64,000 nt of DNA from Marinicella meishanensis (GTDB lineage Bacteria > Pseudomonadota > Gammaproteobacteria > Xanthomonadales > Marinicellaceae). Shown here in pieces: positions 1 to 64,000 of this stretch (positions within the stretch are counted from its first letter, which is position 1; the number at the start of each line of letters is the position of its first letter). The position numbers and the translations under genes are program-made. The notes beneath the pieces are model-generated. The model was not told the origin of the DNA, made no database searches, and worked only from the letters and a program-made list of their open reading frames with translations. Where the stretch lies: positions 124,001 through 188,000 of the forward strand of contig NZ_JAIOUV010000011.1 in assembly GCF_019931145.1 (NCBI RefSeq), in the 5' to 3' direction.

Positions 1-60
1 GACCGGTCATTTTCTGTTATCCTGTTAATTCTAATCAACCAGAAGCGACATCGGGGAAAC

Positions 61-2943
61 GTGCGACTAAGTCAATGCCACCATCAATTGGGTTGGGTGC
101 TGCTGAGTCTGATCATGATTCAGCTGACCGCCCGCGCCACCATCGTCGGTACCCCGCCACTGACTGAAATCCACATCCCAGCTGAGCCTTACATCACCGT
201 GTTTGACATGGCTCAAGACCACAACAACGTCATTTACCTGACCAATGACAAAGGTTTGCAAGTGTTTGATGGCAACCGCTGGCACACCGTGTTGATCCCT
301 GACACCATTTTGACCCGCGAACTGTTGGTCGATGAAGACGGAACGGTCTACGCGGGTGGGTATGATTTTTTTGGCCGCGTGGAACGCAATGCACTGGGTC
401 AATACGTGTTCATAGACCTCACGCCTGACAACAACCCAATCAAATTTGCCAGCATTTGGGAAATCATCAATTGTCAGGGCCTGATCTATTTCCGGGCCTT
501 GAACCACGTGTTTCAATACGCCCCCCAAACAGGTAACATCAACTCCTGGTCTTTTGAAGGCCGACTGGGTGACATCATCTGTTATGCCGGTGAGGTGTGG
601 TTACAAGACCGCACCGAAGGCATGAAAGTGTTGCAAGACGGGGTCTGGGCAGACAGCCCCATTCAGCTGCAAGACAACAGCCTGATTTATGATTTACAAA
701 CCCTGGATGACGGCCGGGTTTTCATCCACTCCCAATCCGACAATTGGCGGGTGATCAATGGCCACGAGGTGGAAACCATTGCCTTCGACACCCCATTGCC
801 ACCTTTGGGCAGCTTTGCCAACTCATTGACTTTGAGCGACAACCAGGTGGTCATGGGTGGTAAAGATGGGGCCCTGACCTTCCTCAATTTCAATGACTTC
901 ACCGCACAATCTTTCCAACTGTCCAATGACTGGATCTCGGCCATCATCCGTGCCAACGATGGGGGCCTGTTGATTTTATCGAACTTCACCATCTACCACC
1001 TCACCTGGCCCAGCCCCTGGCGCATCCAGAACCGCGATGCCGGTTTGAGCAGTGACATTTTTGACCTGGCGGTGTGGAATGACCATTTGTATGCCACCTC
1101 CAGAGCCGGTGTGTACATGGAAGTGTCCCAACAACAAACCGGCCAGGGTAAGAACTTCAAAACCCTGGACTGGACCCACCAAGAGGCCTGGAATTTGCTG
1201 CCTCTGAATGACGAGGAAATGTTATTGGCCGAGTCACACCGGGCTTATTTGATCAAGACAGATCAGAGCAAACAGGCCTTAACCGACGTCATTTATCCCC
1301 GGGTGTTTCAACCTTCCAAATTCCACCCCGATCGCATCTACTTACACACCGAGTTGGACACCCGTTTGCTGTCCCAACAAGGTGAACAATGGCACGATTG
1401 GGTGGTGGCACCCGGCAAACCACGCAATGTGATTGAGTTGACTCCCGACACTTTGCTGATCACCACGGTCGAAGGCCGGTTTTTCAAAGTGATTTTGAAC
1501 GACACCCTGGATGCGGTGGAAGCCACGGTTGAAATGCACAACCAAGCCGGGATTCCGGCCAGTGAAACCGCGAAACTGACCCTTTACGAAGGCCCCAACC
1601 AGCGCATTTTCGGGCAGACAGAAAACGCCTACTACGAATTCGCCGACAACCAACTGGCAAGTTCCGACATGCTGGGACTGGGCGCTTTGTTGCCTCCGGA
1701 TCAACTGTCCAACATGGGGCTCAGTCCGACCGGACAGTTTTGGGTGTCCAGCAGTGACCACATTTACTTGTTGGATGAACAACAATGGCTGACCATTGAC
1801 GCTTCAGAACACATCCAAGGTGGCATTTATGCGGTTGAGTTCATGGCCGACCAAATCAAAATCGCCGCCAACAGCGTGATTTTGAGTTACTTACTCAATC
1901 ACCCCCATGACCAAGCGCCGGTCAGTGGCAAAATGCTGATCACCGCGGCCTCCCTGACTCCCAAAGACGGCTCTGGGCCGGTGGCCTTCCCGGTCTCCGG
2001 CTCCACCCCATTCACCATCGGTGCCGATGTGGGTGGCTTGACCATCCAGTATTCATTCACCGACATCAAACACCAAACCGCCACCCAATACCAATACCGC
2101 TTGGTGGGTCACAACAACCAGTGGTCGCCTTACAGCCACAACACCCAAGCCAGTTTTCTGGAACTGCCGGCAGGCGATTACGCTTTCGAGGTGCGGGCCA
2201 AAGACGTCAATGGCCAAGACCACAGCAGCCCGCAACTGATTTTCACTGTCGAGCCGCATTGGTATCTGACCCCTTTGGCCAAAACCGCCTGGTTCATCGC
2301 CACCTTGTTGTTGCTCTGGCTGCTGTTGAGGGTTTACCTGTGGTGGCGGGAACGCAAACACGAAGAACAAAAACGGGCGTTGAAGGCCATCATCAATGAA
2401 AAAACCCAGGCCCTGAAACTGGCCAACGAAGCCTTACAGGACCTGGCCCACAAAGACCCCTTGACCGGTTTGTCCAACCGCCTGTTTCTGGACCAGTACA
2501 TCAATGACCTGATCGATGGTCAAGTCGAACAGCTGGCGGTGATCATGATGGACATGGATCATTTCAAACGTTACAACGACACCCAGGGCCATTTGGCCGG
2601 CGACCAATTGCTGGAAAAATTCGCCCAATCCTTGCTGACCCGCATCAAACGTAAGCAGGACCTGGTGGCCCGCTATGGCGGCGAAGAATTCCTTATGATC
2701 ATGCCCAAAACCGACCAACAACACACCTTGATGGCCGCAGAAAACATCCGCAGCCACACCGAAAACCAACCTGAAAAAACCACCGTGTCCATCGGCGTGG
2801 CCTTCGCCAACAGCCAACCCATCCAAAGCGCCAAAGACGTTTTCGCCCTCATCGACCTGGCCGACAAAGCACTTTACGAAGCCAAAACCACAGGCCGCAA
2901 CCAAGTCGTGGTCTACAACGAAAAATTAGAAGTCACCACTTAA
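61..2943 (+). CDS. Membrane diguanylate cyclase with periplasmic propeller sensor (GGDEF)
   Basis: Predicted to make cyclic di-GMP from two GTP at the inner membrane in response to a periplasmic signal. The 960-residue protein starts at a GTG preceded by GGGGAAAC. It has a signal-like hydrophobic N-terminus (about 10-26), a long region of beta-propeller-type repeats (about 30-620), a Y_Y_Y-like domain (about 650-738), one membrane helix (about 742-763), a basic linker and a GGDEF domain (about 795-955). The active-site motif is intact (GGEEF, residues 873-877) and an RxxD inhibitory site (RKQD, 864-867) lies the usual five residues before it, so product inhibition is likely. The architecture matches two-component-regulator-propeller GGDEF proteins. 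The signal sensed is unknown. Confidence 0.88.
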   Translation: MRLSQCHHQLGWVLLSLIMIQLTARATIVGTPPLTEIHIPAEPYITVFDMAQDHNNVIYLTNDKGLQVFDGNRWHTVLIPDTILTRELLVDEDGTVYAGGYDFFGRVERNALGQYVFIDLTPDNNPIKFASIWEIINCQGLIYFRALNHVFQYAPQTGNINSWSFEGRLGDIICYAGEVWLQDRTEGMKVLQDGVWADSPIQLQDNSLIYDLQTLDDGRVFIHSQSDNWRVINGHEVETIAFDTPLPPLGSFANSLTLSDNQVVMGGKDGALTFLNFNDFTAQSFQLSNDWISAIIRANDGGLLILSNFTIYHLTWPSPWRIQNRDAGLSSDIFDLAVWNDHLYATSRAGVYMEVSQQQTGQGKNFKTLDWTHQEAWNLLPLNDEEMLLAESHRAYLIKTDQSKQALTDVIYPRVFQPSKFHPDRIYLHTELDTRLLSQQGEQWHDWVVAPGKPRNVIELTPDTLLITTVEGRFFKVILNDTLDAVEATVEMHNQAGIPASETAKLTLYEGPNQRIFGQTENAYYEFADNQLASSDMLGLGALLPPDQLSNMGLSPTGQFWVSSSDHIYLLDEQQWLTIDASEHIQGGIYAVEFMADQIKIAANSVILSYLLNHPHDQAPVSGKMLITAASLTPKDGSGPVAFPVSGSTPFTIGADVGGLTIQYSFTDIKHQTATQYQYRLVGHNNQWSPYSHNTQASFLELPAGDYAFEVRAKDVNGQDHSSPQLIFTVEPHWYLTPLAKTAWFIATLLLLWLLLRVYLWWRERKHEEQKRALKAIINEKTQALKLANEALQDLAHKDPLTGLSNRLFLDQYINDLIDGQVEQLAVIMMDMDHFKRYNDTQGHLAGDQLLEKFAQSLLTRIKRKQDLVARYGGEEFLMIMPKTDQQHTLMAAENIRSHTENQPEKTTVSIGVAFANSQPIQSAKDVFALIDLADKALYEAKTTGRNQVVVYNEKLEVTT

Positions 2944-2981
2944 GTACAGCATTGATGATCACAGCCAGCGTAGAATGGTTG

Positions 2982-3056
2982 CCGCAGATGCAATGCAGCC
3001 TCGATATGACATCCCAAATATTGCGGTCATTGCGAGCGCAGCGAAGCAATCTCCAT
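2982..3056. repeat. Dispersed palindromic repeat (TCATTGCGAG type), copy 1
   Basis: Two imperfect inverted arms face each other. The left arm, about 2982-3010, contains GCAGCCTCGATATGAC. The right arm, about 3026-3056, contains GTCATTGCGAGCGCAGC. The right-arm sequence resembles a small palindromic repeat seen in many bacterial genomes (from memory). A diverged copy lies at 6331-6367. The rest of the 268-bp gap between the two flanking genes shows no convincing gene. Confidence 0.55.
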
Positions 3057-3211
3057 CAGCAACGGGTGATGCCATTAATCACATGAAAAAGCATCCAACC
3101 CCCTATCCCAGAAGTGATTCGGATTAAACGAAAGAAAGGCCTTTTCCCCAGGCGAAGCGCACGCATGGATGTTGGCCAAGAAGCCAACCGAGGCTTGCGG
3201 GTAGAAGACAT

Positions 3212-3619
3212 TCAGTCATTGATCACACAATGAAAAATTTCATCCAAACTTGAAATCCTGAGTATTGGGGGATCAGATGACAGGCGCACCTCACCAAATT
3301 CACCCTCAACACAGAAGCCACCCTCAACCTTCCAAAGGCCATGCAGCGTATCATAATCAATCGATCCATCGGCATCTGTGGTTGGCGACACCTCATCCAT
3401 GGAATGCAAACCGGAGACAGCGGTGAGCTTATCGAACACCAGTTCACCAGAGACAAAACAGGAACGATGTTGGCGAGGAGGTGTGTCATATTTGGGGTGC
3501 TCAGCCAACAGTGAAACATCAAGCCTGATGCGAAACGCACGCGCGGTGCAGTCCCAGCCCAAAACAATGCTGTCTGTCATGTCCACTTGTTCGAAATGGA
3601 TTTCACCCAGTTTTTTCAT
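3212..3619 (-). CDS. Hypothetical protein, 135 aa
   Basis: I do not recognise this family. It is a soluble, acidic 135-residue protein with no signal peptide or membrane helix. It starts at ATG 3619 with MKKLGEIHFEQ. It contains several beta-strand-like stretches and a cluster of acidic residues near the C-terminus. It is the last gene of a loose minus-strand group in a repeat-rich stretch and stands apart from the core genes on both sides. Reading-frame integrity over 135 codons and a normal start support a real gene, but no function can be inferred. Confidence 0.6.
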   Translation of the reverse strand: MKKLGEIHFEQVDMTDSIVLGWDCTARAFRIRLDVSLLAEHPKYDTPPRQHRSCFVSGELVFDKLTAVSGLHSMDEVSPTTDADGSIDYDTLHGLWKVEGGFCVEGEFGEVRLSSDPPILRISSLDEIFHCVIND

Positions 3620-3701
3620 CTGATTTCTTTTATCGCCAGTCCAATGGTCAGCAATGTTGATTCAAACATTCAGTTCAGACATAAACGACCACAGCCCTTG
3701 A

Positions 3702-4169
3702 TCAACTCACAACTTCAATCAACACCACGGTTTTCACCGAATTGGCGATGAAACATTGTTCGTGTGCCTGGTGATGCATTTTTTCGATTTGCTCAATCGT
3801 GGGCTGACGATCACCTGAAAATATGACCTGGGGTCGCAAGGTCACTTGGGTCATGGAGATTTTTTTGTGGTCATCGGCTTGCATGACCCCCACGGCGTGG
3901 TCCACGTATTGATCAATGATGAACTGGCGTTTGGCCGCAATCGACAAAAAAAACAACATGTGACAACTGGACAAAGCAGCCACAAAGGCCTCTTCAGGAT
4001 CCACATGGGCTGCCACCGAATAAGGCAGCGGCACCACCTGCGGCGAAGACGACGCTTCCACCACAGCCCCACCATCAAACGACCAGCTATGACCCCGGCT
4101 GTATCGGTTGTCAATAAAACCCTCGTCCTTACCACGGGTCCATTTGATTTCAGCAGTGTATTCGGACAT
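3702..4169 (-). CDS. OsmC/Ohr family peroxiredoxin-like protein
   Basis: Probably a thiol-dependent peroxidase of the OsmC family acting on organic hydroperoxides in the cytoplasm. The 155-residue protein has the two family cysteines, one in the SSCHMLFF segment at the start of the long central helix and one in the EQCFIANS segment near the C-terminus, plus the acidic DPEEAF stretch before the first. ATG 4169 is preferred over the GTG one codon upstream because GAGGAACC lies at the right distance. A lone gene here. The subfamily (OsmC, Ohr or YhfA-like) cannot be settled by eye; the N-terminal WTRGKDEGF pattern fits the general OsmC-like group best. Confidence 0.85.
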   Translation of the reverse strand: MSEYTAEIKWTRGKDEGFIDNRYSRGHSWSFDGGAVVEASSSPQVVPLPYSVAAHVDPEEAFVAALSSCHMLFFLSIAAKRQFIIDQYVDHAVGVMQADDHKKISMTQVTLRPQVIFSGDRQPTIEQIEKMHHQAHEQCFIANSVKTVVLIEVVS

Positions 4170-4290
4170 CACGGTTCCTCTTCATTGTTCAGTCAATCCC
4201 ATTGTATGTCGCCTGATTACCATTGACCATTGATATATGACTGCCCATTCAATAACCTTTGCTCGCTCAATATAACACTACTTAAGATCG

Positions 4291-4359
4291 CTGAGCTTGT
4301 CGAAGCGAAGTTGATGCTTGAGCATTTACCAAAACAAAAATGCACTTCGACAAGCTCAG
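4291..4359. repeat. MITE/REP-like inverted repeat (CTGAGCTTGTCGAAG)
   Basis: CTGAGCTTGTCGAAG at 4291-4305 is exactly reverse-complemented by CTTCGACAAGCTCAG at 4345-4359, a perfect 15-bp inverted repeat with a 39-nt loop. This motif is, from memory, one of the commonest dispersed palindromes in bacterial genomes. It lies in the gap between the OsmC-like gene and the secreted small protein and could also act as a hairpin at a transcript end. Confidence 0.8.
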
Positions 4360-4461
4360 TGACCTCAGAAGTTGCCGCGGCAGCGATGTAGTCTAAGAAA
4401 GACATCTGAACCCATGCCGTTAACTTTTACACTAAGCAGCTTGGTCAATTTTTTGGTCTTG

Positions 4462-4959
4462 TTACTGATCTCTTTCAAGGACCAATTGGTCGGTGTTTTC
4501 TTTATTTGCAGTTAAATAGGACTCGATGCGTTCAATGTGTTTAAACCCTTTGGGCATCACAAAAGCCAAATGGTGTTGGTGTGAATCCTCAATGCTTCCT
4601 AGATTCGTTGCGTCCAAATACTCAAATTCAATTTTTCCTTCTTTAAAGGAACCGCTCATTACCAGTCTTGGTTGGTTGCCTTGCGGACAGTAATGGGTTG
4701 CCATCAACCGCTTTCCATCCAGATGATACACGGTCAGAGAATGCTTTTTGCCTTTCGACAACCAGGTTTCCATGAGCACCGTTTCATTGGCGGTCAGCTC
4801 AAATTGAATTCTGAAATCAGTTTCAGAACCTTGGACTTTCCAAGTGCCAACAAGCAGTTTTAAGGCATCAAACCCAACCTCCGCAGAGTCACTGCTTGGT
4901 TGCCCATGAACATGGGTGGAAATCAGTATCAATAACATTAACTTGGTTGAGAAGTTCAT
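4462..4959 (-). CDS. Secreted small protein of unknown function (lipocalin-like?)
   Basis: A 165-residue protein with a clear signal peptide (about residues 1-19, ending near HVHGQ). It starts at ATG 4959 behind a good AAAGGACAG ribosome-binding site. The mature part opens with a LLVGTWKVQGS motif and continues as alternating beta strands, a pattern seen in periplasmic lipocalin-like or DUF1579-like domains that hold small ligands. That assignment is a guess from shape only. No operon partner is close; neighbours lie about 120 and 290 bp away. Confidence 0.65.
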   Translation of the reverse strand: MNFSTKLMLLILISTHVHGQPSSDSAEVGFDALKLLVGTWKVQGSETDFRIQFELTANETVLMETWLSKGKKHSLTVYHLDGKRLMATHYCPQGNQPRLVMSGSFKEGKIEFEYLDATNLGSIEDSHQHHLAFVMPKGFKHIERIESYLTANKENTDQLVLERDQ

Positions 4960-5080
4960 ATCTGTCCTTTTATCAGTAAAAATTTAAAATTAATGCATCA
5001 GTGTCTTCAGTTCTTATTGATTGAACGCCTCAAGCTATACGAGTTAGCGCATCGAGCCAGAAAGGTGAGGCTGCTTTTGC

Positions 5081-5584
5081 TTATTTTGAGTTTTCAAATT
5101 CTAATCGTACGATAAATTCACTAAACTCTTTCCTAAATTCTTCAAATCCCAGTTTTTCATAGGAACCCTCTAAGAACTCTATTGTTTGAGAAAGAAAAGG
5201 AAACTCAATGTCTTTAGCTAATTCAATGATAAATTCATATTCATTTTCCCATGCTGTTAGGACTAAATCAGCTGCAAGCTCGAGATAATTTCTATAAGTT
5301 CTACCGCCACCTTCTACAAATATTTGTCTAATTGTCCCGTCATTCTTATTGACGCAATATATTGAATCGAAATTCCCATCATCCCACAGCGGTTCGTATC
5401 CTTGTGGTATGAGTTCAGATTGCTCCAGCTCATCACATAGATACAGCTCCTCGGGCACTCCAACCCATAAATGTAAGTGCTTGTGAATTTTCTCTTCTTC
5501 ATCAGTAAACTGACGAATAAAAACTTTAGGGAAATTATTTTCGATTAAATAATCAATTGTTCTTTTCTTGGTATATAAAGTCAT
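5081..5584 (-). CDS. Hypothetical protein, possibly SMI1/KNR4 (SUKH)-like
   Basis: A 167-residue, acidic, cytosolic protein from ATG 5584. The gene is visibly more AT-rich than the core genes around it, which suggests a separate origin. The segment with WVGVPEELYLCDELEQSE and the later GGGRTYRNYLELAADLV helix recall SMI1/KNR4 (SUKH) proteins, many of which are immunity proteins for polymorphic toxins. This is a weak resemblance by eye. No toxin gene is present nearby; the adjacent 151-residue gene has a similar base composition. Confidence 0.5.
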   Translation of the reverse strand: MTLYTKKRTIDYLIENNFPKVFIRQFTDEEEKIHKHLHLWVGVPEELYLCDELEQSELIPQGYEPLWDDGNFDSIYCVNKNDGTIRQIFVEGGGRTYRNYLELAADLVLTAWENEYEFIIELAKDIEFPFLSQTIEFLEGSYEKLGFEEFRKEFSEFIVRLEFENSK

Positions 5585-5661
5585 TAGTTTTATACCCTAA
5601 TGTGCATAACATCCGAAGTAACTTTGTTATAAATTCATCGAAGGAGTGTTTTATATCAGAT

Positions 5662-6117
5662 TTACCTGTTTGTTACACCCATACAATAGTTATTAGCTTT
5701 TGGATCGTCTGGATCGCTTACAACAAACTCAAAACTGTCCGATAGATTATAGCCTTTCAAGCCATCTTTCACTTTGTCACTCATTAGTGCTTTTGCACTT
5801 GTTTCAAAGAGCACTTTTGGATCTAATTCTTTTTTGGAATAAGACTGTCCCATTTGTTTCGCCAAATTATTTGCTGCTGGCCAACCTCCGACTGATGTAT
5901 TGGTGAATTGGAACCATCGCCAAGCAGCACTATCTGTTTTGTCCTCGTTTCCATCTTCATCACTTTCAACTAAGAATGACAATTCCAAGCCTTCATTCCA
6001 TGGGTAACAGTCTAATGCCATAACATTTATGGTTTCATTTTGGAACCGTCCGCGCCAATGTAGAAGTTCAATATAAATTAGATGAGAAAGTTGTTCTTGG
6101 AATTCTTGTATATTCAT
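5662..6117 (-). CDS. Hypothetical protein, 151 aa (accessory, AT-rich)
   Basis: A 151-residue soluble protein from ATG 6117. The sequence has a DCYPWNEGLELSF segment, an acidic ESDEDGNEDKTD loop and an AAWRWFQFTN helix, ending with GVTNR. I cannot place it in a family with confidence; it faintly recalls DUF4303-like proteins found in immunity and contact-inhibition loci. It lies 77 bp upstream of the possible SMI1-like gene on the same strand, so the two could be co-transcribed. Low GC relative to the core suggests horizontal acquisition. Confidence 0.5.
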   Translation of the reverse strand: MNIQEFQEQLSHLIYIELLHWRGRFQNETINVMALDCYPWNEGLELSFLVESDEDGNEDKTDSAAWRWFQFTNTSVGGWPAANNLAKQMGQSYSKKELDPKVLFETSAKALMSDKVKDGLKGYNLSDSFEFVVSDPDDPKANNYCMGVTNR

Positions 6118-6330
6118 TTTCTAATAGTTAACAATTTATTTTTAATGCATTTATGCCACTTATCCTGATATTTACCAGACATTCTCGCATGTATATTAAT
6201 GTTGAACATTGTATGTCTTTGATTTATAGCATTTAAAGGATTTATTGTCCGCATAATGATCTGGCATTGTGTGCATTGATGCCATAAATCACGTCAGTTG
6301 AATCCTGTTAATGCAGATATGCTGTTATAT

Positions 6331-6367
6331 GAGATTACCGCCGCTGCAAAGCAGCCTCGCAATGACG
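6331..6367. repeat. Dispersed palindromic repeat (TCATTGCGAG type), copy 2
   Basis: GAGATT, then a GCTGCAAAGCAGC hairpin, then CTCGCAATGACG. Reverse-complemented it reads CGTCATTGCGAG followed by the hairpin, matching the right arm of the copy at 2982-3056. Confidence 0.5.
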
Positions 6368-6427
6368 ATCTTGATTTTTTACTGAGAGAAATTAGGGGCT
6401 GAAGATCAAGATCAAAATGAAACCTGA

Positions 6428-6706
6428 ATTTCAGCCCTGAGGGTAATTTTGGGGGTGAAGATCAAGGCGGATTTTAAGTTTTAGTCTCGGCCGCTGCCGC
6501 ATCCTGCTCTCGCGACAGACCCACATCCTTGTGGGCCAGCGCACTCAAGTGTGCGTGACAGACCAAATACCTAACCCCAACCCAGAGGATTTCTTTAATG
6601 ACTCAGGACAATTTCGGGCCAATAGATCAAGGAATTCAGAGAGTAGAATTTCAGTCCTGAGGGCGATTTTGGGTGAGAAGATCAAGGCGGATTTTAAGTT
6701 TTAGTC
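6428..6706. repeat. Direct repeat pair of about 60 bp
   Basis: Unit 1 (about 6428-6486) and unit 2 (about 6646-6706) share GAATTTCAG, CCTGAGGG, then GATCAAGGCGGATTTTAAG and TTTTAGTC at the same spacing, with few differences. Each is followed by a GCGCACTCA(A/T)GTGTGCGTGAC segment, about 50 bp downstream in unit 1 and immediately in unit 2. The units are non-coding and lie between unrelated genes. Confidence 0.75.
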
Positions 6707-6749
6707 GGGAGCGCACTCATGTGTGCGTGACCGTCAAAACTTAAAATCC
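6689..6749. repeat. Large inverted repeat, 14-bp perfect stem
   Basis: GGATTTTAAGTTTT (6689-6702) pairs exactly with AAAACTTAAAATCC (6736-6749). The 33-nt loop contains GCGCAC and GTGCGT, which can form an inner stem. The right arm continues into an inverted copy of the 60-bp unit (CCCAAAATCGTCCTGA, about 6767-6782). It lies just beyond the 3' end of the minus-strand operon and could serve as its transcript end, though there is no clear T run. Confidence 0.7.
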
Positions 6750-6782
6750 AACGCCGGGATTCGCTCCCAAAATCGTCCTGAG

Positions 6783-7703
6783 TCAGAAGATTTCGCCGAT
6801 CATGCAGCGGAGGCTCCCTCCGGCCTTTTCTAACTCTGAGACATCGACACCGTGTAAAACAAACCCCCAAGATTCCAAAGTTTGTTTCGACTCAGGGCGC
6901 AAGGCATCCAAGGCCGTTTGCGAGAAAAACACATCCCGCTCAGTGATTGAGATGCAATTGCCTACAAAGGCCAGTTTTTCTTCATCTGTGATCAACAAGG
7001 TGCGGTCCTGATAGAACTCAGCGATCGCATCCACCACCGCTGGATCGGCAAATGAATCGCGGTGCATCACACAAGCATGACCGGCCAAGCAGGCCATCAC
7101 CACGTTGGTGTGGTACTCACCGGGGGCCAAATCAAATTGGAACATCAAATCCGTGGCAAAGGCTTCATCCAAGGCCACCACACCGGCGTCATCAACCCGT
7201 TCAGTCATGCCCACAAAACCGATGTTGCGGGCCCTGTCGGGCACCAGAACCCCGGTCAATTCTGCCACCGCTTTGGCGTGATCGATTTCATATTTTTCAT
7301 AGCCCAACAATTCACCAAAAAACTGGCGGATGTCCGCCCGCTCGGTTTCCTTTTGGCGGTTGTCGTATTTCATGGAGCCGATCACATAGCGGTTGTGGTG
7401 GGTGGTGGCAAAGGCGTTATTGGGGAACACCGCATCGGGCGTGTCGGCGGACCCAGGAAAAGTCACCACAGGCACGCCGACATCGGTGATGGCGCGGGCC
7501 AGGTGTTGGTGCTGATACATGGCCAGTTGCACGTCGACTGCTTGATCCATCAACATGTATTCATTGTCCTGAGCGGTTTGTTGGTCCAAACGGAAACCGA
7601 TGGGACTGACCATGAAGGCGGCTTTCATGCTGCCGGCTTGTTTGATTGGAAAAGGCTGATTGACCACAGCCGCTTTGAATTCTTCAACTGTTTTAACTAA
7701 CAT
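6783..7703 (-). CDS. Arginine deiminase-fold hydrolase (CtlX-like amidinotransferase family)
   Basis: A 306-residue enzyme of the guanidine-group-modifying superfamily, which hydrolyses arginine, citrulline or methylarginine-type substrates. Catalytic candidates are in the expected order: Asp90 in TPDAVFPNN, Glu148 in AELTG, His198 in EYHTNVV and Cys300 in GSLRCMI near the C-terminus. The layout is closest, from memory, to citrulline hydrolase CtlX and its relatives. It starts at ATG 7703 and overlaps the 3' end of dusA by 11 bp, so it is the last gene of the dapD-yffB-dapE-dusA operon. The exact substrate cannot be told from sequence. Confidence 0.8.
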   Translation of the reverse strand: MLVKTVEEFKAAVVNQPFPIKQAGSMKAAFMVSPIGFRLDQQTAQDNEYMLMDQAVDVQLAMYQHQHLARAITDVGVPVVTFPGSADTPDAVFPNNAFATTHHNRYVIGSMKYDNRQKETERADIRQFFGELLGYEKYEIDHAKAVAELTGVLVPDRARNIGFVGMTERVDDAGVVALDEAFATDLMFQFDLAPGEYHTNVVMACLAGHACVMHRDSFADPAVVDAIAEFYQDRTLLITDEEKLAFVGNCISITERDVFFSQTALDALRPESKQTLESWGFVLHGVDVSELEKAGGSLRCMIGEIF

Positions 7704-8670
7704 GTTTCACCCACTCTCGTGCTTCTGCGATCACCGACACGTCGTCTTTGCGGCGCGGTCCTTCGGTGACCAAATGTGATTTCCATTTTTTGTTGCCCGG
7801 CAAGCCGTGGAACAACCCCAATATCGGCCGAATCAGCCAATGCAAACTCAGGCCTTGTTGCAACATGGCCTGACAATACGCCACATAGGCGGTCAACACG
7901 GCATCCCGGTCGCGTTGCATGGGGGCGAAACCCAAGGCCTCGTGCATCTCTCGGATCAACCACGGGTCATTCCAAAAAGCCCGGCCGACCATCACCCCAT
8001 CCACCTGTTGCCAATGGCTTTGGGCCACGGCCACGGTGTCTATGCCACCATTGACCACCACGGTCAACTCCGGATGGGCCGCCTTGAGGTCATGGGCATA
8101 ATGATACTTCAACGGTGGTACGGTTCGGTTTTGTTTGGGGCTCAAGCCTTGCAACAAGGCTTTGCGGGCATGGATGATGAATGTGTCACAGCCCGCCGCT
8201 TGTACCGTGGTGATGAATGACACAAATGATTCATAAGCGTCGTCATCGTCCACCCCAATCCTGGATTTGATGGTGACCGGTATTGTAACGGCATTTTGCA
8301 TGGCCGCAAAGCATTCCGCCACCAATTCAGGCTCTTTCATCAGGCAGGCGCCAAAGCGGCCTTTTTGCACCCGGTCACTGGGGCAGCCCACATTCAAATT
8401 GATCTCGGCATAGCCCAGGTCTTCGGCAATGCGGGCACAGGCGGCCAAGTCGGCAGGATCGCTGCCACCCAACTGCAGGGCCACCGGATTTTCCTCTGGA
8501 GAAAAGCCCAGGTATTTGTCGCGGTCACCACGCAAGATGGCCGGACAAGTCACCATTTCGGTGTACAACAACACCCGATCTGAGATCAAGCGATGGAAAT
8601 AGCGGCAATGGCGATCGGTCCAGTCCAACATCGGGGCCACCGCCAAACGTCGATCGATGGCTGCGTTCAT
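7693..8670 (-). CDS. dusA: tRNA-dihydrouridine(20/20a) synthase DusA
   Basis: Flavoenzyme reducing uridine to dihydrouridine in the tRNA D-loop using NADPH. The 325-residue protein shows the TIM-barrel Dus signature: APMLDWTDRHCR near the N-terminus, the conserved catalytic cysteine in NLNVGCPSDRVQKG, TIKSRIG, FIIHARKA and the VMVGRAFWNDPW phosphate-binding segment. These fit DusA rather than DusB or DusC. Start ATG 8670 overlaps the dapE stop by four bases (ATGA), implying translational coupling in the minus-strand operon. Confidence 0.95.
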   Translation of the reverse strand: MNAAIDRRLAVAPMLDWTDRHCRYFHRLISDRVLLYTEMVTCPAILRGDRDKYLGFSPEENPVALQLGGSDPADLAACARIAEDLGYAEINLNVGCPSDRVQKGRFGACLMKEPELVAECFAAMQNAVTIPVTIKSRIGVDDDDAYESFVSFITTVQAAGCDTFIIHARKALLQGLSPKQNRTVPPLKYHYAHDLKAAHPELTVVVNGGIDTVAVAQSHWQQVDGVMVGRAFWNDPWLIREMHEALGFAPMQRDRDAVLTAYVAYCQAMLQQGLSLHWLIRPILGLFHGLPGNKKWKSHLVTEGPRRKDDVSVIAEAREWVKHVS

Positions 8671-9800
8671 GACAACAACAAGCGCTTGATCAGATCCAGA
8701 TAGATGTTTTCCAACTGCACCAGGTGACTGACTTTTTCTTGTTCATTGACCCGGTGGATGGTTTTGTTGATTGGGCCCAGCTCCATGGTGGCGATGCCAA
8801 AGGGGGCCACAAAACGACCATCGGAGGTGCCGCCGGCGGCGTTGAATTCGGGCTGGCGGCCGGTGATGGCTTCGATCGATGCCGCCAACGCCTGACGAAA
8901 CTTGGGATCTTCACAGTAGAAGGGTTCGCCAGACAAAGTCCATTGCAAGGAATAATCCAAGCCGTGCCGTTCCAACAAAGCGGTCAATTGCGCCGCCAAA
9001 CTGTCCTGAGAGGACACCGGCGCATAGCGGAAGTTACCGGTGATGGTCATCACGCCCGGAATGATGTTGGGCGCGCCGGCACCGGCTTCGATGGCCGAAA
9101 TTTGAAAACTGGTGGGGGGAAAATCGGTCATCCCGTCATCCCAGGCAAAGCGGCCCAGTTCATCCAGGGCGGCCGCCGCTTTGAACACCGGATTGTCGGC
9201 ATTTTGCGGATAGGCCACGTGACCCTGTTTGCCCCGGATTTCAATCTCTACATGCAGGGATCCCCGGCGCCCCACCCGCACCGTGTCACCCAAGGCCTCG
9301 GAGCTGCTGGGTTCGCCAACCAAACAATAATCAAAATGATGCTGTTCTGCGATCTTGGGCATGAAGCGCTTGATGCCATCCACGGCTTCCCCTTCCTCAT
9401 CACTGGTCAACATCAAGGCGACTTTACCGGGGTGATTGGGGTGTTCGCCGACAAATTTTTCCATGGCCAAGACCATCGCCGCCACCGACCCTTTCATATC
9501 CGCCACGCCACGACCGTGCAACACGCCATCTTGCACCAGACCGGACAAAGGGTCATGAACCCAAGCATCCAAATCACCGGGTGGCACCACATCGGTGTGA
9601 CCCAAAAACAGCAAGGCCGGACCGGCTGGTTCACCGTGCCACATCAGCACGTTGTCGACCGCACCAAAGCGGTGGTGTTCACCGCTGAATCCTTGACCGC
9701 CCAAGCGGTTCATCAACAAGGGCTGGCAGCCGGCATCATCCGGGGTGTAGGAGGGTTTTTGAATCAGCTGTTTGGCCAGGGTGATGACTTCGGGTTCCAT
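8667..9800 (-). CDS. dapE: Succinyl-diaminopimelate desuccinylase DapE
   Basis: Zinc enzyme of the M20 fold that releases LL-diaminopimelate from its N-succinyl form in lysine and peptidoglycan precursor synthesis. The 377-residue protein has the metal-binding segments FLGHTDVVPPGD, GVADMKGSVAA and LTSDEEGEAVDG, and the C-terminal GGTSDGRF motif. It sits with dapD two genes upstream, so two consecutive steps of the succinylase branch share an operon. Length is normal for DapE. Confidence 0.96.
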   Translation of the reverse strand: MEPEVITLAKQLIQKPSYTPDDAGCQPLLMNRLGGQGFSGEHHRFGAVDNVLMWHGEPAGPALLFLGHTDVVPPGDLDAWVHDPLSGLVQDGVLHGRGVADMKGSVAAMVLAMEKFVGEHPNHPGKVALMLTSDEEGEAVDGIKRFMPKIAEQHHFDYCLVGEPSSSEALGDTVRVGRRGSLHVEIEIRGKQGHVAYPQNADNPVFKAAAALDELGRFAWDDGMTDFPPTSFQISAIEAGAGAPNIIPGVMTITGNFRYAPVSSQDSLAAQLTALLERHGLDYSLQWTLSGEPFYCEDPKFRQALAASIEAITGRQPEFNAAGGTSDGRFVAPFGIATMELGPINKTIHRVNEQEKVSHLVQLENIYLDLIKRLLLS

Positions 9801-9802
9801 GC

Positions 9803-10102
9803 TTACAATCCGATTTTGAAGTGATCACCGGTCCACACCACCGGGCGCTTGATCAGGGTGGGATGGGCCACCAACACCGCCGCATCGGCGGCTGCTTTGG
9901 TCGCTTCATCCAATTGTTTCCAGGTGGTGCTGCGCTTGTTCAACAGCTGATTGAGATCAATGTCCTGCAGCATGCGAGACACCAAGTCGGCATCGATGCC
10001 ATCGACCCGGAAATCGTGGAGTTGGGGTGACTGCCCATTGGCCGTCGCTTGTTTCATCGCCGCCCGCACTTTGTCACAGTTTTTGATGCCGTAAATGATC
10101 AT
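9803..10102 (-). CDS. ArsC/Spx-fold protein, YffB type
   Basis: A 99-residue thioredoxin-fold protein of the ArsC-like Spx/MgsR/YffB group. It begins [12 protein letters not shown] with one cysteine (Cys9) in place of a CxxC pair, then has [11 protein letters not shown] and [10 protein letters not shown], the typical ArsC-family phosphate/thiol-site region. It lies between dapD and dapE, overlapping dapD by four bases. In many gammaproteobacteria yffB sits beside dapE, supporting the assignment. Reported relatives behave as glutathione-dependent thiol reductases, but the cellular role is unclear. Confidence 0.88.
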
Positions 10103-10914
10103 GATCTGAGCAACTCATTGATGGAGGTTTTGGCGCGGGTTTTTTCATCCACTTTTTTCACGATGACCGCACAATTCAGGGCGTATTTGCCGTTGCTGGC
10201 CGGTAAGGTGCCGGACACCACCACCGAGCCTGGTGGCACGTATCCGTAAGTGATTTCATCGGTTTCGCGGTCATAGATTTTGGTGCTTTGGCCGATGAAC
10301 ACGCCCATCGAAATCACGCTGCCTTTGCCGATGCGCACACCTTCGACCACTTCACTGCGGGCGCCGATGAAACAGCCGTCTTCTATGATGGTGGGCGAGG
10401 CTTGCAGCGGTTCCAAAACACCGCCGATACCGACCCCGCCGGATAAGTGCACATTTTTGCCAATTTGGGCACAACTGCCAACGGTGGCCCAGGTGTCAAC
10501 CATGGTGCCGGCATCGACAAAGGCGCCGATGTTGACATAGGATGGCATGCACACCACCCCTTTGCCCAGAAATGCTCCGCGACGGACGGTGGCCGGCGGC
10601 ACAATGCGGGCCCCGACTTGATGAAAGTCACTGGCTTCGGCACCGGCGAAACGGCACGGCACTTTGTCCCAATAATTGTGGGTGGTGCCAGGCATCACTT
10701 GATTGTCTGTAATGGTGAAATACAACAACACGGCCTTTTTCAACCATTCATTGACCACCCAGTCATCACCTTGGGGGGCTGCCACGCGCCATTGGCCGGA
10801 TTCCAGTCCCTGTAATGCCTGTTCAACGGCGGTTCCATATTCGGCTTTGAGTTGGGCTGGCGTCAATTCGCTTTTGGCCTGCCAAGCGGCCTCGATTTGT
10901 GCGGCTAAATTCAT
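10099..10914 (-). CDS. dapD: Tetrahydrodipicolinate N-succinyltransferase DapD
   Basis: Transfers succinyl from succinyl-CoA to tetrahydrodipicolinate in diaminopimelate synthesis. The 271-residue protein has the left-handed beta-helix hexapeptide repeats (about residues 105-215, e.g. [20 protein letters not shown] and [11 protein letters not shown]) and the [15 protein letters not shown] segment typical of the E. coli-like DapD. It is the first gene of the operon; TATAAACT-like sequence lies about 25 bp upstream (minus strand) and could be part of the promoter. Confidence 0.96.
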
Positions 10915-10995
10915 GGTGGGTCAAATGTTTTGAGAATGGGGCATTATAAACTGACGCCAGACACAATACACCCTTGGCATGGACCAATTTGGGGG

Positions 10996-11307
10996 TCAAG
11001 ATCGCTTGATTTCTACGCTCAGTTGCAGTTTCTTCACGGATATTTTGAATTCTGACTGCATTATCTGTAAAATGCTGCGGCTGTACATGCGAATTTTGCT
11101 GGCTTCCATTTGTGAATAACAAATAAAAACAGCTGTTTCGTCCTTGATATTGGCTAAGTGGCACATCCCCTTAACCTGGGCAGGCAGGCGCAATTGAAGC
11201 TCTTGATTCAGCCGATTGAGCTGGGTGGCACGACGTATGAGTCCAGATAGATTTTTATCTTGAGAGATACTTTCAGTGATTGAGTTAAATCCGCTGGACT
11301 TTCGCAT
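10996..11307 (-). CDS. dciA: DUF721/DciA-like helicase-loading protein
   Basis: A small basic protein whose core (QLRLPAQVKGMCHL, then ETAVFICYSQMEASKIRMYS) matches the DUF721 family, renamed DciA after its role in loading replicative helicase DnaB. In many gammaproteobacteria dciA stands just upstream of an M23 peptidase gene and secA, and the same arrangement with divergent orientation is seen here. ATG 11307 gives 103 residues; an in-frame TTG at 11334 would give 112, without a clear ribosome-binding site. Assignment rests on fold pattern and neighbourhood. Confidence 0.75.
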   Translation of the reverse strand: MRKSSGFNSITESISQDKNLSGLIRRATQLNRLNQELQLRLPAQVKGMCHLANIKDETAVFICYSQMEASKIRMYSRSILQIMQSEFKISVKKLQLSVEIKRS

Positions 11308-11351
11308 GGGCCTATTTGATGATTTATCGACCAAGTTAGCAAGTTTTTTTT

Positions 11352-12281
11352 ATGAATAAATATACGCTGATCAAACATGAAAAAACCGGCATCGTTCAAT
11401 ATGCATTGAGTGATCAATCCGTCAAATTCAAAATGTTCTCTTTGGTGGGCATGTTTGCTGTTTTGATGATCGCCACAGGCACTTTAATCGGGGCCACCTG
11501 GTTTGCCAGTCCCACCGACAATCAGGACAAAGTCAAAGAATTACAGGCTTTGGTCGATGCCAGCCAACAAGAGTTGATTGAACACAAAAAGTCCATTCAA
11601 TATGACATCGACTCCATGACCTTACAAATCGGCAAGTTGATGGCCCAATCCACCCGTTTAAACGCCCTGGGTTCACGGCTGACCGAAGTGGCCGAAATCA
11701 ACACCGAAGATTTCAACCTGGCCGCTGAGCCCGGTTTGGGTGGCGCCGCCATGGAATTGACCGGCGAAATCAACACCCCACAGAACCTTTATGCCAACCT
11801 GTTTAATTTGGAAGATGCGTTCATCAAGCAACAAGAGAATTTCAACATCCTGGCACAATTGCTGAACGAACAAACGGTCGACCAGCAAGCCACCCCACAC
11901 GTGTTGCCCATTGAGAAAGGTTGGATCTCCTCATACTACGGCAAACGCATAGACCCCTTCACCGGTCAACAAGCCAACCATGCCGGCATGGACTATTCCG
12001 GGGCCTATCATTCCAAAATCCTGGCCGCCGGTGACGGCGTCGTGGTCTGGGCTGGCAAACGCGGCAGTTATGGCCAAATGGTTGAAATCGACCATGGTAA
12101 TGGCTTCATGACCCGCTATGCCCATGCCAGTTCGATCAACGTGAAATTGGGACAAAAAGTCACTGCCGGTGACGCCATTGCGGTGATGGGTAAATCAGGC
12201 CGGGCCACTTCAGAACATTTGCATTTTGAAATTCTGAAAAATGGCCACAAGGTCAACCCCCTGCCGTTCATCAATTCCTGA
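11352..12281 (+). CDS. M23-family peptidoglycan endopeptidase, membrane-anchored
   Basis: A 309-residue inner-membrane protein with one N-terminal membrane helix (about residues 33-53, VGMFAVLMIATGTLIGATWF), a periplasmic coiled coil (about 57-105) and a C-terminal LytM/M23 domain. The zinc-binding pattern is complete: NHAGMDYSG supplies His and Asp, and HLHFE supplies the third His, with ARYAHAS-like TRYAHAS before it. It should cut peptidoglycan cross-links or, as for EnvC-like proteins, regulate amidases; the intact zinc ligands favour catalysis. It lies 116 bp upstream of secA, a common gammaproteobacterial order. Confidence 0.9.
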   Translation: MNKYTLIKHEKTGIVQYALSDQSVKFKMFSLVGMFAVLMIATGTLIGATWFASPTDNQDKVKELQALVDASQQELIEHKKSIQYDIDSMTLQIGKLMAQSTRLNALGSRLTEVAEINTEDFNLAAEPGLGGAAMELTGEINTPQNLYANLFNLEDAFIKQQENFNILAQLLNEQTVDQQATPHVLPIEKGWISSYYGKRIDPFTGQQANHAGMDYSGAYHSKILAAGDGVVVWAGKRGSYGQMVEIDHGNGFMTRYAHASSINVKLGQKVTAGDAIAVMGKSGRATSEHLHFEILKNGHKVNPLPFINS

Positions 12282-12397
12282 ACAAACAGAACGAAGCACA
12301 CCGGGGCAAAAAATCTCATATTTATGTGCCCCATGACTTGAATATTGAATGATTGAATCCACATTGATTCATCCAGCATGCGCACATCTGATTACTT

Positions 12398-15133
12398 ATG
12401 GCTAAAAACTCACTTTTCACCAAACTTTTCGGCAGCAGAAACCAAAGATACGTCCGTCAATTGGACAAAATTGCCGACAAAATCGAAGCGCTGGAACCAC
12501 AGGTTCAAGCCCTGACTGATGACGATTTTCCTCAGCAAACCCAGGCCTTAAAAGACCGCTTCGCCCAAGGAGAAAGTTTGGATGAGTTGTTGCCGGAAGC
12601 TTTTGCCCTGGTGCGGGAAGCCTCGGTGCGAACCTTGGGCATGCGCCATTACCATGTGCAACTGATCGGTGGTTTGGTCATTCACAACGGCAAAATTGCC
12701 GAAATGCGCACCGGTGAAGGTAAAACATTGATGTGTACCCTGCCGGCCTATTTGAATGCCCTGGCTGGACAAGGTGTCCACGTGGTGACGGTCAATGATT
12801 ACCTGGCCAACCGCGATGCCAAATGGATGGAGCCCTTATACAACTTTTTGGGCATGAACGTGGGTGTGGTGATTCCCAGTTTGAGTCATGAAGCCAAACG
12901 GGCCGCCTACGCCTGCGACATCACCTACGCCACCAACAACGAATTGGGGTTTGATTATTTGCGTGACAACATGGCTTTCAGCCTGGAAGCCAAAGTACAA
13001 CGTGAGCCCTTCTTTGCGGTGATTGATGAGGTCGACTCCATCCTGATTGACGAGGCCAGAACCCCATTGATCATTTCGGGCCAGGTCGATGAATCACCTG
13101 AAGTCTACAACCGGGTCAACAAACTGGTACCATTGCTGGAAAAGTCCACCTACGAGCCTGATCAAAAAGAAATCACCCAAGCCGTCCTGAACAAGCAAAG
13201 TATGCCCGAACCCGATGGCGACTTTTCGGTGGACGAAAAATCCAAACAAGTGTTCCTCACCGAACAAGGCATGCAGAATGCCGAAGATTTGCTGAAGAAA
13301 AACGGCCTGATGGGGGCCGACGATTCATTGTATGACTCCCAACACATTGGTTTGATGCATCACGTCAGTGCCGCTTTGAAAGCGCATCATTTGTTTGAGA
13401 AAGACGTGGACTACATCGTCAAGGACGGCGAAATCGTGATTGTCGATGAATTCACTGGCCGCACCATGGAAGGCCGACGTTGGTCAGACGGCTTACACCA
13501 AGCGGTGGAAGCCAAAGAAAACGTGCCGATTCAAAAAGAAAACCAAACCTTGGCCTCGATCACCTTCCAGAATTATTTCAGGCTTTATCCCAAGCTGTCC
13601 GGTATGACCGGGACCGCTGACACCGAAGCCTATGAGTTCCAGACCATTTATAACCTGGAAGTGATCGTGATCCCGACCCACAAACCGATGATTCGTGACG
13701 ACCAAGGGGATCTGGTTTATTTCAACCAAAAAGCCAAATTTGAAGCCATCATCGAAGACATCAGTGATTGTTATGAACGACAACAACCGGTGTTGGTGGG
13801 TACCGCGTCGATCGAAGTCTCAGAATTTCTGTCGACTCAATTGAAACAACGCAAAATCAAACACAATGTGTTGAACGCCAAACAACACGAACGTGAAGCC
13901 TTGATCGTGGCCGAAGCCGGTTTACCCGGTGCCGTCACCATCGCCACCAACATGGCCGGTCGGGGTACCGACATTGTGTTGGGTGGCAACCTGGCGGTTG
14001 AAATGGAAAGCCAAGGCGAACTGAGCGACTCGCAAAAGGAACAGCTGGAAGCCGATTGGAAGGCCCGCCACCAATTGGTCTTGGACAATGGCGGTCTGCG
14101 CATCATTGGCACCGAACGCCACGAATCTCGCCGCATCGACAACCAATTGCGCGGACGGGCTGGCCGCCAAGGCGATCCGGGCTCATCCCGCTTTTACATA
14201 TCCTTGGAAGACAACCTGATGCGCGTCTTCGGCCAAAGTCGCATGATGGATAACATGAAACGCTTTGGCATGAAAGAAGATGAATACATCGAGCACAAGT
14301 GGATCACCCGCATCATCGAAAATGCCCAACGCAAAGTGGAATCCCACAACTTTGACATCCGCAAACACTTGTTGGAATACGACGACGTGGCCAACGACCA
14401 AAGAATGGTGGTTTATCAACAACGGGCCGATTTGTTGGAAGCCGATGAGATCGGTGAATACATCGCCGACACCCGGGAAGAGGTGTTTGACAATGTCATC
14501 CGCCAACACATCCCGCTGGAAAGCGTTGAAGAACAATGGCAAATCCCCCAACTGGAACGCGTGTTGGCCCATGAGTTTGGCATTGAAATCAACATCACCC
14601 GCATCCTTGAGCGGGATGACGATTTGGATGACGATGGCTTATGCGACAAAATCCATGACCACATCGATCGCTTCTTCAAAGAGAAAGAAGCCATGACCGG
14701 TGCCGAAGTCATGCGTCACTTCGAAAAAGCCGCCTATCTGAATACCTTGGACCAATTGTGGAAAGAGCATTTGGCCCAAATGGATCATTTGCGCCAAGGG
14801 GTTGGTTTGCGATCACATGCACAGAAACAACCGATTCAAGAATACAAGCGTGAATCATTTGAAATGTTCAAAGACTTGCTGGACAAAATCAAATACGAGA
14901 CCACCCGCATCATTGCCCGGGTCAGGGTGCAGGAAGAAGGCGACGTCAATGCCATGGAACAAAGAGAGAGCCAGAACGTCCAGTTGCAGCACCAATCACC
15001 CAGTCAGCCCACGCGCAGTGAACCCCAAAAAGTGGAAACCTTTGTGCGCGATGGACAGAAAGTCGGGCGCAATGACCCCTGTCCTTGCGGATCAGGCAAG
15101 AAATTCAAACAATGCCACGGTCGCCTGAGCTGA
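12398..15133 (+). CDS. secA: Protein translocase ATPase SecA
   Basis: ATPase motor that drives unfolded preproteins through SecYEG. At 911 residues it has full length: Walker A MRTGEGKT near residue 104, DEVDS motif near 210, the preprotein cross-linking domain, the [15 protein letters not shown] segment of the second nucleotide-binding domain, and a C-terminal zinc-binding tail ([14 protein letters not shown]) for SecB binding. The mutT start lies inside its last codons. No secM-like leader gene precedes it; the M23 peptidase takes that place. Confidence 0.98.
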
Positions 15134-15537
15134 CCGCCAACACCACCCATGTCGTCGTCCTGGTCTTGCAAAATGGCCAGGGCGAAGTGCTGTTAACCCA
15201 GCGCCAATCCCACCAGCATTTACCCGGCTTGTGGGAATACCCCGGCGGCAAAGTCGAAACCGGTGAATCCCGACAACAAGCGCTACAACGAGAATGCCTG
15301 GAAGAGTTGGGTTACCGCCCCATCAATCCCAGCCCCATTTTAGAAATCCCCCACCAATACCCCAACAAGCGGGTTTGTTTGCATGTGTTTCATGAACACA
15401 ACCCCCAAGCTTCGGTACATTCAGCCGAACAGCAAAACATGCGCTGGGTACCGATCATTGAATTGCCTTCGGTGCCACTGCCCCCGGCCAATGCAACCAT
15501 CACCGAATATTTACTGAATAGAACCAACAACACCTGA
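15112..15537 (+). CDS. mutT: 8-oxo-dGTP diphosphatase MutT (Nudix)
   Basis: Nudix hydrolase that removes oxidised dGTP from the nucleotide pool. The Nudix box begins GGKVETGES and ends RECLEELGY, followed by a short C-terminal half, giving 141 residues. ATG 15112 is preferred to the ATG at 15085: it lies 22 bases inside secA and leads straight into the first beta strand ([20 protein letters not shown]). secA-mutT adjacency is common in this class. The overlap implies translational coupling with secA. Confidence 0.92.
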
Positions 15538-15546
15538 ACCCAGTGT

Positions 15547-15562
15547 GGAGGGCGCGCCCTCC
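15547..15562. repeat. Perfect 16-bp palindrome downstream of mutT
   Basis: GGAGGGCGCGCCCTCC is fully self-complementary. It lies 10 bp after the mutT stop. There is no T run after it, so it is either a weak terminator hairpin or a dispersed palindrome. Confidence 0.6.
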
Positions 15563-15761
15563 TGACAACAAAACCCGCGGCCAGCCAAGCATTCCCCCAT
15601 GGCTCCGCCAGTTACCAACTCGACCAACATTCACCCATCCCGAACTTAATTTTGTGCATGATTGCAGAAGCATTATGTGACAATTTTTGTCATGTGCCGG
15701 TGATCACAATTCAAATTGACTCAGCGGCATTCACTTTTTTTTCAAAATTTTAACAAAACAG

Positions 15762-15790
15762 TTTACAGCCACCCCATTGTGCGACATAAT
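15762..15790 (+). promoter_or_regulatory. Putative sigma-70 promoter of the EAL/DUF6502 unit
   Basis: TTTACA (15762-15767) and CATAAT (15785-15790) are 17 bp apart. The start would fall about 14 bp before the ATG at 15811, leaving a very short leader. Upstream, TGACAATTTTTGTCA (about 15678) is a 6-bp inverted repeat that could bind a regulator. Confidence 0.5.
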
Positions 15791-15810
15791 AAACCTGTTC
15801 AATCTTGACC

Positions 15811-16503
15811 ATGTTTATGAATTTAGCTGCCTTCCAATCTGCCATCAGTCAGAAATTGCATTTCCAATTTCAGGACATCGTTGGCATGGACGGTCAGCCG
15901 CAAAACTGGTTTGAAATGCTCTACCGCCCACAAAATCTGATGGGACATCCCAACACCGAACATTTTTTCCATTCACTCAGCACCCAACAAAAAGTGGATC
16001 TGGACATCCAGATTTTTGAACAAATACCTGACATCCAGGAAGCGCATCCGCTGGACCGCCTCAGTGTCAACCTGATGCCAATCAGCTTGTTAAGCGATGC
16101 CTTCAAAAACAGGTTCATCGGTCTGATCGATGCCGGCTTGATTGATCCCAGCCACTTGTGCATTGAAATCGTCGAAATCCATTCCATGCCACCGTTGTGC
16201 TCCAGCTCCATAGAGCTCTTGAAGTACTTCAGAGAATACGGCGGCCTGGTGGCCTTGGACGATTTTGGGTCGGGCTTTGCCCATTGGGAATTGCTGCAAA
16301 TGGGTTTGATTGATGTGATCAAAGTGGCCAACCAAAACCTGTCATATCGAAACGTCACGGCTGGTTTCACGTTGGGACTGGCCAGCTTTGCCCATGCCAT
16401 GGGCATCAACACCGTCTTAGAAGGGGTGGAAAATCACATCGATTATGAAAAAGGACTGAAACAAGGTTTTAAAAACTTTCAAGGGTGGTACTTCAATGAA
16501 TAA
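15811..16503 (+). CDS. Stand-alone EAL-domain cyclic di-GMP phosphodiesterase
   Basis: A 230-residue protein that is nothing but an EAL domain. The signature is written EML, yet every catalytic position expected from EAL structures appears kept: Glu35 (FEMLYRP), Asn87 (SVNLMP), Glu119 and Glu122 (IEIVE), Asp150-Asp151 (LDDFGSGF), Lys171 (DVIKVA), Glu204 (LEGVEN) and Gln224 (FQGWYF). It is therefore probably active in breaking cyclic di-GMP, although a ligand-binding-only role is possible. A TTG codon at 15805 could extend it by two residues. The next gene starts 8 bp before its stop, so the two are coupled. Confidence 0.85.
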   Translation: MFMNLAAFQSAISQKLHFQFQDIVGMDGQPQNWFEMLYRPQNLMGHPNTEHFFHSLSTQQKVDLDIQIFEQIPDIQEAHPLDRLSVNLMPISLLSDAFKNRFIGLIDAGLIDPSHLCIEIVEIHSMPPLCSSSIELLKYFREYGGLVALDDFGSGFAHWELLQMGLIDVIKVANQNLSYRNVTAGFTLGLASFAHAMGINTVLEGVENHIDYEKGLKQGFKNFQGWYFNE

Positions 16504-17332
16504 TCCAAGCGCTAAATCGCCTCATTTATCCTTTGATTCCTACTGGCTTGGGTTCATCTCCACCTGCCTCAGGCCGTTGGTGCGAATTCTGGTCAAGCAG
16601 AAAGTGGAATTCAACTCATTCCAGAATTTGGTGCGACGCTTGTTTGTCGAAGAAGCCGAAAAACACATTGAAGAGACCTCCAACAACAGCCGCGGCAAAA
16701 TTTCTTCCATCGCCTACCAAACCGGCTTGGATCGACGCGAAGTCTCCAAAATCATGAACCAAAACACCAATGACAGTAAAATTTTGGAGCAAAACCGGTC
16801 TCGCGAAGCCAACATTCTGGAGCATTGGAAGCACATGCCCCCATTTTGTGACGAGCAAGGCAACCCTTTACCATTGAAACGCAGTGGCAAAGGGCTGTCA
16901 TTTGAAACATTGTGCCAAAGATTTGGAAAAAACATCAGCCATGGCCCCATTTTGGAGTCTTTGCTGGAAGCCAACTGTGTAGAAATCAGAGACAATAGGG
17001 TTCATTTCCTGAATAAATCATACACCCCACCTTCTGGTGTGAGCATGGAAATGACTCACATTGCATCGGCTTCGATCAGAAGAATCGTCGACACCATTCA
17101 TCACAATTTTTACAGTCAAGAAGCCCCCAATTTTCAACGCAACTTGTATTCAATCCGCATAAAAGAAGAACAAATTCCTGAATTCAAGAAGCAAGTCAAT
17201 GCCATGATCAGAAAAGTCTATAAAGAAGTGATCACTCCCGAGTTTGACAAAATCGAAAGCCAATTTGAATCCCTTAATTCTAGAGAGAAGAATTCACCTG
17301 TTGGGTTGGGTGTATTTTACTTTCAAGACTAA
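16496..17332 (+). CDS. DUF6502-family protein (putative regulator)
   Basis: A 278-residue soluble protein with the shape of DUF6502 (name recalled, not searched). The N-terminal third contains a predicted helix-turn-helix-like stretch (ISSIAYQTGLDRREVSKIM, about residues 63-81) preceded by a hydrophobic helix with FNSFQNLVRRLFVEEAE. The middle resembles a winged domain (LSFETLCQRFGKNISHGPIL), and the C-terminus is basic and helical. It may be a transcription factor, but this is inference. It overlaps the EAL gene by 8 bp and is followed 24 bp later by the EGTG/DGTG repeat protein, so all three probably form one operon. Confidence 0.75.
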   Translation: MNNPSAKSPHLSFDSYWLGFISTCLRPLVRILVKQKVEFNSFQNLVRRLFVEEAEKHIEETSNNSRGKISSIAYQTGLDRREVSKIMNQNTNDSKILEQNRSREANILEHWKHMPPFCDEQGNPLPLKRSGKGLSFETLCQRFGKNISHGPILESLLEANCVEIRDNRVHFLNKSYTPPSGVSMEMTHIASASIRRIVDTIHHNFYSQEAPNFQRNLYSIRIKEEQIPEFKKQVNAMIRKVYKEVITPEFDKIESQFESLNSREKNSPVGLGVFYFQD

Positions 17333-17356
17333 TCAAAACACATCCGGAGAAAGAGA

Positions 17357-17983
17357 ATGAAAAGCAACAAACCAACCATGACCCATGTATCAGAAAGTGA
17401 AGGCACCGGCATCAGCCAGTCACTTTTATCTGAATCTGAAGGAACTGGAATCAGTCAAAGAATGAAATCTGAGACTGAAGGAACTGGCATCAGAAATACG
17501 GCCATTGTTGTGATGTGTTTATTGGTCTCCAACTTGGCACTGGCCAATTCGCTTCATTTATTCTCTTCAACAGAATCTGATGGTGCCTTTCATGGCTTGT
17601 ATCATGATGAAGCCAATAACCAACTTCATCAAATACAAGGTTATATGGAAGATGGAGAATTCAGAGGAATCAGCATTCCACCAGAGGGTGAGCCCAAATC
17701 ATCAGATGATGGTACCGGCAACAAATCTTCTGATGATGGCACGGGCAATAAATCCTCTGACGACGGCACCGGCAACGAATCTTCTGATGACGGAACCGGT
17801 GGCAGAGACTCATCGGATGACGGCACTGGTGGCAGCAAAGAATTTTTGATTTCCATCAATTTGAATTGCAGTTCCAAAGCCGGTCAATCTAACAACCATG
17901 TGAGCATAGAGTACATGGATGGAGATGTGGCTGTTATGAACAGCGAAGTTAATATCAATGGGGAGCAAGCCAATTGTTTATGA
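17357..17983 (+). CDS. Repeat protein with EGTG motifs before and DGTG motifs after a membrane segment
   Basis: Unrecognised 208-residue protein behind a strong GGAGAAAGAG site. Residues 12-20, 25-33 and 38-46 are three copies of SE(S/T)EGTGI(S/R) spaced exactly 13 residues. A hydrophobic segment follows (about 47-64, ending NLALANS), which may be a cleavable signal or an anchor. After it come a Gly-rich stretch and five units of SSDDGTG(N/G) at 115-160, then a short C-terminal domain with two cysteines. The codons of the repeats differ extensively at silent positions, so the peptide repeats are old and kept by selection. No known function; possibly calcium or partner binding through the acidic repeats. 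Confidence 0.8.
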   Translation: MKSNKPTMTHVSESEGTGISQSLLSESEGTGISQRMKSETEGTGIRNTAIVVMCLLVSNLALANSLHLFSSTESDGAFHGLYHDEANNQLHQIQGYMEDGEFRGISIPPEGEPKSSDDGTGNKSSDDGTGNKSSDDGTGNESSDDGTGGRDSSDDGTGGSKEFLISINLNCSSKAGQSNNHVSIEYMDGDVAVMNSEVNINGEQANCL

Positions 17984-18262
17984 ATGCAGACATCGATTGA
18001 TGACTGCACAAAAGAATGTCAATGCAGACTGGTATTTTTATTTACACACACACTACACACACCGATAAAAATATCAGTCTCATGACTGTAAGCTTGTGAG
18101 GGGTTGAGTGCCTGCAACAGCGCTCAACTCCAGAACAAGGAGAGGGAGTAATAATAACGAAACAGAGCTGCGGTATTTAAGTATAGCTCATTAAATAGAA
18201 CATCATTGATGTGTTGGAAGGCATGCCTTTACACACACGCACACACACTTGAGGTGTGCCTT
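17984..18262. other. Non-coding gap with (AC)n tracts and hairpins
   Basis: No gene seen. The stretch has two runs of alternating AC (about 18042-18062 and 18231-18248), an imperfect stem GGGGTTGAG/CTCAACTCC (18100-18108 with 18123-18131) and a 12-bp palindrome AAGGCATGCCTT (18218-18229). It separates two convergent transcription units; the stem could end the repeat-protein transcript. Confidence 0.6.
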
Positions 18263-19033
18263 TCAAGGCTCATGAGTTTTTTGTTCTGCTTTGACCTGAT
18301 TCCATAGTTCGTCAAGAACTTTCAGGTCAAAGTTTTCTTTTTTGGGGTGCTGAATTTTCGCCCTTTTTTCCACTTCCCTGAAACGTTGTTCAAATTTGGC
18401 ATTGGCCCCCCGCAGTGCAGCCGCTGGATCAATTTGCATGTGCCGGGCCAGATTGGCACAGACAAACAACAAATCACCCAATTCCTCGGCCATCGCCTCA
18501 CGCTGACCCGATTGCACGGCTTCTTGCAGTTCTTCGGTTTCCTCGGCCAGCTTATCAAACACGTCTTGGATGTTGGGCCAATCAAAGCCAGTCACCGCGG
18601 CGTATTTGGTTAATTTGACCGCTTTGAGCAATTCTGGCAGGTTGCGGGCAATGCCATCCAACACGCTGTCTTTGTTCAGGCTTTTGGCTTTTTCCCACGC
18701 TTCGGTCTGTTCGGCGGCGGTCAATTTGGGGGCTTCGGGTTGAAACACATGTGGGTGCCGTTCAATCATTTTTTGGCTGATGCCTTGAACCACATCCTGG
18801 AAGTTGAACAACTCGGCTTCACTGGCCATCTGGGCATGAAACACCACCTGAAACAGCAAGTCACCCAATTCTGACCGCAAGCCGCTCATGTCGTTTTGGG
18901 CGATGGCATCGGCCACTTCATAGGCTTCTTCAATGGTGTAGGGGGCAATGGTGGCAAAATTTTGTTCCAAGTCCCAAGGACAACCCGATTCGGGGTCACG
19001 CAGTTGGCGCATGATGTCGAGCAATTGTTTCAT
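18263..19033 (-). CDS. mazG: Nucleoside triphosphate pyrophosphohydrolase MazG
   Basis: Hydrolyses (d)NTPs to monophosphates and pyrophosphate. At 256 residues it has the two-domain form of MazG: an N-terminal repeat with CPWDLEQNF, EEAYEVADAI and ELGDLLFQVVFHAQ, and a second one with EETEELQEAV and EELGDLLFVCANLAR, each carrying the ExxE...ExxD metal-binding helix pattern. It follows the histidine kinase gene by 12 bp and is probably the last gene of that operon. Confidence 0.94.
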   Translation of the reverse strand: MKQLLDIMRQLRDPESGCPWDLEQNFATIAPYTIEEAYEVADAIAQNDMSGLRSELGDLLFQVVFHAQMASEAELFNFQDVVQGISQKMIERHPHVFQPEAPKLTAAEQTEAWEKAKSLNKDSVLDGIARNLPELLKAVKLTKYAAVTGFDWPNIQDVFDKLAEETEELQEAVQSGQREAMAEELGDLLFVCANLARHMQIDPAAALRGANAKFEQRFREVEKRAKIQHPKKENFDLKVLDELWNQVKAEQKTHEP

Positions 19034-19045
19034 GTTGATCCGATG

Positions 19046-20404
19046 TTAAGGCGGTAAGATGACTTTAAAACAGGCCCCATTCAGGACTGGGTGGGTTTTG
19101 ATCTCGAGCTCTCCCTGATACGACTCAACGATGTCCGCGACGATGGACAAGCCAATGCCATGGCCTTTGACCTGCTCATCACCCCGCACGCCACGCTGCA
19201 GCAGTTCGGCGCGTTTGTCCACCGGAATGCCCGGTCCGTCGTCGCCGATCTCAATCACCAAACCGGTGCGCTTGCGGCCCTCCATGTACAAGGTTTTGAC
19301 CAACACATCAATTTGTTGGTCACACCATTTGAAAGCGTTTTCCAGTAAATTACCCAAGACTTCCATCAAATCACCTTTTTCACCATAAAACTCAGCCCCA
19401 GGGGCAATTTGGGTTTTGACTTCGATGCGGCGATTGGGATTTACTTTCTTCAGGGTGTTGATCAACTTGTCCAACACATCGATCACCGGCACGCCCGTGA
19501 CAAAAGTGCGGTGTCCTGCGACCGCTGCCCGCTTCAACTGATAAGCCACGATCTCATCCATGTTCATGACCTGCTGTTGAATCAGGTCTTTGTCCACCCC
19601 TCCCTTTTCCAGTTCGGCATGGATCACCGCCAAGGGGGTTTTCAAAGAATGGGCCAGATCACCCAAAGTGCGGCGCTGTCGTGACAAATTGCTGCGTTCA
19701 TTTTCAATCAAGCGGTTGAGGCTGGCGGTCAAACCCCGCAGCTCACTGGGGTAATCCTCAGAAAAGATCAACTCATCGCCTTTTTCCAGCTTCAACAGGT
19801 CTTGCATCAGCTGCTTCAGTGGCTTGGTGGCCCAATACATGATGACCCATTGCACACACACCAGCACCGAGCTGATGATGACCAACCAGGTCAACAGGTT
19901 TTCTTCAAATTCTGACAATTCACGGTAGAAGTTTCCGGCGTGTTCAGTCACCGCCAAGGTCAACTCAATGGGCCCATCATCGGTTTCTACCGCAAAGCCT
20001 TGGCGCATGCGAAACAGGCGTTCACCCTGAAACTCCAACGGCGCATCAAAAACCCGTTCATTGACCGCCACTGGCAGCACTTCAGGTAAGGTTTGGCCCA
20101 AGGCCGACGGCGATTCCCAGCTTTGGTTACCGGCGATGACTTGGGCGTACATGCCGGAACCGGGTTGGTCCATCCTGGGGGTGGGGAAATATTCTGGAAA
20201 AACCAGGCTGTTGTCTTCCACTTCGGTGTTGGTGATGATGGCCAACACATAGCTCTCCAGACGCTCTTTGACCAGATGCAAAGTTTTTTCCTTGAATGCT
20301 TGGTCCATCACCAAGCCAATGACCGCCAATGCCGCCAATAGTGCCACCGACGAAGTCACCAACACCCGATTGGTCAGTGACACCCGTTTGGCAACGGTGA
20401 CCAT
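19046..20404 (-). CDS. PhoQ-like sensor histidine kinase
   Basis: A 452-residue inner-membrane kinase with two helices (about residues 13-33 and 169-190) around a periplasmic sensor domain, a HAMP-like linker, the H-box DLAHSLKTPLAVIH with the phosphorylated His, the N-box NLLENAFKWC and the G-boxes GDDGPGIP and GHGIGLSI. The DLAHSLKTPL form and overall plan are those of the PhoQ group, which senses divalent cations, peptides or acid. An acidic patch typical of PhoQ is not obvious, so the signal is open. Its start overlaps the regulator stop (TGATG). Confidence 0.9.
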   Translation of the reverse strand: MVTVAKRVSLTNRVLVTSSVALLAALAVIGLVMDQAFKEKTLHLVKERLESYVLAIITNTEVEDNSLVFPEYFPTPRMDQPGSGMYAQVIAGNQSWESPSALGQTLPEVLPVAVNERVFDAPLEFQGERLFRMRQGFAVETDDGPIELTLAVTEHAGNFYRELSEFEENLLTWLVIISSVLVCVQWVIMYWATKPLKQLMQDLLKLEKGDELIFSEDYPSELRGLTASLNRLIENERSNLSRQRRTLGDLAHSLKTPLAVIHAELEKGGVDKDLIQQQVMNMDEIVAYQLKRAAVAGHRTFVTGVPVIDVLDKLINTLKKVNPNRRIEVKTQIAPGAEFYGEKGDLMEVLGNLLENAFKWCDQQIDVLVKTLYMEGRKRTGLVIEIGDDGPGIPVDKRAELLQRGVRGDEQVKGHGIGLSIVADIVESYQGELEIKTHPVLNGACFKVILPP

Positions 20405-21081
20405 CAGTCGGCTGAGCGCATGCGGTACCCACGACCACGCAAGGTTTCGATGTACTTGGTGTCGGGATCAATTTTGGCCAGTTTTTTGCGCAAACGGCCC
20501 ACAAACACCTCGATGACATTGCTGTCGCGATCATAATCTTGGTGATAGATGTGTTCCGTGAGGATGGTTTTGGACACCACTTCGTTTTGGTGGTGTAACA
20601 GGTACTCCAGCACCTTGTATTCGTAAGAGGTCAAGTCCAATGCCTGACCCCTGAGCTTCACTTCCTGCGTGCTCATGTTCATCGACAAATCGCCACAGGC
20701 AATTTCTGGGGTGGTGTTGCCACTGGCCCGCCGCACCAATGCATTGACCCTGGCCAATAATTCTGGGAAGTGGAACGGTTTGACCAAGTAGTCATCGGCC
20801 CCCGCGTCCAGTCCCATGACTTTGTCTTGCCAGGAGCCTCGGGCTGTCAGCACAATGATGGGAAACTCGATGCCATCTTGCCTGAGGGTTTGGATCACTT
20901 CCATGCCAGAGATGCGTGGTAATCCCAAATCGATCACCGCCACATCGGCCGGGTATTCCTGGCCTTTGTACAGGCCGTCTTCGCCATTGTCTGCGGCATC
21001 CACCACATAACCCGTCTCTTCAAAGCGTTTGATCAGGGTATTGCGCAGGTTTTCATCGTCTTCAATTAACAATACTCGCAT
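20404..21081 (-). CDS. PhoP-like OmpR-family response regulator
   Basis: A 225-residue regulator: receiver domain (about 1-115) with the acidic pair in LLIEDDENL, the phospho-acceptor Asp in VAVIDLGLPR, Thr and Lys in VLTARG and YLVKPFHF, followed by a winged-helix DNA-binding domain (about 125-222) with TSYEYKVLEYLL and RGRGYRM. It is co-transcribed with the PhoQ-like kinase downstream and lies 3 bp after the small PepSY-like gene. Targets cannot be inferred from this window. Confidence 0.93.
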   Translation of the reverse strand: MRVLLIEDDENLRNTLIKRFEETGYVVDAADNGEDGLYKGQEYPADVAVIDLGLPRISGMEVIQTLRQDGIEFPIIVLTARGSWQDKVMGLDAGADDYLVKPFHFPELLARVNALVRRASGNTTPEIACGDLSMNMSTQEVKLRGQALDLTSYEYKVLEYLLHHQNEVVSKTILTEHIYHQDYDRDSNVIEVFVGRLRKKLAKIDPDTKYIETLRGRGYRMRSAD

Positions 21082-21084
21082 GCT

Positions 21085-21510
21085 TTACTTGTCTTTGTTT
21101 TTGTTCTTGTTGCTGTTTTTGCTCGGGTTGTTTTTGGGCTCCAGCATCATGGGCTGTAAGTCCATTTGCCGGTTGTTTCTGCGGCGGTCATTGGTCGTTG
21201 ACTTGAAGCGGTTGGGGATCGCCTGGTTGCTTTTGCGATCGCGCATGGACCGACCTCCCCGGTTGTAATACTCGGGTCTGGTGTGCTGGGCTTCTGCAGA
21301 CGGCTTGCCGGCGCTTTTATTGAAGGTTTTGACGGTGCCTGATGGGGTCAGCACCTTGATTTCATGTTGTCCGTTGATGGTTTTGGCCGACAACACACGA
21401 CCTTCATGTTTCACTTGATTAACGGCTTCTTCCAAGCTCACAGCAGCCGCCACACTGGCCATACCAGTCAGCGAGAGTAAACAAAAATATATGAAGGTGC
21501 GGGCTTTCAT
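21085..21510 (-). CDS. Small secreted PepSY-like protein
   Basis: A 141-residue protein with a signal peptide (about 1-22, ending VAAAVS). The segment from SLEEAVNQVKHEG to KVLTPSGTVKTF has the helix-beta-beta pattern of a single PepSY-like domain, often found beside PhoPQ-like systems as a possible modulator. The rest is basic and of low complexity, ending in a run of Asn and Lys. It sits 9 bp after rpe and 3 bp before the response regulator in the same operon. A role in tuning the kinase is only a suggestion from position. Confidence 0.7.
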   Translation of the reverse strand: MKARTFIYFCLLSLTGMASVAAAVSLEEAVNQVKHEGRVLSAKTINGQHEIKVLTPSGTVKTFNKSAGKPSAEAQHTRPEYYNRGGRSMRDRKSNQAIPNRFKSTTNDRRRNNRQMDLQPMMLEPKNNPSKNSNKNKNKDK

Positions 21511-21519
21511 GTCACCATT

Positions 21520-22203
21520 TTAACCCACTTCGCTGAATTGCTGCTGAATCATTTGGCGCATATTTGTGATGGTTTTGGCATAATCCGGGGTGTTGAAGAT
21601 GGCTGAACCGGCGACAAAAGTGTCGGCGCCGGCCCGGGCAATTTGTCCAATGTTGTTGACTTTCACCCCACCGTCCACCTGCAAACGGATGGCCTGACCG
21701 GATTGGTCAATCAGCTTTCTGACCGTGGCCAATTTGGGCAAAGTGCTGTCAATGAATGACTGCCCGCCAAAGCCAGGATTCACGCTCATCAACAAGATCA
21801 TGTCCAGTTTATCCATCACGTGTTCCAACACCTGCACCGGGGTGGCTGGATTGAGCACCAGACCGGCCTGACAGCCCAAATCTTTGATCAATGACAGGGA
21901 ACGGTCGATGTGTTCGGAGGCTTCTGGGTGAAAAGTGATCATGCTGGCCCCAGCCTCAGCGAAGTCGCCGATGATGCGGTCCACCGGTTTGACCATCAAA
22001 TGCACATCAATCGGTGCCGTGATGCCATAATCCCGCAAGGCTTTGAGCACCAATGGCCCGATGGTGAGGTTGGGCACATAGTGGTTGTCCATCACATCAA
22101 AATGCACCCAATCTGCCCCGGCATCCAACACGGCTTGGGTGTCTTCACCCAAACGGGCGAAATCAGCAGATAAAATGGAGGGGGCTATGATGTGATCGTT
22201 CAT
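21520..22203 (-). CDS. rpe: Ribulose-phosphate 3-epimerase
   Basis: Interconverts ribulose 5-phosphate and xylulose 5-phosphate in the pentose phosphate pathway. The 227-residue TIM barrel has all signature segments: [57 protein letters not shown] and LQVDGGV. The metal-binding His and Asp residues are present. Normal length; 92 bp downstream of djlA on the same strand. Confidence 0.97.
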
Positions 22204-22295
22204 GTGAATGGCAGCTGGTTGCGATGAAGTTTGAGTTTGTCACTGCCCATCACGAATGTCAATAATTACCGCCACCAACACCGGCAATGGCTCGA

Positions 22296-23090
22296 TCACC
22301 AGCCTTTCAGCTCTTTGACTTTTTCCCAGGACAGTTGGATCTGTTTGGCTTTTTCCTCAGCCACTTTCATCATTTCTGGCGGCAGGCCTTTGGCCACCAA
22401 TTTATCTGGGTGGTGTTGGCTCATCAAGCGCTTGTACGCCTTGCGCACGGTGATCTTGTTGTCATTGGCGGTCACGCCCAACACTTGGTATGGATTGAAT
22501 GGGGCGTGGCGGTTGCTGGGGCGGGATTGCCTGGATGACGATTGGCGCTGTTGCTGATAACCCCCTTGGGCATGAAAGCTGCGCATTTTCAGCATCGCTT
22601 CCAACAATTTGGGTGGGTAGCCAATCAGTTGACAAACCTGCATCATCAGGTCCATTTCAGCCCGGGAGATCATGCCATCGGCCTCGGCCACATCGACCAA
22701 CATTTCCAAAAAGATTTGCTTCAGTGACAAGGCCCTTTTGGCCTCCGCACCAAAGCGCCTGAGCATCCCTTCCATGTCACTGCCCTGCCGTTTACCCTGG
22801 GTGAACAAATCGATCGCCTTTTGCCGCATTTCCGGGTTCAGGTTCATGTGCTTCATGATGCCTTCGGTGCGTTCAATTTCGACCGGAGAAACCCGACCAT
22901 CCACCTTGGCCAAACGGCCCATGGTCATGAACAAGGCATTGAAAAAGGCTTCTTGAATGCGCTTTTTGTCGCTGACTTGTGGCCCACCAGTCAGCTGCCG
23001 TTCCAACCAATAGCCGACCCACGCACCCAGCAACATGCCTGGTATGTTGCCGAATTTATAACCAATGATGGCGCCAATGATGATACCCAT
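22296..23090 (-). CDS. djlA: DnaJ-like membrane co-chaperone DjlA
   Basis: Membrane-anchored J-protein that stimulates DnaK. ATG 23090 gives 264 residues that open directly with the Gly-rich membrane segment (MGIIIGAIIGYKFG), as in DjlA; the longer frame upstream is not needed. A TerB-like helical domain follows (about 45-165), then a Gln/Ser-rich linker and a C-terminal J-domain with NPYQVLGV and the essential HPD tripeptide (QHHPDK). All family parts are in the standard order. Confidence 0.92.
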   Translation of the reverse strand: MGIIIGAIIGYKFGNIPGMLLGAWVGYWLERQLTGGPQVSDKKRIQEAFFNALFMTMGRLAKVDGRVSPVEIERTEGIMKHMNLNPEMRQKAIDLFTQGKRQGSDMEGMLRRFGAEAKRALSLKQIFLEMLVDVAEADGMISRAEMDLMMQVCQLIGYPPKLLEAMLKMRSFHAQGGYQQQRQSSSRQSRPSNRHAPFNPYQVLGVTANDNKITVRKAYKRLMSQHHPDKLVAKGLPPEMMKVAEEKAKQIQLSWEKVKELKGW

Positions 23091-23155
23091 ACGATTTATT
23101 TGCTTAGTCTGTTTTCCGTGGCTAAAATACGTGCTTTGTATCTGTGGCACAAAGC

Positions 23156-24019
23156 ATGCAAATTCAATTACCCAAAATCCATCAAGGCAAGGTCAGAGAT
23201 GTGTACCAAGTCGATGATCAGCACCTGTTGATGGTGGCCAGTGATCGACTCAGTGCCTTTGATGTGGTGTTGCCTGATGTGATTCCACAAAAAGGGGCCT
23301 TGTTGACACAAATCTCCAACTTTTGGTTTGACATGATGCGGCCCATTATAAAGAATCACTTGACTGGAATACCAGTGGAACAAGTCATTCCCGACGCCGA
23401 TGAAGATTTGCAACAACGGGCCGTGGTGGTCAAAAAGCTCAAAGCCTTGCCATGTGAAGCCATTGTCAGGGGCTATCTGATTGGCTCTGGCTGGAAAGAC
23501 TACCTGAACACCGGCGGTGTCTGTGGCATCGCCCTGCCCAAAGGCATGCAACAAGCCGCCAAATTATCCGAAACTTTGTTCACCCCTTCTTCGAAAGCCG
23601 CGGTGGGTGACCACGATGAAAACATCACCTTCGCCCAAATGGGCAATTTGATTGGCACCGAGCGGGCGGCACAAATTCGCGATGTTTCATTGAAAATATA
23701 TCACCAGGCCCAAGCCCACGCGGAGAACAATGGTATCATCATAGCGGACACGAAATTTGAATTTGGCCTGGATGCAGACGATGAACTGGTGTTGATGGAT
23801 GAGGTGTTGACCCCGGATTCGTCGCGGTTTTGGAACCAATCAACGTATTTGGTTGGTACCAGCCCCGAAAGTTATGACAAACAATTCATTCGTGATTATT
23901 TGGAAACTTTGGACTGGAACAAACAACCTCCCGGACCCAGGATTCCAGCAGAATTGATCAACAAAACGGCAGAGAAATACCATGAAGCCTACCGCAGAAT
24001 CACCGGCCAGTCCTACTGA
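23156..24019 (+). CDS. purC: Phosphoribosylaminoimidazole-succinocarboxamide synthase
   Basis: ATP-dependent ligase joining aspartate to CAIR in purine synthesis. The 287-residue protein starts at ATG 23156 with [17 protein letters not shown]; a GTG at 23144 would add four residues. Signature segments are present: [35 protein letters not shown] and [14 protein letters not shown]. It is of the longer yeast-like type rather than the 237-residue E. coli type. Divergent from djlA, with about 65 bp between the starts. Confidence 0.95.
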
Positions 24020-24023
24020 CCAC

Positions 24024-24452
24024 ATGAAATACCTGATGACGGAGTACCACAAGTCTCACGTCAATCGCACCAACCAATTGATTCATTATGTCTGTGTGCC
24101 GTTGATCTTTTGGTCCATTTCGGCCCTGATGTGGGCAGTGAAGCTGCCTTATGTGATGAACCTGGCCCTGGTGGTGACCGCCATGTTGATGCTGTATTAT
24201 TTGCTCAAGAGTGTCAAAGTGTTTGCCGCCATGCTGGTTTTCACCGCCGCTTGTTTGGCTTTGAATTATTGGTTTGAAATGCAGTCCTTGCCGTTGGTCA
24301 TCACCGCGGTGGTGGTGTTTGTGGCGGCCTGGATTGGTCAGTTCATCGGTCACCACATCGAAGGTCAAAAACCCTCGTTTTACCAAGACTTGCAATTCCT
24401 GTTGATTGGTCCAGCTTGGGTGGTGTTCAAGTGGTTCAACATTCGCTTGTGA
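24024..24452 (+). CDS. Mpo1/DUF962-family membrane protein
   Basis: A small integral membrane protein with four hydrophobic segments and the family motifs YHKSHVNRTNQLIHY near the start and WIGQFIGHHIEGQKPS near the end. Yeast Mpo1 is an iron-dependent 2-hydroxy-fatty-acid dioxygenase, and the conserved histidines here (in SHVN, IHYV, GHHIEG) are the presumed metal ligands. ATG 24024, five bases after the purC stop, gives 142 residues; an upstream ATG at 23982 inside purC would give 156. Function in bacteria is uncertain. Confidence 0.82.
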   Translation: MKYLMTEYHKSHVNRTNQLIHYVCVPLIFWSISALMWAVKLPYVMNLALVVTAMLMLYYLLKSVKVFAAMLVFTAACLALNYWFEMQSLPLVITAVVVFVAAWIGQFIGHHIEGQKPSFYQDLQFLLIGPAWVVFKWFNIRL

Positions 24453-24568
24453 GGCGCTGCTGATCCGTCACCACCCAATCAGCTCCTCCCAGCGATATCA
24501 TCACAAATTCTTTACGGGCACTTAACGAACCGTTTTTATAATGGTTTGATTTGTGAACGCTGCCCGCT

Positions 24569-25276
24569 TTGGCCTTTTCTGACACCCGCACATGGCACCC
24601 CGAACAACCGTTGACGCATTGGCTCAAGCACAGTGTGTTGCCGCTGTTGTTATTGGCCCTGGCGCTGGCACTGCCCCACCCCTGGTCCATGCTGTACCCA
24701 GAGCTCACCCCGGTGTTGACGCTGGAGCTGGTCGAAGATGTTCCCAAGAGCCCCACCGCTGAACCAACAGACCCGATCCTCATCGAATCGCCCCCAGAAC
24801 CACCGGTCAAAAAAGTCCCCGCCGAGCCAAGGCCCACAACACCCCCAGTCAGGGCGACTGAGCCAGTGGACACCAGACCCCAACCCAGCAACGAGCCACC
24901 GCCACCAGTTCCAAGCGAGCCAGCTCCTGCAGCAGCGCCCCCACAGAGCCAGCCGGTGACTGGGGCAGAGTTGATTCAAATGAGCAAAAACAGCCCTTCC
25001 ATTGAAATCACCCCGGAATTTGAAGCCCGCAGTGGCCCGGCCACTGATTTTTTCAGGCCTGCTGTGCAGGTCACCGATTGGTACGCCGACATCCCATACC
25101 TGGATGAGTCGGTGGATAAACCCCAATTGCAAATGCGTTTTTATGCCGCGGGCATCGAGGGTCATGTGGAGCGCTTTTTTGATCGCATCACAGTGACCAA
25201 GACGTTCACCACCAAATACGGCACCAAAATCCATTGTGCCTGGATTGGGGTCATCGTCAGCTGTGGCTGGAAGTGA
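24569..25276 (+). CDS. Proline-rich membrane-anchored protein of unknown function (TonB-like layout)
   Basis: Begins at a TTG (no ATG until residue 41). After a short cytosolic start it has one membrane helix (about residues 21-38), a Pro/Glu-rich spacer (about 55-135) and a C-terminal folded part of about 95 residues ending with two cysteines (HCAWIGVIVSCGWK). The layout resembles TonB, but the C-terminus does not show a TonB fold that I recognise. The spacer could span the periplasm. No operon partner; convergent with the next gene, 5 bp apart. Confidence 0.65.
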   Translation: MAFSDTRTWHPEQPLTHWLKHSVLPLLLLALALALPHPWSMLYPELTPVLTLELVEDVPKSPTAEPTDPILIESPPEPPVKKVPAEPRPTTPPVRATEPVDTRPQPSNEPPPPVPSEPAPAAAPPQSQPVTGAELIQMSKNSPSIEITPEFEARSGPATDFFRPAVQVTDWYADIPYLDESVDKPQLQMRFYAAGIEGHVERFFDRITVTKTFTTKYGTKIHCAWIGVIVSCGWK

Positions 25277-25281
25277 GTGAC

Positions 25282-25776
25282 TCAGGGTACCACATGCAAG
25301 CGCCACTCAGGCGAATCCGCAGCGTATGGGTGGGTGGTTGAGTATTCACACAAATAGCTGTAGCCCTTGCCGCGGCCAGACAAGTCAATCAAAAATTGTT
25401 GCAAGGCCCTGAGGATTGTTGGGTTGCCATAAATCCGCAGCCGATCCCGTGCTTCCCAGTCTGCATGGGTGAGGTATTCGCCCTGCTCATTTTCTAAGGT
25501 GGTGAACAACTGATCTTTGATGAAGTCTGCACAATTGATTTCAACGGTGATGTTTGATTCTGTGAGCATCATGATGGGTTGCGTGGCCGCAATGGCCTTA
25601 TCGACCAGATAAGCAAACAGCAGGTACTCTTCGGGGGCGCCATAGACCACAAAATCATCAATCAATCCATTCGATCGGTACATCTTGCGGTGTTCGATTC
25701 TCAAGGCCATCTCAAACCCCAGCGACCCCATGGTCGCGCAGAGGGCCAGCCAGCCGCAATCTTGAGCTGCGGTCAA
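25282..25776 (-). CDS. Hypothetical protein at the end of the LPS operon
   Basis: I do not recognise this protein (164 residues from TTG 25776, or 149 from ATG 25731). It is soluble, mixed alpha/beta, with IDDFVVYGAPEEYLLF, a putative ligand-binding core and a C-terminal GRGKGYSYLCEYS segment. The TTG start overlaps the acyltransferase stop by four bases, making it the last gene of the lipopolysaccharide operon; the ATG start would leave a 41-bp gap. Its link with LPS is by position only. Confidence 0.6.
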   Translation of the reverse strand: MTAAQDCGWLALCATMGSLGFEMALRIEHRKMYRSNGLIDDFVVYGAPEEYLLFAYLVDKAIAATQPIMMLTESNITVEINCADFIKDQLFTTLENEQGEYLTHADWEARDRLRIYGNPTILRALQQFLIDLSGRGKGYSYLCEYSTTHPYAADSPEWRLHVVP

Positions 25777-26669
25777 TCATACGGGCTGCCTGCGCCATCG
25801 GGCTGGTTCTTGAAGCGCCGGTGCACCCACAGGTATTGTTCTGGGTAGCGCCTGATCTGTTGCTCAAACAATTGATTGACCTGCTGGCAAGCTTGGGCAG
25901 CTGGCACCCCGACCAGGTCTGTCATCGCCGGCAAGATGGTGATTTCCCACTGCCCAGGACGCAGCCGAAAACAAAACCATGGAATCACCTGAATGCCCTT
26001 CTCCGCCAACTTTTGGGTGCCCAAAGTGGTGGCCGCTGGCTGGCCAAAGAATTCGGCAAAGGCCACTTGGTAAGAAAAATTTTGGTCCGGTGCATAATAC
26101 ACCGAGTGACCGCTTTGCACCGAACGCAACAAGCTGCGTAAATTTTTCTTGTCGATCAACTTGTCGACAAACTGCAGCCGCGCGGCTTCAAAATGGGCTT
26201 CGAGCAGTTTGTTGTTGTGTTGCCTGGCCAACATGTGTCCAACTGGCAGTTTGGCTTCCCGCAAGGCCCGATTCAAGCCTTTGATGCCCCACTCGATGGA
26301 CGTGGTGTGACAGCTGAGCAACAAACATCCCTGGCCATCGGCCATGGCGTCGGTCAGGTGGGACAAACCGTTGATGGTGAAGCGATCTTGCAATTGCCGA
26401 TCATGGCCCCACAAGGCCGCCAGCATTTCCATCACCCCTTGCCCGGTTGATCTGAGGTTTTGTCGCAGCAAGCCGCGCCGCGCCGCGTCATCCAGCTCAG
26501 GAAAGCACAGCAACAAGTTGGTGCGCGCCACCCGTTTGCGGCGGTTCGGCAACCACCCAAACAACCGACCCAGCAGCGAACCCATGAGCATCAAGGTGGG
26601 CACCGACCGGCGGGCCAACCACTTGGCCACAGCGACTTGAATGTCAGTCTTTGTTTTGCTGTAGCTCAT
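25773..26669 (-). CDS. LpxL/HtrB-family lipid A acyltransferase
   Basis: A 298-residue inner-membrane-associated acyltransferase adding a secondary acyl chain to lipid A. After an N-terminal hydrophobic part comes RKRVARTNLLLCFPEL, then the catalytic HTTSIEW segment (an HxxSxxW variant of the usual HxxxxxD), YYAPDQNFSYQVAFAEFFG and FCFRLRPGQWEITIL. These are the ordered blocks of the LpxL/LpxM group. The family member cannot be fixed by eye. It overlaps the GT2 gene by 26 bp. Confidence 0.85.
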   Translation of the reverse strand: MSYSKTKTDIQVAVAKWLARRSVPTLMLMGSLLGRLFGWLPNRRKRVARTNLLLCFPELDDAARRGLLRQNLRSTGQGVMEMLAALWGHDRQLQDRFTINGLSHLTDAMADGQGCLLLSCHTTSIEWGIKGLNRALREAKLPVGHMLARQHNNKLLEAHFEAARLQFVDKLIDKKNLRSLLRSVQSGHSVYYAPDQNFSYQVAFAEFFGQPAATTLGTQKLAEKGIQVIPWFCFRLRPGQWEITILPAMTDLVGVPAAQACQQVNQLFEQQIRRYPEQYLWVHRRFKNQPDGAGSPYD

Positions 26670-27405
26670 ACAGTTTGGCGTATTTCAAATAGGCATAATA
26701 ACTGTTCAAGGTGGCATTGATCACCCCGGCCACGCCATTGAAAATTTGCCGCTTGATGATGTATTGACGGAAAAAATAAAACGGCGGATAAAAAAACAAA
26801 CGCAAGGCACTGCAGCGTTTGCCGCGGTCATATTTTTGTTGGGCGGCCAAGGCCGAATAGCGATTGATCTTGTCCAGTTTGACTCGGATGGAGGTTTCGC
26901 CGTAATGCTTGAAAGGAGCATACAAGCGCTTGACCCGACCATCGACCTGAACCGATTCATGCACCAGATCCTGGCTCATCCGAGCGTGCTGGCGGTTGAA
27001 CAAGCGAATGAATTCATTGCGTTTCACCCAGGGGTGGGCCCAATGCCAAAACACCCATTCCACCCTGGGCAGGTTGTATCCCGCCGCTGGGGCTGGCCTC
27101 TGCTGCCATTGCTTGATTTTCTTGATCGCTTTCGGGGTCAGGCATTCATCGGCGTCCAACAGCAACACCCAGTCGTGGGTGGCCAGATCAATGACGTCTT
27201 GTTTCTGTTGAGAGAACCCTTTGAATGCCTGTTGCTTTAAGATCACCTGGGGCATCGATTCAATGATCGATACGGTGTCATCTTCACTGAATGAGTCCAG
27301 CACAATGATTTCATCGGCCCAAGCCACGCTGTCCAGGCACTTGCCGATGGTTTTGGCCGAGTTGAAACAGGTGACCACAGCGGTGATGGGGTTAGTCACT
27401 GGCAT
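26644..27405 (-). CDS. Family 2 glycosyltransferase (WaaE/KdtX-like)
   Basis: A 253-residue GT-A enzyme, probably an LPS core glycosyltransferase. It begins with the nucleotide-sugar fold (PITAVVTCFNSAKTIGKCLD, then ADEIIVLDSFSEDDTV), has the DXD-like metal site LLLDADECLT and the WVKRNEFIRLFNR segment common to the WaaE/KdtX beta-1,4-glucosyltransferase group, which lacks membrane helices. Overlaps of 14 bp with the ligase gene and 26 bp with the acyltransferase gene show tight coupling. Confidence 0.88.
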   Translation of the reverse strand: MPVTNPITAVVTCFNSAKTIGKCLDSVAWADEIIVLDSFSEDDTVSIIESMPQVILKQQAFKGFSQQKQDVIDLATHDWVLLLDADECLTPKAIKKIKQWQQRPAPAAGYNLPRVEWVFWHWAHPWVKRNEFIRLFNRQHARMSQDLVHESVQVDGRVKRLYAPFKHYGETSIRVKLDKINRYSALAAQQKYDRGKRCSALRLFFYPPFYFFRQYIIKRQIFNGVAGVINATLNSYYAYLKYAKLYELQQNKD

Positions 27406-28594
27406 TTTTCACCCCAGCGAACAACAGCATCAACAGCCACCACAAACAAATGGACCAAAACGAAGAAAACAGTGAGTACAGCGACACCACCGGTAAGAAA
27501 GCAGCCAACAAGGCCACCCCGTAAGGCCACACTTGATTTTGATTGAAATGGCCTCGCACATACCGCCACATCATCACCCACATCAGCAACATCAACACCA
27601 TGCCTATGGTACCGGTCTCGGCCATAATTTCCAACACCCAATGGTGGGCATGTAAGCCGCCACCTTGTTGCGCCACCCAAACGTCACCGGGCTCGGCATA
27701 TTCGGCATACACTTGGCGAAAGGCCCGTGGTCCGACCCCATTGAGCGGATGGGCTTGGTACATGTTCCAAGCCGTGTGCCAAATCGGCAAGCGATCGGCC
27801 AGGGCGAAATCAATGGCACTTTGCTCCCCTTGCAACAACTGCAAAGAGCGGTCCACCCGCTGTTGAAAATCAGTGGAAGTCAACCACAACAGCAACACCC
27901 CAACCCCAATCAAGGCGCCAGATTTGAGCATCAGCAGCCAGCGGCGGCCATGTACGTGGTGCCACCAAAACATCAACAACACAAAACCCATCATCAACCA
28001 AGCCGAACGGGTGCCACTGAGGGTCACCACCAACAACACCAACCCCACGGCCGACCAGCGCAGCCAGGTGCGGTAACGACAAACGCACAACATCAACACC
28101 GGCACAAACAAGGCCAACACCGGACCGAGTTTGACGTTTTGCCCAAACAAGCCAGTCAGGCGGCCAGGATAAGAGGCTTGTCCCAGGATGTTGTACCCCA
28201 AGACACTTTGCAACAAGGCATCCAATGACCAAAACAGCAACAACACCGTGACCCCTTTGCTGAGCCAGTCCATGTCGGCTTCATCCAGCACATGGATCAC
28301 CAACAACCCGGCCAGATAGAATCGCCAGGCACCCCAGGTGATCAACCAACTCTTGGCCGGCCAATAAGAATCGATCGAAGCGGTGGCGGCCAACAAAAAA
28401 TAAGCAGCGAACACAGCCGTGAATGGTTTGAACCAGCGGCTTTGCCACAAGCTCCGGTGATCACTGATCAGCAACCACAAACCACCCAAGGCCAATAACA
28501 GCACCGGGATCTCGGACAAGCGGCCGAAGGGCAACAAGCCAACCACCGCCAACAACAAACCCGCCACCGCTTTGTTGACCTTAACTGGAATCAC
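27392..28594 (-). CDS. O-antigen ligase family protein (WaaL-like)
   Basis: A 400-residue polytopic membrane protein, about eleven hydrophobic segments, with the Wzy_C/WaaL pattern: a long periplasmic loop near residues 265-325 containing HPLNGVGPRAF and HAHHWVLEIMAE, where the conserved His is thought to act in joining O-antigen to lipid A-core. Starts at GTG 28594 within the GT4 gene. It could also be a polymerase of the same fold; the neighbouring core genes favour ligase. Confidence 0.85.
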   Translation of the reverse strand: MIPVKVNKAVAGLLLAVVGLLPFGRLSEIPVLLLALGGLWLLISDHRSLWQSRWFKPFTAVFAAYFLLAATASIDSYWPAKSWLITWGAWRFYLAGLLVIHVLDEADMDWLSKGVTVLLLFWSLDALLQSVLGYNILGQASYPGRLTGLFGQNVKLGPVLALFVPVLMLCVCRYRTWLRWSAVGLVLLVVTLSGTRSAWLMMGFVLLMFWWHHVHGRRWLLMLKSGALIGVGVLLLWLTSTDFQQRVDRSLQLLQGEQSAIDFALADRLPIWHTAWNMYQAHPLNGVGPRAFRQVYAEYAEPGDVWVAQQGGGLHAHHWVLEIMAETGTIGMVLMLLMWVMMWRYVRGHFNQNQVWPYGVALLAAFLPVVSLYSLFSSFWSICLWWLLMLLFAGVKNASD

Positions 28595-29714
28595 GCGAAT
28601 CTCTCAGCAATCCCTGATACACCGCCAGGGTCTGGCTGAACAGGGTGTCATTGGCAAACAAGCCATGTGGCTCAACGGTGGGTGGGTGCTGCAAAAATTC
28701 ATCGATGCGGGCTGCCAGTGTCACCACATCACCGGGTTCGACTTGCCCTTCAGGAAAGATTGCCTGCATGACCTCGGCCACACCACCGTGGGCAAAGGCC
28801 ACCACTGGCGTACCAATGGTCAGGGCTTCCAACACCGTGCGGCCAAAACTTTCGGGCTTTTCATTGACCGACACCACCACATCTGCCAGAGCATACAAGT
28901 TGGCAATCTGCCGTTCCACCCCCAACCAAGACACCCGGTCACTCAATTGATGCTGGTCAAACAGCTGCTTGATTTTTTTGCAATGGCTGGATTGATCGGC
29001 TTGGGCGGTCAGCAACAACTGACAATCCACTGCGGTGTGGCGCAGCCAATGCAGCAGGTTTTTCACCCCTTTGATGGCGGTTAAGCGCCCTGGCAGCAAG
29101 ACTTTTTTGCGCTTGGCTGCATGTGGGTGTTGTTGCTGCCAATGTTGCAACCAATCGGAATTGGGTGAATGACCATGCTTGAATTGGGGGTCTACCCCCC
29201 GGTATATCAATACCGGCGGTTGCTGTAGGTACCTTTTGAAATTTCTCTGCAAATAAGCCAAGGCCGTTTCTGACACCGCAATGACCCGGTCACCCCGAGC
29301 CATGATCGAAGAATAGCGGTTCACCGAGTGCAAACCGTGTAAGGTGGTGACAAGCTTCGGACGGTGGTGCTTGATGCCTTGCAGTGCGCGCAGGCACAAC
29401 CAGGCTGGCAAACGGGAACGGGCATGGACCACATCGACTTGCCAATCGCGCATCAAGCGGCGCAGCTGTTTCACGGCCCGCAAAGTGGTCAAGGATTTTT
29501 TCCCGACCTCCAAATTGATGTGGGTGATGTCATGGGTGACCAGCTCACCCACCAAAGGACCGCCTGCAGAAACCACCAAAGGTTGGTGGCCTTGGCGCTT
29601 GAGGTACTGGGCAAATTCGATGGTGCCGCGTTCCACGCCACCCACTTTCAACTGCGGCAACACCTGCATGACGGTCAGAGCCGGCTCGTTCGAACTGGGT
29701 GCGGAGGGTACCAT
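28581..29714 (-). CDS. Family 4 glycosyltransferase
   Basis: A 377-residue retaining GT-B glycosyltransferase. The N-terminal half has VLPQLKVGGVERGTIEFAQ, the glycine loop of the family; the C-terminal half has RLTAIKGVKNLLHWL and the ES/E motif in EKPESFGRTVLEALTIGTP, where the glutamates bind the donor sugar. It is the first gene of the five-gene lipopolysaccharide operon. Donor and acceptor are not predictable. Confidence 0.9.
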   Translation of the reverse strand: MVPSAPSSNEPALTVMQVLPQLKVGGVERGTIEFAQYLKRQGHQPLVVSAGGPLVGELVTHDITHINLEVGKKSLTTLRAVKQLRRLMRDWQVDVVHARSRLPAWLCLRALQGIKHHRPKLVTTLHGLHSVNRYSSIMARGDRVIAVSETALAYLQRNFKRYLQQPPVLIYRGVDPQFKHGHSPNSDWLQHWQQQHPHAAKRKKVLLPGRLTAIKGVKNLLHWLRHTAVDCQLLLTAQADQSSHCKKIKQLFDQHQLSDRVSWLGVERQIANLYALADVVVSVNEKPESFGRTVLEALTIGTPVVAFAHGGVAEVMQAIFPEGQVEPGDVVTLAARIDEFLQHPPTVEPHGLFANDTLFSQTLAVYQGLLRDSRDSS

Positions 29715-29764
29715 CTGGAGTCACCCCGTAGCTTGGGTTGTGGACACTGGAACCAAGTGCTGTT

Positions 29765-29950
29765 TCAGTCGTCTTTGACGATGAACTTGGCGCCGCAGTA
29801 TTCACAGACGGCCTCACCGGATTGTTCCAGCGGTAAGTAGACTTTTGGATGTGAGTTCCACACAGCCATTTCTTTGGTGGGGCATGAAATGGGTAAATCG
29901 GACGATTTGACGTGATAAACTTTTTCTGTGTTGGCTTCTTTGAGACCCAT
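29765..29950 (-). CDS. Small zinc-finger protein (zf-CHCC family)
   Basis: A 61-residue protein from ATG 29950 with the CHCC zinc-site pattern: Cys in PISCPTKE, His in WNSHPKVY, then CEYC. The fold is shared with the NDUFS6 subunit of mitochondrial complex I; bacterial copies have no settled role. It precedes the lipopolysaccharide operon by 50 bp on the same strand. The longer open frame up to 30061 lacks family similarity and is ignored. Confidence 0.85.
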   Translation of the reverse strand: MGLKEANTEKVYHVKSSDLPISCPTKEMAVWNSHPKVYLPLEQSGEAVCEYCGAKFIVKDD

Positions 29951-30096
29951 GTTCAATCCAAATGTAAGTTCGTTCATACAATCTGACATGTGAGCCTGAC
30001 TGTGCAGAAAAGGCCATTTCAATACCGACAAACGGTTCTTTTCAGCCCGTATCTTGACCACTATAATGAACCCAATATTATAAACCGTGAAAGCCT

Positions 30097-31062
30097 TTGA
30101 ATAAAGTAAATCTGTGTTGGGTGTTGTCTGATTGCCGGCTGGGTCATGAGATCCAAAGTCAAACGTTGGCCAAGCATTTGGGCACCAGCAGCCAAATCCA
30201 CCGCTTTATTCTGCGCCAACCCTGGGCCACCATGGCGCCACGATTGATCCCGGGATTTCATGCCGGCTTGCGGTGGCTGGATGGCAAACCCCAATTTAGC
30301 ACCCCACCCGAGGTGATCATCACCACCGGACGCCAAGCCGCGGCGGTGGGTAAATACGTGTGCCAACGTTATCGGCAGCAGCAACAAACCATCAGCCACA
30401 TCCAAATTCTGAATCCCAAAGACAACCCGGCCAACTACCAATGGTTGTTGTTACCCAAGCACGATGGTCGCCAAGGCGACAACATCATCCCATTCACTGG
30501 CAGCATCCACCCATATGATGCCGCTTGGTTCGAACAAAAAAGCAGTGGCAGATCACCACAGGCCGGACCCATTGCGGTGTTGTTGGGACACCCAGCCAAA
30601 GCCTACTTCAAACAACAACTGGTCACTGATTTAAAACAAATCAAAGCAGCCCATGACCGCCAACCCTTGCTGATTTGTGGCAGCCCCCGCTTACCGGATA
30701 ATGAGCAAAAGCGCATCAAACAATGGCTGCAATCTGGTGACCGGAGCTGGTTCAATGCCAATGACGGTGACAACCCCTATCAAACCATATTGAGCAGCGC
30801 CCAACACATCTACGTCACTGCCGACAGCATCAACATGATGAACGAGTGTGCGGCCAGTAATGCCCAGGTCAGTTTATTGGCCGAGCAATGGGTTCAATCC
30901 CAAAAGCATCAACGATTCATCCAGTCCTTGGCGGCGCGTTGGTCAGCCATCGGCACGACCCAAGCCGAATTCAGCAAGCCCATGCATGCCATTGCAGAAG
31001 TGTGGCAAGACCCGCGTTTTCAGAATTGGCTGAATTCGCCATTCTCATCCAACACCGGATAA
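30097..31062 (+). CDS. ELM1/GtrOC1-family protein (putative sugar-nucleotide enzyme)
   Basis: A 321-residue protein with CWVLSDCRLGHEIQSQTLA at the start, VIITTGRQAAAVGKY and later YVTADSINMMNECAAS, the blocks of the ELM1/DUF1022 family, which includes a mitochondrial fission protein and bacterial proteins in cell-surface polysaccharide loci. It has a GT-B-like architecture and no membrane helix. It starts at TTG 30097 and its last 43 bp overlap the 3' end of trmH on the other strand. The enzyme activity is not established. Confidence 0.82.
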   Translation: MNKVNLCWVLSDCRLGHEIQSQTLAKHLGTSSQIHRFILRQPWATMAPRLIPGFHAGLRWLDGKPQFSTPPEVIITTGRQAAAVGKYVCQRYRQQQQTISHIQILNPKDNPANYQWLLLPKHDGRQGDNIIPFTGSIHPYDAAWFEQKSSGRSPQAGPIAVLLGHPAKAYFKQQLVTDLKQIKAAHDRQPLLICGSPRLPDNEQKRIKQWLQSGDRSWFNANDGDNPYQTILSSAQHIYVTADSINMMNECAASNAQVSLLAEQWVQSQKHQRFIQSLAARWSAIGTTQAEFSKPMHAIAEVWQDPRFQNWLNSPFSSNTG

Positions 31063-31670
31063 GGTTTGTTTTGTCGTTGGCACATCCGGGCAATTTTTGG
31101 CCAGCACCATTCAAACAGCACCCGCTCAAAGGTGGCTTGGTCCAAGGACTGGCTTGTATACATGCCAGCCGCCTGACGTTGTCGTTGGGCTTCATATAAC
31201 ACCAAGGCACAGGCCACCGACACATTCAATGACTCCACCATTCCCACCATGGGGATCACGATGTGCTGATCCACTTGGGCGGCGGTGTCCGGTGACACCC
31301 CTTCCAATTCAGCCCCCATCACAATGGCTGTGGGTTGGGTGTAGTCTATCTGACGGTAGTCAACCGCCTCAGCCGACAGGTGGGCTGCCAACAGTTGGTG
31401 CCCCGATTGTTGCAGCTGCTTGGCCACATCAGCAAAACAATCATGTTGGTGGGCCAGCACGTATTTCTGTGAGCCTTTGGCCGTGTTGGTCAGCGGCCGA
31501 AAGCCTTCTTCCACTGGAATGTAATGGGTTTCAAACACCCCCACGGCATCGCAGGTGCGGATGATGGCATTAAAATTGTGTGGCTTGTGCACCCAGTCCA
31601 TCACCACGGTCAGGTCCGTTTGCCTGGCTTGCAGCACTTGCTGCAATTTATGAAAGCGTTCTGGGGTCAT
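31020..31670 (-). CDS. trmH: tRNA (guanosine-2'-O-)-methyltransferase TrmH
   Basis: SPOUT methyltransferase for Gm18 of tRNA. The 216-residue protein carries RQTDLTVVMDWVHKPHNFNA, with the conserved motif-1 HKPHNFNA, then IVMGAELEGVS and the knotted C-terminal PMVGMVESLNVSVACALVLYE. A following C-terminal extension is typical of TrmH. It overlaps the ELM1-family gene tail to tail by 43 bp. Confidence 0.95.
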   Translation of the reverse strand: MTPERFHKLQQVLQARQTDLTVVMDWVHKPHNFNAIIRTCDAVGVFETHYIPVEEGFRPLTNTAKGSQKYVLAHQHDCFADVAKQLQQSGHQLLAAHLSAEAVDYRQIDYTQPTAIVMGAELEGVSPDTAAQVDQHIVIPMVGMVESLNVSVACALVLYEAQRQRQAAGMYTSQSLDQATFERVLFEWCWPKIARMCQRQNKPYPVLDENGEFSQF

Positions 31671-31690
31671 GGTTCAATCATTGGGCACAC

Positions 31691-31714
31691 AAAAAGAGCA
31701 GCCGTGGCTGCTCT
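31691..31714 (-). terminator. Rho-independent terminator after the secreted-protein gene
   Basis: On the minus strand AAGAGCAGCC pairs with GGCTGCTCTT across a short loop and runs into TTTTTG. It lies 38 bp after the stop of the gene at 31752-32654 and before trmH. Confidence 0.8.
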
Positions 31715-31751
31715 TGGTTGTTTTTGATTGTGTATCGATTCGTTCAAACAG

Positions 31752-32654
31752 TTATTGTTTGACCACCTCGACCAGGCGGTAATCCATATCAAATCCCGCA
31801 AATGAATAACTGCTGCCGACGCTGTCGATGGTCGACACTTTGGGGAAGGCTGCTGCCATCATTTGCAGATTGGCACCTACGGCGGCGTTGGAACTGATTT
31901 GTCTGGCAATAGTCAACCTGACTTTTTCAGTTGGCTGCAGCACCACGTCTTTTACCACGCCATTGGCGCTCAAACAAAAGGAACCTTGAATCGGATCATT
32001 GTTGCTGTCTAAGAGCGAACATGAAATGTTACCGCCTTTGTTGAAGTAAGCAGGGAGCGAGTTGTTGTATGGATAATACTCCACAAAATCCAGCATTTGC
32101 TCACTGCCGGTGTTATTGGTGAAAGTCAACTCATAAGACATGATGTCACCTGCCGTATACCCACCGGGAGGCTCATTGGTGAATTCATAGGTGATGTCGG
32201 TGTTGGTTTGCACCGGCTCATCGGCAAAAGGCGTGGCAAAAATCACGTCAAATTCTTCGGCCGACAGACAAATTGACTTGCTGCGGTTTTCCGAACGCAG
32301 CACCAAAGCGCGGCGGTTCAAACTGTAGTTGACGTTGGACTGGACACCCATCACTGAAGTGCCACCATGATCTCCTTTGTTCTCGCCGTTGGGATCCAAA
32401 ACCCGCACGTGCACATTCGACACCGGTTGATAGTTGTCAATGCGGTTACAAATCACGGCGTGCGTGGTGCGCACATTGACTTCTCTGGCACCGACTTGGT
32501 ATTGTGTGTTTCCGGCCAACGGAAAGATGGGCACAACCTGCTGTTGACCGATGACCAAATCACGGTCCATCTCAAGGGTGATTTCAGCCATTACCGGAGG
32601 GACAAATGCAGCAGTGAGCAGAATCAAAACCGTGCTGGATTTAAGTTTGTTCAT
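31752..32654 (-). CDS. Secreted protein of unknown function with DUF11-like region
   Basis: A 300-residue protein with a signal peptide (about residues 1-23, ending PVMAEITLE). The middle (about 150-235) reads like an immunoglobulin-type or DUF11-like domain (GDIMSYELTFTNNTGSE), preceded by beta-rich sequence. Three cysteines in the secreted part. It does not carry the DLIFADDFE-type tail of other secreted proteins here. Function unknown. Divergent from the next small gene by about 215 bp that contain TTGACAAAA and TTTTGTCAA as an inverted pair (near 32770 and 32820). Confidence 0.7.
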   Translation of the reverse strand: MNKLKSSTVLILLTAAFVPPVMAEITLEMDRDLVIGQQQVVPIFPLAGNTQYQVGAREVNVRTTHAVICNRIDNYQPVSNVHVRVLDPNGENKGDHGGTSVMGVQSNVNYSLNRRALVLRSENRSKSICLSAEEFDVIFATPFADEPVQTNTDITYEFTNEPPGGYTAGDIMSYELTFTNNTGSEQMLDFVEYYPYNNSLPAYFNKGGNISCSLLDSNNDPIQGSFCLSANGVVKDVVLQPTEKVRLTIARQISSNAAVGANLQMMAAAFPKVSTIDSVGSSYSFAGFDMDYRLVEVVKQ

Positions 32655-32871
32655 TTCAAATTTTACCTTTCAGTATTGAGTAACGTTTTTTTCTTTTGGG
32701 GTTTTCTGACCCGCATTTTACTAAAATTTTAGATTTTGGTGTTAAAAGTTTGTTATTCGGCACATTAATTGACAAAAAAACCGGCACTTTTGTGATCAGT
32801 TAACCAATAATCCGGCGAAATTTTGTCAAGATTGATGTATATTTGTCATCTTGTTAAATTCGAGTGTAAAT

Positions 32872-33327
32872 ATGACTAAAAAACTGTTCTTTTTGACCCA
32901 GTTGATGCTGTGTGGGTTGGTGATGGCCAAAGCCCCTGATTTGAGTGACATGACTGAAGAGGAAAAACAAGTCACCGGGCTGCACAAATTGACCGACGAA
33001 GAACTGAATAATCTGAGCCAGTGGTTTAACAACAAGCAGCGAGAAATTGATCGTGAAATCAGACAGCGAGATGCCGGTTTTGAAGCCCGCAGACAGCACA
33101 CTGAGCGCCGCGAAATCCGGGCCAGACTGGAAAAATCATACGATGACAAATTGGGCGACACCTATTATGAATTGGACAACGGTCAAATCTGGAAACGCAT
33201 TTCAGCCGGCTCCATATTCTTGAAAAAAGACGGCCGTCAAGTGATCACCATCGAGCCGGCGATGCTGGGTTCTTGGTTGATGAAAGGTGACGGCAATCGA
33301 AGTGTCAAAGTGAAGCGCATTAAGTGA
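32872..33327 (+). CDS. Small secreted protein of unknown function
   Basis: A 151-residue protein from ATG 32872 with a signal peptide (about 1-19, ending LVMAKAP). A charged helical middle (NNKQREIDREIRQRDAGFEARRQ is reduced here to its basic-acidic pattern) precedes a short C-terminal beta region with YYELDNGQIWKRISAG, which resembles small SH3-like or secretion-linked domains. No family recognised. A frame start at TTG 32851 is less likely. Sits alone between the divergent secreted gene and the sugar dehydrogenase. Confidence 0.65.
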   Translation: MTKKLFFLTQLMLCGLVMAKAPDLSDMTEEEKQVTGLHKLTDEELNNLSQWFNNKQREIDREIRQRDAGFEARRQHTERREIRARLEKSYDDKLGDTYYELDNGQIWKRISAGSIFLKKDGRQVITIEPAMLGSWLMKGDGNRSVKVKRIK

Positions 33328-33519
33328 TTGACCCGGTCGTTAAATCACGGCCTGAAGTGCCACTTAAGCGTCTGATTTTAAACCATTAACCGGCTGCTGC
33401 GCAGCCCCCTTAAAGCCACATAAATAACCGCCAATTTGACCACCCAGCTGCGCACTTCCGCAGTGGGCCTCAAGCACCAGAGACCACTGCCAGATTGGCC
33501 ATAAAAACGGGAGTTCAAC

Positions 33520-34761
33520 ATGAAAAAAATTTGCCTTTTGATTGCGGCCTTTTGGTCCTCGACCTCACTGGCACAAGTGCCCACCGATGTGGGCCTGGAA
33601 TTGGTCAATAGCGTCAGTGGCAACATGGGCGTCAGACACGCCGGTGATGGCAGCGGCCGCCTGTTTGTCATCAACCAGGACGGCGCCATCCGGGTCATCG
33701 ACGACCAAGACAATTTGCTGGCCACACCGTTCTTGGACATCGATGCCAAGGTTAATTCCGGCGGCAATGAGCAAGGCCTGTTGGGCTTGGCCTTCCACCC
33801 CAATTACAGCTCAAACGGCTATTTTTATGTGAATTACACCAAATCTGGCAGCAACTCCGGTGACACCATCATTGAACGCTACTCGGTATCAGCCGGAGAT
33901 GCCAATGTGGCCGATCCCAACTCCGGGGTGGTGATCATGCGCGTGATCCAGGATTTTGCCAACCACAACGGTGGCAACATCTTGTTTGGGCCTGATGGTT
34001 ACCTCTATATCGGTATGGGTGACGGCGGCAGCGGTGGTGATCCATTGGATCGCGGCTTGAACCTCGGTTCAGCCTTGGGCAGCATGTTGCGCATTGATGT
34101 GGACGGCAACAACGCACCCAACCACCCTGCCCCGGTCATGAATGAAGACCATGTCTGCCCCCAAGATGGCGCTGGCCAGTATGGCATCCCGGCCGACAAC
34201 CCATTTGTGGGTACCGCTGGAGCTTGTCCGGAAATTTGGACCTATGGCTTGCGCAACCCTTGGCGCTGGAGTTTTGACCGTGACACCGGCGACATGTTCA
34301 TTGGCGATGTGGGACAAGGCGCCCGCGAAGAAATCAGTTTCCAACCAGCCAATGGTGGCGGTGAAAACTTTGGCTGGAATTGCCGCGAAGGCGACATCGC
34401 CTACAACGGCTGTCCTGATTCCAGCGCTTACACCGCGCCAATTCTGGTGAAAACCCACGGCAGCTCTCGCTGTTCCATCACCGGCGGTTACCGCTACCGC
34501 GGACCGGTGGGCAGCATCCAAGGCGATTACATCTATGGGGATTATTGTTCAGGTCAGATTTGGTTTGCCAACAATGCCGGCGGCCCCTGGACCGAAGACG
34601 AGTGGAGCAACACCGGTGGTGTGAACTTCAGTTTTCAGCTGACCAGTTTTGGCGAGGATGAAGACGGCAACGTTTACATCGTCCGCCGCAGCGGTGACAT
34701 TTACCGCATCACCGGCGATCCATTACCGGATGATTTGATTTTCGCCAGCGATTTCGAATAA
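33520..34761 (+). CDS. Secreted PQQ-type glucose/sorbosone dehydrogenase with C-terminal tail motif
   Basis: A 413-residue secreted protein with a signal peptide (about 1-19, ending SLAQVP) and the six-bladed propeller of soluble aldose dehydrogenases. Segments such as EQGLLGLAFHPNY, GGNILFGPDGYLYIGMGDGG, IWTYGLRNPWRWSFD and DMFIGDVGQGAREEI match the Glucose/Sorbosone dehydrogenase (GSDH) family, whose members oxidise sugars with PQQ as cofactor. The chain ends in DLIFASDFE exactly at the stop, a tail shared with two other secreted proteins in this window. Lone gene with a strong terminator after it. No PQQ synthesis gene in view. Confidence 0.88.
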   Translation: MKKICLLIAAFWSSTSLAQVPTDVGLELVNSVSGNMGVRHAGDGSGRLFVINQDGAIRVIDDQDNLLATPFLDIDAKVNSGGNEQGLLGLAFHPNYSSNGYFYVNYTKSGSNSGDTIIERYSVSAGDANVADPNSGVVIMRVIQDFANHNGGNILFGPDGYLYIGMGDGGSGGDPLDRGLNLGSALGSMLRIDVDGNNAPNHPAPVMNEDHVCPQDGAGQYGIPADNPFVGTAGACPEIWTYGLRNPWRWSFDRDTGDMFIGDVGQGAREEISFQPANGGGENFGWNCREGDIAYNGCPDSSAYTAPILVKTHGSSRCSITGGYRYRGPVGSIQGDYIYGDYCSGQIWFANNAGGPWTEDEWSNTGGVNFSFQLTSFGEDEDGNVYIVRRSGDIYRITGDPLPDDLIFASDFE

Positions 34762-34769
34762 GCCAAGCC

Positions 34770-34809
34770 CACAAAAAAAGCCGGCCCTGTTGTGGCCGGC
34801 TTTTTTGTG
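34770..34809. terminator. Bidirectional terminator between sugar dehydrogenase and ychF
   Basis: AAAAAAAGCCGGCC and GGCCGGCTTTTTT flank a seven-base loop. The A and T runs on both sides let it serve both convergent genes. Confidence 0.9.
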
Positions 34810-34864
34810 CCTTGAATTCAGCGGCGACACTCAGGATTGACGCCGTCAGTTCCGTCAGATGGGC

Positions 34865-35956
34865 TCACACATTGAAGCGGAAGTGCAGCACATCCCCTTC
34901 TTTGACCAAGTAATCCTTGCCTTCCAAGCGCAGCTTACCGGCCTCTTTACAACCCGACTCACCTTGGTATTGGATGAAATCATCAAACGCCATGGTTTCG
35001 GCGCGGATAAAGCCCTTTTCAAAATCGGTGTGGATCACCCCAGCGGCTTGTGGCGCGGTGGCCCCGCTGACAAAAGTCCAGGCCCGCACTTCCTTGACCC
35101 CGGCGGTGAAATAGGTGTTCAAACCCAACAACTCATAACCCGCCCGAATCACCCGGTTCAGGCCCGCTTCTGACAGCCCCATTTCTGCCAAAAACTCGGC
35201 CTTGTCCTCATCATCCAACAAGGCAATCTCGGCTTCAATGGCGGCACAAACGGGCACCACCATGGCGCCTTCTTGTTCGGCAAATCCATGCAACTGATTC
35301 AACAAGGGGTTGTCGGTAAACCCTTGGTCATCGACATTGGCGATGTACATCATGGGTTTGGCGGTGATGAAACTGAATTCTTTGACCGCCGCCCATTCAT
35401 CTGGACCCAAATCCAATGTGCGCAAGGCCAGACCTTCGCTCAGATGGGCCACGATTTTTTCCAAGATGGCGGCCCGTTTCACCGCTTCCTTGTCCCCTGA
35501 TCGGGTTTTCTTTTGGGTCCTGACCAGGGATTTCTCAGCCGATTCCAAATCGGCCAGGGCCAATTCTGTGTTGATGGTTTCGATGTCTGACAAGGGGTTG
35601 ATCTTGCCATCCACATGCACCACGTCATCGTCTTCAAAACACCTGGCCACATGGGCAATGGCATCGGTTTCGCGGATGTGCGACAAAAACTGATTGCCCA
35701 AACCCTCGCCTTTGGAAGCGCCAGCCACCAAACCCGCGATGTCGACGAATTCCATGGTGGTGGGGATCACTTTTTGCGGTTTCACAATGGCCGCCAATTG
35801 ATCCAGCCGCAGGTCAGGCACTTCAACAATGCCAACATTCGGATCAATGGTACAAAAAGGATAGTTCTCGGCCGCAATCTCGGCTTTGGTCAACGCATTG
35901 AACAAGGTTGATTTGCCCACATTGGGCAGGCCCACAATGCCACATTTGAAACCCAT
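34865..35956 (-). CDS. ychF: Redox-regulated GTPase/ATPase YchF
   Basis: Obg-family P-loop NTPase that prefers ATP and binds the ribosome. ATG 35956 gives 363 residues opening [17 protein letters not shown] (P-loop), with [16 protein letters not shown] (G3), NVDDQGF in place of the canonical NKxD (the ATP-preferring variant) and a C-terminal TGS-like region ending HFRFNV. The longer open frame upstream is not needed. Convergent with the sugar dehydrogenase gene. Confidence 0.96.
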
Positions 35957-36152
35957 GGTTTGTTCCGGTAAAAAAAAGTGGCGGGATTTTACCACAAGAA
36001 ACCATCAGGCGTTACCCATCACCATCTGCCGGGCCCCAATTCCGCCCTCTGAGTGGTTGGCCAGATGGTAAATAGACGCAATAATTAACTGCCAAATCCG
36101 CTTGAATCATTTTATAATAGCGCCTTTCAGTCATTGAATGGAACACCCAACC

Positions 36153-36392
36153 ATGTCACAACTCAGCCAAGAAGAAATCGCGGAAATTAAGGACCACTTT
36201 GACTTTTTTGACAAGGATGGCAGTGGCCTGATCGACCTGGATGAATTCTGTCAGTTATTGAAGGTGTTGGCGCCAGATGCCAGCCAAGACAATGCGGTCC
36301 GTGGCTTTGCCACCATTGATGCCGATCACAACGAACAAATCGACTTTGATGAGTTTTTGGATTGGTGGAAAATGAACTGGACCGTGTTCTGA
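36153..36392 (+). CDS. Small EF-hand calcium-binding protein
   Basis: A 79-residue protein with two EF-hands. Loop 1 is DKDGSGLIDLDE and loop 2 is DADHNEQIDFDE; both have acidic residues at positions 1, 3, 9 and 12, so both should bind calcium. The layout is half of calmodulin. No signal peptide, so a cytosolic calcium buffer or sensor is likely. ATG 36153 is used; an ATG at 36138 would add five residues. Convergent with yggS. Such small EF-hand proteins are uncommon in bacteria and have no settled role. Confidence 0.85.
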   Translation: MSQLSQEEIAEIKDHFDFFDKDGSGLIDLDEFCQLLKVLAPDASQDNAVRGFATIDADHNEQIDFDEFLDWWKMNWTVF

Positions 36393-36429
36393 CGCCCGCT
36401 CAAATAGCGCCACTCAAACACCTCAATAA

Positions 36430-37113
36430 TCAGTATTCTCTGGGACCCAACAAATCCGTCCCCACCCGCAGACAGGTCGAACCGGCTTCGATGGCCGCCG
36501 CCAGATCTTGGCTCATGCCCATGGATAATGTGTCGATTTTTGGGTGTTGTTGCCGCAAATCATCAAACACCACTTTGGCTTGCCGCAAATAAGCCAACTG
36601 GGTGGCGTGGTCTGGGCTCGGTGGGGGGATGCACATCACGCCCCGCAGTTCAATGCTGGCAGATTTCGCGGCCCAATCAGCCATGTCTTTGAGGGTGGCC
36701 ACATCGGCCCCTGACTTGCTGACTTCTTCACCGACCTTGAGCTGCAACAAAACCTGCAGCGGTTGGTGACCCGCTGGACGTTGATCACTGAGGCGCTGCA
36801 ACACCTTGGGACGATCAACCGAATGGACCCAGTCAAAATGTTCGGCAATCAATTTGGTTTTGTTGGATTGGATCGGACCGATGAAGTGCCAGACCAAGGA
36901 CAAATGCGCCAGCTGTTTGATTTTTTCCACCCCTTCCTGGGCATAGCTTTCACCGAAATGCACTTGACCCAAGGCCGCCAGGGCCGCCACTTTTTCAGCG
37001 GGGTGTTTTTTACTCACCGCCAACAGCAGGGGCGCCTCAGTGCGCCCACTTGACTGGCAAGCGGCGGAGATGCGGCGGTGGACTTGTTGCCAGTTTTCAG
37101 ACAATCTGGACAT
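36430..37113 (-). CDS. yggS: PLP homeostasis protein YggS (PLPBP)
   Basis: Binds pyridoxal 5'-phosphate without known catalysis and keeps free PLP balanced. The 227-residue TIM-barrel-like protein has the PLP-lysine segment LLAVSKKHP, WHFIGPIQSNK, the phosphate-binding LSMGMSQDLAAAIEAGST and a C-terminal LRVGTDLLGPR. ATG 37113 is chosen; the open frame to 37236 lacks similarity. It is divergent from rpsU, with 255 bp between. Confidence 0.94.
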   Translation of the reverse strand: MSRLSENWQQVHRRISAACQSSGRTEAPLLLAVSKKHPAEKVAALAALGQVHFGESYAQEGVEKIKQLAHLSLVWHFIGPIQSNKTKLIAEHFDWVHSVDRPKVLQRLSDQRPAGHQPLQVLLQLKVGEEVSKSGADVATLKDMADWAAKSASIELRGVMCIPPPSPDHATQLAYLRQAKVVFDDLRQQHPKIDTLSMGMSQDLAAAIEAGSTCLRVGTDLLGPREY

Positions 37114-37254
37114 ATCGATGGTGGCGATTTTCGGGCTTGGATCAGGCCGCCATTTTATCGGATCGTGGCGGTGCTTGTCACCCGTCAGCCATGGTCGATG
37201 CTCAATCGGGTTCACAAAAAGCCCGCAACACGCCAAAAAAGTTGGATTTTAGCT

Positions 37255-37282
37255 TTGCATTTATAGACAAAACCCTTAAAAT
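37255..37282 (+). promoter_or_regulatory. Putative sigma-70 promoter of rpsU
   Basis: TTGCAT (37255-37260) and TAAAAT (37277-37282) are 16 bp apart, giving a leader of about 80 bases before the rpsU ATG. A GGAGAAC ribosome-binding site follows at 37354-37360. Confidence 0.6.
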
Positions 37283-37368
37283 ACGCGGTCTTTTTCCGGG
37301 CAGCTTAATGCTTGCTCAAAACCAACTAAAATGCCACATGAATGGCACCATTTGGAGAACACAAACTT

Positions 37369-37581
37369 ATGCCAAGTGTTAAAGTCAGAGACAACGAGCC
37401 GTTTGATTTCGCGCTGCGAAGATTCAAACGGGCTTGCGAGAAAGCCGGTGTATTGGCCGAATCACGCAAACGCCAATATTACGAGAAGCCAACCCAAGAG
37501 CGCAAAAGAAAGAAAGCCGCTGCAGTCAAACGCCTGCAAAGACGGGTTGCGAAGGAAGGCATTCCACGCAGAATGTATTGA
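37369..37581 (+). CDS. rpsU: 30S ribosomal protein S21
   Basis: A 70-residue basic protein beginning [20 protein letters not shown], with [20 protein letters not shown], the usual S21 sequence, and ending RRMY. It binds 16S rRNA near the anti-Shine-Dalgarno region and helps initiation. It heads the classic rpsU-(yqeY)-dnaG-rpoD macromolecular synthesis operon. Confidence 0.98.
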
Positions 37582-37627
37582 TCTGACCGATCAAGCCCAA
37601 TCAATCACCCACCCCAGGAAAGCAATC

Positions 37628-38071
37628 ATGACGCTCAAAGCGCAAATCATGGATGACATCAAGCGTGCCATGAAAGCCAAGGACAAAGCAACCGTTGGCA
37701 CCATTCGCATGCTCACCGCCGCCATCAAACAAGTGGAAGTGGATGAGCGTCGCGAATTGGCTGATGCCGACGTGTTGGACATTGTGGGCAAAATGATCAA
37801 ACAGCGCAAGGACGCCGCCAACCAATTTGAGCAAGCCGGTAGAACCGATCTGTTGGACCAAGAGCTGGCTGAAATTGCCATTTTGACCCATTACTTGCCC
37901 CAGCAACTGACCGCGGAAGAAATCACTGCGATTGTTGCTGAAACCATTGCCGCAACCAACGCCAGTGGCATGCAAGACATGGGTCAGGTCATGGGCCAGG
38001 TCAAAGCCAAAGTGGGCTTGAAAGCCGACATGGGCCAGGTCAGCCAAATCGTTAAGGCGGCTTTGTCATAA
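37628..38071 (+). CDS. GatB/YqeY domain protein
   Basis: A 147-residue helical protein starting at ATG 37628 behind CCAGGAAAGC. It contains TLKAQIMDDIKRAMKAKDK, VEVDERRELAD and the C-terminal YLPQQLTAEEI-MGQVMG blocks of the YqeY family, which shares a domain with the tRNA-binding tail of GatB. Often placed between rpsU and dnaG, as here. Its role in translation is presumed, not proven. Confidence 0.95.
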   Translation: MTLKAQIMDDIKRAMKAKDKATVGTIRMLTAAIKQVEVDERRELADADVLDIVGKMIKQRKDAANQFEQAGRTDLLDQELAEIAILTHYLPQQLTAEEITAIVAETIAATNASGMQDMGQVMGQVKAKVGLKADMGQVSQIVKAALS

Positions 38072-38115
38072 CCCCCTCTTATAGTATCATCATGGATTTG
38101 ACCGCGTAGTGGCTT

Positions 38116-39813
38116 GTGGCATCCATTCCCAATGAATTCATCGACGAGTTGTTGGATCGCATCGACATTTGCGATGTGATTGGCGCGCGCGTGTCGCTGA
38201 AAAAAGCCGGCAAGGACTTCGCCGGTTTGTGTCCGTTTCACGCCGAAAACACCCCCTCTTTCACGGTGTCGCAACAAAAACAGTTCTACCACTGTTTCGG
38301 TTGTGGCAAGAACGGCAGTGCCATTGGCTTTTTGATGGAATACGAGGGCCTGGATTTTGTCGATGCGGTCAAAGACCTGGCCCAATTGGCCGGGGTTGAG
38401 GTGCCGATGACCGGCGGCACCGGTGGTCAATCGAACAAATCCAATTTGTACAGCGTCACCGAAAAAACCACCCGCATCTTCCAACATCAACTGAAAAATG
38501 CCCCGGCGGTGATCGACTATTTGAAAAATCGGCGCATCTCAGGCACCACCAGCCAAACGTTTCAGCTGGGCTACGCCCTGGATGAGTGGGATGGCCTGAT
38601 GAAACGGTTCAGCCCCGAAGAACATGGGCTGTTGGACAAAACGGGCTTGATCACACACAATGACCGCGGTCGGACTTACGACAAATTCCGCAACCGCCTG
38701 ATGTTCCCCATCCACGACAAACGGGGGCGGGTGATTGCCTTTGGCGGACGTGCGATTGAAGCCGAGCAAAAGCCCAAGTATCTGAATTCACCGGAAACCG
38801 AATTGTTCCACAAAAGCCAGGAACTGTATGGTTTTCACCTGGCCCGCAAACACAGCCAGGAAGACCACATCTTGGTGGTGGAAGGCTACATGGATGTGAT
38901 CGCCTTGCACGAACATGGCATCACCAACGCGGTCGCCACTTTGGGCACCGCCACCTCGGCCCAACACATCAGCAACCTGTTCAAAACCTGGGACCGGATC
39001 GTGTTTTGTTTTGACGGGGATTCCGCCGGGGTCCAAGCGGCTGACAAAGCCCTGTTGACGGCTTTGCCGCTGTATTTGGACAACCGCATCATTGACTTTT
39101 TGTTCTTGCCAGAGGGTGAAGATCCAGACAGTTTCATCAGCCAACATGGGGCCGAGGCTTTTCGCCAACAGCTGGCCGATGCCGAGCCCTTGTCAGAACG
39201 GCTGCTGAAGATCATTGGACGCCAAATCAACACCCAAACCATCGACGGCAAGGCCCAATTCCAAGAAAAAGCCAAACCCTTCATCAATCAATTGCCCAAA
39301 GGAGCCTTCAAGAACATGATGGCCGAACAGGTGGCCCGCATCACCGGCCTGGCGCTGGATGCCAAATCGGCCGCCGTGACTGCGCCTAAACAGCCGCAAA
39401 ACCTCAGCAACAACCCCATGCGGCAGGTGATCAGTTTGTTGCTGAATTCACCGCAACTGTGTGAAAAAATCCCCAATGCACTCAACTTCAGAAATTTATC
39501 GTTTAAAGGCATTGAAATTATTGATAAAATCGTTGAAATTCATCGCCAGAACCCCCACATCAACGCAGCGGCGATGCTGGAAAAGTTCAGGGACAGCGAA
39601 TACAGCCAATATCTGGGGCAATTGATGCGCCGATATGATCATTTGGATGAGCAACAGCAAGCCATGGAATTTGATGACATCATGAATTACCTGCTTAAGC
39701 TGACCACCCAGGCTCAGATTGAAGGCTTGAGAATCAAACAAATGCAGTCCGGACTGAGTGACGAAGAAAAACAAACTTTGGTACAACTGTTGCGCCAACG
39801 TAACCACAATTAG
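38116..39813 (+). CDS. dnaG: DNA primase DnaG
   Basis: Makes RNA primers for replication. Starts at GTG 38116 and has 565 residues. The zinc-binding domain has Cys39, His42, Cys60 and Cys63 (CPFH and CFGC). The TOPRIM core (about 175-360) has [12 protein letters not shown] and [12 protein letters not shown] metal-binding segments. The C-terminal domain (about 430-560) is the DnaB-helicase interaction region. It follows yqeY by 44 bp in the operon. Confidence 0.97.
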
Positions 39814-39821
39814 ACAAACAT

Positions 39822-41639
<1,818 letters not shown>

Positions 41640-41662
41640 TCTGTCAGGTTAACAGCCACATC

Positions 41663-41694
41663 AAAAAAGGCCTCTGCTTGAGGCCTTTTTTTTG
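41663..41694. terminator. Bidirectional terminator after rpoD
   Basis: AAAAAAGGCCTC (41663-41674) pairs with GAGGCCTTTTTT (41680-41691) across a five-base loop. It can end both rpoD and the convergent parvulin gene. Confidence 0.92.
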
Positions 41695-41714
41695 TGCTTA
41701 TAGACTGGCCGCGT

Positions 41715-42512
41715 TCAGTCCTGAACTTGGACTTTGGCTTTGATCACTGCCAACTGGCGATAACGCTCAATCAACTGACGCTCCAAAGAGGCTTGGATGC
41801 CGGCTTTGACCTGCTCATAATCCGGTGCCGCCAAAGCCCGTTTGTCCTGTAAAAACAACACGTGCACACCAAACTGGCTGTTGATCACTTGCCCGTAATG
41901 TTGTCCTGGCTGCAGGGTCTCCAGTGGCGCCCTGAAGGCTTCCGGCACTTGCATGATGTTGACCCAACCAATGTCGCCGACATTCTTGGCTTGCGGCAAA
42001 GCGGCCAAATAGCTCGCTTCCAAATCCACATAAGACGCCCCGGCGGCCAATTGATCCAAAGCGGTCAAAGCGGCCACTTCGTCCTGATACAACAGGTGGC
42101 GCACGTGGTATTCCACACCTTTGAGTTCTGCAGTCACCCGTTGGTATTCTTCCTTGATGGCTTCTTCGGTGATGGGCCGGTCCGCCAGGTATTGCTCAAT
42201 GGCGGCTTGCGCCATGACTTGATGACGGGCCATCTCCATGCGCAACGACTCAGTTAATGCAGGTTGGATGTCATTGACCTTGGCTTGGTGGGCCAAAGCC
42301 ATTTGTTGGATCAACTCATCCAGCGCCCGTTGCCGTTGTTGGGCATTGGGCTCGGTCACGCCTTGGCTTTGCAGGTAGGTCTGCAGGTACTGCTCGGTCA
42401 AGCCCCAGTCGCCGACTTGTGCCAACACCGGTGAGTGATCAGCGATGGATTGGGTGGCTTCTTGTTGGCAAGCCAACAGCGGAACAAATAACAACAGCAT
42501 CAGGTATTTCAT
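41715..42512 (-). CDS. Parvulin-type peptidyl-prolyl isomerase lipoprotein
   Basis: A 265-residue periplasmic foldase. The N-terminus has a lipoprotein signal (FVPLLACQQ, lipid on Cys15), then a SurA-like helical chaperone part with LDELIQQMALAHQA, and a parvulin domain (about 135-235) with YHVRHLLYQ, GDIGWVNIMQVPEAF and INSQFGVHVLFLQDKR. It should speed proline isomerisation of outer membrane or secreted proteins. Related to the PpiC/EpsD/PrsA group. Upstream of it on the same strand is bolA, 18 bp away. Confidence 0.92.
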   Translation of the reverse strand: MKYLMLLLFVPLLACQQEATQSIADHSPVLAQVGDWGLTEQYLQTYLQSQGVTEPNAQQRQRALDELIQQMALAHQAKVNDIQPALTESLRMEMARHQVMAQAAIEQYLADRPITEEAIKEEYQRVTAELKGVEYHVRHLLYQDEVAALTALDQLAAGASYVDLEASYLAALPQAKNVGDIGWVNIMQVPEAFRAPLETLQPGQHYGQVINSQFGVHVLFLQDKRALAAPDYEQVKAGIQASLERQLIERYRQLAVIKAKVQVQD

Positions 42513-42530
42513 GGGTTTGGTTTATTCAGG

Positions 42531-42827
42531 TTAGGGTGAAACGGCATTAGGGGTGAGGGCCTCGACTTCCAAGGCATGGATGCGGCCATTTTGAAACAAG
42601 TCAGTCAGTTGTTGATAGACCAGGCGATGACTTTGAATGCGATTCAAGCCGGCAAAGGCATCGGCCACCACCCGCACCGCAAAGTGCCCCCCGCCCGATT
42701 GGGCCCCGGCATGCCCCACATGCAAGTGGGAGTTGTCGGTGACTGCGGCTGATGCAGCACCCCATAGCAGCAGCAACTGCTCAATCTGTTCCGCGGTTTG
42801 TTGGTGTTGGCTCATGAATTCGGTCAT
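42531..42827 (-). CDS. BolA-family protein
   Basis: A 98-residue protein (94 from the second ATG at 42815) with the BolA/IbaG stress-protein fold: DNSHLHVGHAG, GGHFAVRVVADAF, and RIQSHRLVYQQL containing the invariant His. Such proteins bind iron-sulfur clusters with monothiol glutaredoxins. The DNSHLHVGH form fits BolA rather than IbaG. Divergent from arsC; TAAAAT- and TATAA-like sequences lie in the 86-bp gap. Confidence 0.9.
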   Translation of the reverse strand: MTEFMSQHQQTAEQIEQLLLLWGAASAAVTDNSHLHVGHAGAQSGGGHFAVRVVADAFAGLNRIQSHRLVYQQLTDLFQNGRIHALEVEALTPNAVSP

Positions 42828-42913
42828 CGGTTTGGGTCAACTTGACGGCATGACAAGGCCACCATTATAACGTAAAATAGCGGGCTTTAAAGACCAAGCC
42901 TCACACCACCCAC

Positions 42914-43261
42914 ATGGCCCAATACACCATTTATCACAACCCCCGTTGTTCCAAATCCAGAGCCACTTTGGCGCTGTTACAAGCGCACACCGATGACATC
43001 GAAATCATCAAGTACCTGGAGCAACCACCCTCGGTTGCGACCCTGCAACAGTTGCTCATAGCCTTGGGCCTGCCCGCGCAAGCCATTTTGCGACGCGGAG
43101 AAAGCGAGTACAAAGCACATGGCTTTGCCGAAGCCGATGAGGCCAGCGTCCTGGCCTTGTTACAAGCGCATCCCAAAGTGCTGGAACGCCCCATCGTGGT
43201 GCACCAAGACCGCGCGGTGATTGGTCGCCCACCCGAAAATGTCCTGGATTTGTTCTCATGA
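42914..43261 (+). CDS. arsC: Glutaredoxin-dependent arsenate reductase ArsC
   Basis: A 115-residue reductase with the catalytic Cys in YHNPRCSKSRATLALL, the LRRGESEYK segment with one active-site Arg, and RPIVVHQDRAVIGRPPENVL with the further Arg residues. It reduces arsenate to arsenite through glutaredoxin. No arsenic pump or regulator gene is adjacent, so it may be part of general metabolism. The wrbA start overlaps its stop by four bases. Confidence 0.93.
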   Translation: MAQYTIYHNPRCSKSRATLALLQAHTDDIEIIKYLEQPPSVATLQQLLIALGLPAQAILRRGESEYKAHGFAEADEASVLALLQAHPKVLERPIVVHQDRAVIGRPPENVLDLFS

Positions 43262-43830
43262 CCCGCATCCTGATCCTGTACTACTCCAAACACGGCAACA
43301 CCCAACGCATGGCGCGGCTGATGGCCCGAGGCGTTGAGTCGATTGACGGATGTGAAGCGGTGTTGCGCACCGTGGAGTCAGACTTGCCCGATGCCGAGGC
43401 ACCCAATGACGTGCTGGTCACCGAACAAGACATGATCGACTGTGACGGCATGGTGCTGGGCAGCCCCAGCTACTTTGGCAACATGGCTTCACCCTTGAAA
43501 AAATTCATCGACACCACCGGCAACCTGTGGTTTTCTGCGGCCATGGAAGGCAAGCCTGGCAGTGTGTTTTGTACCGCCTCATCTTTGCACGGCGGTCAAG
43601 AAACCACTTTGATGAACATGATGGTGCCGCTGTTGCACTTTGGCATGTTGATCATGGGTTTGCCCTATTCCGAAAAGTCTTTGCTGTACACCCAATCAGG
43701 CGGCTCCCCCTATGGCGCCACCCATTGGGCTGACTTTGAATCCAATCGCGACATCGACAAAAACGAGAAACAATTGTGTCTGGCACAAGGCAAACGCATG
43801 GCCGAAATGGCCAAAAAACTGCGCGCCTGA
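43258..43830 (+). CDS. NAD(P)H:quinone oxidoreductase, WrbA family
   Basis: A 190-residue flavodoxin-fold protein binding FMN; two-electron reduction of quinones protects against semiquinone radicals. It has the phosphate loop YYSKHGNTQRMARL, GSPSYFGNMASPLKKF, CTASSLHGGQETT and GSPYGATHW segments of the family. Translationally coupled to arsC (ATGA). The same gene pair is common in gammaproteobacteria. Confidence 0.93.
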   Translation: MTRILILYYSKHGNTQRMARLMARGVESIDGCEAVLRTVESDLPDAEAPNDVLVTEQDMIDCDGMVLGSPSYFGNMASPLKKFIDTTGNLWFSAAMEGKPGSVFCTASSLHGGQETTLMNMMVPLLHFGMLIMGLPYSEKSLLYTQSGGSPYGATHWADFESNRDIDKNEKQLCLAQGKRMAEMAKKLRA

Positions 43831-43846
43831 AATCGCCCCGTAGTCG

Positions 43847-45244
43847 CTACAAAAAGAAATGCCCAATCCGCGCCGAGCCCAACCACGGGTCGCTCATGAA
43901 TTGATAGAACATCAATGCCAACAGGGCATGTGAGAAACTGTTGAGGTACAGGTTGCGGTAGCGCAGCCAACTGTAGGACCACACCACACCGCCAGCCAGC
44001 GTGGCCAACATGAGCATGTGGTTCGGCGCATGCACCACCGAAAACAACACCCCGACCAGCACCGCAAGGGTTCCATCTGACACCGTTAATTCCGTCCGCA
44101 AGTGGTCGGTCATGACCGGCCCCAACAACAGCTGTTGCACCCAGGCCCACAGGAAATACATGGGCAAACCAGTGATGAAGCCACCGTGCCGGCCTGAGTA
44201 CAGCCACATCACCAGCGCCACCAATAAAGTCCCGATCAACACCGGCCAGCCAAACTGTGATGGGCGCTTGAAATGGGTCCTGAAACCCCACATCAAAGCC
44301 ACCGCCCCCAACGGCACCAGCCAATACAATATTTGGCCCAAATCAAACGGCCACTTGATGTGCATCAAACCGATACCCAAAGGCACCAAGCCCACCACAG
44401 CGAACAGGCGCAGGCGCTGTTTGACCGGGTGTGAGGCCTGACTCCAGGCGCCAACCACCACCCACAACAAGCCCGCTGCAAACAACAGCCACAACAGCGG
44501 TGCAAGCGGTGATGTCGGCACCACCAATTGTTGGCTCAGTCCAGCACGTTGGGTCTGCTGATCATGGTGGTGCATTTGATTGGTCAACCAACACGCGCTG
44601 TTAAACCACGATGGCTGGTTTTGGCAAAGCTGGACCTGAATGGTCAGCCCGCGGGTATCTGGCCACTGGGCCAGTTCGATGGAACCCAAAGACCAGGTGC
44701 TGCCAGCTGGGCCGTAAAAGCGCACCACCAAGGCATCCAATGTGGGCAAGTCAGACCAATTCATTGACTGGGTTGACCAATGGCCATCGTCACCCATTTT
44801 CTGTGACCACCGCAATTGCGCCAAATCCATGGCTTGATTCAACTTCGAAGCAGGCAGCTCACCAGAATCAAAGTACCTCGGCGTGGTCTGGTCTGAAAAT
44901 TCAAGTCGAAAACGACTGCCCTCAGGCAGCGTGCCGCGGGTGGTGATGGTCAACAGCCCTTGCCATCGGGGATCCAGGTACTGCCCAGCGAAGTGCATGG
45001 ATATGGCCGGTTCTGGCCCCGCACTCAGCAAACCGTCCGCGACCATTTGCCATTCGTCTTGAAAACTGGAAACCACCTGTGCCCGGCTGGACAGGTCCCA
45101 GAAAAAAGCCAAGGACTGGCTGTTGATTTGCGCGGCACGCGATGCGTTTTGCTCATGCACGTGTATCGCCACATAGGCCCACGAAAACACCGCCATCAGT
45201 GACCAAATCAGCCCCAACAACAGCCATTGAAAGACCCGCCTCAT
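43847..45244 (-). CDS. CPBP-like membrane protein lacking the EExxxR motif
   Basis: A 465-residue protein with an N-terminal helix (about 5-27), a periplasmic region (about 30-240) and a C-terminal block of seven or eight membrane segments. The latter resembles the CPBP/Abi intramembrane protease domain: FSVVHAPNH and NSFSHALLA correspond to the second and third His motifs, but the first, EExxxR, reads QQLLLG here. It may be an inactive relative or a variant enzyme. Lone gene, divergent from the beta-helix gene by 109 bp. Confidence 0.7.
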   Translation of the reverse strand: MRRVFQWLLLGLIWSLMAVFSWAYVAIHVHEQNASRAAQINSQSLAFFWDLSSRAQVVSSFQDEWQMVADGLLSAGPEPAISMHFAGQYLDPRWQGLLTITTRGTLPEGSRFRLEFSDQTTPRYFDSGELPASKLNQAMDLAQLRWSQKMGDDGHWSTQSMNWSDLPTLDALVVRFYGPAGSTWSLGSIELAQWPDTRGLTIQVQLCQNQPSWFNSACWLTNQMHHHDQQTQRAGLSQQLVVPTSPLAPLLWLLFAAGLLWVVVGAWSQASHPVKQRLRLFAVVGLVPLGIGLMHIKWPFDLGQILYWLVPLGAVALMWGFRTHFKRPSQFGWPVLIGTLLVALVMWLYSGRHGGFITGLPMYFLWAWVQQLLLGPVMTDHLRTELTVSDGTLAVLVGVLFSVVHAPNHMLMLATLAGGVVWSYSWLRYRNLYLNSFSHALLALMFYQFMSDPWLGSARIGHFFL

Positions 45245-45353
45245 GGCCCAACCCCTTGCTGGCCATGGGCGAAGAAATCGCTGTGATGTGTCATCTTTTT
45301 GGTCACAAATCCGAATCCTGAGTACAAGTCATTTTAAATTCAAAGAGACCATC

Positions 45354-47369
45354 ATGAAACAACTGATCACAATTATTTTACTCACCTTTGCCTGGTTCAC
45401 CGAGGCCGCCAATTGGCCTGACACCGTGGCGCCCTGTAACACCACCCTCCAAGCCTGTGTGGATGGGGTGGCAGAATATGAAACCATTTTCATCAACACG
45501 TCAACCGTGATCGATGAGTCCATCTCAGCCATCAAATCCGTGTCATTGGTCGCTGGCAACGGTTATCGACCGGTGTTTGCTGCTGGACGTCATGTAGAAT
45601 TGACCCATGTGGCCAACAGCAATCGCACCACCCGCATTGAAGGCCTCACTTTTGAGCGGGGACGGATTGCTTATAACCACCAATCCGGCTCCACCACCGG
45701 TGGCGCCTTGGTCATCAGAAACAACCGGGTGCTGGACAATGCTTTCCAATTTGAAAGCATCCGCATCTTGAACTTCTCCAACCAAACCCTGACACTCAAT
45801 GTGGATTACAACCAAGTGCATTACACCGCCACATCTGGCAGCTCCAATTCACGCGGTGCCATTCGCGTACAAACCGGTTTCAGCCCCACTTCTGGCAGCA
45901 GTGGGGTCACTTTTGGCCGCATTTATGGCAACAGTGTGTTCACCGCAGGGCCTGATTCAATCGGTATCGGACTGTTCACCTACGCCGACACTGAATTGAG
46001 CCTTGATGTGGGTGGTAATGAGGTCTGGGGCGGTCAGACCGGTGGCTTGTTTTCGTTCAGCACCGGCGGTACTGCTTTGGTTGATTTGGACATCGGTAAC
46101 AACGCTTTTTATGCCAACGCTGTCGGCGAATTGTTCCGCGGGGTGTTTTTGCAGTCATTTGCTGGCACCACCTCGGCTGACATCGTCAACAACACCGCCT
46201 TGGGCGCCTTTGATGCTTTCAATTTCGATGAATCCACCCCTGGGGCCCTCGATGTCTACCTGTATAACAATTTGATGGCCTATGGCAGCGCTGCTGTTTA
46301 TACCGACAGCCAAACCACCCTGACCAACGATTTCAATTTGTCTTACATGAATTCATTTTCAGACCCAGATTTTATACCAGGTCCCAACCACTTGAATGTC
46401 AACCCCGAAATCATGGGCCTGCACAATGGCCGCCTGCGTCCGGGCTCTCCAGCCCTGGAGGCTGGCAATGGCCTGGCCTTGTTGGCTTTGGGCGCCACCC
46501 CATTTGTCGATGCCGATGGCACCAGTCGAATCAAAAAAGGGGACGCATCAGTCGGCGCGCAATTGGTCGACATTGGGGCCTATGAAAGCGGTGATTTGTT
46601 TTTTAACCACGTGACCAACAGTGCCGGCCACATCAGCACCATGGACAACGATGCTTTCAATGACAACAGCGCCCTGGACAACATCCATGTCACCGCCAAC
46701 TGGAACCCGCCCGGTGGCAGCGGGGTTTACAACAACGACCATGAAGGCATTTACTATGCCAGTGGTTTTTGGCGCATCTTCAACCAAGGCTTCACCGCCT
46801 TTGAGCCCAACGCCACTTTCAATGTGCACCAATATGGCAACACCTCCAACACCATTGAACACACCGCCAGTGGCGGCAACAACAACACCGTGATCGACCA
46901 CAGCAGTTTGAACAATCAAAGCGACCGCATCGTACAAGTCACGCAAAACTGGATTGGTGAATACAACCCGCATCCAGTGGGCGTGTTGTATTTTTCAGGC
47001 TCGTGGCTGATTGCCAACTTTGATTTGGCCAACATCCCGGCCAACAGCCACTTCAACGTGTACAGCCAACCACCCAGCAAGAGTGCGTTCAAACATGTGG
47101 CCAGTGCCGCCAACACCTTTGATCAAGTCACTTATTTGGACCACCCTTTGATCAATGGCGTGGCTTGTGCCGAACTCCAAGTCACCCAAAGTGGCGAGCA
47201 AGGGGTGTTCAATGACGCGCCCATTGGGGTGTATTATGAAGCAGGCAGCTGGAGCATTTATAACCAGGACTTGAGTGACATGCTGCCCAATTCGGCCTTT
47301 CACATTATGGTCAACCCAGCCCAGATCGCCGAGTGTACCGACTTGATCTATGCCGACGATTTTCAGTGA
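45354..47369 (+). CDS. Secreted parallel beta-helix protein with three DUF7452-like repeats and C-terminal tail
   Basis: A 671-residue secreted protein from ATG 45354 with a signal peptide (about 1-18, ending FTEAAN). A long right-handed beta-helix-like region (about 50-410) has repeated NN turns (IRNNRVLDN, IGNNAFYAN, IVNNTALG, LYNNLMAY). The C-terminus (about 425-660) holds three copies of a roughly 85-residue unit with NWNPPG, GVYNN, SGFWRIFNQ and PNATFNV-type blocks, which I recall as DUF7452. The chain ends with DLIYADDFQ at the stop. It resembles secreted adhesin or polysaccharide-acting proteins; no catalytic site is evident. Paralogue at 49636-51603. Confidence 0.82.
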   Translation: MKQLITIILLTFAWFTEAANWPDTVAPCNTTLQACVDGVAEYETIFINTSTVIDESISAIKSVSLVAGNGYRPVFAAGRHVELTHVANSNRTTRIEGLTFERGRIAYNHQSGSTTGGALVIRNNRVLDNAFQFESIRILNFSNQTLTLNVDYNQVHYTATSGSSNSRGAIRVQTGFSPTSGSSGVTFGRIYGNSVFTAGPDSIGIGLFTYADTELSLDVGGNEVWGGQTGGLFSFSTGGTALVDLDIGNNAFYANAVGELFRGVFLQSFAGTTSADIVNNTALGAFDAFNFDESTPGALDVYLYNNLMAYGSAAVYTDSQTTLTNDFNLSYMNSFSDPDFIPGPNHLNVNPEIMGLHNGRLRPGSPALEAGNGLALLALGATPFVDADGTSRIKKGDASVGAQLVDIGAYESGDLFFNHVTNSAGHISTMDNDAFNDNSALDNIHVTANWNPPGGSGVYNNDHEGIYYASGFWRIFNQGFTAFEPNATFNVHQYGNTSNTIEHTASGGNNNTVIDHSSLNNQSDRIVQVTQNWIGEYNPHPVGVLYFSGSWLIANFDLANIPANSHFNVYSQPPSKSAFKHVASAANTFDQVTYLDHPLINGVACAELQVTQSGEQGVFNDAPIGVYYEAGSWSIYNQDLSDMLPNSAFHIMVNPAQIAECTDLIYADDFQ

Positions 47370-47380
47370 ATGAAACGACT

Positions 47381-47405
47381 TTGCCCTGATGTCCTGTCAG
47401 GGCAA
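47381..47405. repeat. Hairpin downstream of beta-helix gene
   Basis: TTGCCCTGA (47381-47389) pairs perfectly with TCAGGGCAA (47397-47405). No T run follows, so terminator activity is uncertain. Confidence 0.5.
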
Positions 47406-47612
47406 GGCCAATCCTTGTTTGGCGCAAAAAATCACACAAGGCGAATCACTCCAACGGGCTCTATGGCTTGGATATGTCAGAAACGTTCAGGCCCGGATAT
47501 TCTGAAGCTTTACTTGCTGTGGCTCAATTAACTGTCTTGACAGTCAACAATTGTTTTCAGCGGCCACATCTGAGATTCGGAAACGCCGACAGACTCCAGC
47601 TCAACTCACCGA

Positions 47613-49349
47613 TCAATCAAAGTCATCGGCAAAGATTAAATCCAATGGGTAGCTCTCAAGTCCACCCAAATCATATGAACCGTGCAAGTTTGGTCTGCTG
47701 TTGTCGACCGGTCTTGCCAATCCATTGGCAGAAGTATTTGATCGCACACCCAACAAACTTGAATCACAATAATCAACCAGCGTGTTAACCAAACGGTAAT
47801 CTCCAGCGGCCCGGTCTACAAAGCTGGGCGTTTGGTCGGTTGAACGAGGTTCGAGTGCAAATGATCCCAAGGGATCAATTCTGTTGCAATCCCCAACCGG
47901 ATCAGCGCCCAAAGTGGTCAGATCAACAGACTCAGTGAAACCATTGAATTCATAAAATATGGACCCGACCACCAAGACTTCATGCACATCACCAAAGGTC
48001 GTTGGATAAGCCACTTCAATCACCCGATCCATGTCTTCGTTGTCGATAAATGTAGAGAATCCAATGTGAGCAGAAGATTCATCCAGGTACACTACTTGTG
48101 AAGCGTTCCTGTTCTTGGCAAAGACATTACCGACCATGGTCACATCGGTAAAAATTGAATCAAAAGGCATGAACCGGGCCCTGATGGCGCTGCCATGAAA
48201 GGCAGAATTGCCTTCCAGATAAGTGCCAGTTACGGTCAATGTACCACCAAAAGTGGCGATGGCTCCACCGCCTTGGAATGATGAATCACTACCGAAAACC
48301 CTGTTTTCAGAAACCGTTGAACAGCGATCCTCGGTGTGGCATTGCGCCCCAGGTAAGGTTCGCTGAATGATCACTTGACCATTGTTCGAACGAATCCCGC
48401 CGCCAGTCGATGTGGCCGTGTTGTTGTTGATGATGGCATCACTGGCCACCAGACTGGCGCCGCCCGCCACCGCAATACCACCACCATTTTGAGCTGAGTT
48501 TGAAATGACTGCGGCCTGACCACTGGAAAAAACTGAATGGCTGTCCAGACTGATTTCAGCATGGTTATTGGCATAGATGCCCCCACCAAAGAATCCCGCT
48601 TCATTCAGGATGATGCCTTGCAAGGGGCCTGCGCCAGATTGGTAATAAATACAGTCATTGTTGGCATAGATGGCGCCACCACTCTCTGTGGCCACATTGC
48701 CCATCAACTGGGTGTCAAATACAGTGATGACTGCCAGGCCATCACATGCAATGGCGCCACCATTGGTGGCGGTGTTGTTGTTGAGGATGCTGTTACCATA
48801 AACAAAAACCTCTGGAAATGAGACCAAGCTGTTGTTTGAGGGTTCCACAAAGATGGCACCACCATCACCTACACTGCTGTTGTTGTGCAGGTAAACATTG
48901 ACCAACTCAACGCCCCAACTGCCGGCAATATGCATCACACCACCCGATGTACCTCGATTTCCACCGGAAATTTCCAAATCCACCAAAGAGAGTACATCAA
49001 TCGCGCCACCGGTCAATTCACTCTCGGTGACCAGAAAGATGGCACCATTGAAGCCACTGCCATCGAGCACCGTTCTGCCTGAAGGCGTTTCGTCTGTACA
49101 ATCATCAAAGCCACCCCGAATGCTGGTGTTCCGGGCTGACAAAACCTGAAAGGTGTCCAAAACATAGTTTTTTGACACCCTGATTTCCAAAAAATCAGAA
49201 GCGGGTTCATTGAAACTGACTGCAGAAATGCTGTTGTAATCACATGTGGGGTCCGTATCTGGCCCCACAGTCACTGTGGTGCTGGATCCAGCGTAAGACT
49301 CGCTGACCAATGAAATTAACAAGGTAACCACCCAAATAATACGCATCAT
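47613..49349 (-). CDS. Secreted beta-helix protein with GG(A/G)I repeats and C-terminal tail
   Basis: A 578-residue secreted protein from ATG 49349, which has CAGGAGATTT at good distance. The signal peptide covers about residues 1-20. From about 110 to 430 it repeats GGAIF/GGAIY/GGGIY/GGGIR-type motifs followed by NN or asparagine-rich turns (for example NTATNGGAIACDG and ATESGGAIYANND), the pattern of polymorphic outer-membrane-protein and parallel beta-helix repeats. The C-terminal end has LDLIFADDFD at the stop. Function unknown; probably surface or secreted. It lies between two paralogues of another beta-helix family but is not similar in detail. Confidence 0.8.
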   Translation of the reverse strand: MMRIIWVVTLLISLVSESYAGSSTTVTVGPDTDPTCDYNSISAVSFNEPASDFLEIRVSKNYVLDTFQVLSARNTSIRGGFDDCTDETPSGRTVLDGSGFNGAIFLVTESELTGGAIDVLSLVDLEISGGNRGTSGGVMHIAGSWGVELVNVYLHNNSSVGDGGAIFVEPSNNSLVSFPEVFVYGNSILNNNTATNGGAIACDGLAVITVFDTQLMGNVATESGGAIYANNDCIYYQSGAGPLQGIILNEAGFFGGGIYANNHAEISLDSHSVFSSGQAAVISNSAQNGGGIAVAGGASLVASDAIINNNTATSTGGGIRSNNGQVIIQRTLPGAQCHTEDRCSTVSENRVFGSDSSFQGGGAIATFGGTLTVTGTYLEGNSAFHGSAIRARFMPFDSIFTDVTMVGNVFAKNRNASQVVYLDESSAHIGFSTFIDNEDMDRVIEVAYPTTFGDVHEVLVVGSIFYEFNGFTESVDLTTLGADPVGDCNRIDPLGSFALEPRSTDQTPSFVDRAAGDYRLVNTLVDYCDSSLLGVRSNTSANGLARPVDNSRPNLHGSYDLGGLESYPLDLIFADDFD

Positions 49350-49635
49350 GATAAATCTCCTGAAATGCTGAAAAAAGCTTGACTGAGTCGGAAACAACAT
49401 TGGCTCTAGAACAGTCAGATACACACCATTTCATTTCGTAATCCAGACGCAATACATGACACCATAAGGTCAATAATTGACTGTATCATCAACTCATTTA
49501 AACCCTCAGTTATGGCATTCCACTGAAAACTGAACCCTTGTCCAAAACCATTTGGAATATCAATGGATGCCATGTCAGGAAATCATGGGCTTTCACGAAT
49601 TCAAAGTTCATAAACCATTTATTTCAGAGGGAAAC

Positions 49636-51603
49636 ATGAAAATCATCACCACCATCACTTTACTCATCATCGCACAATTGGGACTGGCTGTTGATTGGCC
49701 TGGTATCACCGCACCTTGTAACAGCTCCTTACAAGCGTGTGTCAATGGCAGCGCCGAGCACACCACCATCTTCATCAACACCAATGGTGTGATCAACGAG
49801 ACCATTGAAACCAACAAAGCCATTTCCCTGGTGGCTGGGAACGGCTATAAGCCGGTGTTTTCCGAAGGGCATCATGTGGAGATAGTCAACACAGCCACCA
49901 CTCATCGAACGGTGCGGATTGAGGGTTTGACTTTTCTGCGGGGCGGCATCGCCTACACCCATGCATCAGGGTCACTTGCCGATGGTTCGCTGGTGATTAA
50001 AAACAACCACATAACTGCCAGCAATTCCTCGATTGGCAACATCAAAATAGTCAACCAATCATGGTATAACGAATTGTCCATAAACGTGGATTTTAACCAC
50101 CTTCATGATGACCGAATTTACCATGAATCAAACAACACAGTTGACTTAGAAGCATTCAGCAAAATCACTGGGCGCCTCTATGGCAACACCATACGAAACA
50201 CCGGATTCACACCCAAAGCCATCAATCTATTTTCTTGGGACACTGGTGGATTGGATTTAGACATCATTGGCAACGAGCTCTACAACGGTCACAACAGCAC
50301 CAGCCTATTTGCCAGAAGTAGCGGAGGTTTAATCCATTTAGACATCGGTCACAATGCATTTTATGCCAATGACAGCAGCGAACTGTATGATGCGATTTTT
50401 ATTGTCACCCATGGAACCAGCCGCGCCAAATCAAAAATTGTCAACAACACCATTTTGGGTGCCAATATGGCCTTGCAATTCAACCCAGGTCCAGGTCCAC
50501 AAGACGTCTACTTATACAACAACATAGTGGCCTATTCATTCATGGCAGTCAGGGTGATGAATAATCATGCGGCGATGTACATGGCAAACGATCATAATTT
50601 ATATCACATGGTATCAAATCCTGACTCACATTTTACTCGCGGACCCAATCACTTGAACATCGATCCTCAGGTCAAAGGCCTGCAAAACGGTCGGCTTGGG
50701 CCCGAATCACCGGCCATCGATTCAGGTCATATCTTGAGTTTGCTGGCCCTGGGCGCCGTACCCATGATCGATGCCGATGGCACCAACCGCATCAAATATG
50801 GCATCTCCTCCAGTGGCCTGCCACAGCTTGACATGGGCGCTTATGAATTTGGCGACGAATTTTTCATCCATCAAAGCAACACCACGTCCCATGTGAGTCG
50901 CATTGAAGATGACGCCATCAACGGCGAGAATACAGCCAATGACATCCACCTGACCGCCAATTGGAACCCCCCAGGTGTCCCAGGTGTTTACAACAACGAC
51001 AATGAAGGACTGTATTATGCAGGCGGATTTTGGCGCATCTTCAATCAAGGCATACGCCGTTTGGCGCCCAATGCCTCGTTCAATGTCTACCAGTACAACT
51101 CTGACAGCTCTTTTGGGCACACCGCATTGGCAGGTGACAGTTACAGCATTTTGGATCACCGCACTTTGGACCAACAGGCCGACCGCATTGTACAGATCAC
51201 CCAAAGTTGGCGCGGGGTGTACAACCCCCACCCGGTCGGGGTGATGCCTTTCTTTGGTCATTGGTTGGTGGTCAACATGGATTTGGCAGACATCCCAGTT
51301 GGTAGTCACTTCAACATCTACAGCCAAGAGCCCAGTAAAAGCGCTTGGACACACATTGCCAGTGAAGCCAACAGCACAAGTCACATCACGTTCCTTGATC
51401 ACCCATTGATCAATGATGTCAATTGTGCCCAATTACAGGTCACGCAAAGCGCCGAAGAAGGGGTGTTCAATGCGGCACCAATTGGCGTGTATCACACGGG
51501 CATTGGCTGGGCCATTTTTAATCAAGACTTCAGCACCATGCAGCCTGGTTCGGCATTCCATGTGATGGTCAACCCAGCACAAATCGATGCCTGCACCGAA
51601 TGA
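49636..51603 (+). CDS. Secreted parallel beta-helix protein, paralogue without the C-terminal tail
   Basis: A 655-residue paralogue of the gene at 45354-47369, matching throughout: WPGITAPCNSSLQACVNG against WPDTVAPCNTTLQACVDG near the start, the same NN repeats and the three C-terminal units (NWNPPGVPGVYNNDNEGL, YNPHPVGVMPFFGHW and the last ending VNPAQIDACTE). It starts at ATG 49636. Unlike its paralogue it stops right after ACTE and lacks the DLIYADDFQ-like tail. It is shorter by 16 residues overall. AT content is higher than in the paralogue. Confidence 0.82.
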   Translation: MKIITTITLLIIAQLGLAVDWPGITAPCNSSLQACVNGSAEHTTIFINTNGVINETIETNKAISLVAGNGYKPVFSEGHHVEIVNTATTHRTVRIEGLTFLRGGIAYTHASGSLADGSLVIKNNHITASNSSIGNIKIVNQSWYNELSINVDFNHLHDDRIYHESNNTVDLEAFSKITGRLYGNTIRNTGFTPKAINLFSWDTGGLDLDIIGNELYNGHNSTSLFARSSGGLIHLDIGHNAFYANDSSELYDAIFIVTHGTSRAKSKIVNNTILGANMALQFNPGPGPQDVYLYNNIVAYSFMAVRVMNNHAAMYMANDHNLYHMVSNPDSHFTRGPNHLNIDPQVKGLQNGRLGPESPAIDSGHILSLLALGAVPMIDADGTNRIKYGISSSGLPQLDMGAYEFGDEFFIHQSNTTSHVSRIEDDAINGENTANDIHLTANWNPPGVPGVYNNDNEGLYYAGGFWRIFNQGIRRLAPNASFNVYQYNSDSSFGHTALAGDSYSILDHRTLDQQADRIVQITQSWRGVYNPHPVGVMPFFGHWLVVNMDLADIPVGSHFNIYSQEPSKSAWTHIASEANSTSHITFLDHPLINDVNCAQLQVTQSAEEGVFNAAPIGVYHTGIGWAIFNQDFSTMQPGSAFHVMVNPAQIDACTE

Positions 51604-51637
51604 AGAAAAAATTTAATTGGCCGTATCTGGAACAGCA

Positions 51638-52213
51638 TCAAGGCACGGCCAAACCGGCATGGCGCATAAAGGCAGATAATTGAATCAATGGCAAGCCGAC
51701 CAAAGCCGTGGGATCTTTGGATTCCACGGCTTCAAACAAACCAATGCCCAAAGACTCAACTTTGAATCCTCCGGCACAATCCAAGGGCTGTTCCAGTTCG
51801 ATGTAGCGTTCGATTTCCGCCGCACTCAAGGCCCTGAAATGGACTGTGGTTTGGTCCACATGCTGCCATTGTTGCCCACCTGGCGCCAACACACACAGAC
51901 CTGTAAAGAATTCGGTACGCTTGTTGGCAAATGCTTGCAGCTGCAAAAAGGCCGCCTCAGCGCTGCCGGGTTTGCCCAACACTTGCCCCTCAAAAGCACA
52001 CACCTGGTCTGAGCCAATGACGATGGCCTCGGGTTGCGTGGCAGCAACCGCCTGGGCTTTTTTGACGGACAACCGCATCGCCAAGGCTGCTGGGGACTCT
52101 CCTTGCAAAGGCGTTTCATCGATGTTTGGAGCGTGGCAGGCAAAGGGCAGTTGCAATCGTTGCAACAGCTTGGCCCGATAGCGGGAGGATGAGGCCAGCA
52201 CCACCGGCTTCAC
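51638..52213 (-). CDS. Maf-family 7-methyl-GTP pyrophosphatase (YceF type)
   Basis: A 191-residue nucleotide pyrophosphatase. It opens with VLASSSRYRAKLLQRL, the signature of Maf enzymes, and has IVIGSDQVCAFEG and the DCAGGFKVESLGIGLFE and GLPLIQL segments that fit the YceF subgroup acting on 7-methyl-GTP. It starts at GTG 52213, overlapping the kinase stop by four bases, which is an unusual partner for maf and may be only a matter of transcription. Confidence 0.9.
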   Translation of the reverse strand: MKPVVLASSSRYRAKLLQRLQLPFACHAPNIDETPLQGESPAALAMRLSVKKAQAVAATQPEAIVIGSDQVCAFEGQVLGKPGSAEAAFLQLQAFANKRTEFFTGLCVLAPGGQQWQHVDQTTVHFRALSAAEIERYIELEQPLDCAGGFKVESLGIGLFEAVESKDPTALVGLPLIQLSAFMRHAGLAVP

Positions 52214-55077
52214 GAATCGTCCAATCTGGCGTTGATGGCCGAGATCAACTGTTCATCGGCAATGACACCGTCATCAATGGCTTGTCGTAAAAGGGCCAAC
52301 TGCGAGGTGGCGGATTCATCGCCCATCTGTTGCAGCACATCGATCAACGCCAAGCGAATCTGGGTGGTTCTGGGGCCATATTCACCGTGGACACTGACAC
52401 AGGATTGTAGGCTGATCTCGGCATACTCTTTGGCTTTGGGCCAGTTATTGGCGCGTTGATAATTGTTGCTGATCGACTGGGTCAAAGCAACATGGCGGTC
52501 ATTGTTCGGCGGGACAATGCCATCTTCAATCAAGCCAATGAATGTTTGATTGGCCAACTCAAATTGTCCGGCCGTGCTGTAAACATTACCCAACACAAAT
52601 CGGGTGTAGGCAGTCAGTGGGTTCGTTGCACCGGCCACCTCCACAGAGCGTAAGTGATTGGCTTCAGCTTGTGCCACCACATCGGCATCAACCCGTTGGG
52701 CACTGGCCAACAATTTCAACCGGGTGTTGATGGCACTGATGGCTTGTTGGCTGTCAATTCCAAATTGTTCGGTGTACAAGTTTTCCGCTTGACGCACCAA
52801 GGGCAAAGCCTCGTCAAACCGACCCAAAGCCCCCAGATAATTGGCCAATTCGGTTTGTGCATCCAAAGTCATGCGGTGATCAAAGCCATAATTTTCTGTG
52901 GACATGGCCACCACCCGTTGCAAGTCCAGCACCGCTTGTTCCCGATCGCCCCGAGAAAAATTCATTTGGGCCATCAATGACAAGGCCTGCTGACCCATTT
53001 GCGATGTGGGCCCATAAGCCAGTTCTGCCAAAGACAAGGCTTCGGTCGCGTCGGCCATCGCCAATTTAACTTGTCCCTGGTTTCTGTGGGCCATGGCACG
53101 CTGCACCAAAGCATCCAAACGGGCTGGATGCTGTGAACCAAAGGATTGCTCCAAGGCATCAATCACCCCAGATATTTCTGCCAAAGCCTGATCATTCTGT
53201 CCCAGCTGATTGTACAAATAGACCAAGGTGGTGCGCAGGCGTAAGTATTCCGAATTCACCGGAGAAACAAGGCCTTGCACCTGTTCAATGGTTTGTTTGG
53301 CCAATGCTGTGGCCGCTTCGGTATCGGACATGGCATCCATTTTTTCGGTCAGTAAGCGGGTACTGACCAACACACCGACCTGATCACCCATGGCTTGATA
53401 GGCGGTTCTGGCTTGTTGTGCCCATTTGATGCCACTGGGATAGTCATTGGTGAACGTGCTGTGAGAAGATCGGAGTAACAACAAACGAGCGCTCAAAGCG
53501 GGGGCAGGATTGATCATGCGATCCAACTTTGACTCCACTTGGCTCAATAAGCTGGCCGCTGCATCCGCTTTGGACTGGTCCACGTACAATTGGGCCAAGT
53601 TCAGTTGTGCCGCCAAATTATCAGGGTCATAAGCGATGGCCGCTTGTAAATTTTCGGTCGCAGCTTGTTCTGCGCCCAAATGATTGAATGCCGCCCCCAA
53701 ACTGCCCAGCACATCCGACTTCACCCGTTCGTCGGTGAACTCTTTGTAGCCAATTTCTTCGCTGGCCAAGTTCAACACATCAATGGCAGTGATCTGTTGC
53801 CCTTCGTGCAGGTCGGGATTGGCGCCAGCAAACACATTGAGCATGAAATCTTTGGCTTGCCTGGCTTTCTCGGCTTCCAATAAGGTTTTGCGGTACTGCA
53901 ATGACAGCAGGGTGATGGCCACCGTTAAAATAACCACCGAAGTGGTCATGGCAGCGAACAAAGCGCGGCGGCGGCGGGCAAATTTCTGCAACCGATACCA
54001 CCAGGAATCCGGTGTGGCTTGCACCGGTTTGTTGTCCAACCATGCCGTCCAGTCATTGGCCAACAACTCCATGTTGCGGTAGCGTTTTTGCGGGTCTTGT
54101 TGTAAGGCCTGGTTCAGGATGTTGCGCAAATCTTTGTCCGGCACATGGGCTTTCAACTGCTGCCAGATGTGGGTTTCATCATCGACACAAGATTTCAGCA
54201 AACGGTCTTTGGGCAACGGGGCATCACCCGTGATCAAAGCCAAACCGACCGCCGCCAAAGAAAACACGTCGGTGGCCACCGAAATGGGGCCTGAATTGAT
54301 TTGTTCAGGGGCGGCATAAGATGGGGTCAAAGCCATGATGGTGGTTTTTTGCGGGGCCTCTGGCTGGGACATCAACTTGGCAATGCCAAAATCCACCACT
54401 TTCAACTGCCCCCGGCCATCCATCAACAAATTGGACGGTTTGATGTCACGGTGCACCACCAAATTGTTGTGCGCATAGGCAATGGCCCGGGCCGCTTGTA
54501 CCATCCAGCGCACAATTTGTCTGAGACTGGCTTGTTGTTGTTTGGCATACACATCAATGTCGGTGGCCGAATCAATTAATTCCATGACGATATAAGGAAC
54601 ACCAGCCTCGCTGCTGCCACCGTGATGCATGTTGACGATATTGGGATGGCTCAGGCCCGACAAGATTTCTTGCTCAACCGCAAAGCGCTCAGCCAACAAA
54701 CCACCGGCACTGGGGTGGTCGAAGGTTTTGATGGCCACCGGTTTTTGTGATTCAACGCCCATTCGACGGGCTTTAAACACCGAAGCCATGCCGCCTTGAC
54801 CCAAAGCTTCCAACAACTCATATTCTCCCAGCTGATCACCCACTTGCAAGGCCTCGCTGGCGCGCATCCCGGCTTGAATTTGGGCACTGATGTCTTGTTG
54901 AAAAAATTGGCTGGGTTGGTTGCCGGAGCTGATCAGTTGTAACACCAAACCTTTGATGGTGTCATCGGCGTCGCTGTGTTGCTGCAGCTGTTGCAGGGCA
55001 TCGGAAACCGTCAAATCCATCAATTTGGCGTAAATTTGATGCGCTTGTTTCCACTGTTCCAGGTTGATTTCAGTCAT
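52210..55077 (-). CDS. Membrane Ser/Thr protein kinase with TPR region
   Basis: A 955-residue Hanks-type kinase. The kinase domain (about 85-350) has the ATP loop LGQGGMAS, Lys117 in AIKTF, HRDIKPSN with catalytic Asp211 and DFG at 229-231, so it should be active. One membrane helix lies near 376-398, followed by a long helical TPR-type region (about 420-950) that is probably periplasmic and senses or binds partners. The gene is 10 bp downstream of an ECF sigma gene on the same strand, a frequent pair in Xanthomonadales and related bacteria. Substrates unknown. Confidence 0.9.
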   Translation of the reverse strand: MTEINLEQWKQAHQIYAKLMDLTVSDALQQLQQHSDADDTIKGLVLQLISSGNQPSQFFQQDISAQIQAGMRASEALQVGDQLGEYELLEALGQGGMASVFKARRMGVESQKPVAIKTFDHPSAGGLLAERFAVEQEILSGLSHPNIVNMHHGGSSEAGVPYIVMELIDSATDIDVYAKQQQASLRQIVRWMVQAARAIAYAHNNLVVHRDIKPSNLLMDGRGQLKVVDFGIAKLMSQPEAPQKTTIMALTPSYAAPEQINSGPISVATDVFSLAAVGLALITGDAPLPKDRLLKSCVDDETHIWQQLKAHVPDKDLRNILNQALQQDPQKRYRNMELLANDWTAWLDNKPVQATPDSWWYRLQKFARRRRALFAAMTTSVVILTVAITLLSLQYRKTLLEAEKARQAKDFMLNVFAGANPDLHEGQQITAIDVLNLASEEIGYKEFTDERVKSDVLGSLGAAFNHLGAEQAATENLQAAIAYDPDNLAAQLNLAQLYVDQSKADAAASLLSQVESKLDRMINPAPALSARLLLLRSSHSTFTNDYPSGIKWAQQARTAYQAMGDQVGVLVSTRLLTEKMDAMSDTEAATALAKQTIEQVQGLVSPVNSEYLRLRTTLVYLYNQLGQNDQALAEISGVIDALEQSFGSQHPARLDALVQRAMAHRNQGQVKLAMADATEALSLAELAYGPTSQMGQQALSLMAQMNFSRGDREQAVLDLQRVVAMSTENYGFDHRMTLDAQTELANYLGALGRFDEALPLVRQAENLYTEQFGIDSQQAISAINTRLKLLASAQRVDADVVAQAEANHLRSVEVAGATNPLTAYTRFVLGNVYSTAGQFELANQTFIGLIEDGIVPPNNDRHVALTQSISNNYQRANNWPKAKEYAEISLQSCVSVHGEYGPRTTQIRLALIDVLQQMGDESATSQLALLRQAIDDGVIADEQLISAINARLDDS

Positions 55078-55087
55078 GCGCTTGAGA

Positions 55088-55648
55088 TCAATTTTCGGCC
55101 ACTTCTTGCATCATGCTCAACAGCAATGCCTTGCCTTGTTTCCACAGGCGCATCACCTGCCGTTCCGATAAAGTCATCACTTCAGCGATTTCGGCAAAAG
55201 TCAGATTGAGAATGAGCTTGTGCTGCAAGATGGCCGCCAGTTTTTCATCGATCGCTTCGATTTGGTCCAACACCCGATCCAAATCCATCAGATTGAATGA
55301 CACGTCTTGGTCACCGACGTATTCGGTGATGCCGCCATCGGCCATTTGACCCTTGCGCTTTTGACTGCTTTTGGCCCGCAAAGCATCAATCAAATACAGC
55401 CGCATGGTCTTGGACAGGCAGTTGAGGAAGTGTTTTTTATTGGTCAATTGGATGCCTTCGGCATGGGCCAGGCGCAGGTAGCACTCATGGGCCAGCACCG
55501 TGGGGGTGATGGTTTGTCCGGTATTCAGTTGTTGCAATTGAAAACCGGCAATGGCTTTGATTTCAGCATACAACAGCGCATACAGGTCATTCAGCACATG
55601 ACTGTTGCCCTGACTGGTTTGGTTCAATAGTGCAGTGATTTGTCCCAT
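55088..55648 (-). CDS. ECF-type RNA polymerase sigma factor (kinase-linked group)
   Basis: A 186-residue sigma factor of the extracytoplasmic-function type, with region 2 (about 15-80; VLAHECYLRLAH, HFLNCLSKTMRLYLIDALR) and region 4 (about 125-180; LTFAEIAEVMTLSERQVMRLWK). It belongs to the group whose genes neighbour Ser/Thr kinases, in which phosphorylation rather than an anti-sigma factor is thought to control the factor; no anti-sigma gene is seen. The Ser/Thr kinase follows 10 bp downstream, so the two form an operon. Confidence 0.9.
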   Translation of the reverse strand: MGQITALLNQTSQGNSHVLNDLYALLYAEIKAIAGFQLQQLNTGQTITPTVLAHECYLRLAHAEGIQLTNKKHFLNCLSKTMRLYLIDALRAKSSQKRKGQMADGGITEYVGDQDVSFNLMDLDRVLDQIEAIDEKLAAILQHKLILNLTFAEIAEVMTLSERQVMRLWKQGKALLLSMMQEVAEN

Positions 55649-55713
55649 CGTTGTTGTTTCATGCCATACACCCCTTTATTTTAGCGCCACGAAACCAAAC
55701 AAACTGTGCCATG

Positions 55714-55728
55714 GTTGGTAAAACCAAC
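55714..55728. repeat. Short hairpin upstream of the ECF sigma gene
   Basis: GTTGGTAAAACCAAC is a six-base stem with a three-base loop. It lies 66 bp upstream of the sigma-factor start and 62 bp from the end of the PBP1A gene, so it could be an operator or a weak transcript end. Confidence 0.4.
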
Positions 55729-55789
55729 AATCCGCGGTTCAGTTTGCAGTCAGTCTATTGTGACACAAAACAGGGTTTGATGGGAATCC

Positions 55790-58267
55790 TCAGAACAAGT
55801 CGTCGTAATCGACGTCATCTTCGGTATCACCTTCTTCCGGCAATTGCCCCACCTTGAAGTATTCCAACAGGCCGCCCACTTCGCCGGGCTGCATCAATTT
55901 CCCGGTTTCCCGATTGACTTTGGCCGCGATCACCCCAGGCGGCACGGGGCGGATGTATTCCGGTTCGTCGGCCAACGCCACTTGCATGTAATCAATCCAA
56001 ATGGGCAAGGCCACCCGGCCACCCACCTCGCCACGGCCCATGGGCTGAGGCGTGTCAAAACCGACCCACACGTTGGTCACGTGGTTGCGCTGATAGCCAT
56101 TGAACCAGGCATCCATTTGGTCATTGGTGGTGCCGGTCTTGCCAGCCAGGTCACGGCGTTCCAAAGACTGGGCCTTGGTACCGGTGCCACGAATGATCAC
56201 GTCTTTCATGAATGATTCGATGATGAATTGATTCTCCGCGGCAATCACCTGCGGTGCGGGTTTGATCGGCAGCGGCGCGTTGGGATCAATCGGCATGGTC
56301 CAATCCACCGGCTCCAGCGACAGATCGGCTTCGTCATCACCGGTTTCATCGGCCACATCCACAGTCACTTGGCATTCAGGACACACCTGCACCCCTTGAT
56401 AACGATACACCGTTTCACCGGCTTGGTTGGTGATGCTTTTGATCAGGTGCGGCTGCACCAGATAGCCACCATTGGCGAACACCGAAAAGGCCCGGCTCAT
56501 GTCGATGATGGGCACATTGGGACTGCCCAGGGCGATGGACAAATCGGCCGGCACGTCGTCGGCATTGAAACCAAATTTGAGGATGTGGTCACGCCCATTG
56601 CGGATGCCCATCTGTCGCAGCACCCGGATGGACACCAGATTTCTGGAACTGACAATGCCCTCCCGCAGGCGGGTTGGACCAAAGAATTTTTCACTGTAGT
56701 TTTCTGGCCGCCAGGTGCGCTCCAATTGATCGTCTTCGAACACTATCGGGGCGTCATTGATGATGGTTGAGGCATGCAAGCCATGCTCCAAGGCCCCGGA
56801 GTAAACGATTGGCTTAAAGCCAGATCCCGGCTGCCGTTTGGCTTGGGTGGCGCGGTTGAACTTGCTCAGGTAATAATCAAACCCACCAACCAGGGCATAA
56901 ATGCTGCCATCGTCCGGATGCATGCTGACCAAGGCCCCTTGAACACTGGGGATCTGGCTCAGCTCAAATTCGCCGCTTTCGCCGCGTTTGACCATCACCA
57001 CATCACCCATGCTGAGGATTTCGGTCAAATCTTTGGGTTTGTCTCCCACCCGATAATTGTCCACATAGGGCACCGCCCAAGCACTGGTTTCAAAGGTCAA
57101 CACCACATCCTGGCCGTCACCCAGACGGGCCACGGCTTGGGCTGCATCAACCTCCAGCACCAAAGCCGCTTGCAAACCGGCTGGTTTGGGGAAGCCATTC
57201 AAGGCCTCGGTGATGGACTCCAGGTCTTGTACTTCGCCAGCCTGCCCGGCGGCAATTGGTTCGGCATTGACCAGGTGCGACAAATCATATTGTTCAATCG
57301 GTCCGCGATAACCGTGGCGCCGATCATAAGCATGGAGCCCTTTTTGCAAGGCCGCTTCGGCAGCCAATTGTTTTTCCGAGTGGATGGTGGTGACCACGTT
57401 GTAACCATCGGTGTAGGCATCGTCACCATACTGATCGATCATTTGCGTGCGCACCATCTCGGCCACCCAGGGTGCGTTCACTTCCACCACCGGTTCGTGC
57501 ACATAGGCCTCGTCTTTCTCGACCACCGCCTCATCGTGTTGTTGTTGGGTGATGAAGCCCAGGTCCAACATCCGGCCCAACACGTAATTGCGCCGCTGCA
57601 AGGCCCGCTCGGGGTTGGTCACGGGGTTGATGCGCGAGGGGGCTTTGGGAGGTGCCGCCAACATCGCCGCCTGGGCCAAGGTCAATTCATCCAAGGTTTT
57701 GCCGTAATACACTTCCGCGGCCGCGGCCACCCCGTAAGAGCGGTGGCCCAAGGCGATTTTGTTCAGGTACAGCTCAAGGATTTCATCCTTGCTGATGGTG
57801 CGTTCCAGCTTCACCGCCAGGAACAGCTCTTTGATTTTCCGGGTCCAGGTCTGATCCAGGGTCAAAAACACATTGCGGGTCAGCTGCTGGGTGATGGTGG
57901 AGCCACCGCCTTGCTTTTTACCGGTGGTGACGATCTGCCACACCGCCCGCATGATGCCCTTGATGTCAAAGCCCGGGTGTGAATAAAAACTGGCATCCTC
58001 AGCAGCGATGTAGGCCTGTTTAACCTGCAATGGAATGTCATCGATCGACACCGGAATCCGTTTTTTGGTGCCAAACACCGAAATCAACTTACCGTCTTCG
58101 GTGTAGACCCGCAACGGCACCTGCAAACGGTACTCTTTGATCGCTTCCACCGAAGGCAAATCAGGCTCATAATGCTTGTACAAGGCATAAATCAGGATCA
58201 CGCCCAGAACCAAAAAGAACAAGCCCAGTTTGGTCATGAACCAGATGAATTTAAAGAACTTCCTCAT
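55790..58267 (-). CDS. mrcA: Penicillin-binding protein 1A (MrcA)
   Basis: Bifunctional peptidoglycan synthase, 825 residues. After an N-terminal membrane anchor (about 8-28) comes the glycosyltransferase domain with AAEDASFYSHPGFD (catalytic Glu) and GGSTITQQLTRN, an OB-like insert, and the transpeptidase domain with QPGSGFKP near residue 475 (Ser-x-x-Lys), SSRNLVSIR and KTGTTNDQMDAW near 707. All catalytic motifs are present. It is divergent from the response regulator gene by about 195 bp, and the C-terminal acidic tail (GDTEDDVDYDDLF) is a mild oddity. Confidence 0.97.
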   Translation of the reverse strand: MRKFFKFIWFMTKLGLFFLVLGVILIYALYKHYEPDLPSVEAIKEYRLQVPLRVYTEDGKLISVFGTKKRIPVSIDDIPLQVKQAYIAAEDASFYSHPGFDIKGIMRAVWQIVTTGKKQGGGSTITQQLTRNVFLTLDQTWTRKIKELFLAVKLERTISKDEILELYLNKIALGHRSYGVAAAAEVYYGKTLDELTLAQAAMLAAPPKAPSRINPVTNPERALQRRNYVLGRMLDLGFITQQQHDEAVVEKDEAYVHEPVVEVNAPWVAEMVRTQMIDQYGDDAYTDGYNVVTTIHSEKQLAAEAALQKGLHAYDRRHGYRGPIEQYDLSHLVNAEPIAAGQAGEVQDLESITEALNGFPKPAGLQAALVLEVDAAQAVARLGDGQDVVLTFETSAWAVPYVDNYRVGDKPKDLTEILSMGDVVMVKRGESGEFELSQIPSVQGALVSMHPDDGSIYALVGGFDYYLSKFNRATQAKRQPGSGFKPIVYSGALEHGLHASTIINDAPIVFEDDQLERTWRPENYSEKFFGPTRLREGIVSSRNLVSIRVLRQMGIRNGRDHILKFGFNADDVPADLSIALGSPNVPIIDMSRAFSVFANGGYLVQPHLIKSITNQAGETVYRYQGVQVCPECQVTVDVADETGDDEADLSLEPVDWTMPIDPNAPLPIKPAPQVIAAENQFIIESFMKDVIIRGTGTKAQSLERRDLAGKTGTTNDQMDAWFNGYQRNHVTNVWVGFDTPQPMGRGEVGGRVALPIWIDYMQVALADEPEYIRPVPPGVIAAKVNRETGKLMQPGEVGGLLEYFKVGQLPEEGDTEDDVDYDDLF

Positions 58268-58463
58268 GAGGGCTGGCAGGCTCCGGAAAATGGTGGATAA
58301 TCGGTTGTTTTAACTGCAAAATACGGGGATCGCGGAGTAGACCCACGCCCAACGCTTTGATTTGAATTCATGGGAGAACATTATACAATGATTGCCTCTG
58401 AATCGAATGTTTGACCACCAAAGTTATTAAAAATTTACTTTTTCACGGAAAACCACCACTGCC

Positions 58464-59153
58464 ATGAAAGCAAAACGCATCGTCATCGTCGAAGATGAAA
58501 CCGATTTGAGGGCCAATTACCAGGCCACATTGGAAAAACACGGTTACCAAACCACCGGCCTCGGTGATGCGTCGGCTGCCGAACGGCACTTTGCCCAAAG
58601 CCTGCCTGACTTGGTGATCCTGGATGTGGGTTTGGGCCATGAGCCCGATGCCGGTTTTCGACTGTGTCAATGGCTGCGCCAACAATCAGCCACTTTACCG
58701 ATCCTGATGCTGACTGCTCGTGACGATGAAATCGATGTGGTCTCGGGCCTGCGTTTGGGCGCCGATGACTACCTCAGCAAAGACATCTCCATGCCGCATT
58801 TGTTGGCCCGCATCGCCAGCCTGTTCCGGCGCCAGGAAGCCAGTCAGGCCGGGGTGGATGAAGCCGCCATTGAACAGGGCGACTTGTTGATCAAAATTGA
58901 CAATTTACAGATCTTTTGGCAACAACAGCTGCTTGACCTGACGGTCACCGAATTCTGGATGGTGCAATCCCTGGCCCGCTACCCTGGTCAGGTCAAAACC
59001 CGCGAGCAACTGATGCAAGACGCCAATGTCTATGTCGATGACAGCACCATCACGTCACACATCAAGCGCATCCGCAAGAAATTCCAAAAAATCGACCCAG
59101 CATTTGACCAAATCGACACCGTGCATGGCATGGGCTATCGCTGGAAACCATGA
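58464..59153 (+). CDS. Response regulator, PdsR-like
   Basis: A 229-residue OmpR-family regulator. The receiver domain has EDETDLRANY, the acceptor Asp in LVILDVGLGHEPDAG, LTARDDE and the Lys in YLSKDISMP; the C-terminal winged helix ends DTVHGMGYRWK. It closely resembles PdsR, the regulator of the proteobacterial dedicated sortase system (from memory of that family). The kinase gene follows with an ATGA overlap. No sortase or Pds substrate gene is present in the window. Confidence 0.82.
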   Translation: MKAKRIVIVEDETDLRANYQATLEKHGYQTTGLGDASAAERHFAQSLPDLVILDVGLGHEPDAGFRLCQWLRQQSATLPILMLTARDDEIDVVSGLRLGADDYLSKDISMPHLLARIASLFRRQEASQAGVDEAAIEQGDLLIKIDNLQIFWQQQLLDLTVTEFWMVQSLARYPGQVKTREQLMQDANVYVDDSTITSHIKRIRKKFQKIDPAFDQIDTVHGMGYRWKP

Positions 59154-60973
59154 AACTGCGGTGGCAAATCGGGGTGATTGCCATCCTCTCTTTGAGTTTT
59201 CCCTGGGTGGTGTGGCTGGCTTTCAAGTCGTTGAACCAAACCTTTCAAGAAAACATGCTCAATGCCGCGGCCAAACAAGCCGGGCTCATTGTCAGTGCCG
59301 TGCAACAGTTCAACCAAGACCGGCCCGAGAGTCTGGCAGGCTTGGTCGCCACTGAATTGGGTGATGAGGTCGCCATTGATGGCAACTCGGCCGAGTGGAA
59401 CACCCTGCCCTGGTACCATTTAGACCCACGCCTCCGGTTCAAATTGGGTCGCCACCAACAGGCCCACCACCTGTTGATTGAAGTGGTCGATGACAGCCTG
59501 TATCTGTCCCCTGATGGCACCGCCGATCGCATCATCCTGGCCACCGGCGAGGCGCGTGGCATCAACAAATACGTCATCAACCGCCAAGCCGAAGGGCCGG
59601 TGAGCACCGCCTTTGGTGACACCTCTTACCAAGCCCACTGGCATGAAGTGGCCAATGGCTATCAGGTGGAAATTCGCCTCAACACCCCTGCTTTGAACCG
59701 CATGGGGCTGGCGGTGATCAACCACGCCACCGCCGACTCTTCGGTCACCTTTGGCATAAACCAAGGCGGCCAGATCCAATTGCAGCCGTTGTTCACCGCC
59801 AGCGATGAATGGCAAAGTTTTTTACAGAAACTGACCCCCGAAGACGGCGAAATTGTGGTCAAAGACTCACAAGGGCGGCGCCTGTATCGCAGCAGCAACC
59901 AACCCGGCGTGGTGTATGACACCGATTGGCTGACCGAGTTGATTTATGAGTTGGCATTCGATCAAAACCAAGCCGATGACAGCCACTTCTTCGGCCAACG
60001 GGTGACCCGTGGCTTTGCCGCTGGGCAAATTGATTTGACCGTGAACCACACCCAGGCCCAACGCGAACTGATCCAAACCTTCATCCGCTCCATGTTGCTG
60101 ATTCTGGGCATTGCCTTGGTGTTGTTGGCCGGTTACTTCATTTATGCCTTGATCCTGGCTTGGCGCATCAAGCACCTCAACCAAAACCTGCAAACCGCAT
60201 TGGATGACCATGGCCACATCAACACCACCCTGCCCTCGGCCAAAGCCCGCGATGAAATCGGCGATTTGTCCCGCGGCATGAGTGCCTTGTTGGCCAAGAT
60301 CAATGACTACACCGAATACCTCAAACAACTGGGCAGCCGTTTGTCGCACGAGATGAAAACCCCCATCAGCATCGTTCACACCTCGCTGGAAAACCTGCAG
60401 ATGGAGCAAAGCGACAACCCCTTTGTGCAACGGGCGCTGGACGCCAACCACCGGCTCAAGTTCATCCTCAATCAGCTCAGCGCCTTGAGTCAACTCAAAC
60501 AAGTCATCTCCGACACCGACAAAGAACCGTTTGACCTGAATCAGCTGTTGGCCGATTTGGTGCGCGGCTACCGGCTGCAGGCCACCCACATTGAATACCA
60601 CGGCACAGAACAGCCCGTGATGATCCACGGCTCGCAAGAACTGAAGGCACAAATGATTGATAAGTTGGTGCAAAATGCTTTGGATTTCACCACCCCGGAG
60701 GAGCAGATTCGGCTGGAACTGGCCACCGAAGCCGGTCAATACACCCTGAAAGTGATCAACACCGGCTCGCAAATCCCGGCAGACAAATTGCACCAGTTGT
60801 TCGATTCTTTGACCTCATTCCGTGAGCGCTCAGGCGAGGAACCGCATTTGGGCTTGGGGCTGTACATCGCCAAATTGATTTGTGACTACCACCAAGCGGA
60901 GATCACCGCCGAGAATCAAGCCGCACCCACGGCGGTGGCGTTTGTGATCGCGGGTGCGGTGTTCACCAAGTAA
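59150..60973 (+). CDS. Sensor histidine kinase, PdsS-like
   Basis: A 607-residue inner-membrane kinase: N-terminal helix (about 8-26), a large periplasmic domain of about 280 residues with a carbohydrate-binding-like beta-rich pattern (DGNSAEWNTL near the start), a second helix (about 307-330), HAMP-like linker, the H-box RLSHEMKTPISIVH, and an ATP-binding domain with KLVQNALDF and HLGLGLYIAKL. The architecture matches the sortase-linked kinase PdsS of marine gammaproteobacteria. The N-box reads VQNALDF, a slightly unusual form. Possible signal: glycan-like ligand, by analogy only. Confidence 0.82.
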   Translation: MKLRWQIGVIAILSLSFPWVVWLAFKSLNQTFQENMLNAAAKQAGLIVSAVQQFNQDRPESLAGLVATELGDEVAIDGNSAEWNTLPWYHLDPRLRFKLGRHQQAHHLLIEVVDDSLYLSPDGTADRIILATGEARGINKYVINRQAEGPVSTAFGDTSYQAHWHEVANGYQVEIRLNTPALNRMGLAVINHATADSSVTFGINQGGQIQLQPLFTASDEWQSFLQKLTPEDGEIVVKDSQGRRLYRSSNQPGVVYDTDWLTELIYELAFDQNQADDSHFFGQRVTRGFAAGQIDLTVNHTQAQRELIQTFIRSMLLILGIALVLLAGYFIYALILAWRIKHLNQNLQTALDDHGHINTTLPSAKARDEIGDLSRGMSALLAKINDYTEYLKQLGSRLSHEMKTPISIVHTSLENLQMEQSDNPFVQRALDANHRLKFILNQLSALSQLKQVISDTDKEPFDLNQLLADLVRGYRLQATHIEYHGTEQPVMIHGSQELKAQMIDKLVQNALDFTTPEEQIRLELATEAGQYTLKVINTGSQIPADKLHQLFDSLTSFRERSGEEPHLGLGLYIAKLICDYHQAEITAENQAAPTAVAFVIAGAVFTK

Positions 60974-60977
60974 CGGT

Positions 60978-61355
60978 TCAGTCATTCAATTTTTCATACA
61001 GTCGGGCCACTTGCAATTCCAGCAGCTTGACTTCGCGGATCACCCGGTTGTGACCCATCTCGGTCCAATACCACATTTTGCTGATCTGGGTCAGCAGCAC
61101 CAAAATGATGATGCCAATGCCCCAACCCATCAGTTCTTTGAGCTCCTGGGCGTGGTAAAACTGCACCGCACAATAAACGGCGCCGGCCACCATCAGCATG
61201 ATGAAAACCATCACCAGGGCATAAATCCAGCCCATTTTGCCGGTCAGACTGACTTGCACTTGCCGCAAGGGGTTGGCATCAATGCGGTCGTTGTTGGACT
61301 TGATGCCCTGTAACTCTTCACCCAAGGCTTGTTTGATTTGTTCGTCGATGTTCAT
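60978..61355 (-). CDS. DUF6768-like small membrane protein
   Basis: A 125-residue protein from ATG 61355 with a cytosolic N-terminus (MNIDEQIKQALGEEL) and two membrane helices (about 43-64 and 73-93), then a helical tail (REVKLLELQVARLYEKL). It resembles DUF6768 proteins encoded beside ECF sigma factors. Its start lies 37 bp inside the sigma-factor gene on the same strand, so it is likely translated from the same transcript and may act as the membrane anti-sigma partner; this is inference. Confidence 0.72.
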   Translation of the reverse strand: MNIDEQIKQALGEELQGIKSNNDRIDANPLRQVQVSLTGKMGWIYALVMVFIMLMVAGAVYCAVQFYHAQELKELMGWGIGIIILVLLTQISKMWYWTEMGHNRVIREVKLLELQVARLYEKLND

Positions 61356-61878
61356 GGTTGCTTTCCTCATGTTGGAGTGTTGATTTGATTTGCTCGCGGG
61401 CGGCAAACAACAGATACTTGATGGTACCTGCCGGCCGGCCCAAAACTTCGGCCATTTCACTGACCGTGAAGCCCTCGTAATAGAACAGATAAATGATCAC
61501 TTGTTGTTCTTCAGACAACTGGGCAATGGCGGCTTTGACATCCAGTTGCTGGTCCAAATTGCTCGCCACTGTTGGATCGTCGGGCGTCGATGATTTGGTT
61601 TTGGCTTGTTGCCGCAATTGATCCATGCAGGTTGAATGCACGATGCGATAAACCCAGGTGTGGATCGCTTTGACGGCCCGCAATTGTTTGATCTGGCGAT
61701 GAATTTTCAGCAAGGACTCTTGCACACAATCATCCACCGCAGCGGAGCCGCCGAGGAATTTGTGGGCAAACGCCCGCACCTTGTTTTGCAACACAGCCAA
61801 CAAGTCTTCACCGGCTTGCCGGTTGCCTTGTTGGGCCTGCAACAACAGGTATTCAATGTAGACCTTTTCTGTTTTCAT
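61318..61878 (-). CDS. ECF-type RNA polymerase sigma factor
   Basis: A 186-residue sigma factor from ATG 61878. Region 2 has DCVQESLLKIHRQIKQ and TWVYRIVHSTCMDQLRQ; region 4 has LSEEQQVIIYLFYYEGFTVS and EMAEVLGRPAGTIKYLLF. Typical ECF length. The 3' end overlaps the DUF6768-like gene, forming a two-gene operon. Divergent from pgsA. No canonical ECF promoter was recognised upstream. Confidence 0.92.
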   Translation of the reverse strand: MKTEKVYIEYLLLQAQQGNRQAGEDLLAVLQNKVRAFAHKFLGGSAAVDDCVQESLLKIHRQIKQLRAVKAIHTWVYRIVHSTCMDQLRQQAKTKSSTPDDPTVASNLDQQLDVKAAIAQLSEEQQVIIYLFYYEGFTVSEMAEVLGRPAGTIKYLLFAAREQIKSTLQHEESNHEHRRTNQTSLG

Positions 61879-62030
61879 ACCCCACAGACGCTGCCCAACC
61901 ACCAACGGTTGAAAAAATCGACTGATTGTTCAATTAATTGTATACCTTGTTTGACATTTTTATGACAGATAGTTAACCCATCCACAGGCTTTGGTGGTTA
62001 CAATACCCACAGCAATTGTTAAAGAGCCCG

Positions 62031-62585
62031 ATGACCAAGCACCTGCCCAACACCTTAACCGTGCTCAGGATGATCCTGATACCGGTGATGATCTTGTTCT
62101 TTTACCTGCCCTTTGAATGGTCCAGGTATGTGGCCTGTTGGGTGTTTGTGGCGGCCAGCATCACCGATTTCTTGGATGGTTACTTCGCCCGCAAACACAA
62201 AACGTCCTCCAAATTCGGCGCCTTCCTCGATCCAGTGGCTGACAAGCTCACCGTTACCACCGCCTTGATCATCTTGTTGCAAGACCACCCCACCATCCTG
62301 ATGATGATCGCCACCACCGTGATCATTGGTCGTGAGATCACCATCTCTGCCCTGCGTGAATGGATGGCCGAATTGGGTGAACGTGGCGCGGTCAACGTGG
62401 CCATGGTCGGCAAAGTCAAAACCGTGTTCCAAATGATGGCCATTGGCTTTTTGATCTACGAAGCCGACCTGTGGGGCCTGCCGGTCTATAACATCGGCCT
62501 GGTGTTGTTGTACTTCGCCGCCTCCCTGACGCTGTACTCCATGTATGTCTACCTTCGCGCCGCCTGGCCGATGATGAAAGAGTGA
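62031..62585 (+). CDS. pgsA: CDP-diacylglycerol-glycerol-3-phosphate 3-phosphatidyltransferase
   Basis: Membrane enzyme making phosphatidylglycerol phosphate. ATG 62031 gives 184 residues beginning MTKHLPNTLTVLRM; a TTG at 62016 would add five. The CDP-alcohol phosphotransferase signature is clear in SITDFLDGYFARKHKTSS and GAFLDPVADKLTVTT (D-G-x2-A-R...G-x3-D-x3-D). Several membrane helices. It is followed by the tRNA Gly-Cys-Leu cluster, the same order as in E. coli. Confidence 0.97.
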   Translation: MTKHLPNTLTVLRMILIPVMILFFYLPFEWSRYVACWVFVAASITDFLDGYFARKHKTSSKFGAFLDPVADKLTVTTALIILLQDHPTILMMIATTVIIGREITISALREWMAELGERGAVNVAMVGKVKTVFQMMAIGFLIYEADLWGLPVYNIGLVLLYFAASLTLYSMYVYLRAAWPMMKE

Positions 62586-62619
62586 ATGATTTTTTACCCA
62601 TTTCAGTAAAAAAATCATT
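62585..62619 (+). terminator. AT-rich stem-loop after pgsA
   Basis: AATGATTTTTTAC (62585-62597) is complementary to GTAAAAAAATCATT (62606-62619). It is a long AT-only stem with no GC core, so termination would be weak. Confidence 0.4.
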
Positions 62620-62646
62620 TGACAAAAAACACATTGAAGCTAAAAT
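62619..62646 (+). promoter_or_regulatory. Sigma-70 promoter of tRNA-Gly
   Basis: TTGACA (62619-62624) and TAAAAT (62641-62646), 16 bp apart, lie 13 bp upstream of the tRNA-Gly 5' end. The -35 box is a perfect consensus. Confidence 0.85.
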
Positions 62647-62659
62647 GTGCAGCCTCAAA

Positions 62660-62734
62660 GCGGGAATAGCTCAGTGGTAGAGCACAACCTTGCCAAGGTT
62701 GGGGTCGCGAGTTCGAACCTCGTTTCCCGCTCCA
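62660..62734 (+). tRNA. tRNA-Gly (GCC)
   Basis: Full cloverleaf: acceptor stem GCGGGAA/TTCCCGC, D-arm AGCTCAGTGGTAGAGC, anticodon GCC at 62692-62694 in loop CTTGCCAA, T-arm with GTTCGAAC and encoded CCA. Seventy-five bases with CCA. Confidence 0.97.
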
Positions 62735-62740
62735 GTTTTT

Positions 62741-62772
62741 AAAAAGGGTTGATTTTTATCAACCCTTTTTTT
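62741..62772 (+). terminator. Terminator between tRNA-Gly and tRNA-Cys
   Basis: GGGTTGA (62746-62752) pairs with TCAACCC (62759-62765), followed by seven T. The A run before it lengthens the stem. It would stop transcription after tRNA-Gly. Confidence 0.8.
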
Positions 62773-62840
62773 ATGCACAATGATCAAGTTTGCACTTGAT
62801 TTAAGACCCAGATGCAGCGAAAATGGGTCGCCTTGAAATT

Positions 62841-62914
62841 GGCTGGATGGCAGAGTGGTGATGCAGCGGATTGCAAATCCGTGTACCCCGGTTCGATTCC
62901 GGGTTCAGCCTCCA
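62841..62914 (+). tRNA. tRNA-Cys (GCA)
   Basis: Cloverleaf with acceptor GGCTGGA/TTCAGCC (one G-T pair), anticodon GCA at 62873-62875 between CGGAT and ATCCG, T-arm GTTCGATTC and encoded CCA. Seventy-four bases. Confidence 0.97.
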
Positions 62915-63382
62915 TTTCAACCCCAATCCTCCGCGAAAACACCCCAATCAAGCACCATCGATTGACCCATGTTTTCAGCCCGGATTGAAAAGCTGACCAC
63001 CATCAGCAAAAGGAAGTTTTTTGCCAGGCTCTTTCACAGTGAGCTTAGCAAGTTCAAGGAAGGCGATGTGAGTGCACTCATGTGCTTGAACATCAAAAAG
63101 TATATTAAATTGCTGACTACCGCAGCATTAAAGGAAGTTTTTTTGCTAGGCTCTTTCACAGTGAGTTTAGCAAAGTCAAGGAGATCAATGATGAGTGCAC
63201 TCATGTGTTCGATTCATTTAAACTGTGAAAAAGCTGACTATCACAGCAAAAAAGGAATTTTTGGTAGCCTTATACACAGAGAGGCTATCAAAGGCAAGGA
63301 ATGAGTCGCGAGTGCACACCTGTGCTCGAGCGAGGATTGACGCAGCATTTGAGAGCCTATCGAAGTATAAGGCATCAAAAGG
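62915..63382. other. 468-bp spacer between tRNA-Cys and tRNA-Leu, repeat-filled
   Basis: No convincing gene. The spacer is built mainly of three tandem, degenerate 120-bp units (separate entry) and ends in inverted segments that pair with the third unit: GCCTTATAC (63267-63275) with GTATAAGGC (63365-63373). In E. coli the same tRNA genes are separated by short spacers. Confidence 0.75.
62991..63332. repeat. Three tandem structured repeats, period about 120 bp
   Basis: Units start at about 62991, 63111 and 63232. Each has AGCTGAC(C/T)A or TGCTGACTA, then AAGGAAGTTTTT, a stem TTTGC(C/T)A ... TAGCAA(A) around CTCTTTCACAGTGAG, and a GAGTGCAC(T/A)C core (63070-63079, 63193-63202, 63310-63319) followed by TGTG. 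In the third unit the stem is TTTGGTAGCC/GGCTATCAAA, a paired change. Open frames through it are by-products of the repeats. Confidence 0.75.
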
Positions 63383-63469
63383 GCCCGGGTGGCGAAATTG
63401 GTAGACGCAGGGGACTTAAAATCCCCCGGTGGAAACACTGTGCCGGTTCGAGTCCGGCCCCGGGCACCA
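63383..63469 (+). tRNA. tRNA-Leu (UAA)
   Basis: Class II tRNA: acceptor GCCCGGG/CCCGGGC, anticodon TAA at 63417-63419 in loop CTTAAAA between GGGGA and TCCCC, a long variable arm CGGTGGAAACACTG, T-arm GGTTCGAGTCC and encoded CCA. Eighty-seven bases. Confidence 0.97.
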
Positions 63470-63577
63470 TCTTTTAGTTTCAACACACTTCAAAAAGCAT
63501 CATTTTCACCACCAAAACCACCATATAGCTAGATTTGTAGCTTCACAAGGTTTCAATTGGTTTCTTTACATTCCACC

Positions 63578-64000
63578 ATGAGTGTTGGTATATTTGTTGG
63601 TATGACCAAACTATATACCAACAAACCAAGGAAAGACGAACCTTTCAACTGGAAAGGCTTCATGTTCGGAATTATGATTTTGACTTTCTTGATTCTGTTT
63701 TTTATAGCCATTTACAAAAGCTATGGGCCAAGGGAATCGAAAGCCATTTACAATTCGAGCTTTGTTGTCCAGTACGCGAATATTTATCAACTTCTTTCCA
63801 CAGTGCACCATCACCCAGATGAACCCCAAAGCAAATGGATCAAGAAAATACAGATCATTGACCTAGATAACATCAACGATTTTTGCGATGTAGTCGAAAA
63901 CAGCATTCAAAAGCCTGTCATTGATACCTACTCTGACAAGTACATCAAAAGTGAAAAAATCAGTTGGCATCAAACCCAAAAATACATTTCTGTCATCACA
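63578..64000 (+). CDS. Partial membrane protein gene running off the window
   Basis: Open from ATG 63578 (or ATG 63602) to the window end without a stop; at least 133 residues visible. The N-terminus is basic (MTKLYTNKPRKDE), followed by one membrane helix (MFGIMILTFLILFFIAIY) and a mostly polar exterior with FDCDVVEN-like helical sequence (IINDFCDVVENSIQKPVID region). No family recognised. It is AT-rich and lies right after tRNA-Leu, a favoured site for integrated elements, so it may be accessory. A nested inverted repeat covers its start. Confidence 0.6.
   Translation, partial: MSVGIFVGMTKLYTNKPRKDEPFNWKGFMFGIMILTFLILFFIAIYKSYGPRESKAIYNSSFVVQYANIYQLLSTVHHHPDEPQSKWIKKIQIIDLDNINDFCDVVENSIQKPVIDTYSDKYIKSEKISWHQTQKYISVIT
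63584..63622. repeat. Nested inverted repeat over the partial gene start
   Basis: Outer arms GTTGGTATAT (63584-63593) and ATATACCAAC (63613-63622) are perfectly complementary; inside, TTGGT (63597-63601) and ACCAA (63605-63609) flank the ATG at 63602. GTTGGTAT also occurs as a direct repeat at 63584 and 63596. It could be an operator, a translation-control hairpin or part of a recombination site. Confidence 0.7.

Follow-up and report, generated by a model that had tools for sequence, protein, structure and literature searches.

At least 84 proteins encoded in the genome of Marinicella meishanensis carry, 0-12 residues from the stop, the nine-residue tail D-[LVI]-I-[FY]-x-x-[GDN]-F-[ED], in some cases slightly varied. 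The tail probably represents a novel type of address label, directing proteins to the outer membrane or across it. The initial annotation of the window, a 64,000-nucleotide stretch of one contig of this genome, had noticed the tail on three secreted proteins; that observation is correct, but the phenomenon is much larger in extent than first stated. In the window, translation places a tail directly at the stop codon of each of the three. A glucose/sorbosone dehydrogenase-like (GSDH) secreted protein (33520..34761, + strand; Pfam GSDH, E 7.6e-35) ends in DLIFASDFE (34732..34758, +), a DUF7452/choice-of-anchor Q (choice_anch_Q) beta-helix protein (45354..47369, +; assigned by translation, domain matches and paralogue alignment) ends in DLIYADDFQ (47340..47366, +), and a POMP-repeat beta-helix protein (47613..49349, - strand; NCBIfam POMP_repeat, E 8.2e-15) ends in DLIFADDFD (47616..47642, -), the latter two tails being recovered by genome-wide pattern match as well. 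The choice_anch_Q gene is listed from 45243, and a start at 45354 is more likely. As had been proposed, the three proteins are mutually unrelated (GSDH, DUF7452 with choice_anch_Q, and POMP repeats), and all three passed a home-made signal-peptide rule, the signal peptide of the GSDH protein being MKKICLLIAAFWSSTSLA.

Throughout the genome, the pattern TWYGSNNNNRRNTTYSANTRR matched 29 times compared with 4 times for the reversed pattern, and GAYNTNATHTWYNNNNNNRRNTTY matched 77 times compared with once, confirming that the tail is commoner at C-termini than chance would allow. In 70 of the 77 GAYNTNATHTWYNNNNNNRRNTTY matches the second F lies at most 13 residues from the stop, after an open frame spanning 60 codons or more, and all but one of the 79 matches found in named genomes sit at frame ends; genes were called as the longest open reading frame, and the resulting counts are rough. 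After removal of six loose matches from 86, we collected 80 tailed proteins, which fall into 52 unrelated families and have E or D as the ninth tail residue in 73 cases. Because these tails were gathered by patterns (a regular expression) requiring some of the tail residues, the constancy of those residues is partly by construction, and the independent support for the tail is its excess over reversed patterns together with its C-terminal placement. The tail is exactly terminal in the three window proteins, as first described, and need not be so elsewhere: 0-12 residues follow the nine-residue motif, and 33 of the 80 tails carry one or more of them.

The tail falls beyond the complete domains of its host proteins, and each of the 18 positions preceding it carries less than 0.5 bits among the 80 proteins; conservation is thus confined to nine residues outside any longer folded domain. 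For the GSDH protein, the alignments of the best PDB relatives stop at residue 393 of 413, and in a six-row alignment D405, I407, F408 and F412 are invariant and the spacer before the tail varies in length. A fold prediction for this protein was set aside (mean pLDDT 37 from a four-row alignment). A paralogue of the choice_anch_Q protein (49636..51603, +; 53% identical) ends in IDACTE at the point where its twin runs on into the tail, and no tail remnant was present just downstream in the three frames checked; judged from its alignment with the twin and with a third, tailed paralogue, it is a natural tail-less counterpart of the 45354..47369 protein. A tail that plays no part in sorting and merely caps the fold as an edge strand, aiding folding or stability, or shields the C-terminus from proteolysis, would suit the resemblance of the pattern to a short beta strand and the beta-rich nature of some tailed proteins. 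We consider this very improbable, given complete domains that end before the tail, a paralogue that does without it, the 52 unrelated host families, the different families of tail-less signal-peptide proteins from the same stretches, and the co-variation of the tail with a secretion system described below.

The tail is conserved at the protein level and not at the DNA level, its codons showing synonymous variation among hosts and the flanking DNA showing no conservation. Some tails do share codons, the fifth position being GCC in 29 of 80, as would be seen if the tail were an artefact, a spreading DNA repeat or a recent duplication that happened to be translated. We rejected this explanation, which appears hardly credible, because codons vary, flanks are unconserved, hosts are unrelated and 78 of the 79 matches noted above end their frames. 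Further, rare copies of the tail lie just behind the signal peptide or in tandem, which suggests a portable linear docking peptide.

Signal peptides were judged by home-made rules, giving rough counts, and about 75 of the 80 tailed proteins have one by a crude rule plus inspection by eye; one looks Tat-type by eye. A lenient rule was passed by 61 of 68 strict-tail proteins compared with 244 of 446 neighbouring control open reading frames, the controls being at least 150 amino acids long, a length at which the rule passes 58 of 65 tail proteins. The stricter rule was passed by 57 of 80 tailed proteins and 129 of 446 controls, and 18 of the 23 tailed proteins failing it look like signal-peptide proteins by eye. 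Overall, the expectation that the tail sits mostly on signal-peptide proteins is borne out genome-wide. Many tailed proteins are of extracellular or "choice-of-anchor" types: among the top 25 of 87 families, the common domains are extracellular (beta-helix, FG-GAP, InhA-MAM and M14), endonuclease I is also among the extracellular-type domains, and among the 25 commonest NCBIfam families at E<=1, some under their curated cut-offs, models matched choice_anch_Q in 16 of 80 and rhombosortase-dependent M36 in 5 of 80. Among 104 tail-less signal-peptide neighbours (of 109, after five entries that did carry a tail, three genuine and two degraded, had been spotted by eye and removed), the commonest in the top 25 of 169 families were TPR, amidohydrolases, TonB receptors, OEP, OmpA, S41 and redoxins.

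The tail occurs almost exclusively in a single order, Lysobacterales/Xanthomonadales, and is near chance level in 271 other gammaproteobacterial genomes, a distribution that bears out the link to secreted proteins of Marinicella and Xanthomonadales made in the initial annotation. Neither the motif nor a matching system was among the matches listed from the open-licence PMC literature, which does not establish its absence from print.

A co-occurring export machine, of the kind the initial annotation had suggested looking for, was found, with exceptions, in the form of a "split" type II secretion system (T2SS-A), in which a gspGHIJK locus stands apart from gspCDEF. We profiled 259 genomes of the order, 204 of them good, for T2SS and rhombosortase families, counting as tail-rich those with at least four terminal matches. 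Among good genomes, T2SS-A gspG was present in 51 of 55 tail-rich ones and absent from 4, and was present in 45 tail-poor ones and absent from 104, these being counts of related species and not independent events; among all 259, 11 of 76 tail-rich genomes lacked it. Three of the exceptions (G007, G048 and G333) are fragmented drafts; the tail-rich G387, 98% complete in ~80 contigs and with no T2SS-A gspG detected, is hard to excuse. Within families, the contrast was clear in f12 (p 5e-6), weaker in f8 (p 0.04) and not significant in f2 (p 0.15), in which, by locus type, the system was split in 2 of 2 tail-rich genomes and one-operon in 11 of 11 inspected tail-poor ones. Family f9 showed no contrast, with T2SS-A in 20 of 21 tail-poor good genomes, and is a partial exception having a split T2SS and few terminal tails. 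We took A loci from 52 genomes hand-picked to cover families (27 of 65 tail-rich and 25 of 59 tail-poor A-positive): in 27 of 27 tail-rich loci the gspG cluster had no gspD or gspF beside it, and 13 of 25 tail-poor genomes had a one-operon T2SS only, whose gsp names rest on secretin and gspG matches, E and F similarity and gene order. PF03934 was discarded as a T2SS marker because it proved unspecific, matching 8 of 14 control genomes. In the window's genome, the one in which this separation was shown, gspCDEF of the split system is on another contig than gspGHIJK, and a tail protein is the fifth gene after gspF. In 12 tail-poor split genomes, unanchored motif matches numbered 191 compared with 20 for reversed controls, 152 of the 191 coming from four genomes, and of 14 inspected 4 were convincingly C-terminal. 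Genomes with a split T2SS thus exist with few terminal tails, and therefore this system evidently can work with few of them. Taken together, the tail likely tends to come and go with the split T2SS, a link that is correlational.

Over-representation, signal peptides, the lack of a longer domain and the split T2SS all support the sorting or secretion signal envisaged in the initial annotation, and neither of the two conditions that it had named for its own refutation (chance frequency at C-termini, membership of a longer folded domain) was borne out. Our preferred reading, to which we give somewhat under an even chance, is that the tail may be a movable linear peptide that sorts proteins into type II secretion through the split T2SS. 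Copies in tandem and directly behind the signal peptide fit such a peptide. Tailed proteins would pass the inner membrane by Sec (or, for the one Tat-like protein, Tat) and fold in the periplasm, exposing D-[LV]-I-F-x-D/N-G/D-F-E at a chain end, almost always the C-terminus. A periplasmic part of the split T2SS would dock the peptide, the candidates being a GspC/GspD surface and the tip of the GspH-K pseudopilus, and the system would then carry the protein across the outer membrane or onto it; we infer the split T2SS as reader, the reading subunit and the surface destination. The GspC of T2SS-A contains a PDZ domain, and in the other T2SS the protein at the GspC position had no Pfam match; because 4 GspC proteins of one-operon systems from tail-poor genomes show weak PDZ matches too, this domain was rejected as a specific reader, no T2SS subunit is singled out and the PDZ domain is left as a candidate only. 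The tail might instead be read by some other machine or by a processing enzyme whose presence only parallels that of the split T2SS within the order; the profile covered T2SS and rhombosortase families only, G387 is tail-rich with no T2SS-A gspG detected and f9 has the split system with few terminal tails. This we hold to be improbable, since the tail co-varies with T2SS-A inside f12 and f8, the f2 locus types follow the same division, and the tailed cargo resembles GlyGly-CTERM cargo.

Alternatively, the tail may not be the export signal and may act after the T2SS as a surface-retention (anchor) tag functionally equivalent to GlyGly-CTERM, binding or becoming joined to a surface receptor that keeps T2SS-A cargo on the cell. 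Many tailed families are anchored elsewhere (choice_anch Q/I/B/D/J, and rhombosortase- and myxosortase-dependent M36); GlyGly-CTERM is a T2SS-linked surface tag (PMC6219818) whose proteins need a separate secretion signal (PMC13393428), and a protease activity of Wenzhouxiangella AB-CW3 remained cell-bound (PMC7691419). Split-T2SS genomes with few tails would also fit an optional extra. Nevertheless, the 80 tails lack a hydrophobic segment, a conserved Cys and any other evident means of attachment, no receptor was found, and occasional N-terminal copies misfit C-terminal cleavage and transfer, so that we regard this alternative as unlikely, though worth keeping in view. Tail-less paralogues are natural controls here, and tail-poor sister genera offer comparison.

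How the T2SS chooses its cargo has been an open question for a long time. The signal is described as poorly defined (PMC6617341), and no common linear sequence is said to be apparent (PMC7949064). More than 80 tagged proteins in one genome and a candidate T2SS make the question directly testable. It is possible, though we judge it doubtful, that the tail is the first shared linear T2SS signal, recruiting dozens of unrelated folded proteins to the split T2SS across much of the order; equally tentatively, that nine-residue signal would work at the C-terminus, as tandem copies and, now and then, at the N-terminus of the mature protein. The tail would also allow secretomes across much of the order to be predicted from sequence and supply a small display or secretion tag for Gram-negative hosts.

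Among known systems, GlyGly-CTERM/rhombosortase of Vibrio and Acinetobacter is alike in being a C-terminal tag on many secreted proteins of overlapping cargo families; it too is linked to a T2SS and ends on the cell surface (PMC6219818, PMC3237569). That tag is tripartite, with a Gly motif, a transmembrane helix and a basic cluster, and rhombosortase cleaves it; none of this has a counterpart here, and identity with it was rejected: the tail has no membrane helix or basic cluster, and the best rhombosortase TIGR03902 score in the window's genome was 44.3 bits against a cut-off of 84, a cut-off exceeded in 2 of 61 genomes, one being the tail-less G044. PEP-CTERM/exosortase and MYXO-CTERM/myxosortase are likewise lineage-wide C-terminal sorting tags, and both require a membrane helix together with a membrane enzyme, whereas the present tail is nine residues long, soluble and acidic, with only 0-12 residues after it in place of a hydrophobic segment and basic cluster, as the initial annotation had contended for PEP-CTERM and GlyGly-CTERM. 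PEP-CTERM was discovered through phylogenetic profiling (PMC1569441, PMC11980579). Conservation over nine residues and a link to a T2SS also set the tail apart from the C-terminal domains of the T9SS. Those domains of Bacteroidota, folded and of about 80 residues, resemble it in sending Sec-exported proteins to the surface, and library scans of the last 36 residues of the 80 proteins, a span shorter than such a domain, matched no model of one. Type I secretion uses no cleavable Sec signal peptide, and most tailed proteins have signal peptides by our rules; a PDZ C-terminal ligand has a free hydrophobic end, and here E or D is ninth in most tails and further residues follow in many. A Sec or Tat signal peptide and a T2SS in the genome, as for T2SS substrates, are both present. 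Also comparable are PelI/Pel3 loop 3 and the VesB Ig-fold, the latter read through the GspC PDZ domain, as T2SS recognition elements (PMC7949064, PMC12369372); like them, the tail would be a short exposed element working through GspC/GspD at T2SS recruitment, but those elements belong to folded domains of single proteins.

Translation of the window bore out the initial annotation, which had named three tails on otherwise unrelated secreted proteins: each nine-residue motif, D-[LVI]-I-[FY]-x-x-[GDN]-F-[ED] or a close variant, ends exactly at its stop codon, the owners belong to different Pfam/NCBIfam families (a GSDH-type protein, a DUF7452/choice-of-anchor Q beta-helix and a POMP-repeat protein), and all three have signal peptides by a home-made rule. 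A fourth protein (49636-51603), a 53% identical paralogue of the DUF7452/choice-of-anchor Q protein, stops where its tailed twin continues into the tail, and the tail reappears in a third paralogue encoded at another site in the genome. We searched the whole 3.99-Mb genome with degenerate DNA patterns, using reversed patterns as control. The first gave 29 matches versus 4 reversed and the second 77 versus 1; in 70 of these 77 the second F lies at most 13 residues from a stop, behind an open frame of ≥60 codons. From 70 fetched stretches we gathered 80 tail proteins, and four more were found, three among control ORFs and one near gspF. The 80 tails have D (76/80) at position 1, L, V or I at 2, I (76/80) at 3, F (72/80) or Y (8/80) at 4, a variable residue at 5 and D/N/T, G/D, F (80/80) and E/D (73/80) at 6-9, a constancy that is partly by construction because the patterns required part of the consensus; the 18 residues ahead each carry <0.5 bits. 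A strict signal-peptide rule passed 57 of the 80 versus 129 of 446 neighbouring control ORFs (18 of the 23 failures have signal peptides by eye), and a lenient rule 61/68 versus 244/446.

BLAST single linkage divided the 80 proteins into 52 families, the biggest with 13 members. Among their commonest Pfam and NCBIfam matches were beta-helices, FG-GAP and lactonase propellers, InhA-type MAM domains, M14 peptidases, Ig-like domains, choice-of-anchor Q/I/B/D/J, rhombosortase- and myxosortase-dependent M36 peptidases and an ExeM/NucH nuclease; the commonest families of 104 signal-peptide proteins without a tail, taken from these stretches as well, were TPR, amidohydrolases, alpha/beta hydrolases, TonB receptors, outer membrane efflux proteins, OmpA, S41 and redoxins. 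The tail is not part of a fold, and complete domains finish ahead of it: a ThuA domain at 249 of 264 residues, an endonuclease I domain at 696 of 722 and, in the GSDH protein, the alignment of PDB relatives at 393 of 413. Among aligned GSDH and endonuclease homologues the tail is kept behind a spacer that varies in both length and sequence; tail codons differ synonymously, and the adjacent DNA is not conserved. In a scan restricted to the final 36 residues of each of the 80 proteins, choice_anch_Q matched 11 ends (its match in the window protein lies ∼250 residues ahead of the tail), no other model matched more than one protein, and no curated model of the tail was seen.

Across GTDB genomes, a stringent pattern gave 79 matches in 78 stretches. 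Frames end at 78 of them, in Marinicella, Dokdonella, Pseudofulvimonas, Wenzhouxiangella and other Lysobacterales, the remainder being in MAGs labelled Xanthomonas, Alcanivoracaceae, Gammaproteobacteria, Proteobacteria or Pseudomonadota. The other match, outside the order in Thermoanaerobaculales (L240), is a mature N-terminus, SPAQ/DLIFADDFEWG, reading on into TGG; it may represent the opening strand of a different secreted fold, from which the tail could have come. With a separate pattern and genomes drawn from the class, M. meishanensis had 26 matches versus 0 reversed, and genomes outside the order had 18 (in 16/271) versus 11. Two proteins from named records end in tandem tails (L230:4588-6903, plus strand; L209:2354-3400, minus strand), looking as if a new tail had joined behind an older one. 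Motif searches shortly downstream of signal peptides returned 12 rows, mostly chance; the motif directly follows the cleavage site in two M. meishanensis proteins without a C-terminal tail, one metzincin-like with two tandem copies (AVAQ/LIFRHGFEGDFIFSAGFE; L160:1424-2644, minus strand) and one with GMAQ/DLVFKTGFE (L095:6661-7089, minus strand), and perhaps in L358 of family f9. An internal DLIFANNFD has 163 residues behind it (L121:16523-17962, plus strand).

The M. meishanensis genome has a split T2SS, with gspGHIJK on contig C2 (75.0-78.0 kb) and gspC (with PDZ), gspD, gspE and gspF on C9 (118.6-124.1 kb), where the fifth gene after gspF encodes a tailed protein. A second, one-operon T2SS lies on C8, and gene order places a third secretin in an apparent pilMNOPQ cluster. 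Beside gspGHIJK (L283), gspL/M/N were not recognised, unlike in many relatives (compared with L289 and L333). The GspC PDZ is not restricted to tailed genomes and so is only a candidate tail reader. No rhombosortase exceeded the cut-off in this genome. A tail-less genome (G044) has a rhombosortase match of 106.8 bits, and several genomes of genus g3, family f1, have near-cut-off rhombosortase-like genes (72.9-84.0 bits in G021, G025, G027 and G029-G032); in some genomes GlyGly-CTERM-like sorting may thus operate alongside the tail or in its stead.

We then set tail counts against T2SS gspG matches in 259 genomes of the order, scoring strong-match gspG at E≤1e-42 and tail-rich genomes at ≥4 terminal matches. 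Among the 204 good genomes, strong-match gspG was present in 51 tail-rich genomes and absent from 4, versus 45 and 104 tail-poor ones (Fisher p ∼1e-16, ignoring relatedness). By family, tail-rich versus tail-poor genomes had it in 5/5 versus 2/51 (f12, p 5e-6), 2/3 versus 1/19 (f8, p 0.04), 2/2 versus 21/56 (f2, p 0.15) and 4/4 versus 20/21 (f9, no contrast); in f1 it occurred in 20/21 tail-rich genomes and in tail-poor G020, with G018 lacking both. The clearest exception is G387 (f8), 98% complete, with ten tails and no such gspG.

Strong-match loci were examined from 52 genomes. All 27 tail-rich ones have gspG without adjoining gspD or gspF; gspH-K could be recognised in most and gspL/N in many (a weak gspE-like match occurs in G397, and G041 showed nothing recognisable beyond gspG and gspH). 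Thirteen of the 25 tail-poor genomes have only a one-operon T2SS with adjoining gspD/E/F (11/11 inspected in f2, 2/2 in f12), so locus layout resolves part of the tail-poor positives; in the gspG tree, whose bootstrap is not settled, one-operon strong-match sequences fall in several groups, most of them long-branched. The remaining 12, ten from f9, are split. In them an unanchored pattern gave 191 matches versus 20 reversed, and four genomes contributed 152 of the 191 (matches/reversed: G360 34/0, G348 44/1, G404 49/9, G050 25/2); the corresponding figures were 2 and 0 in four one-operon genomes and 15 and 10 in seven without strong-match gspG. Of the 14 matches from the split genomes that came with a locus, only four are convincingly C-terminal (L361, L363, L367, L376); some f9 proteins are thus probably tailed, with longer extensions after the tail, yet there are clearly also genomes in which a split T2SS occurs with few tails.

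Overall, we regard a link between tail and T2SS as probable. Given this link, the linear and exposed nature of the peptide, its unrelated folded cargo and its occasional copies at the N-terminus or in tandem, the tail could be a docking peptide that would recruit proteins to the split T2SS. A close rival is that it is a surface-retention tag: its cargo overlaps that of GlyGly-CTERM, described in PMC6219818 and PMC13393428 as a surface-retention mode requiring a separate secretion signal, and, according to PMC7691419, Wenzhouxiangella AB-CW3 does not excrete proteolytic activity into the medium. The present data fit both readings. In known systems, a nine-residue PelI loop and the Ig-fold of VesB act through GspC/GspD (PMC7949064, PMC12369372), and a docking peptide would contrast with the view, stated in PMC7949064 and PMC6617341, that no linear sequence is common to T2SS substrates.
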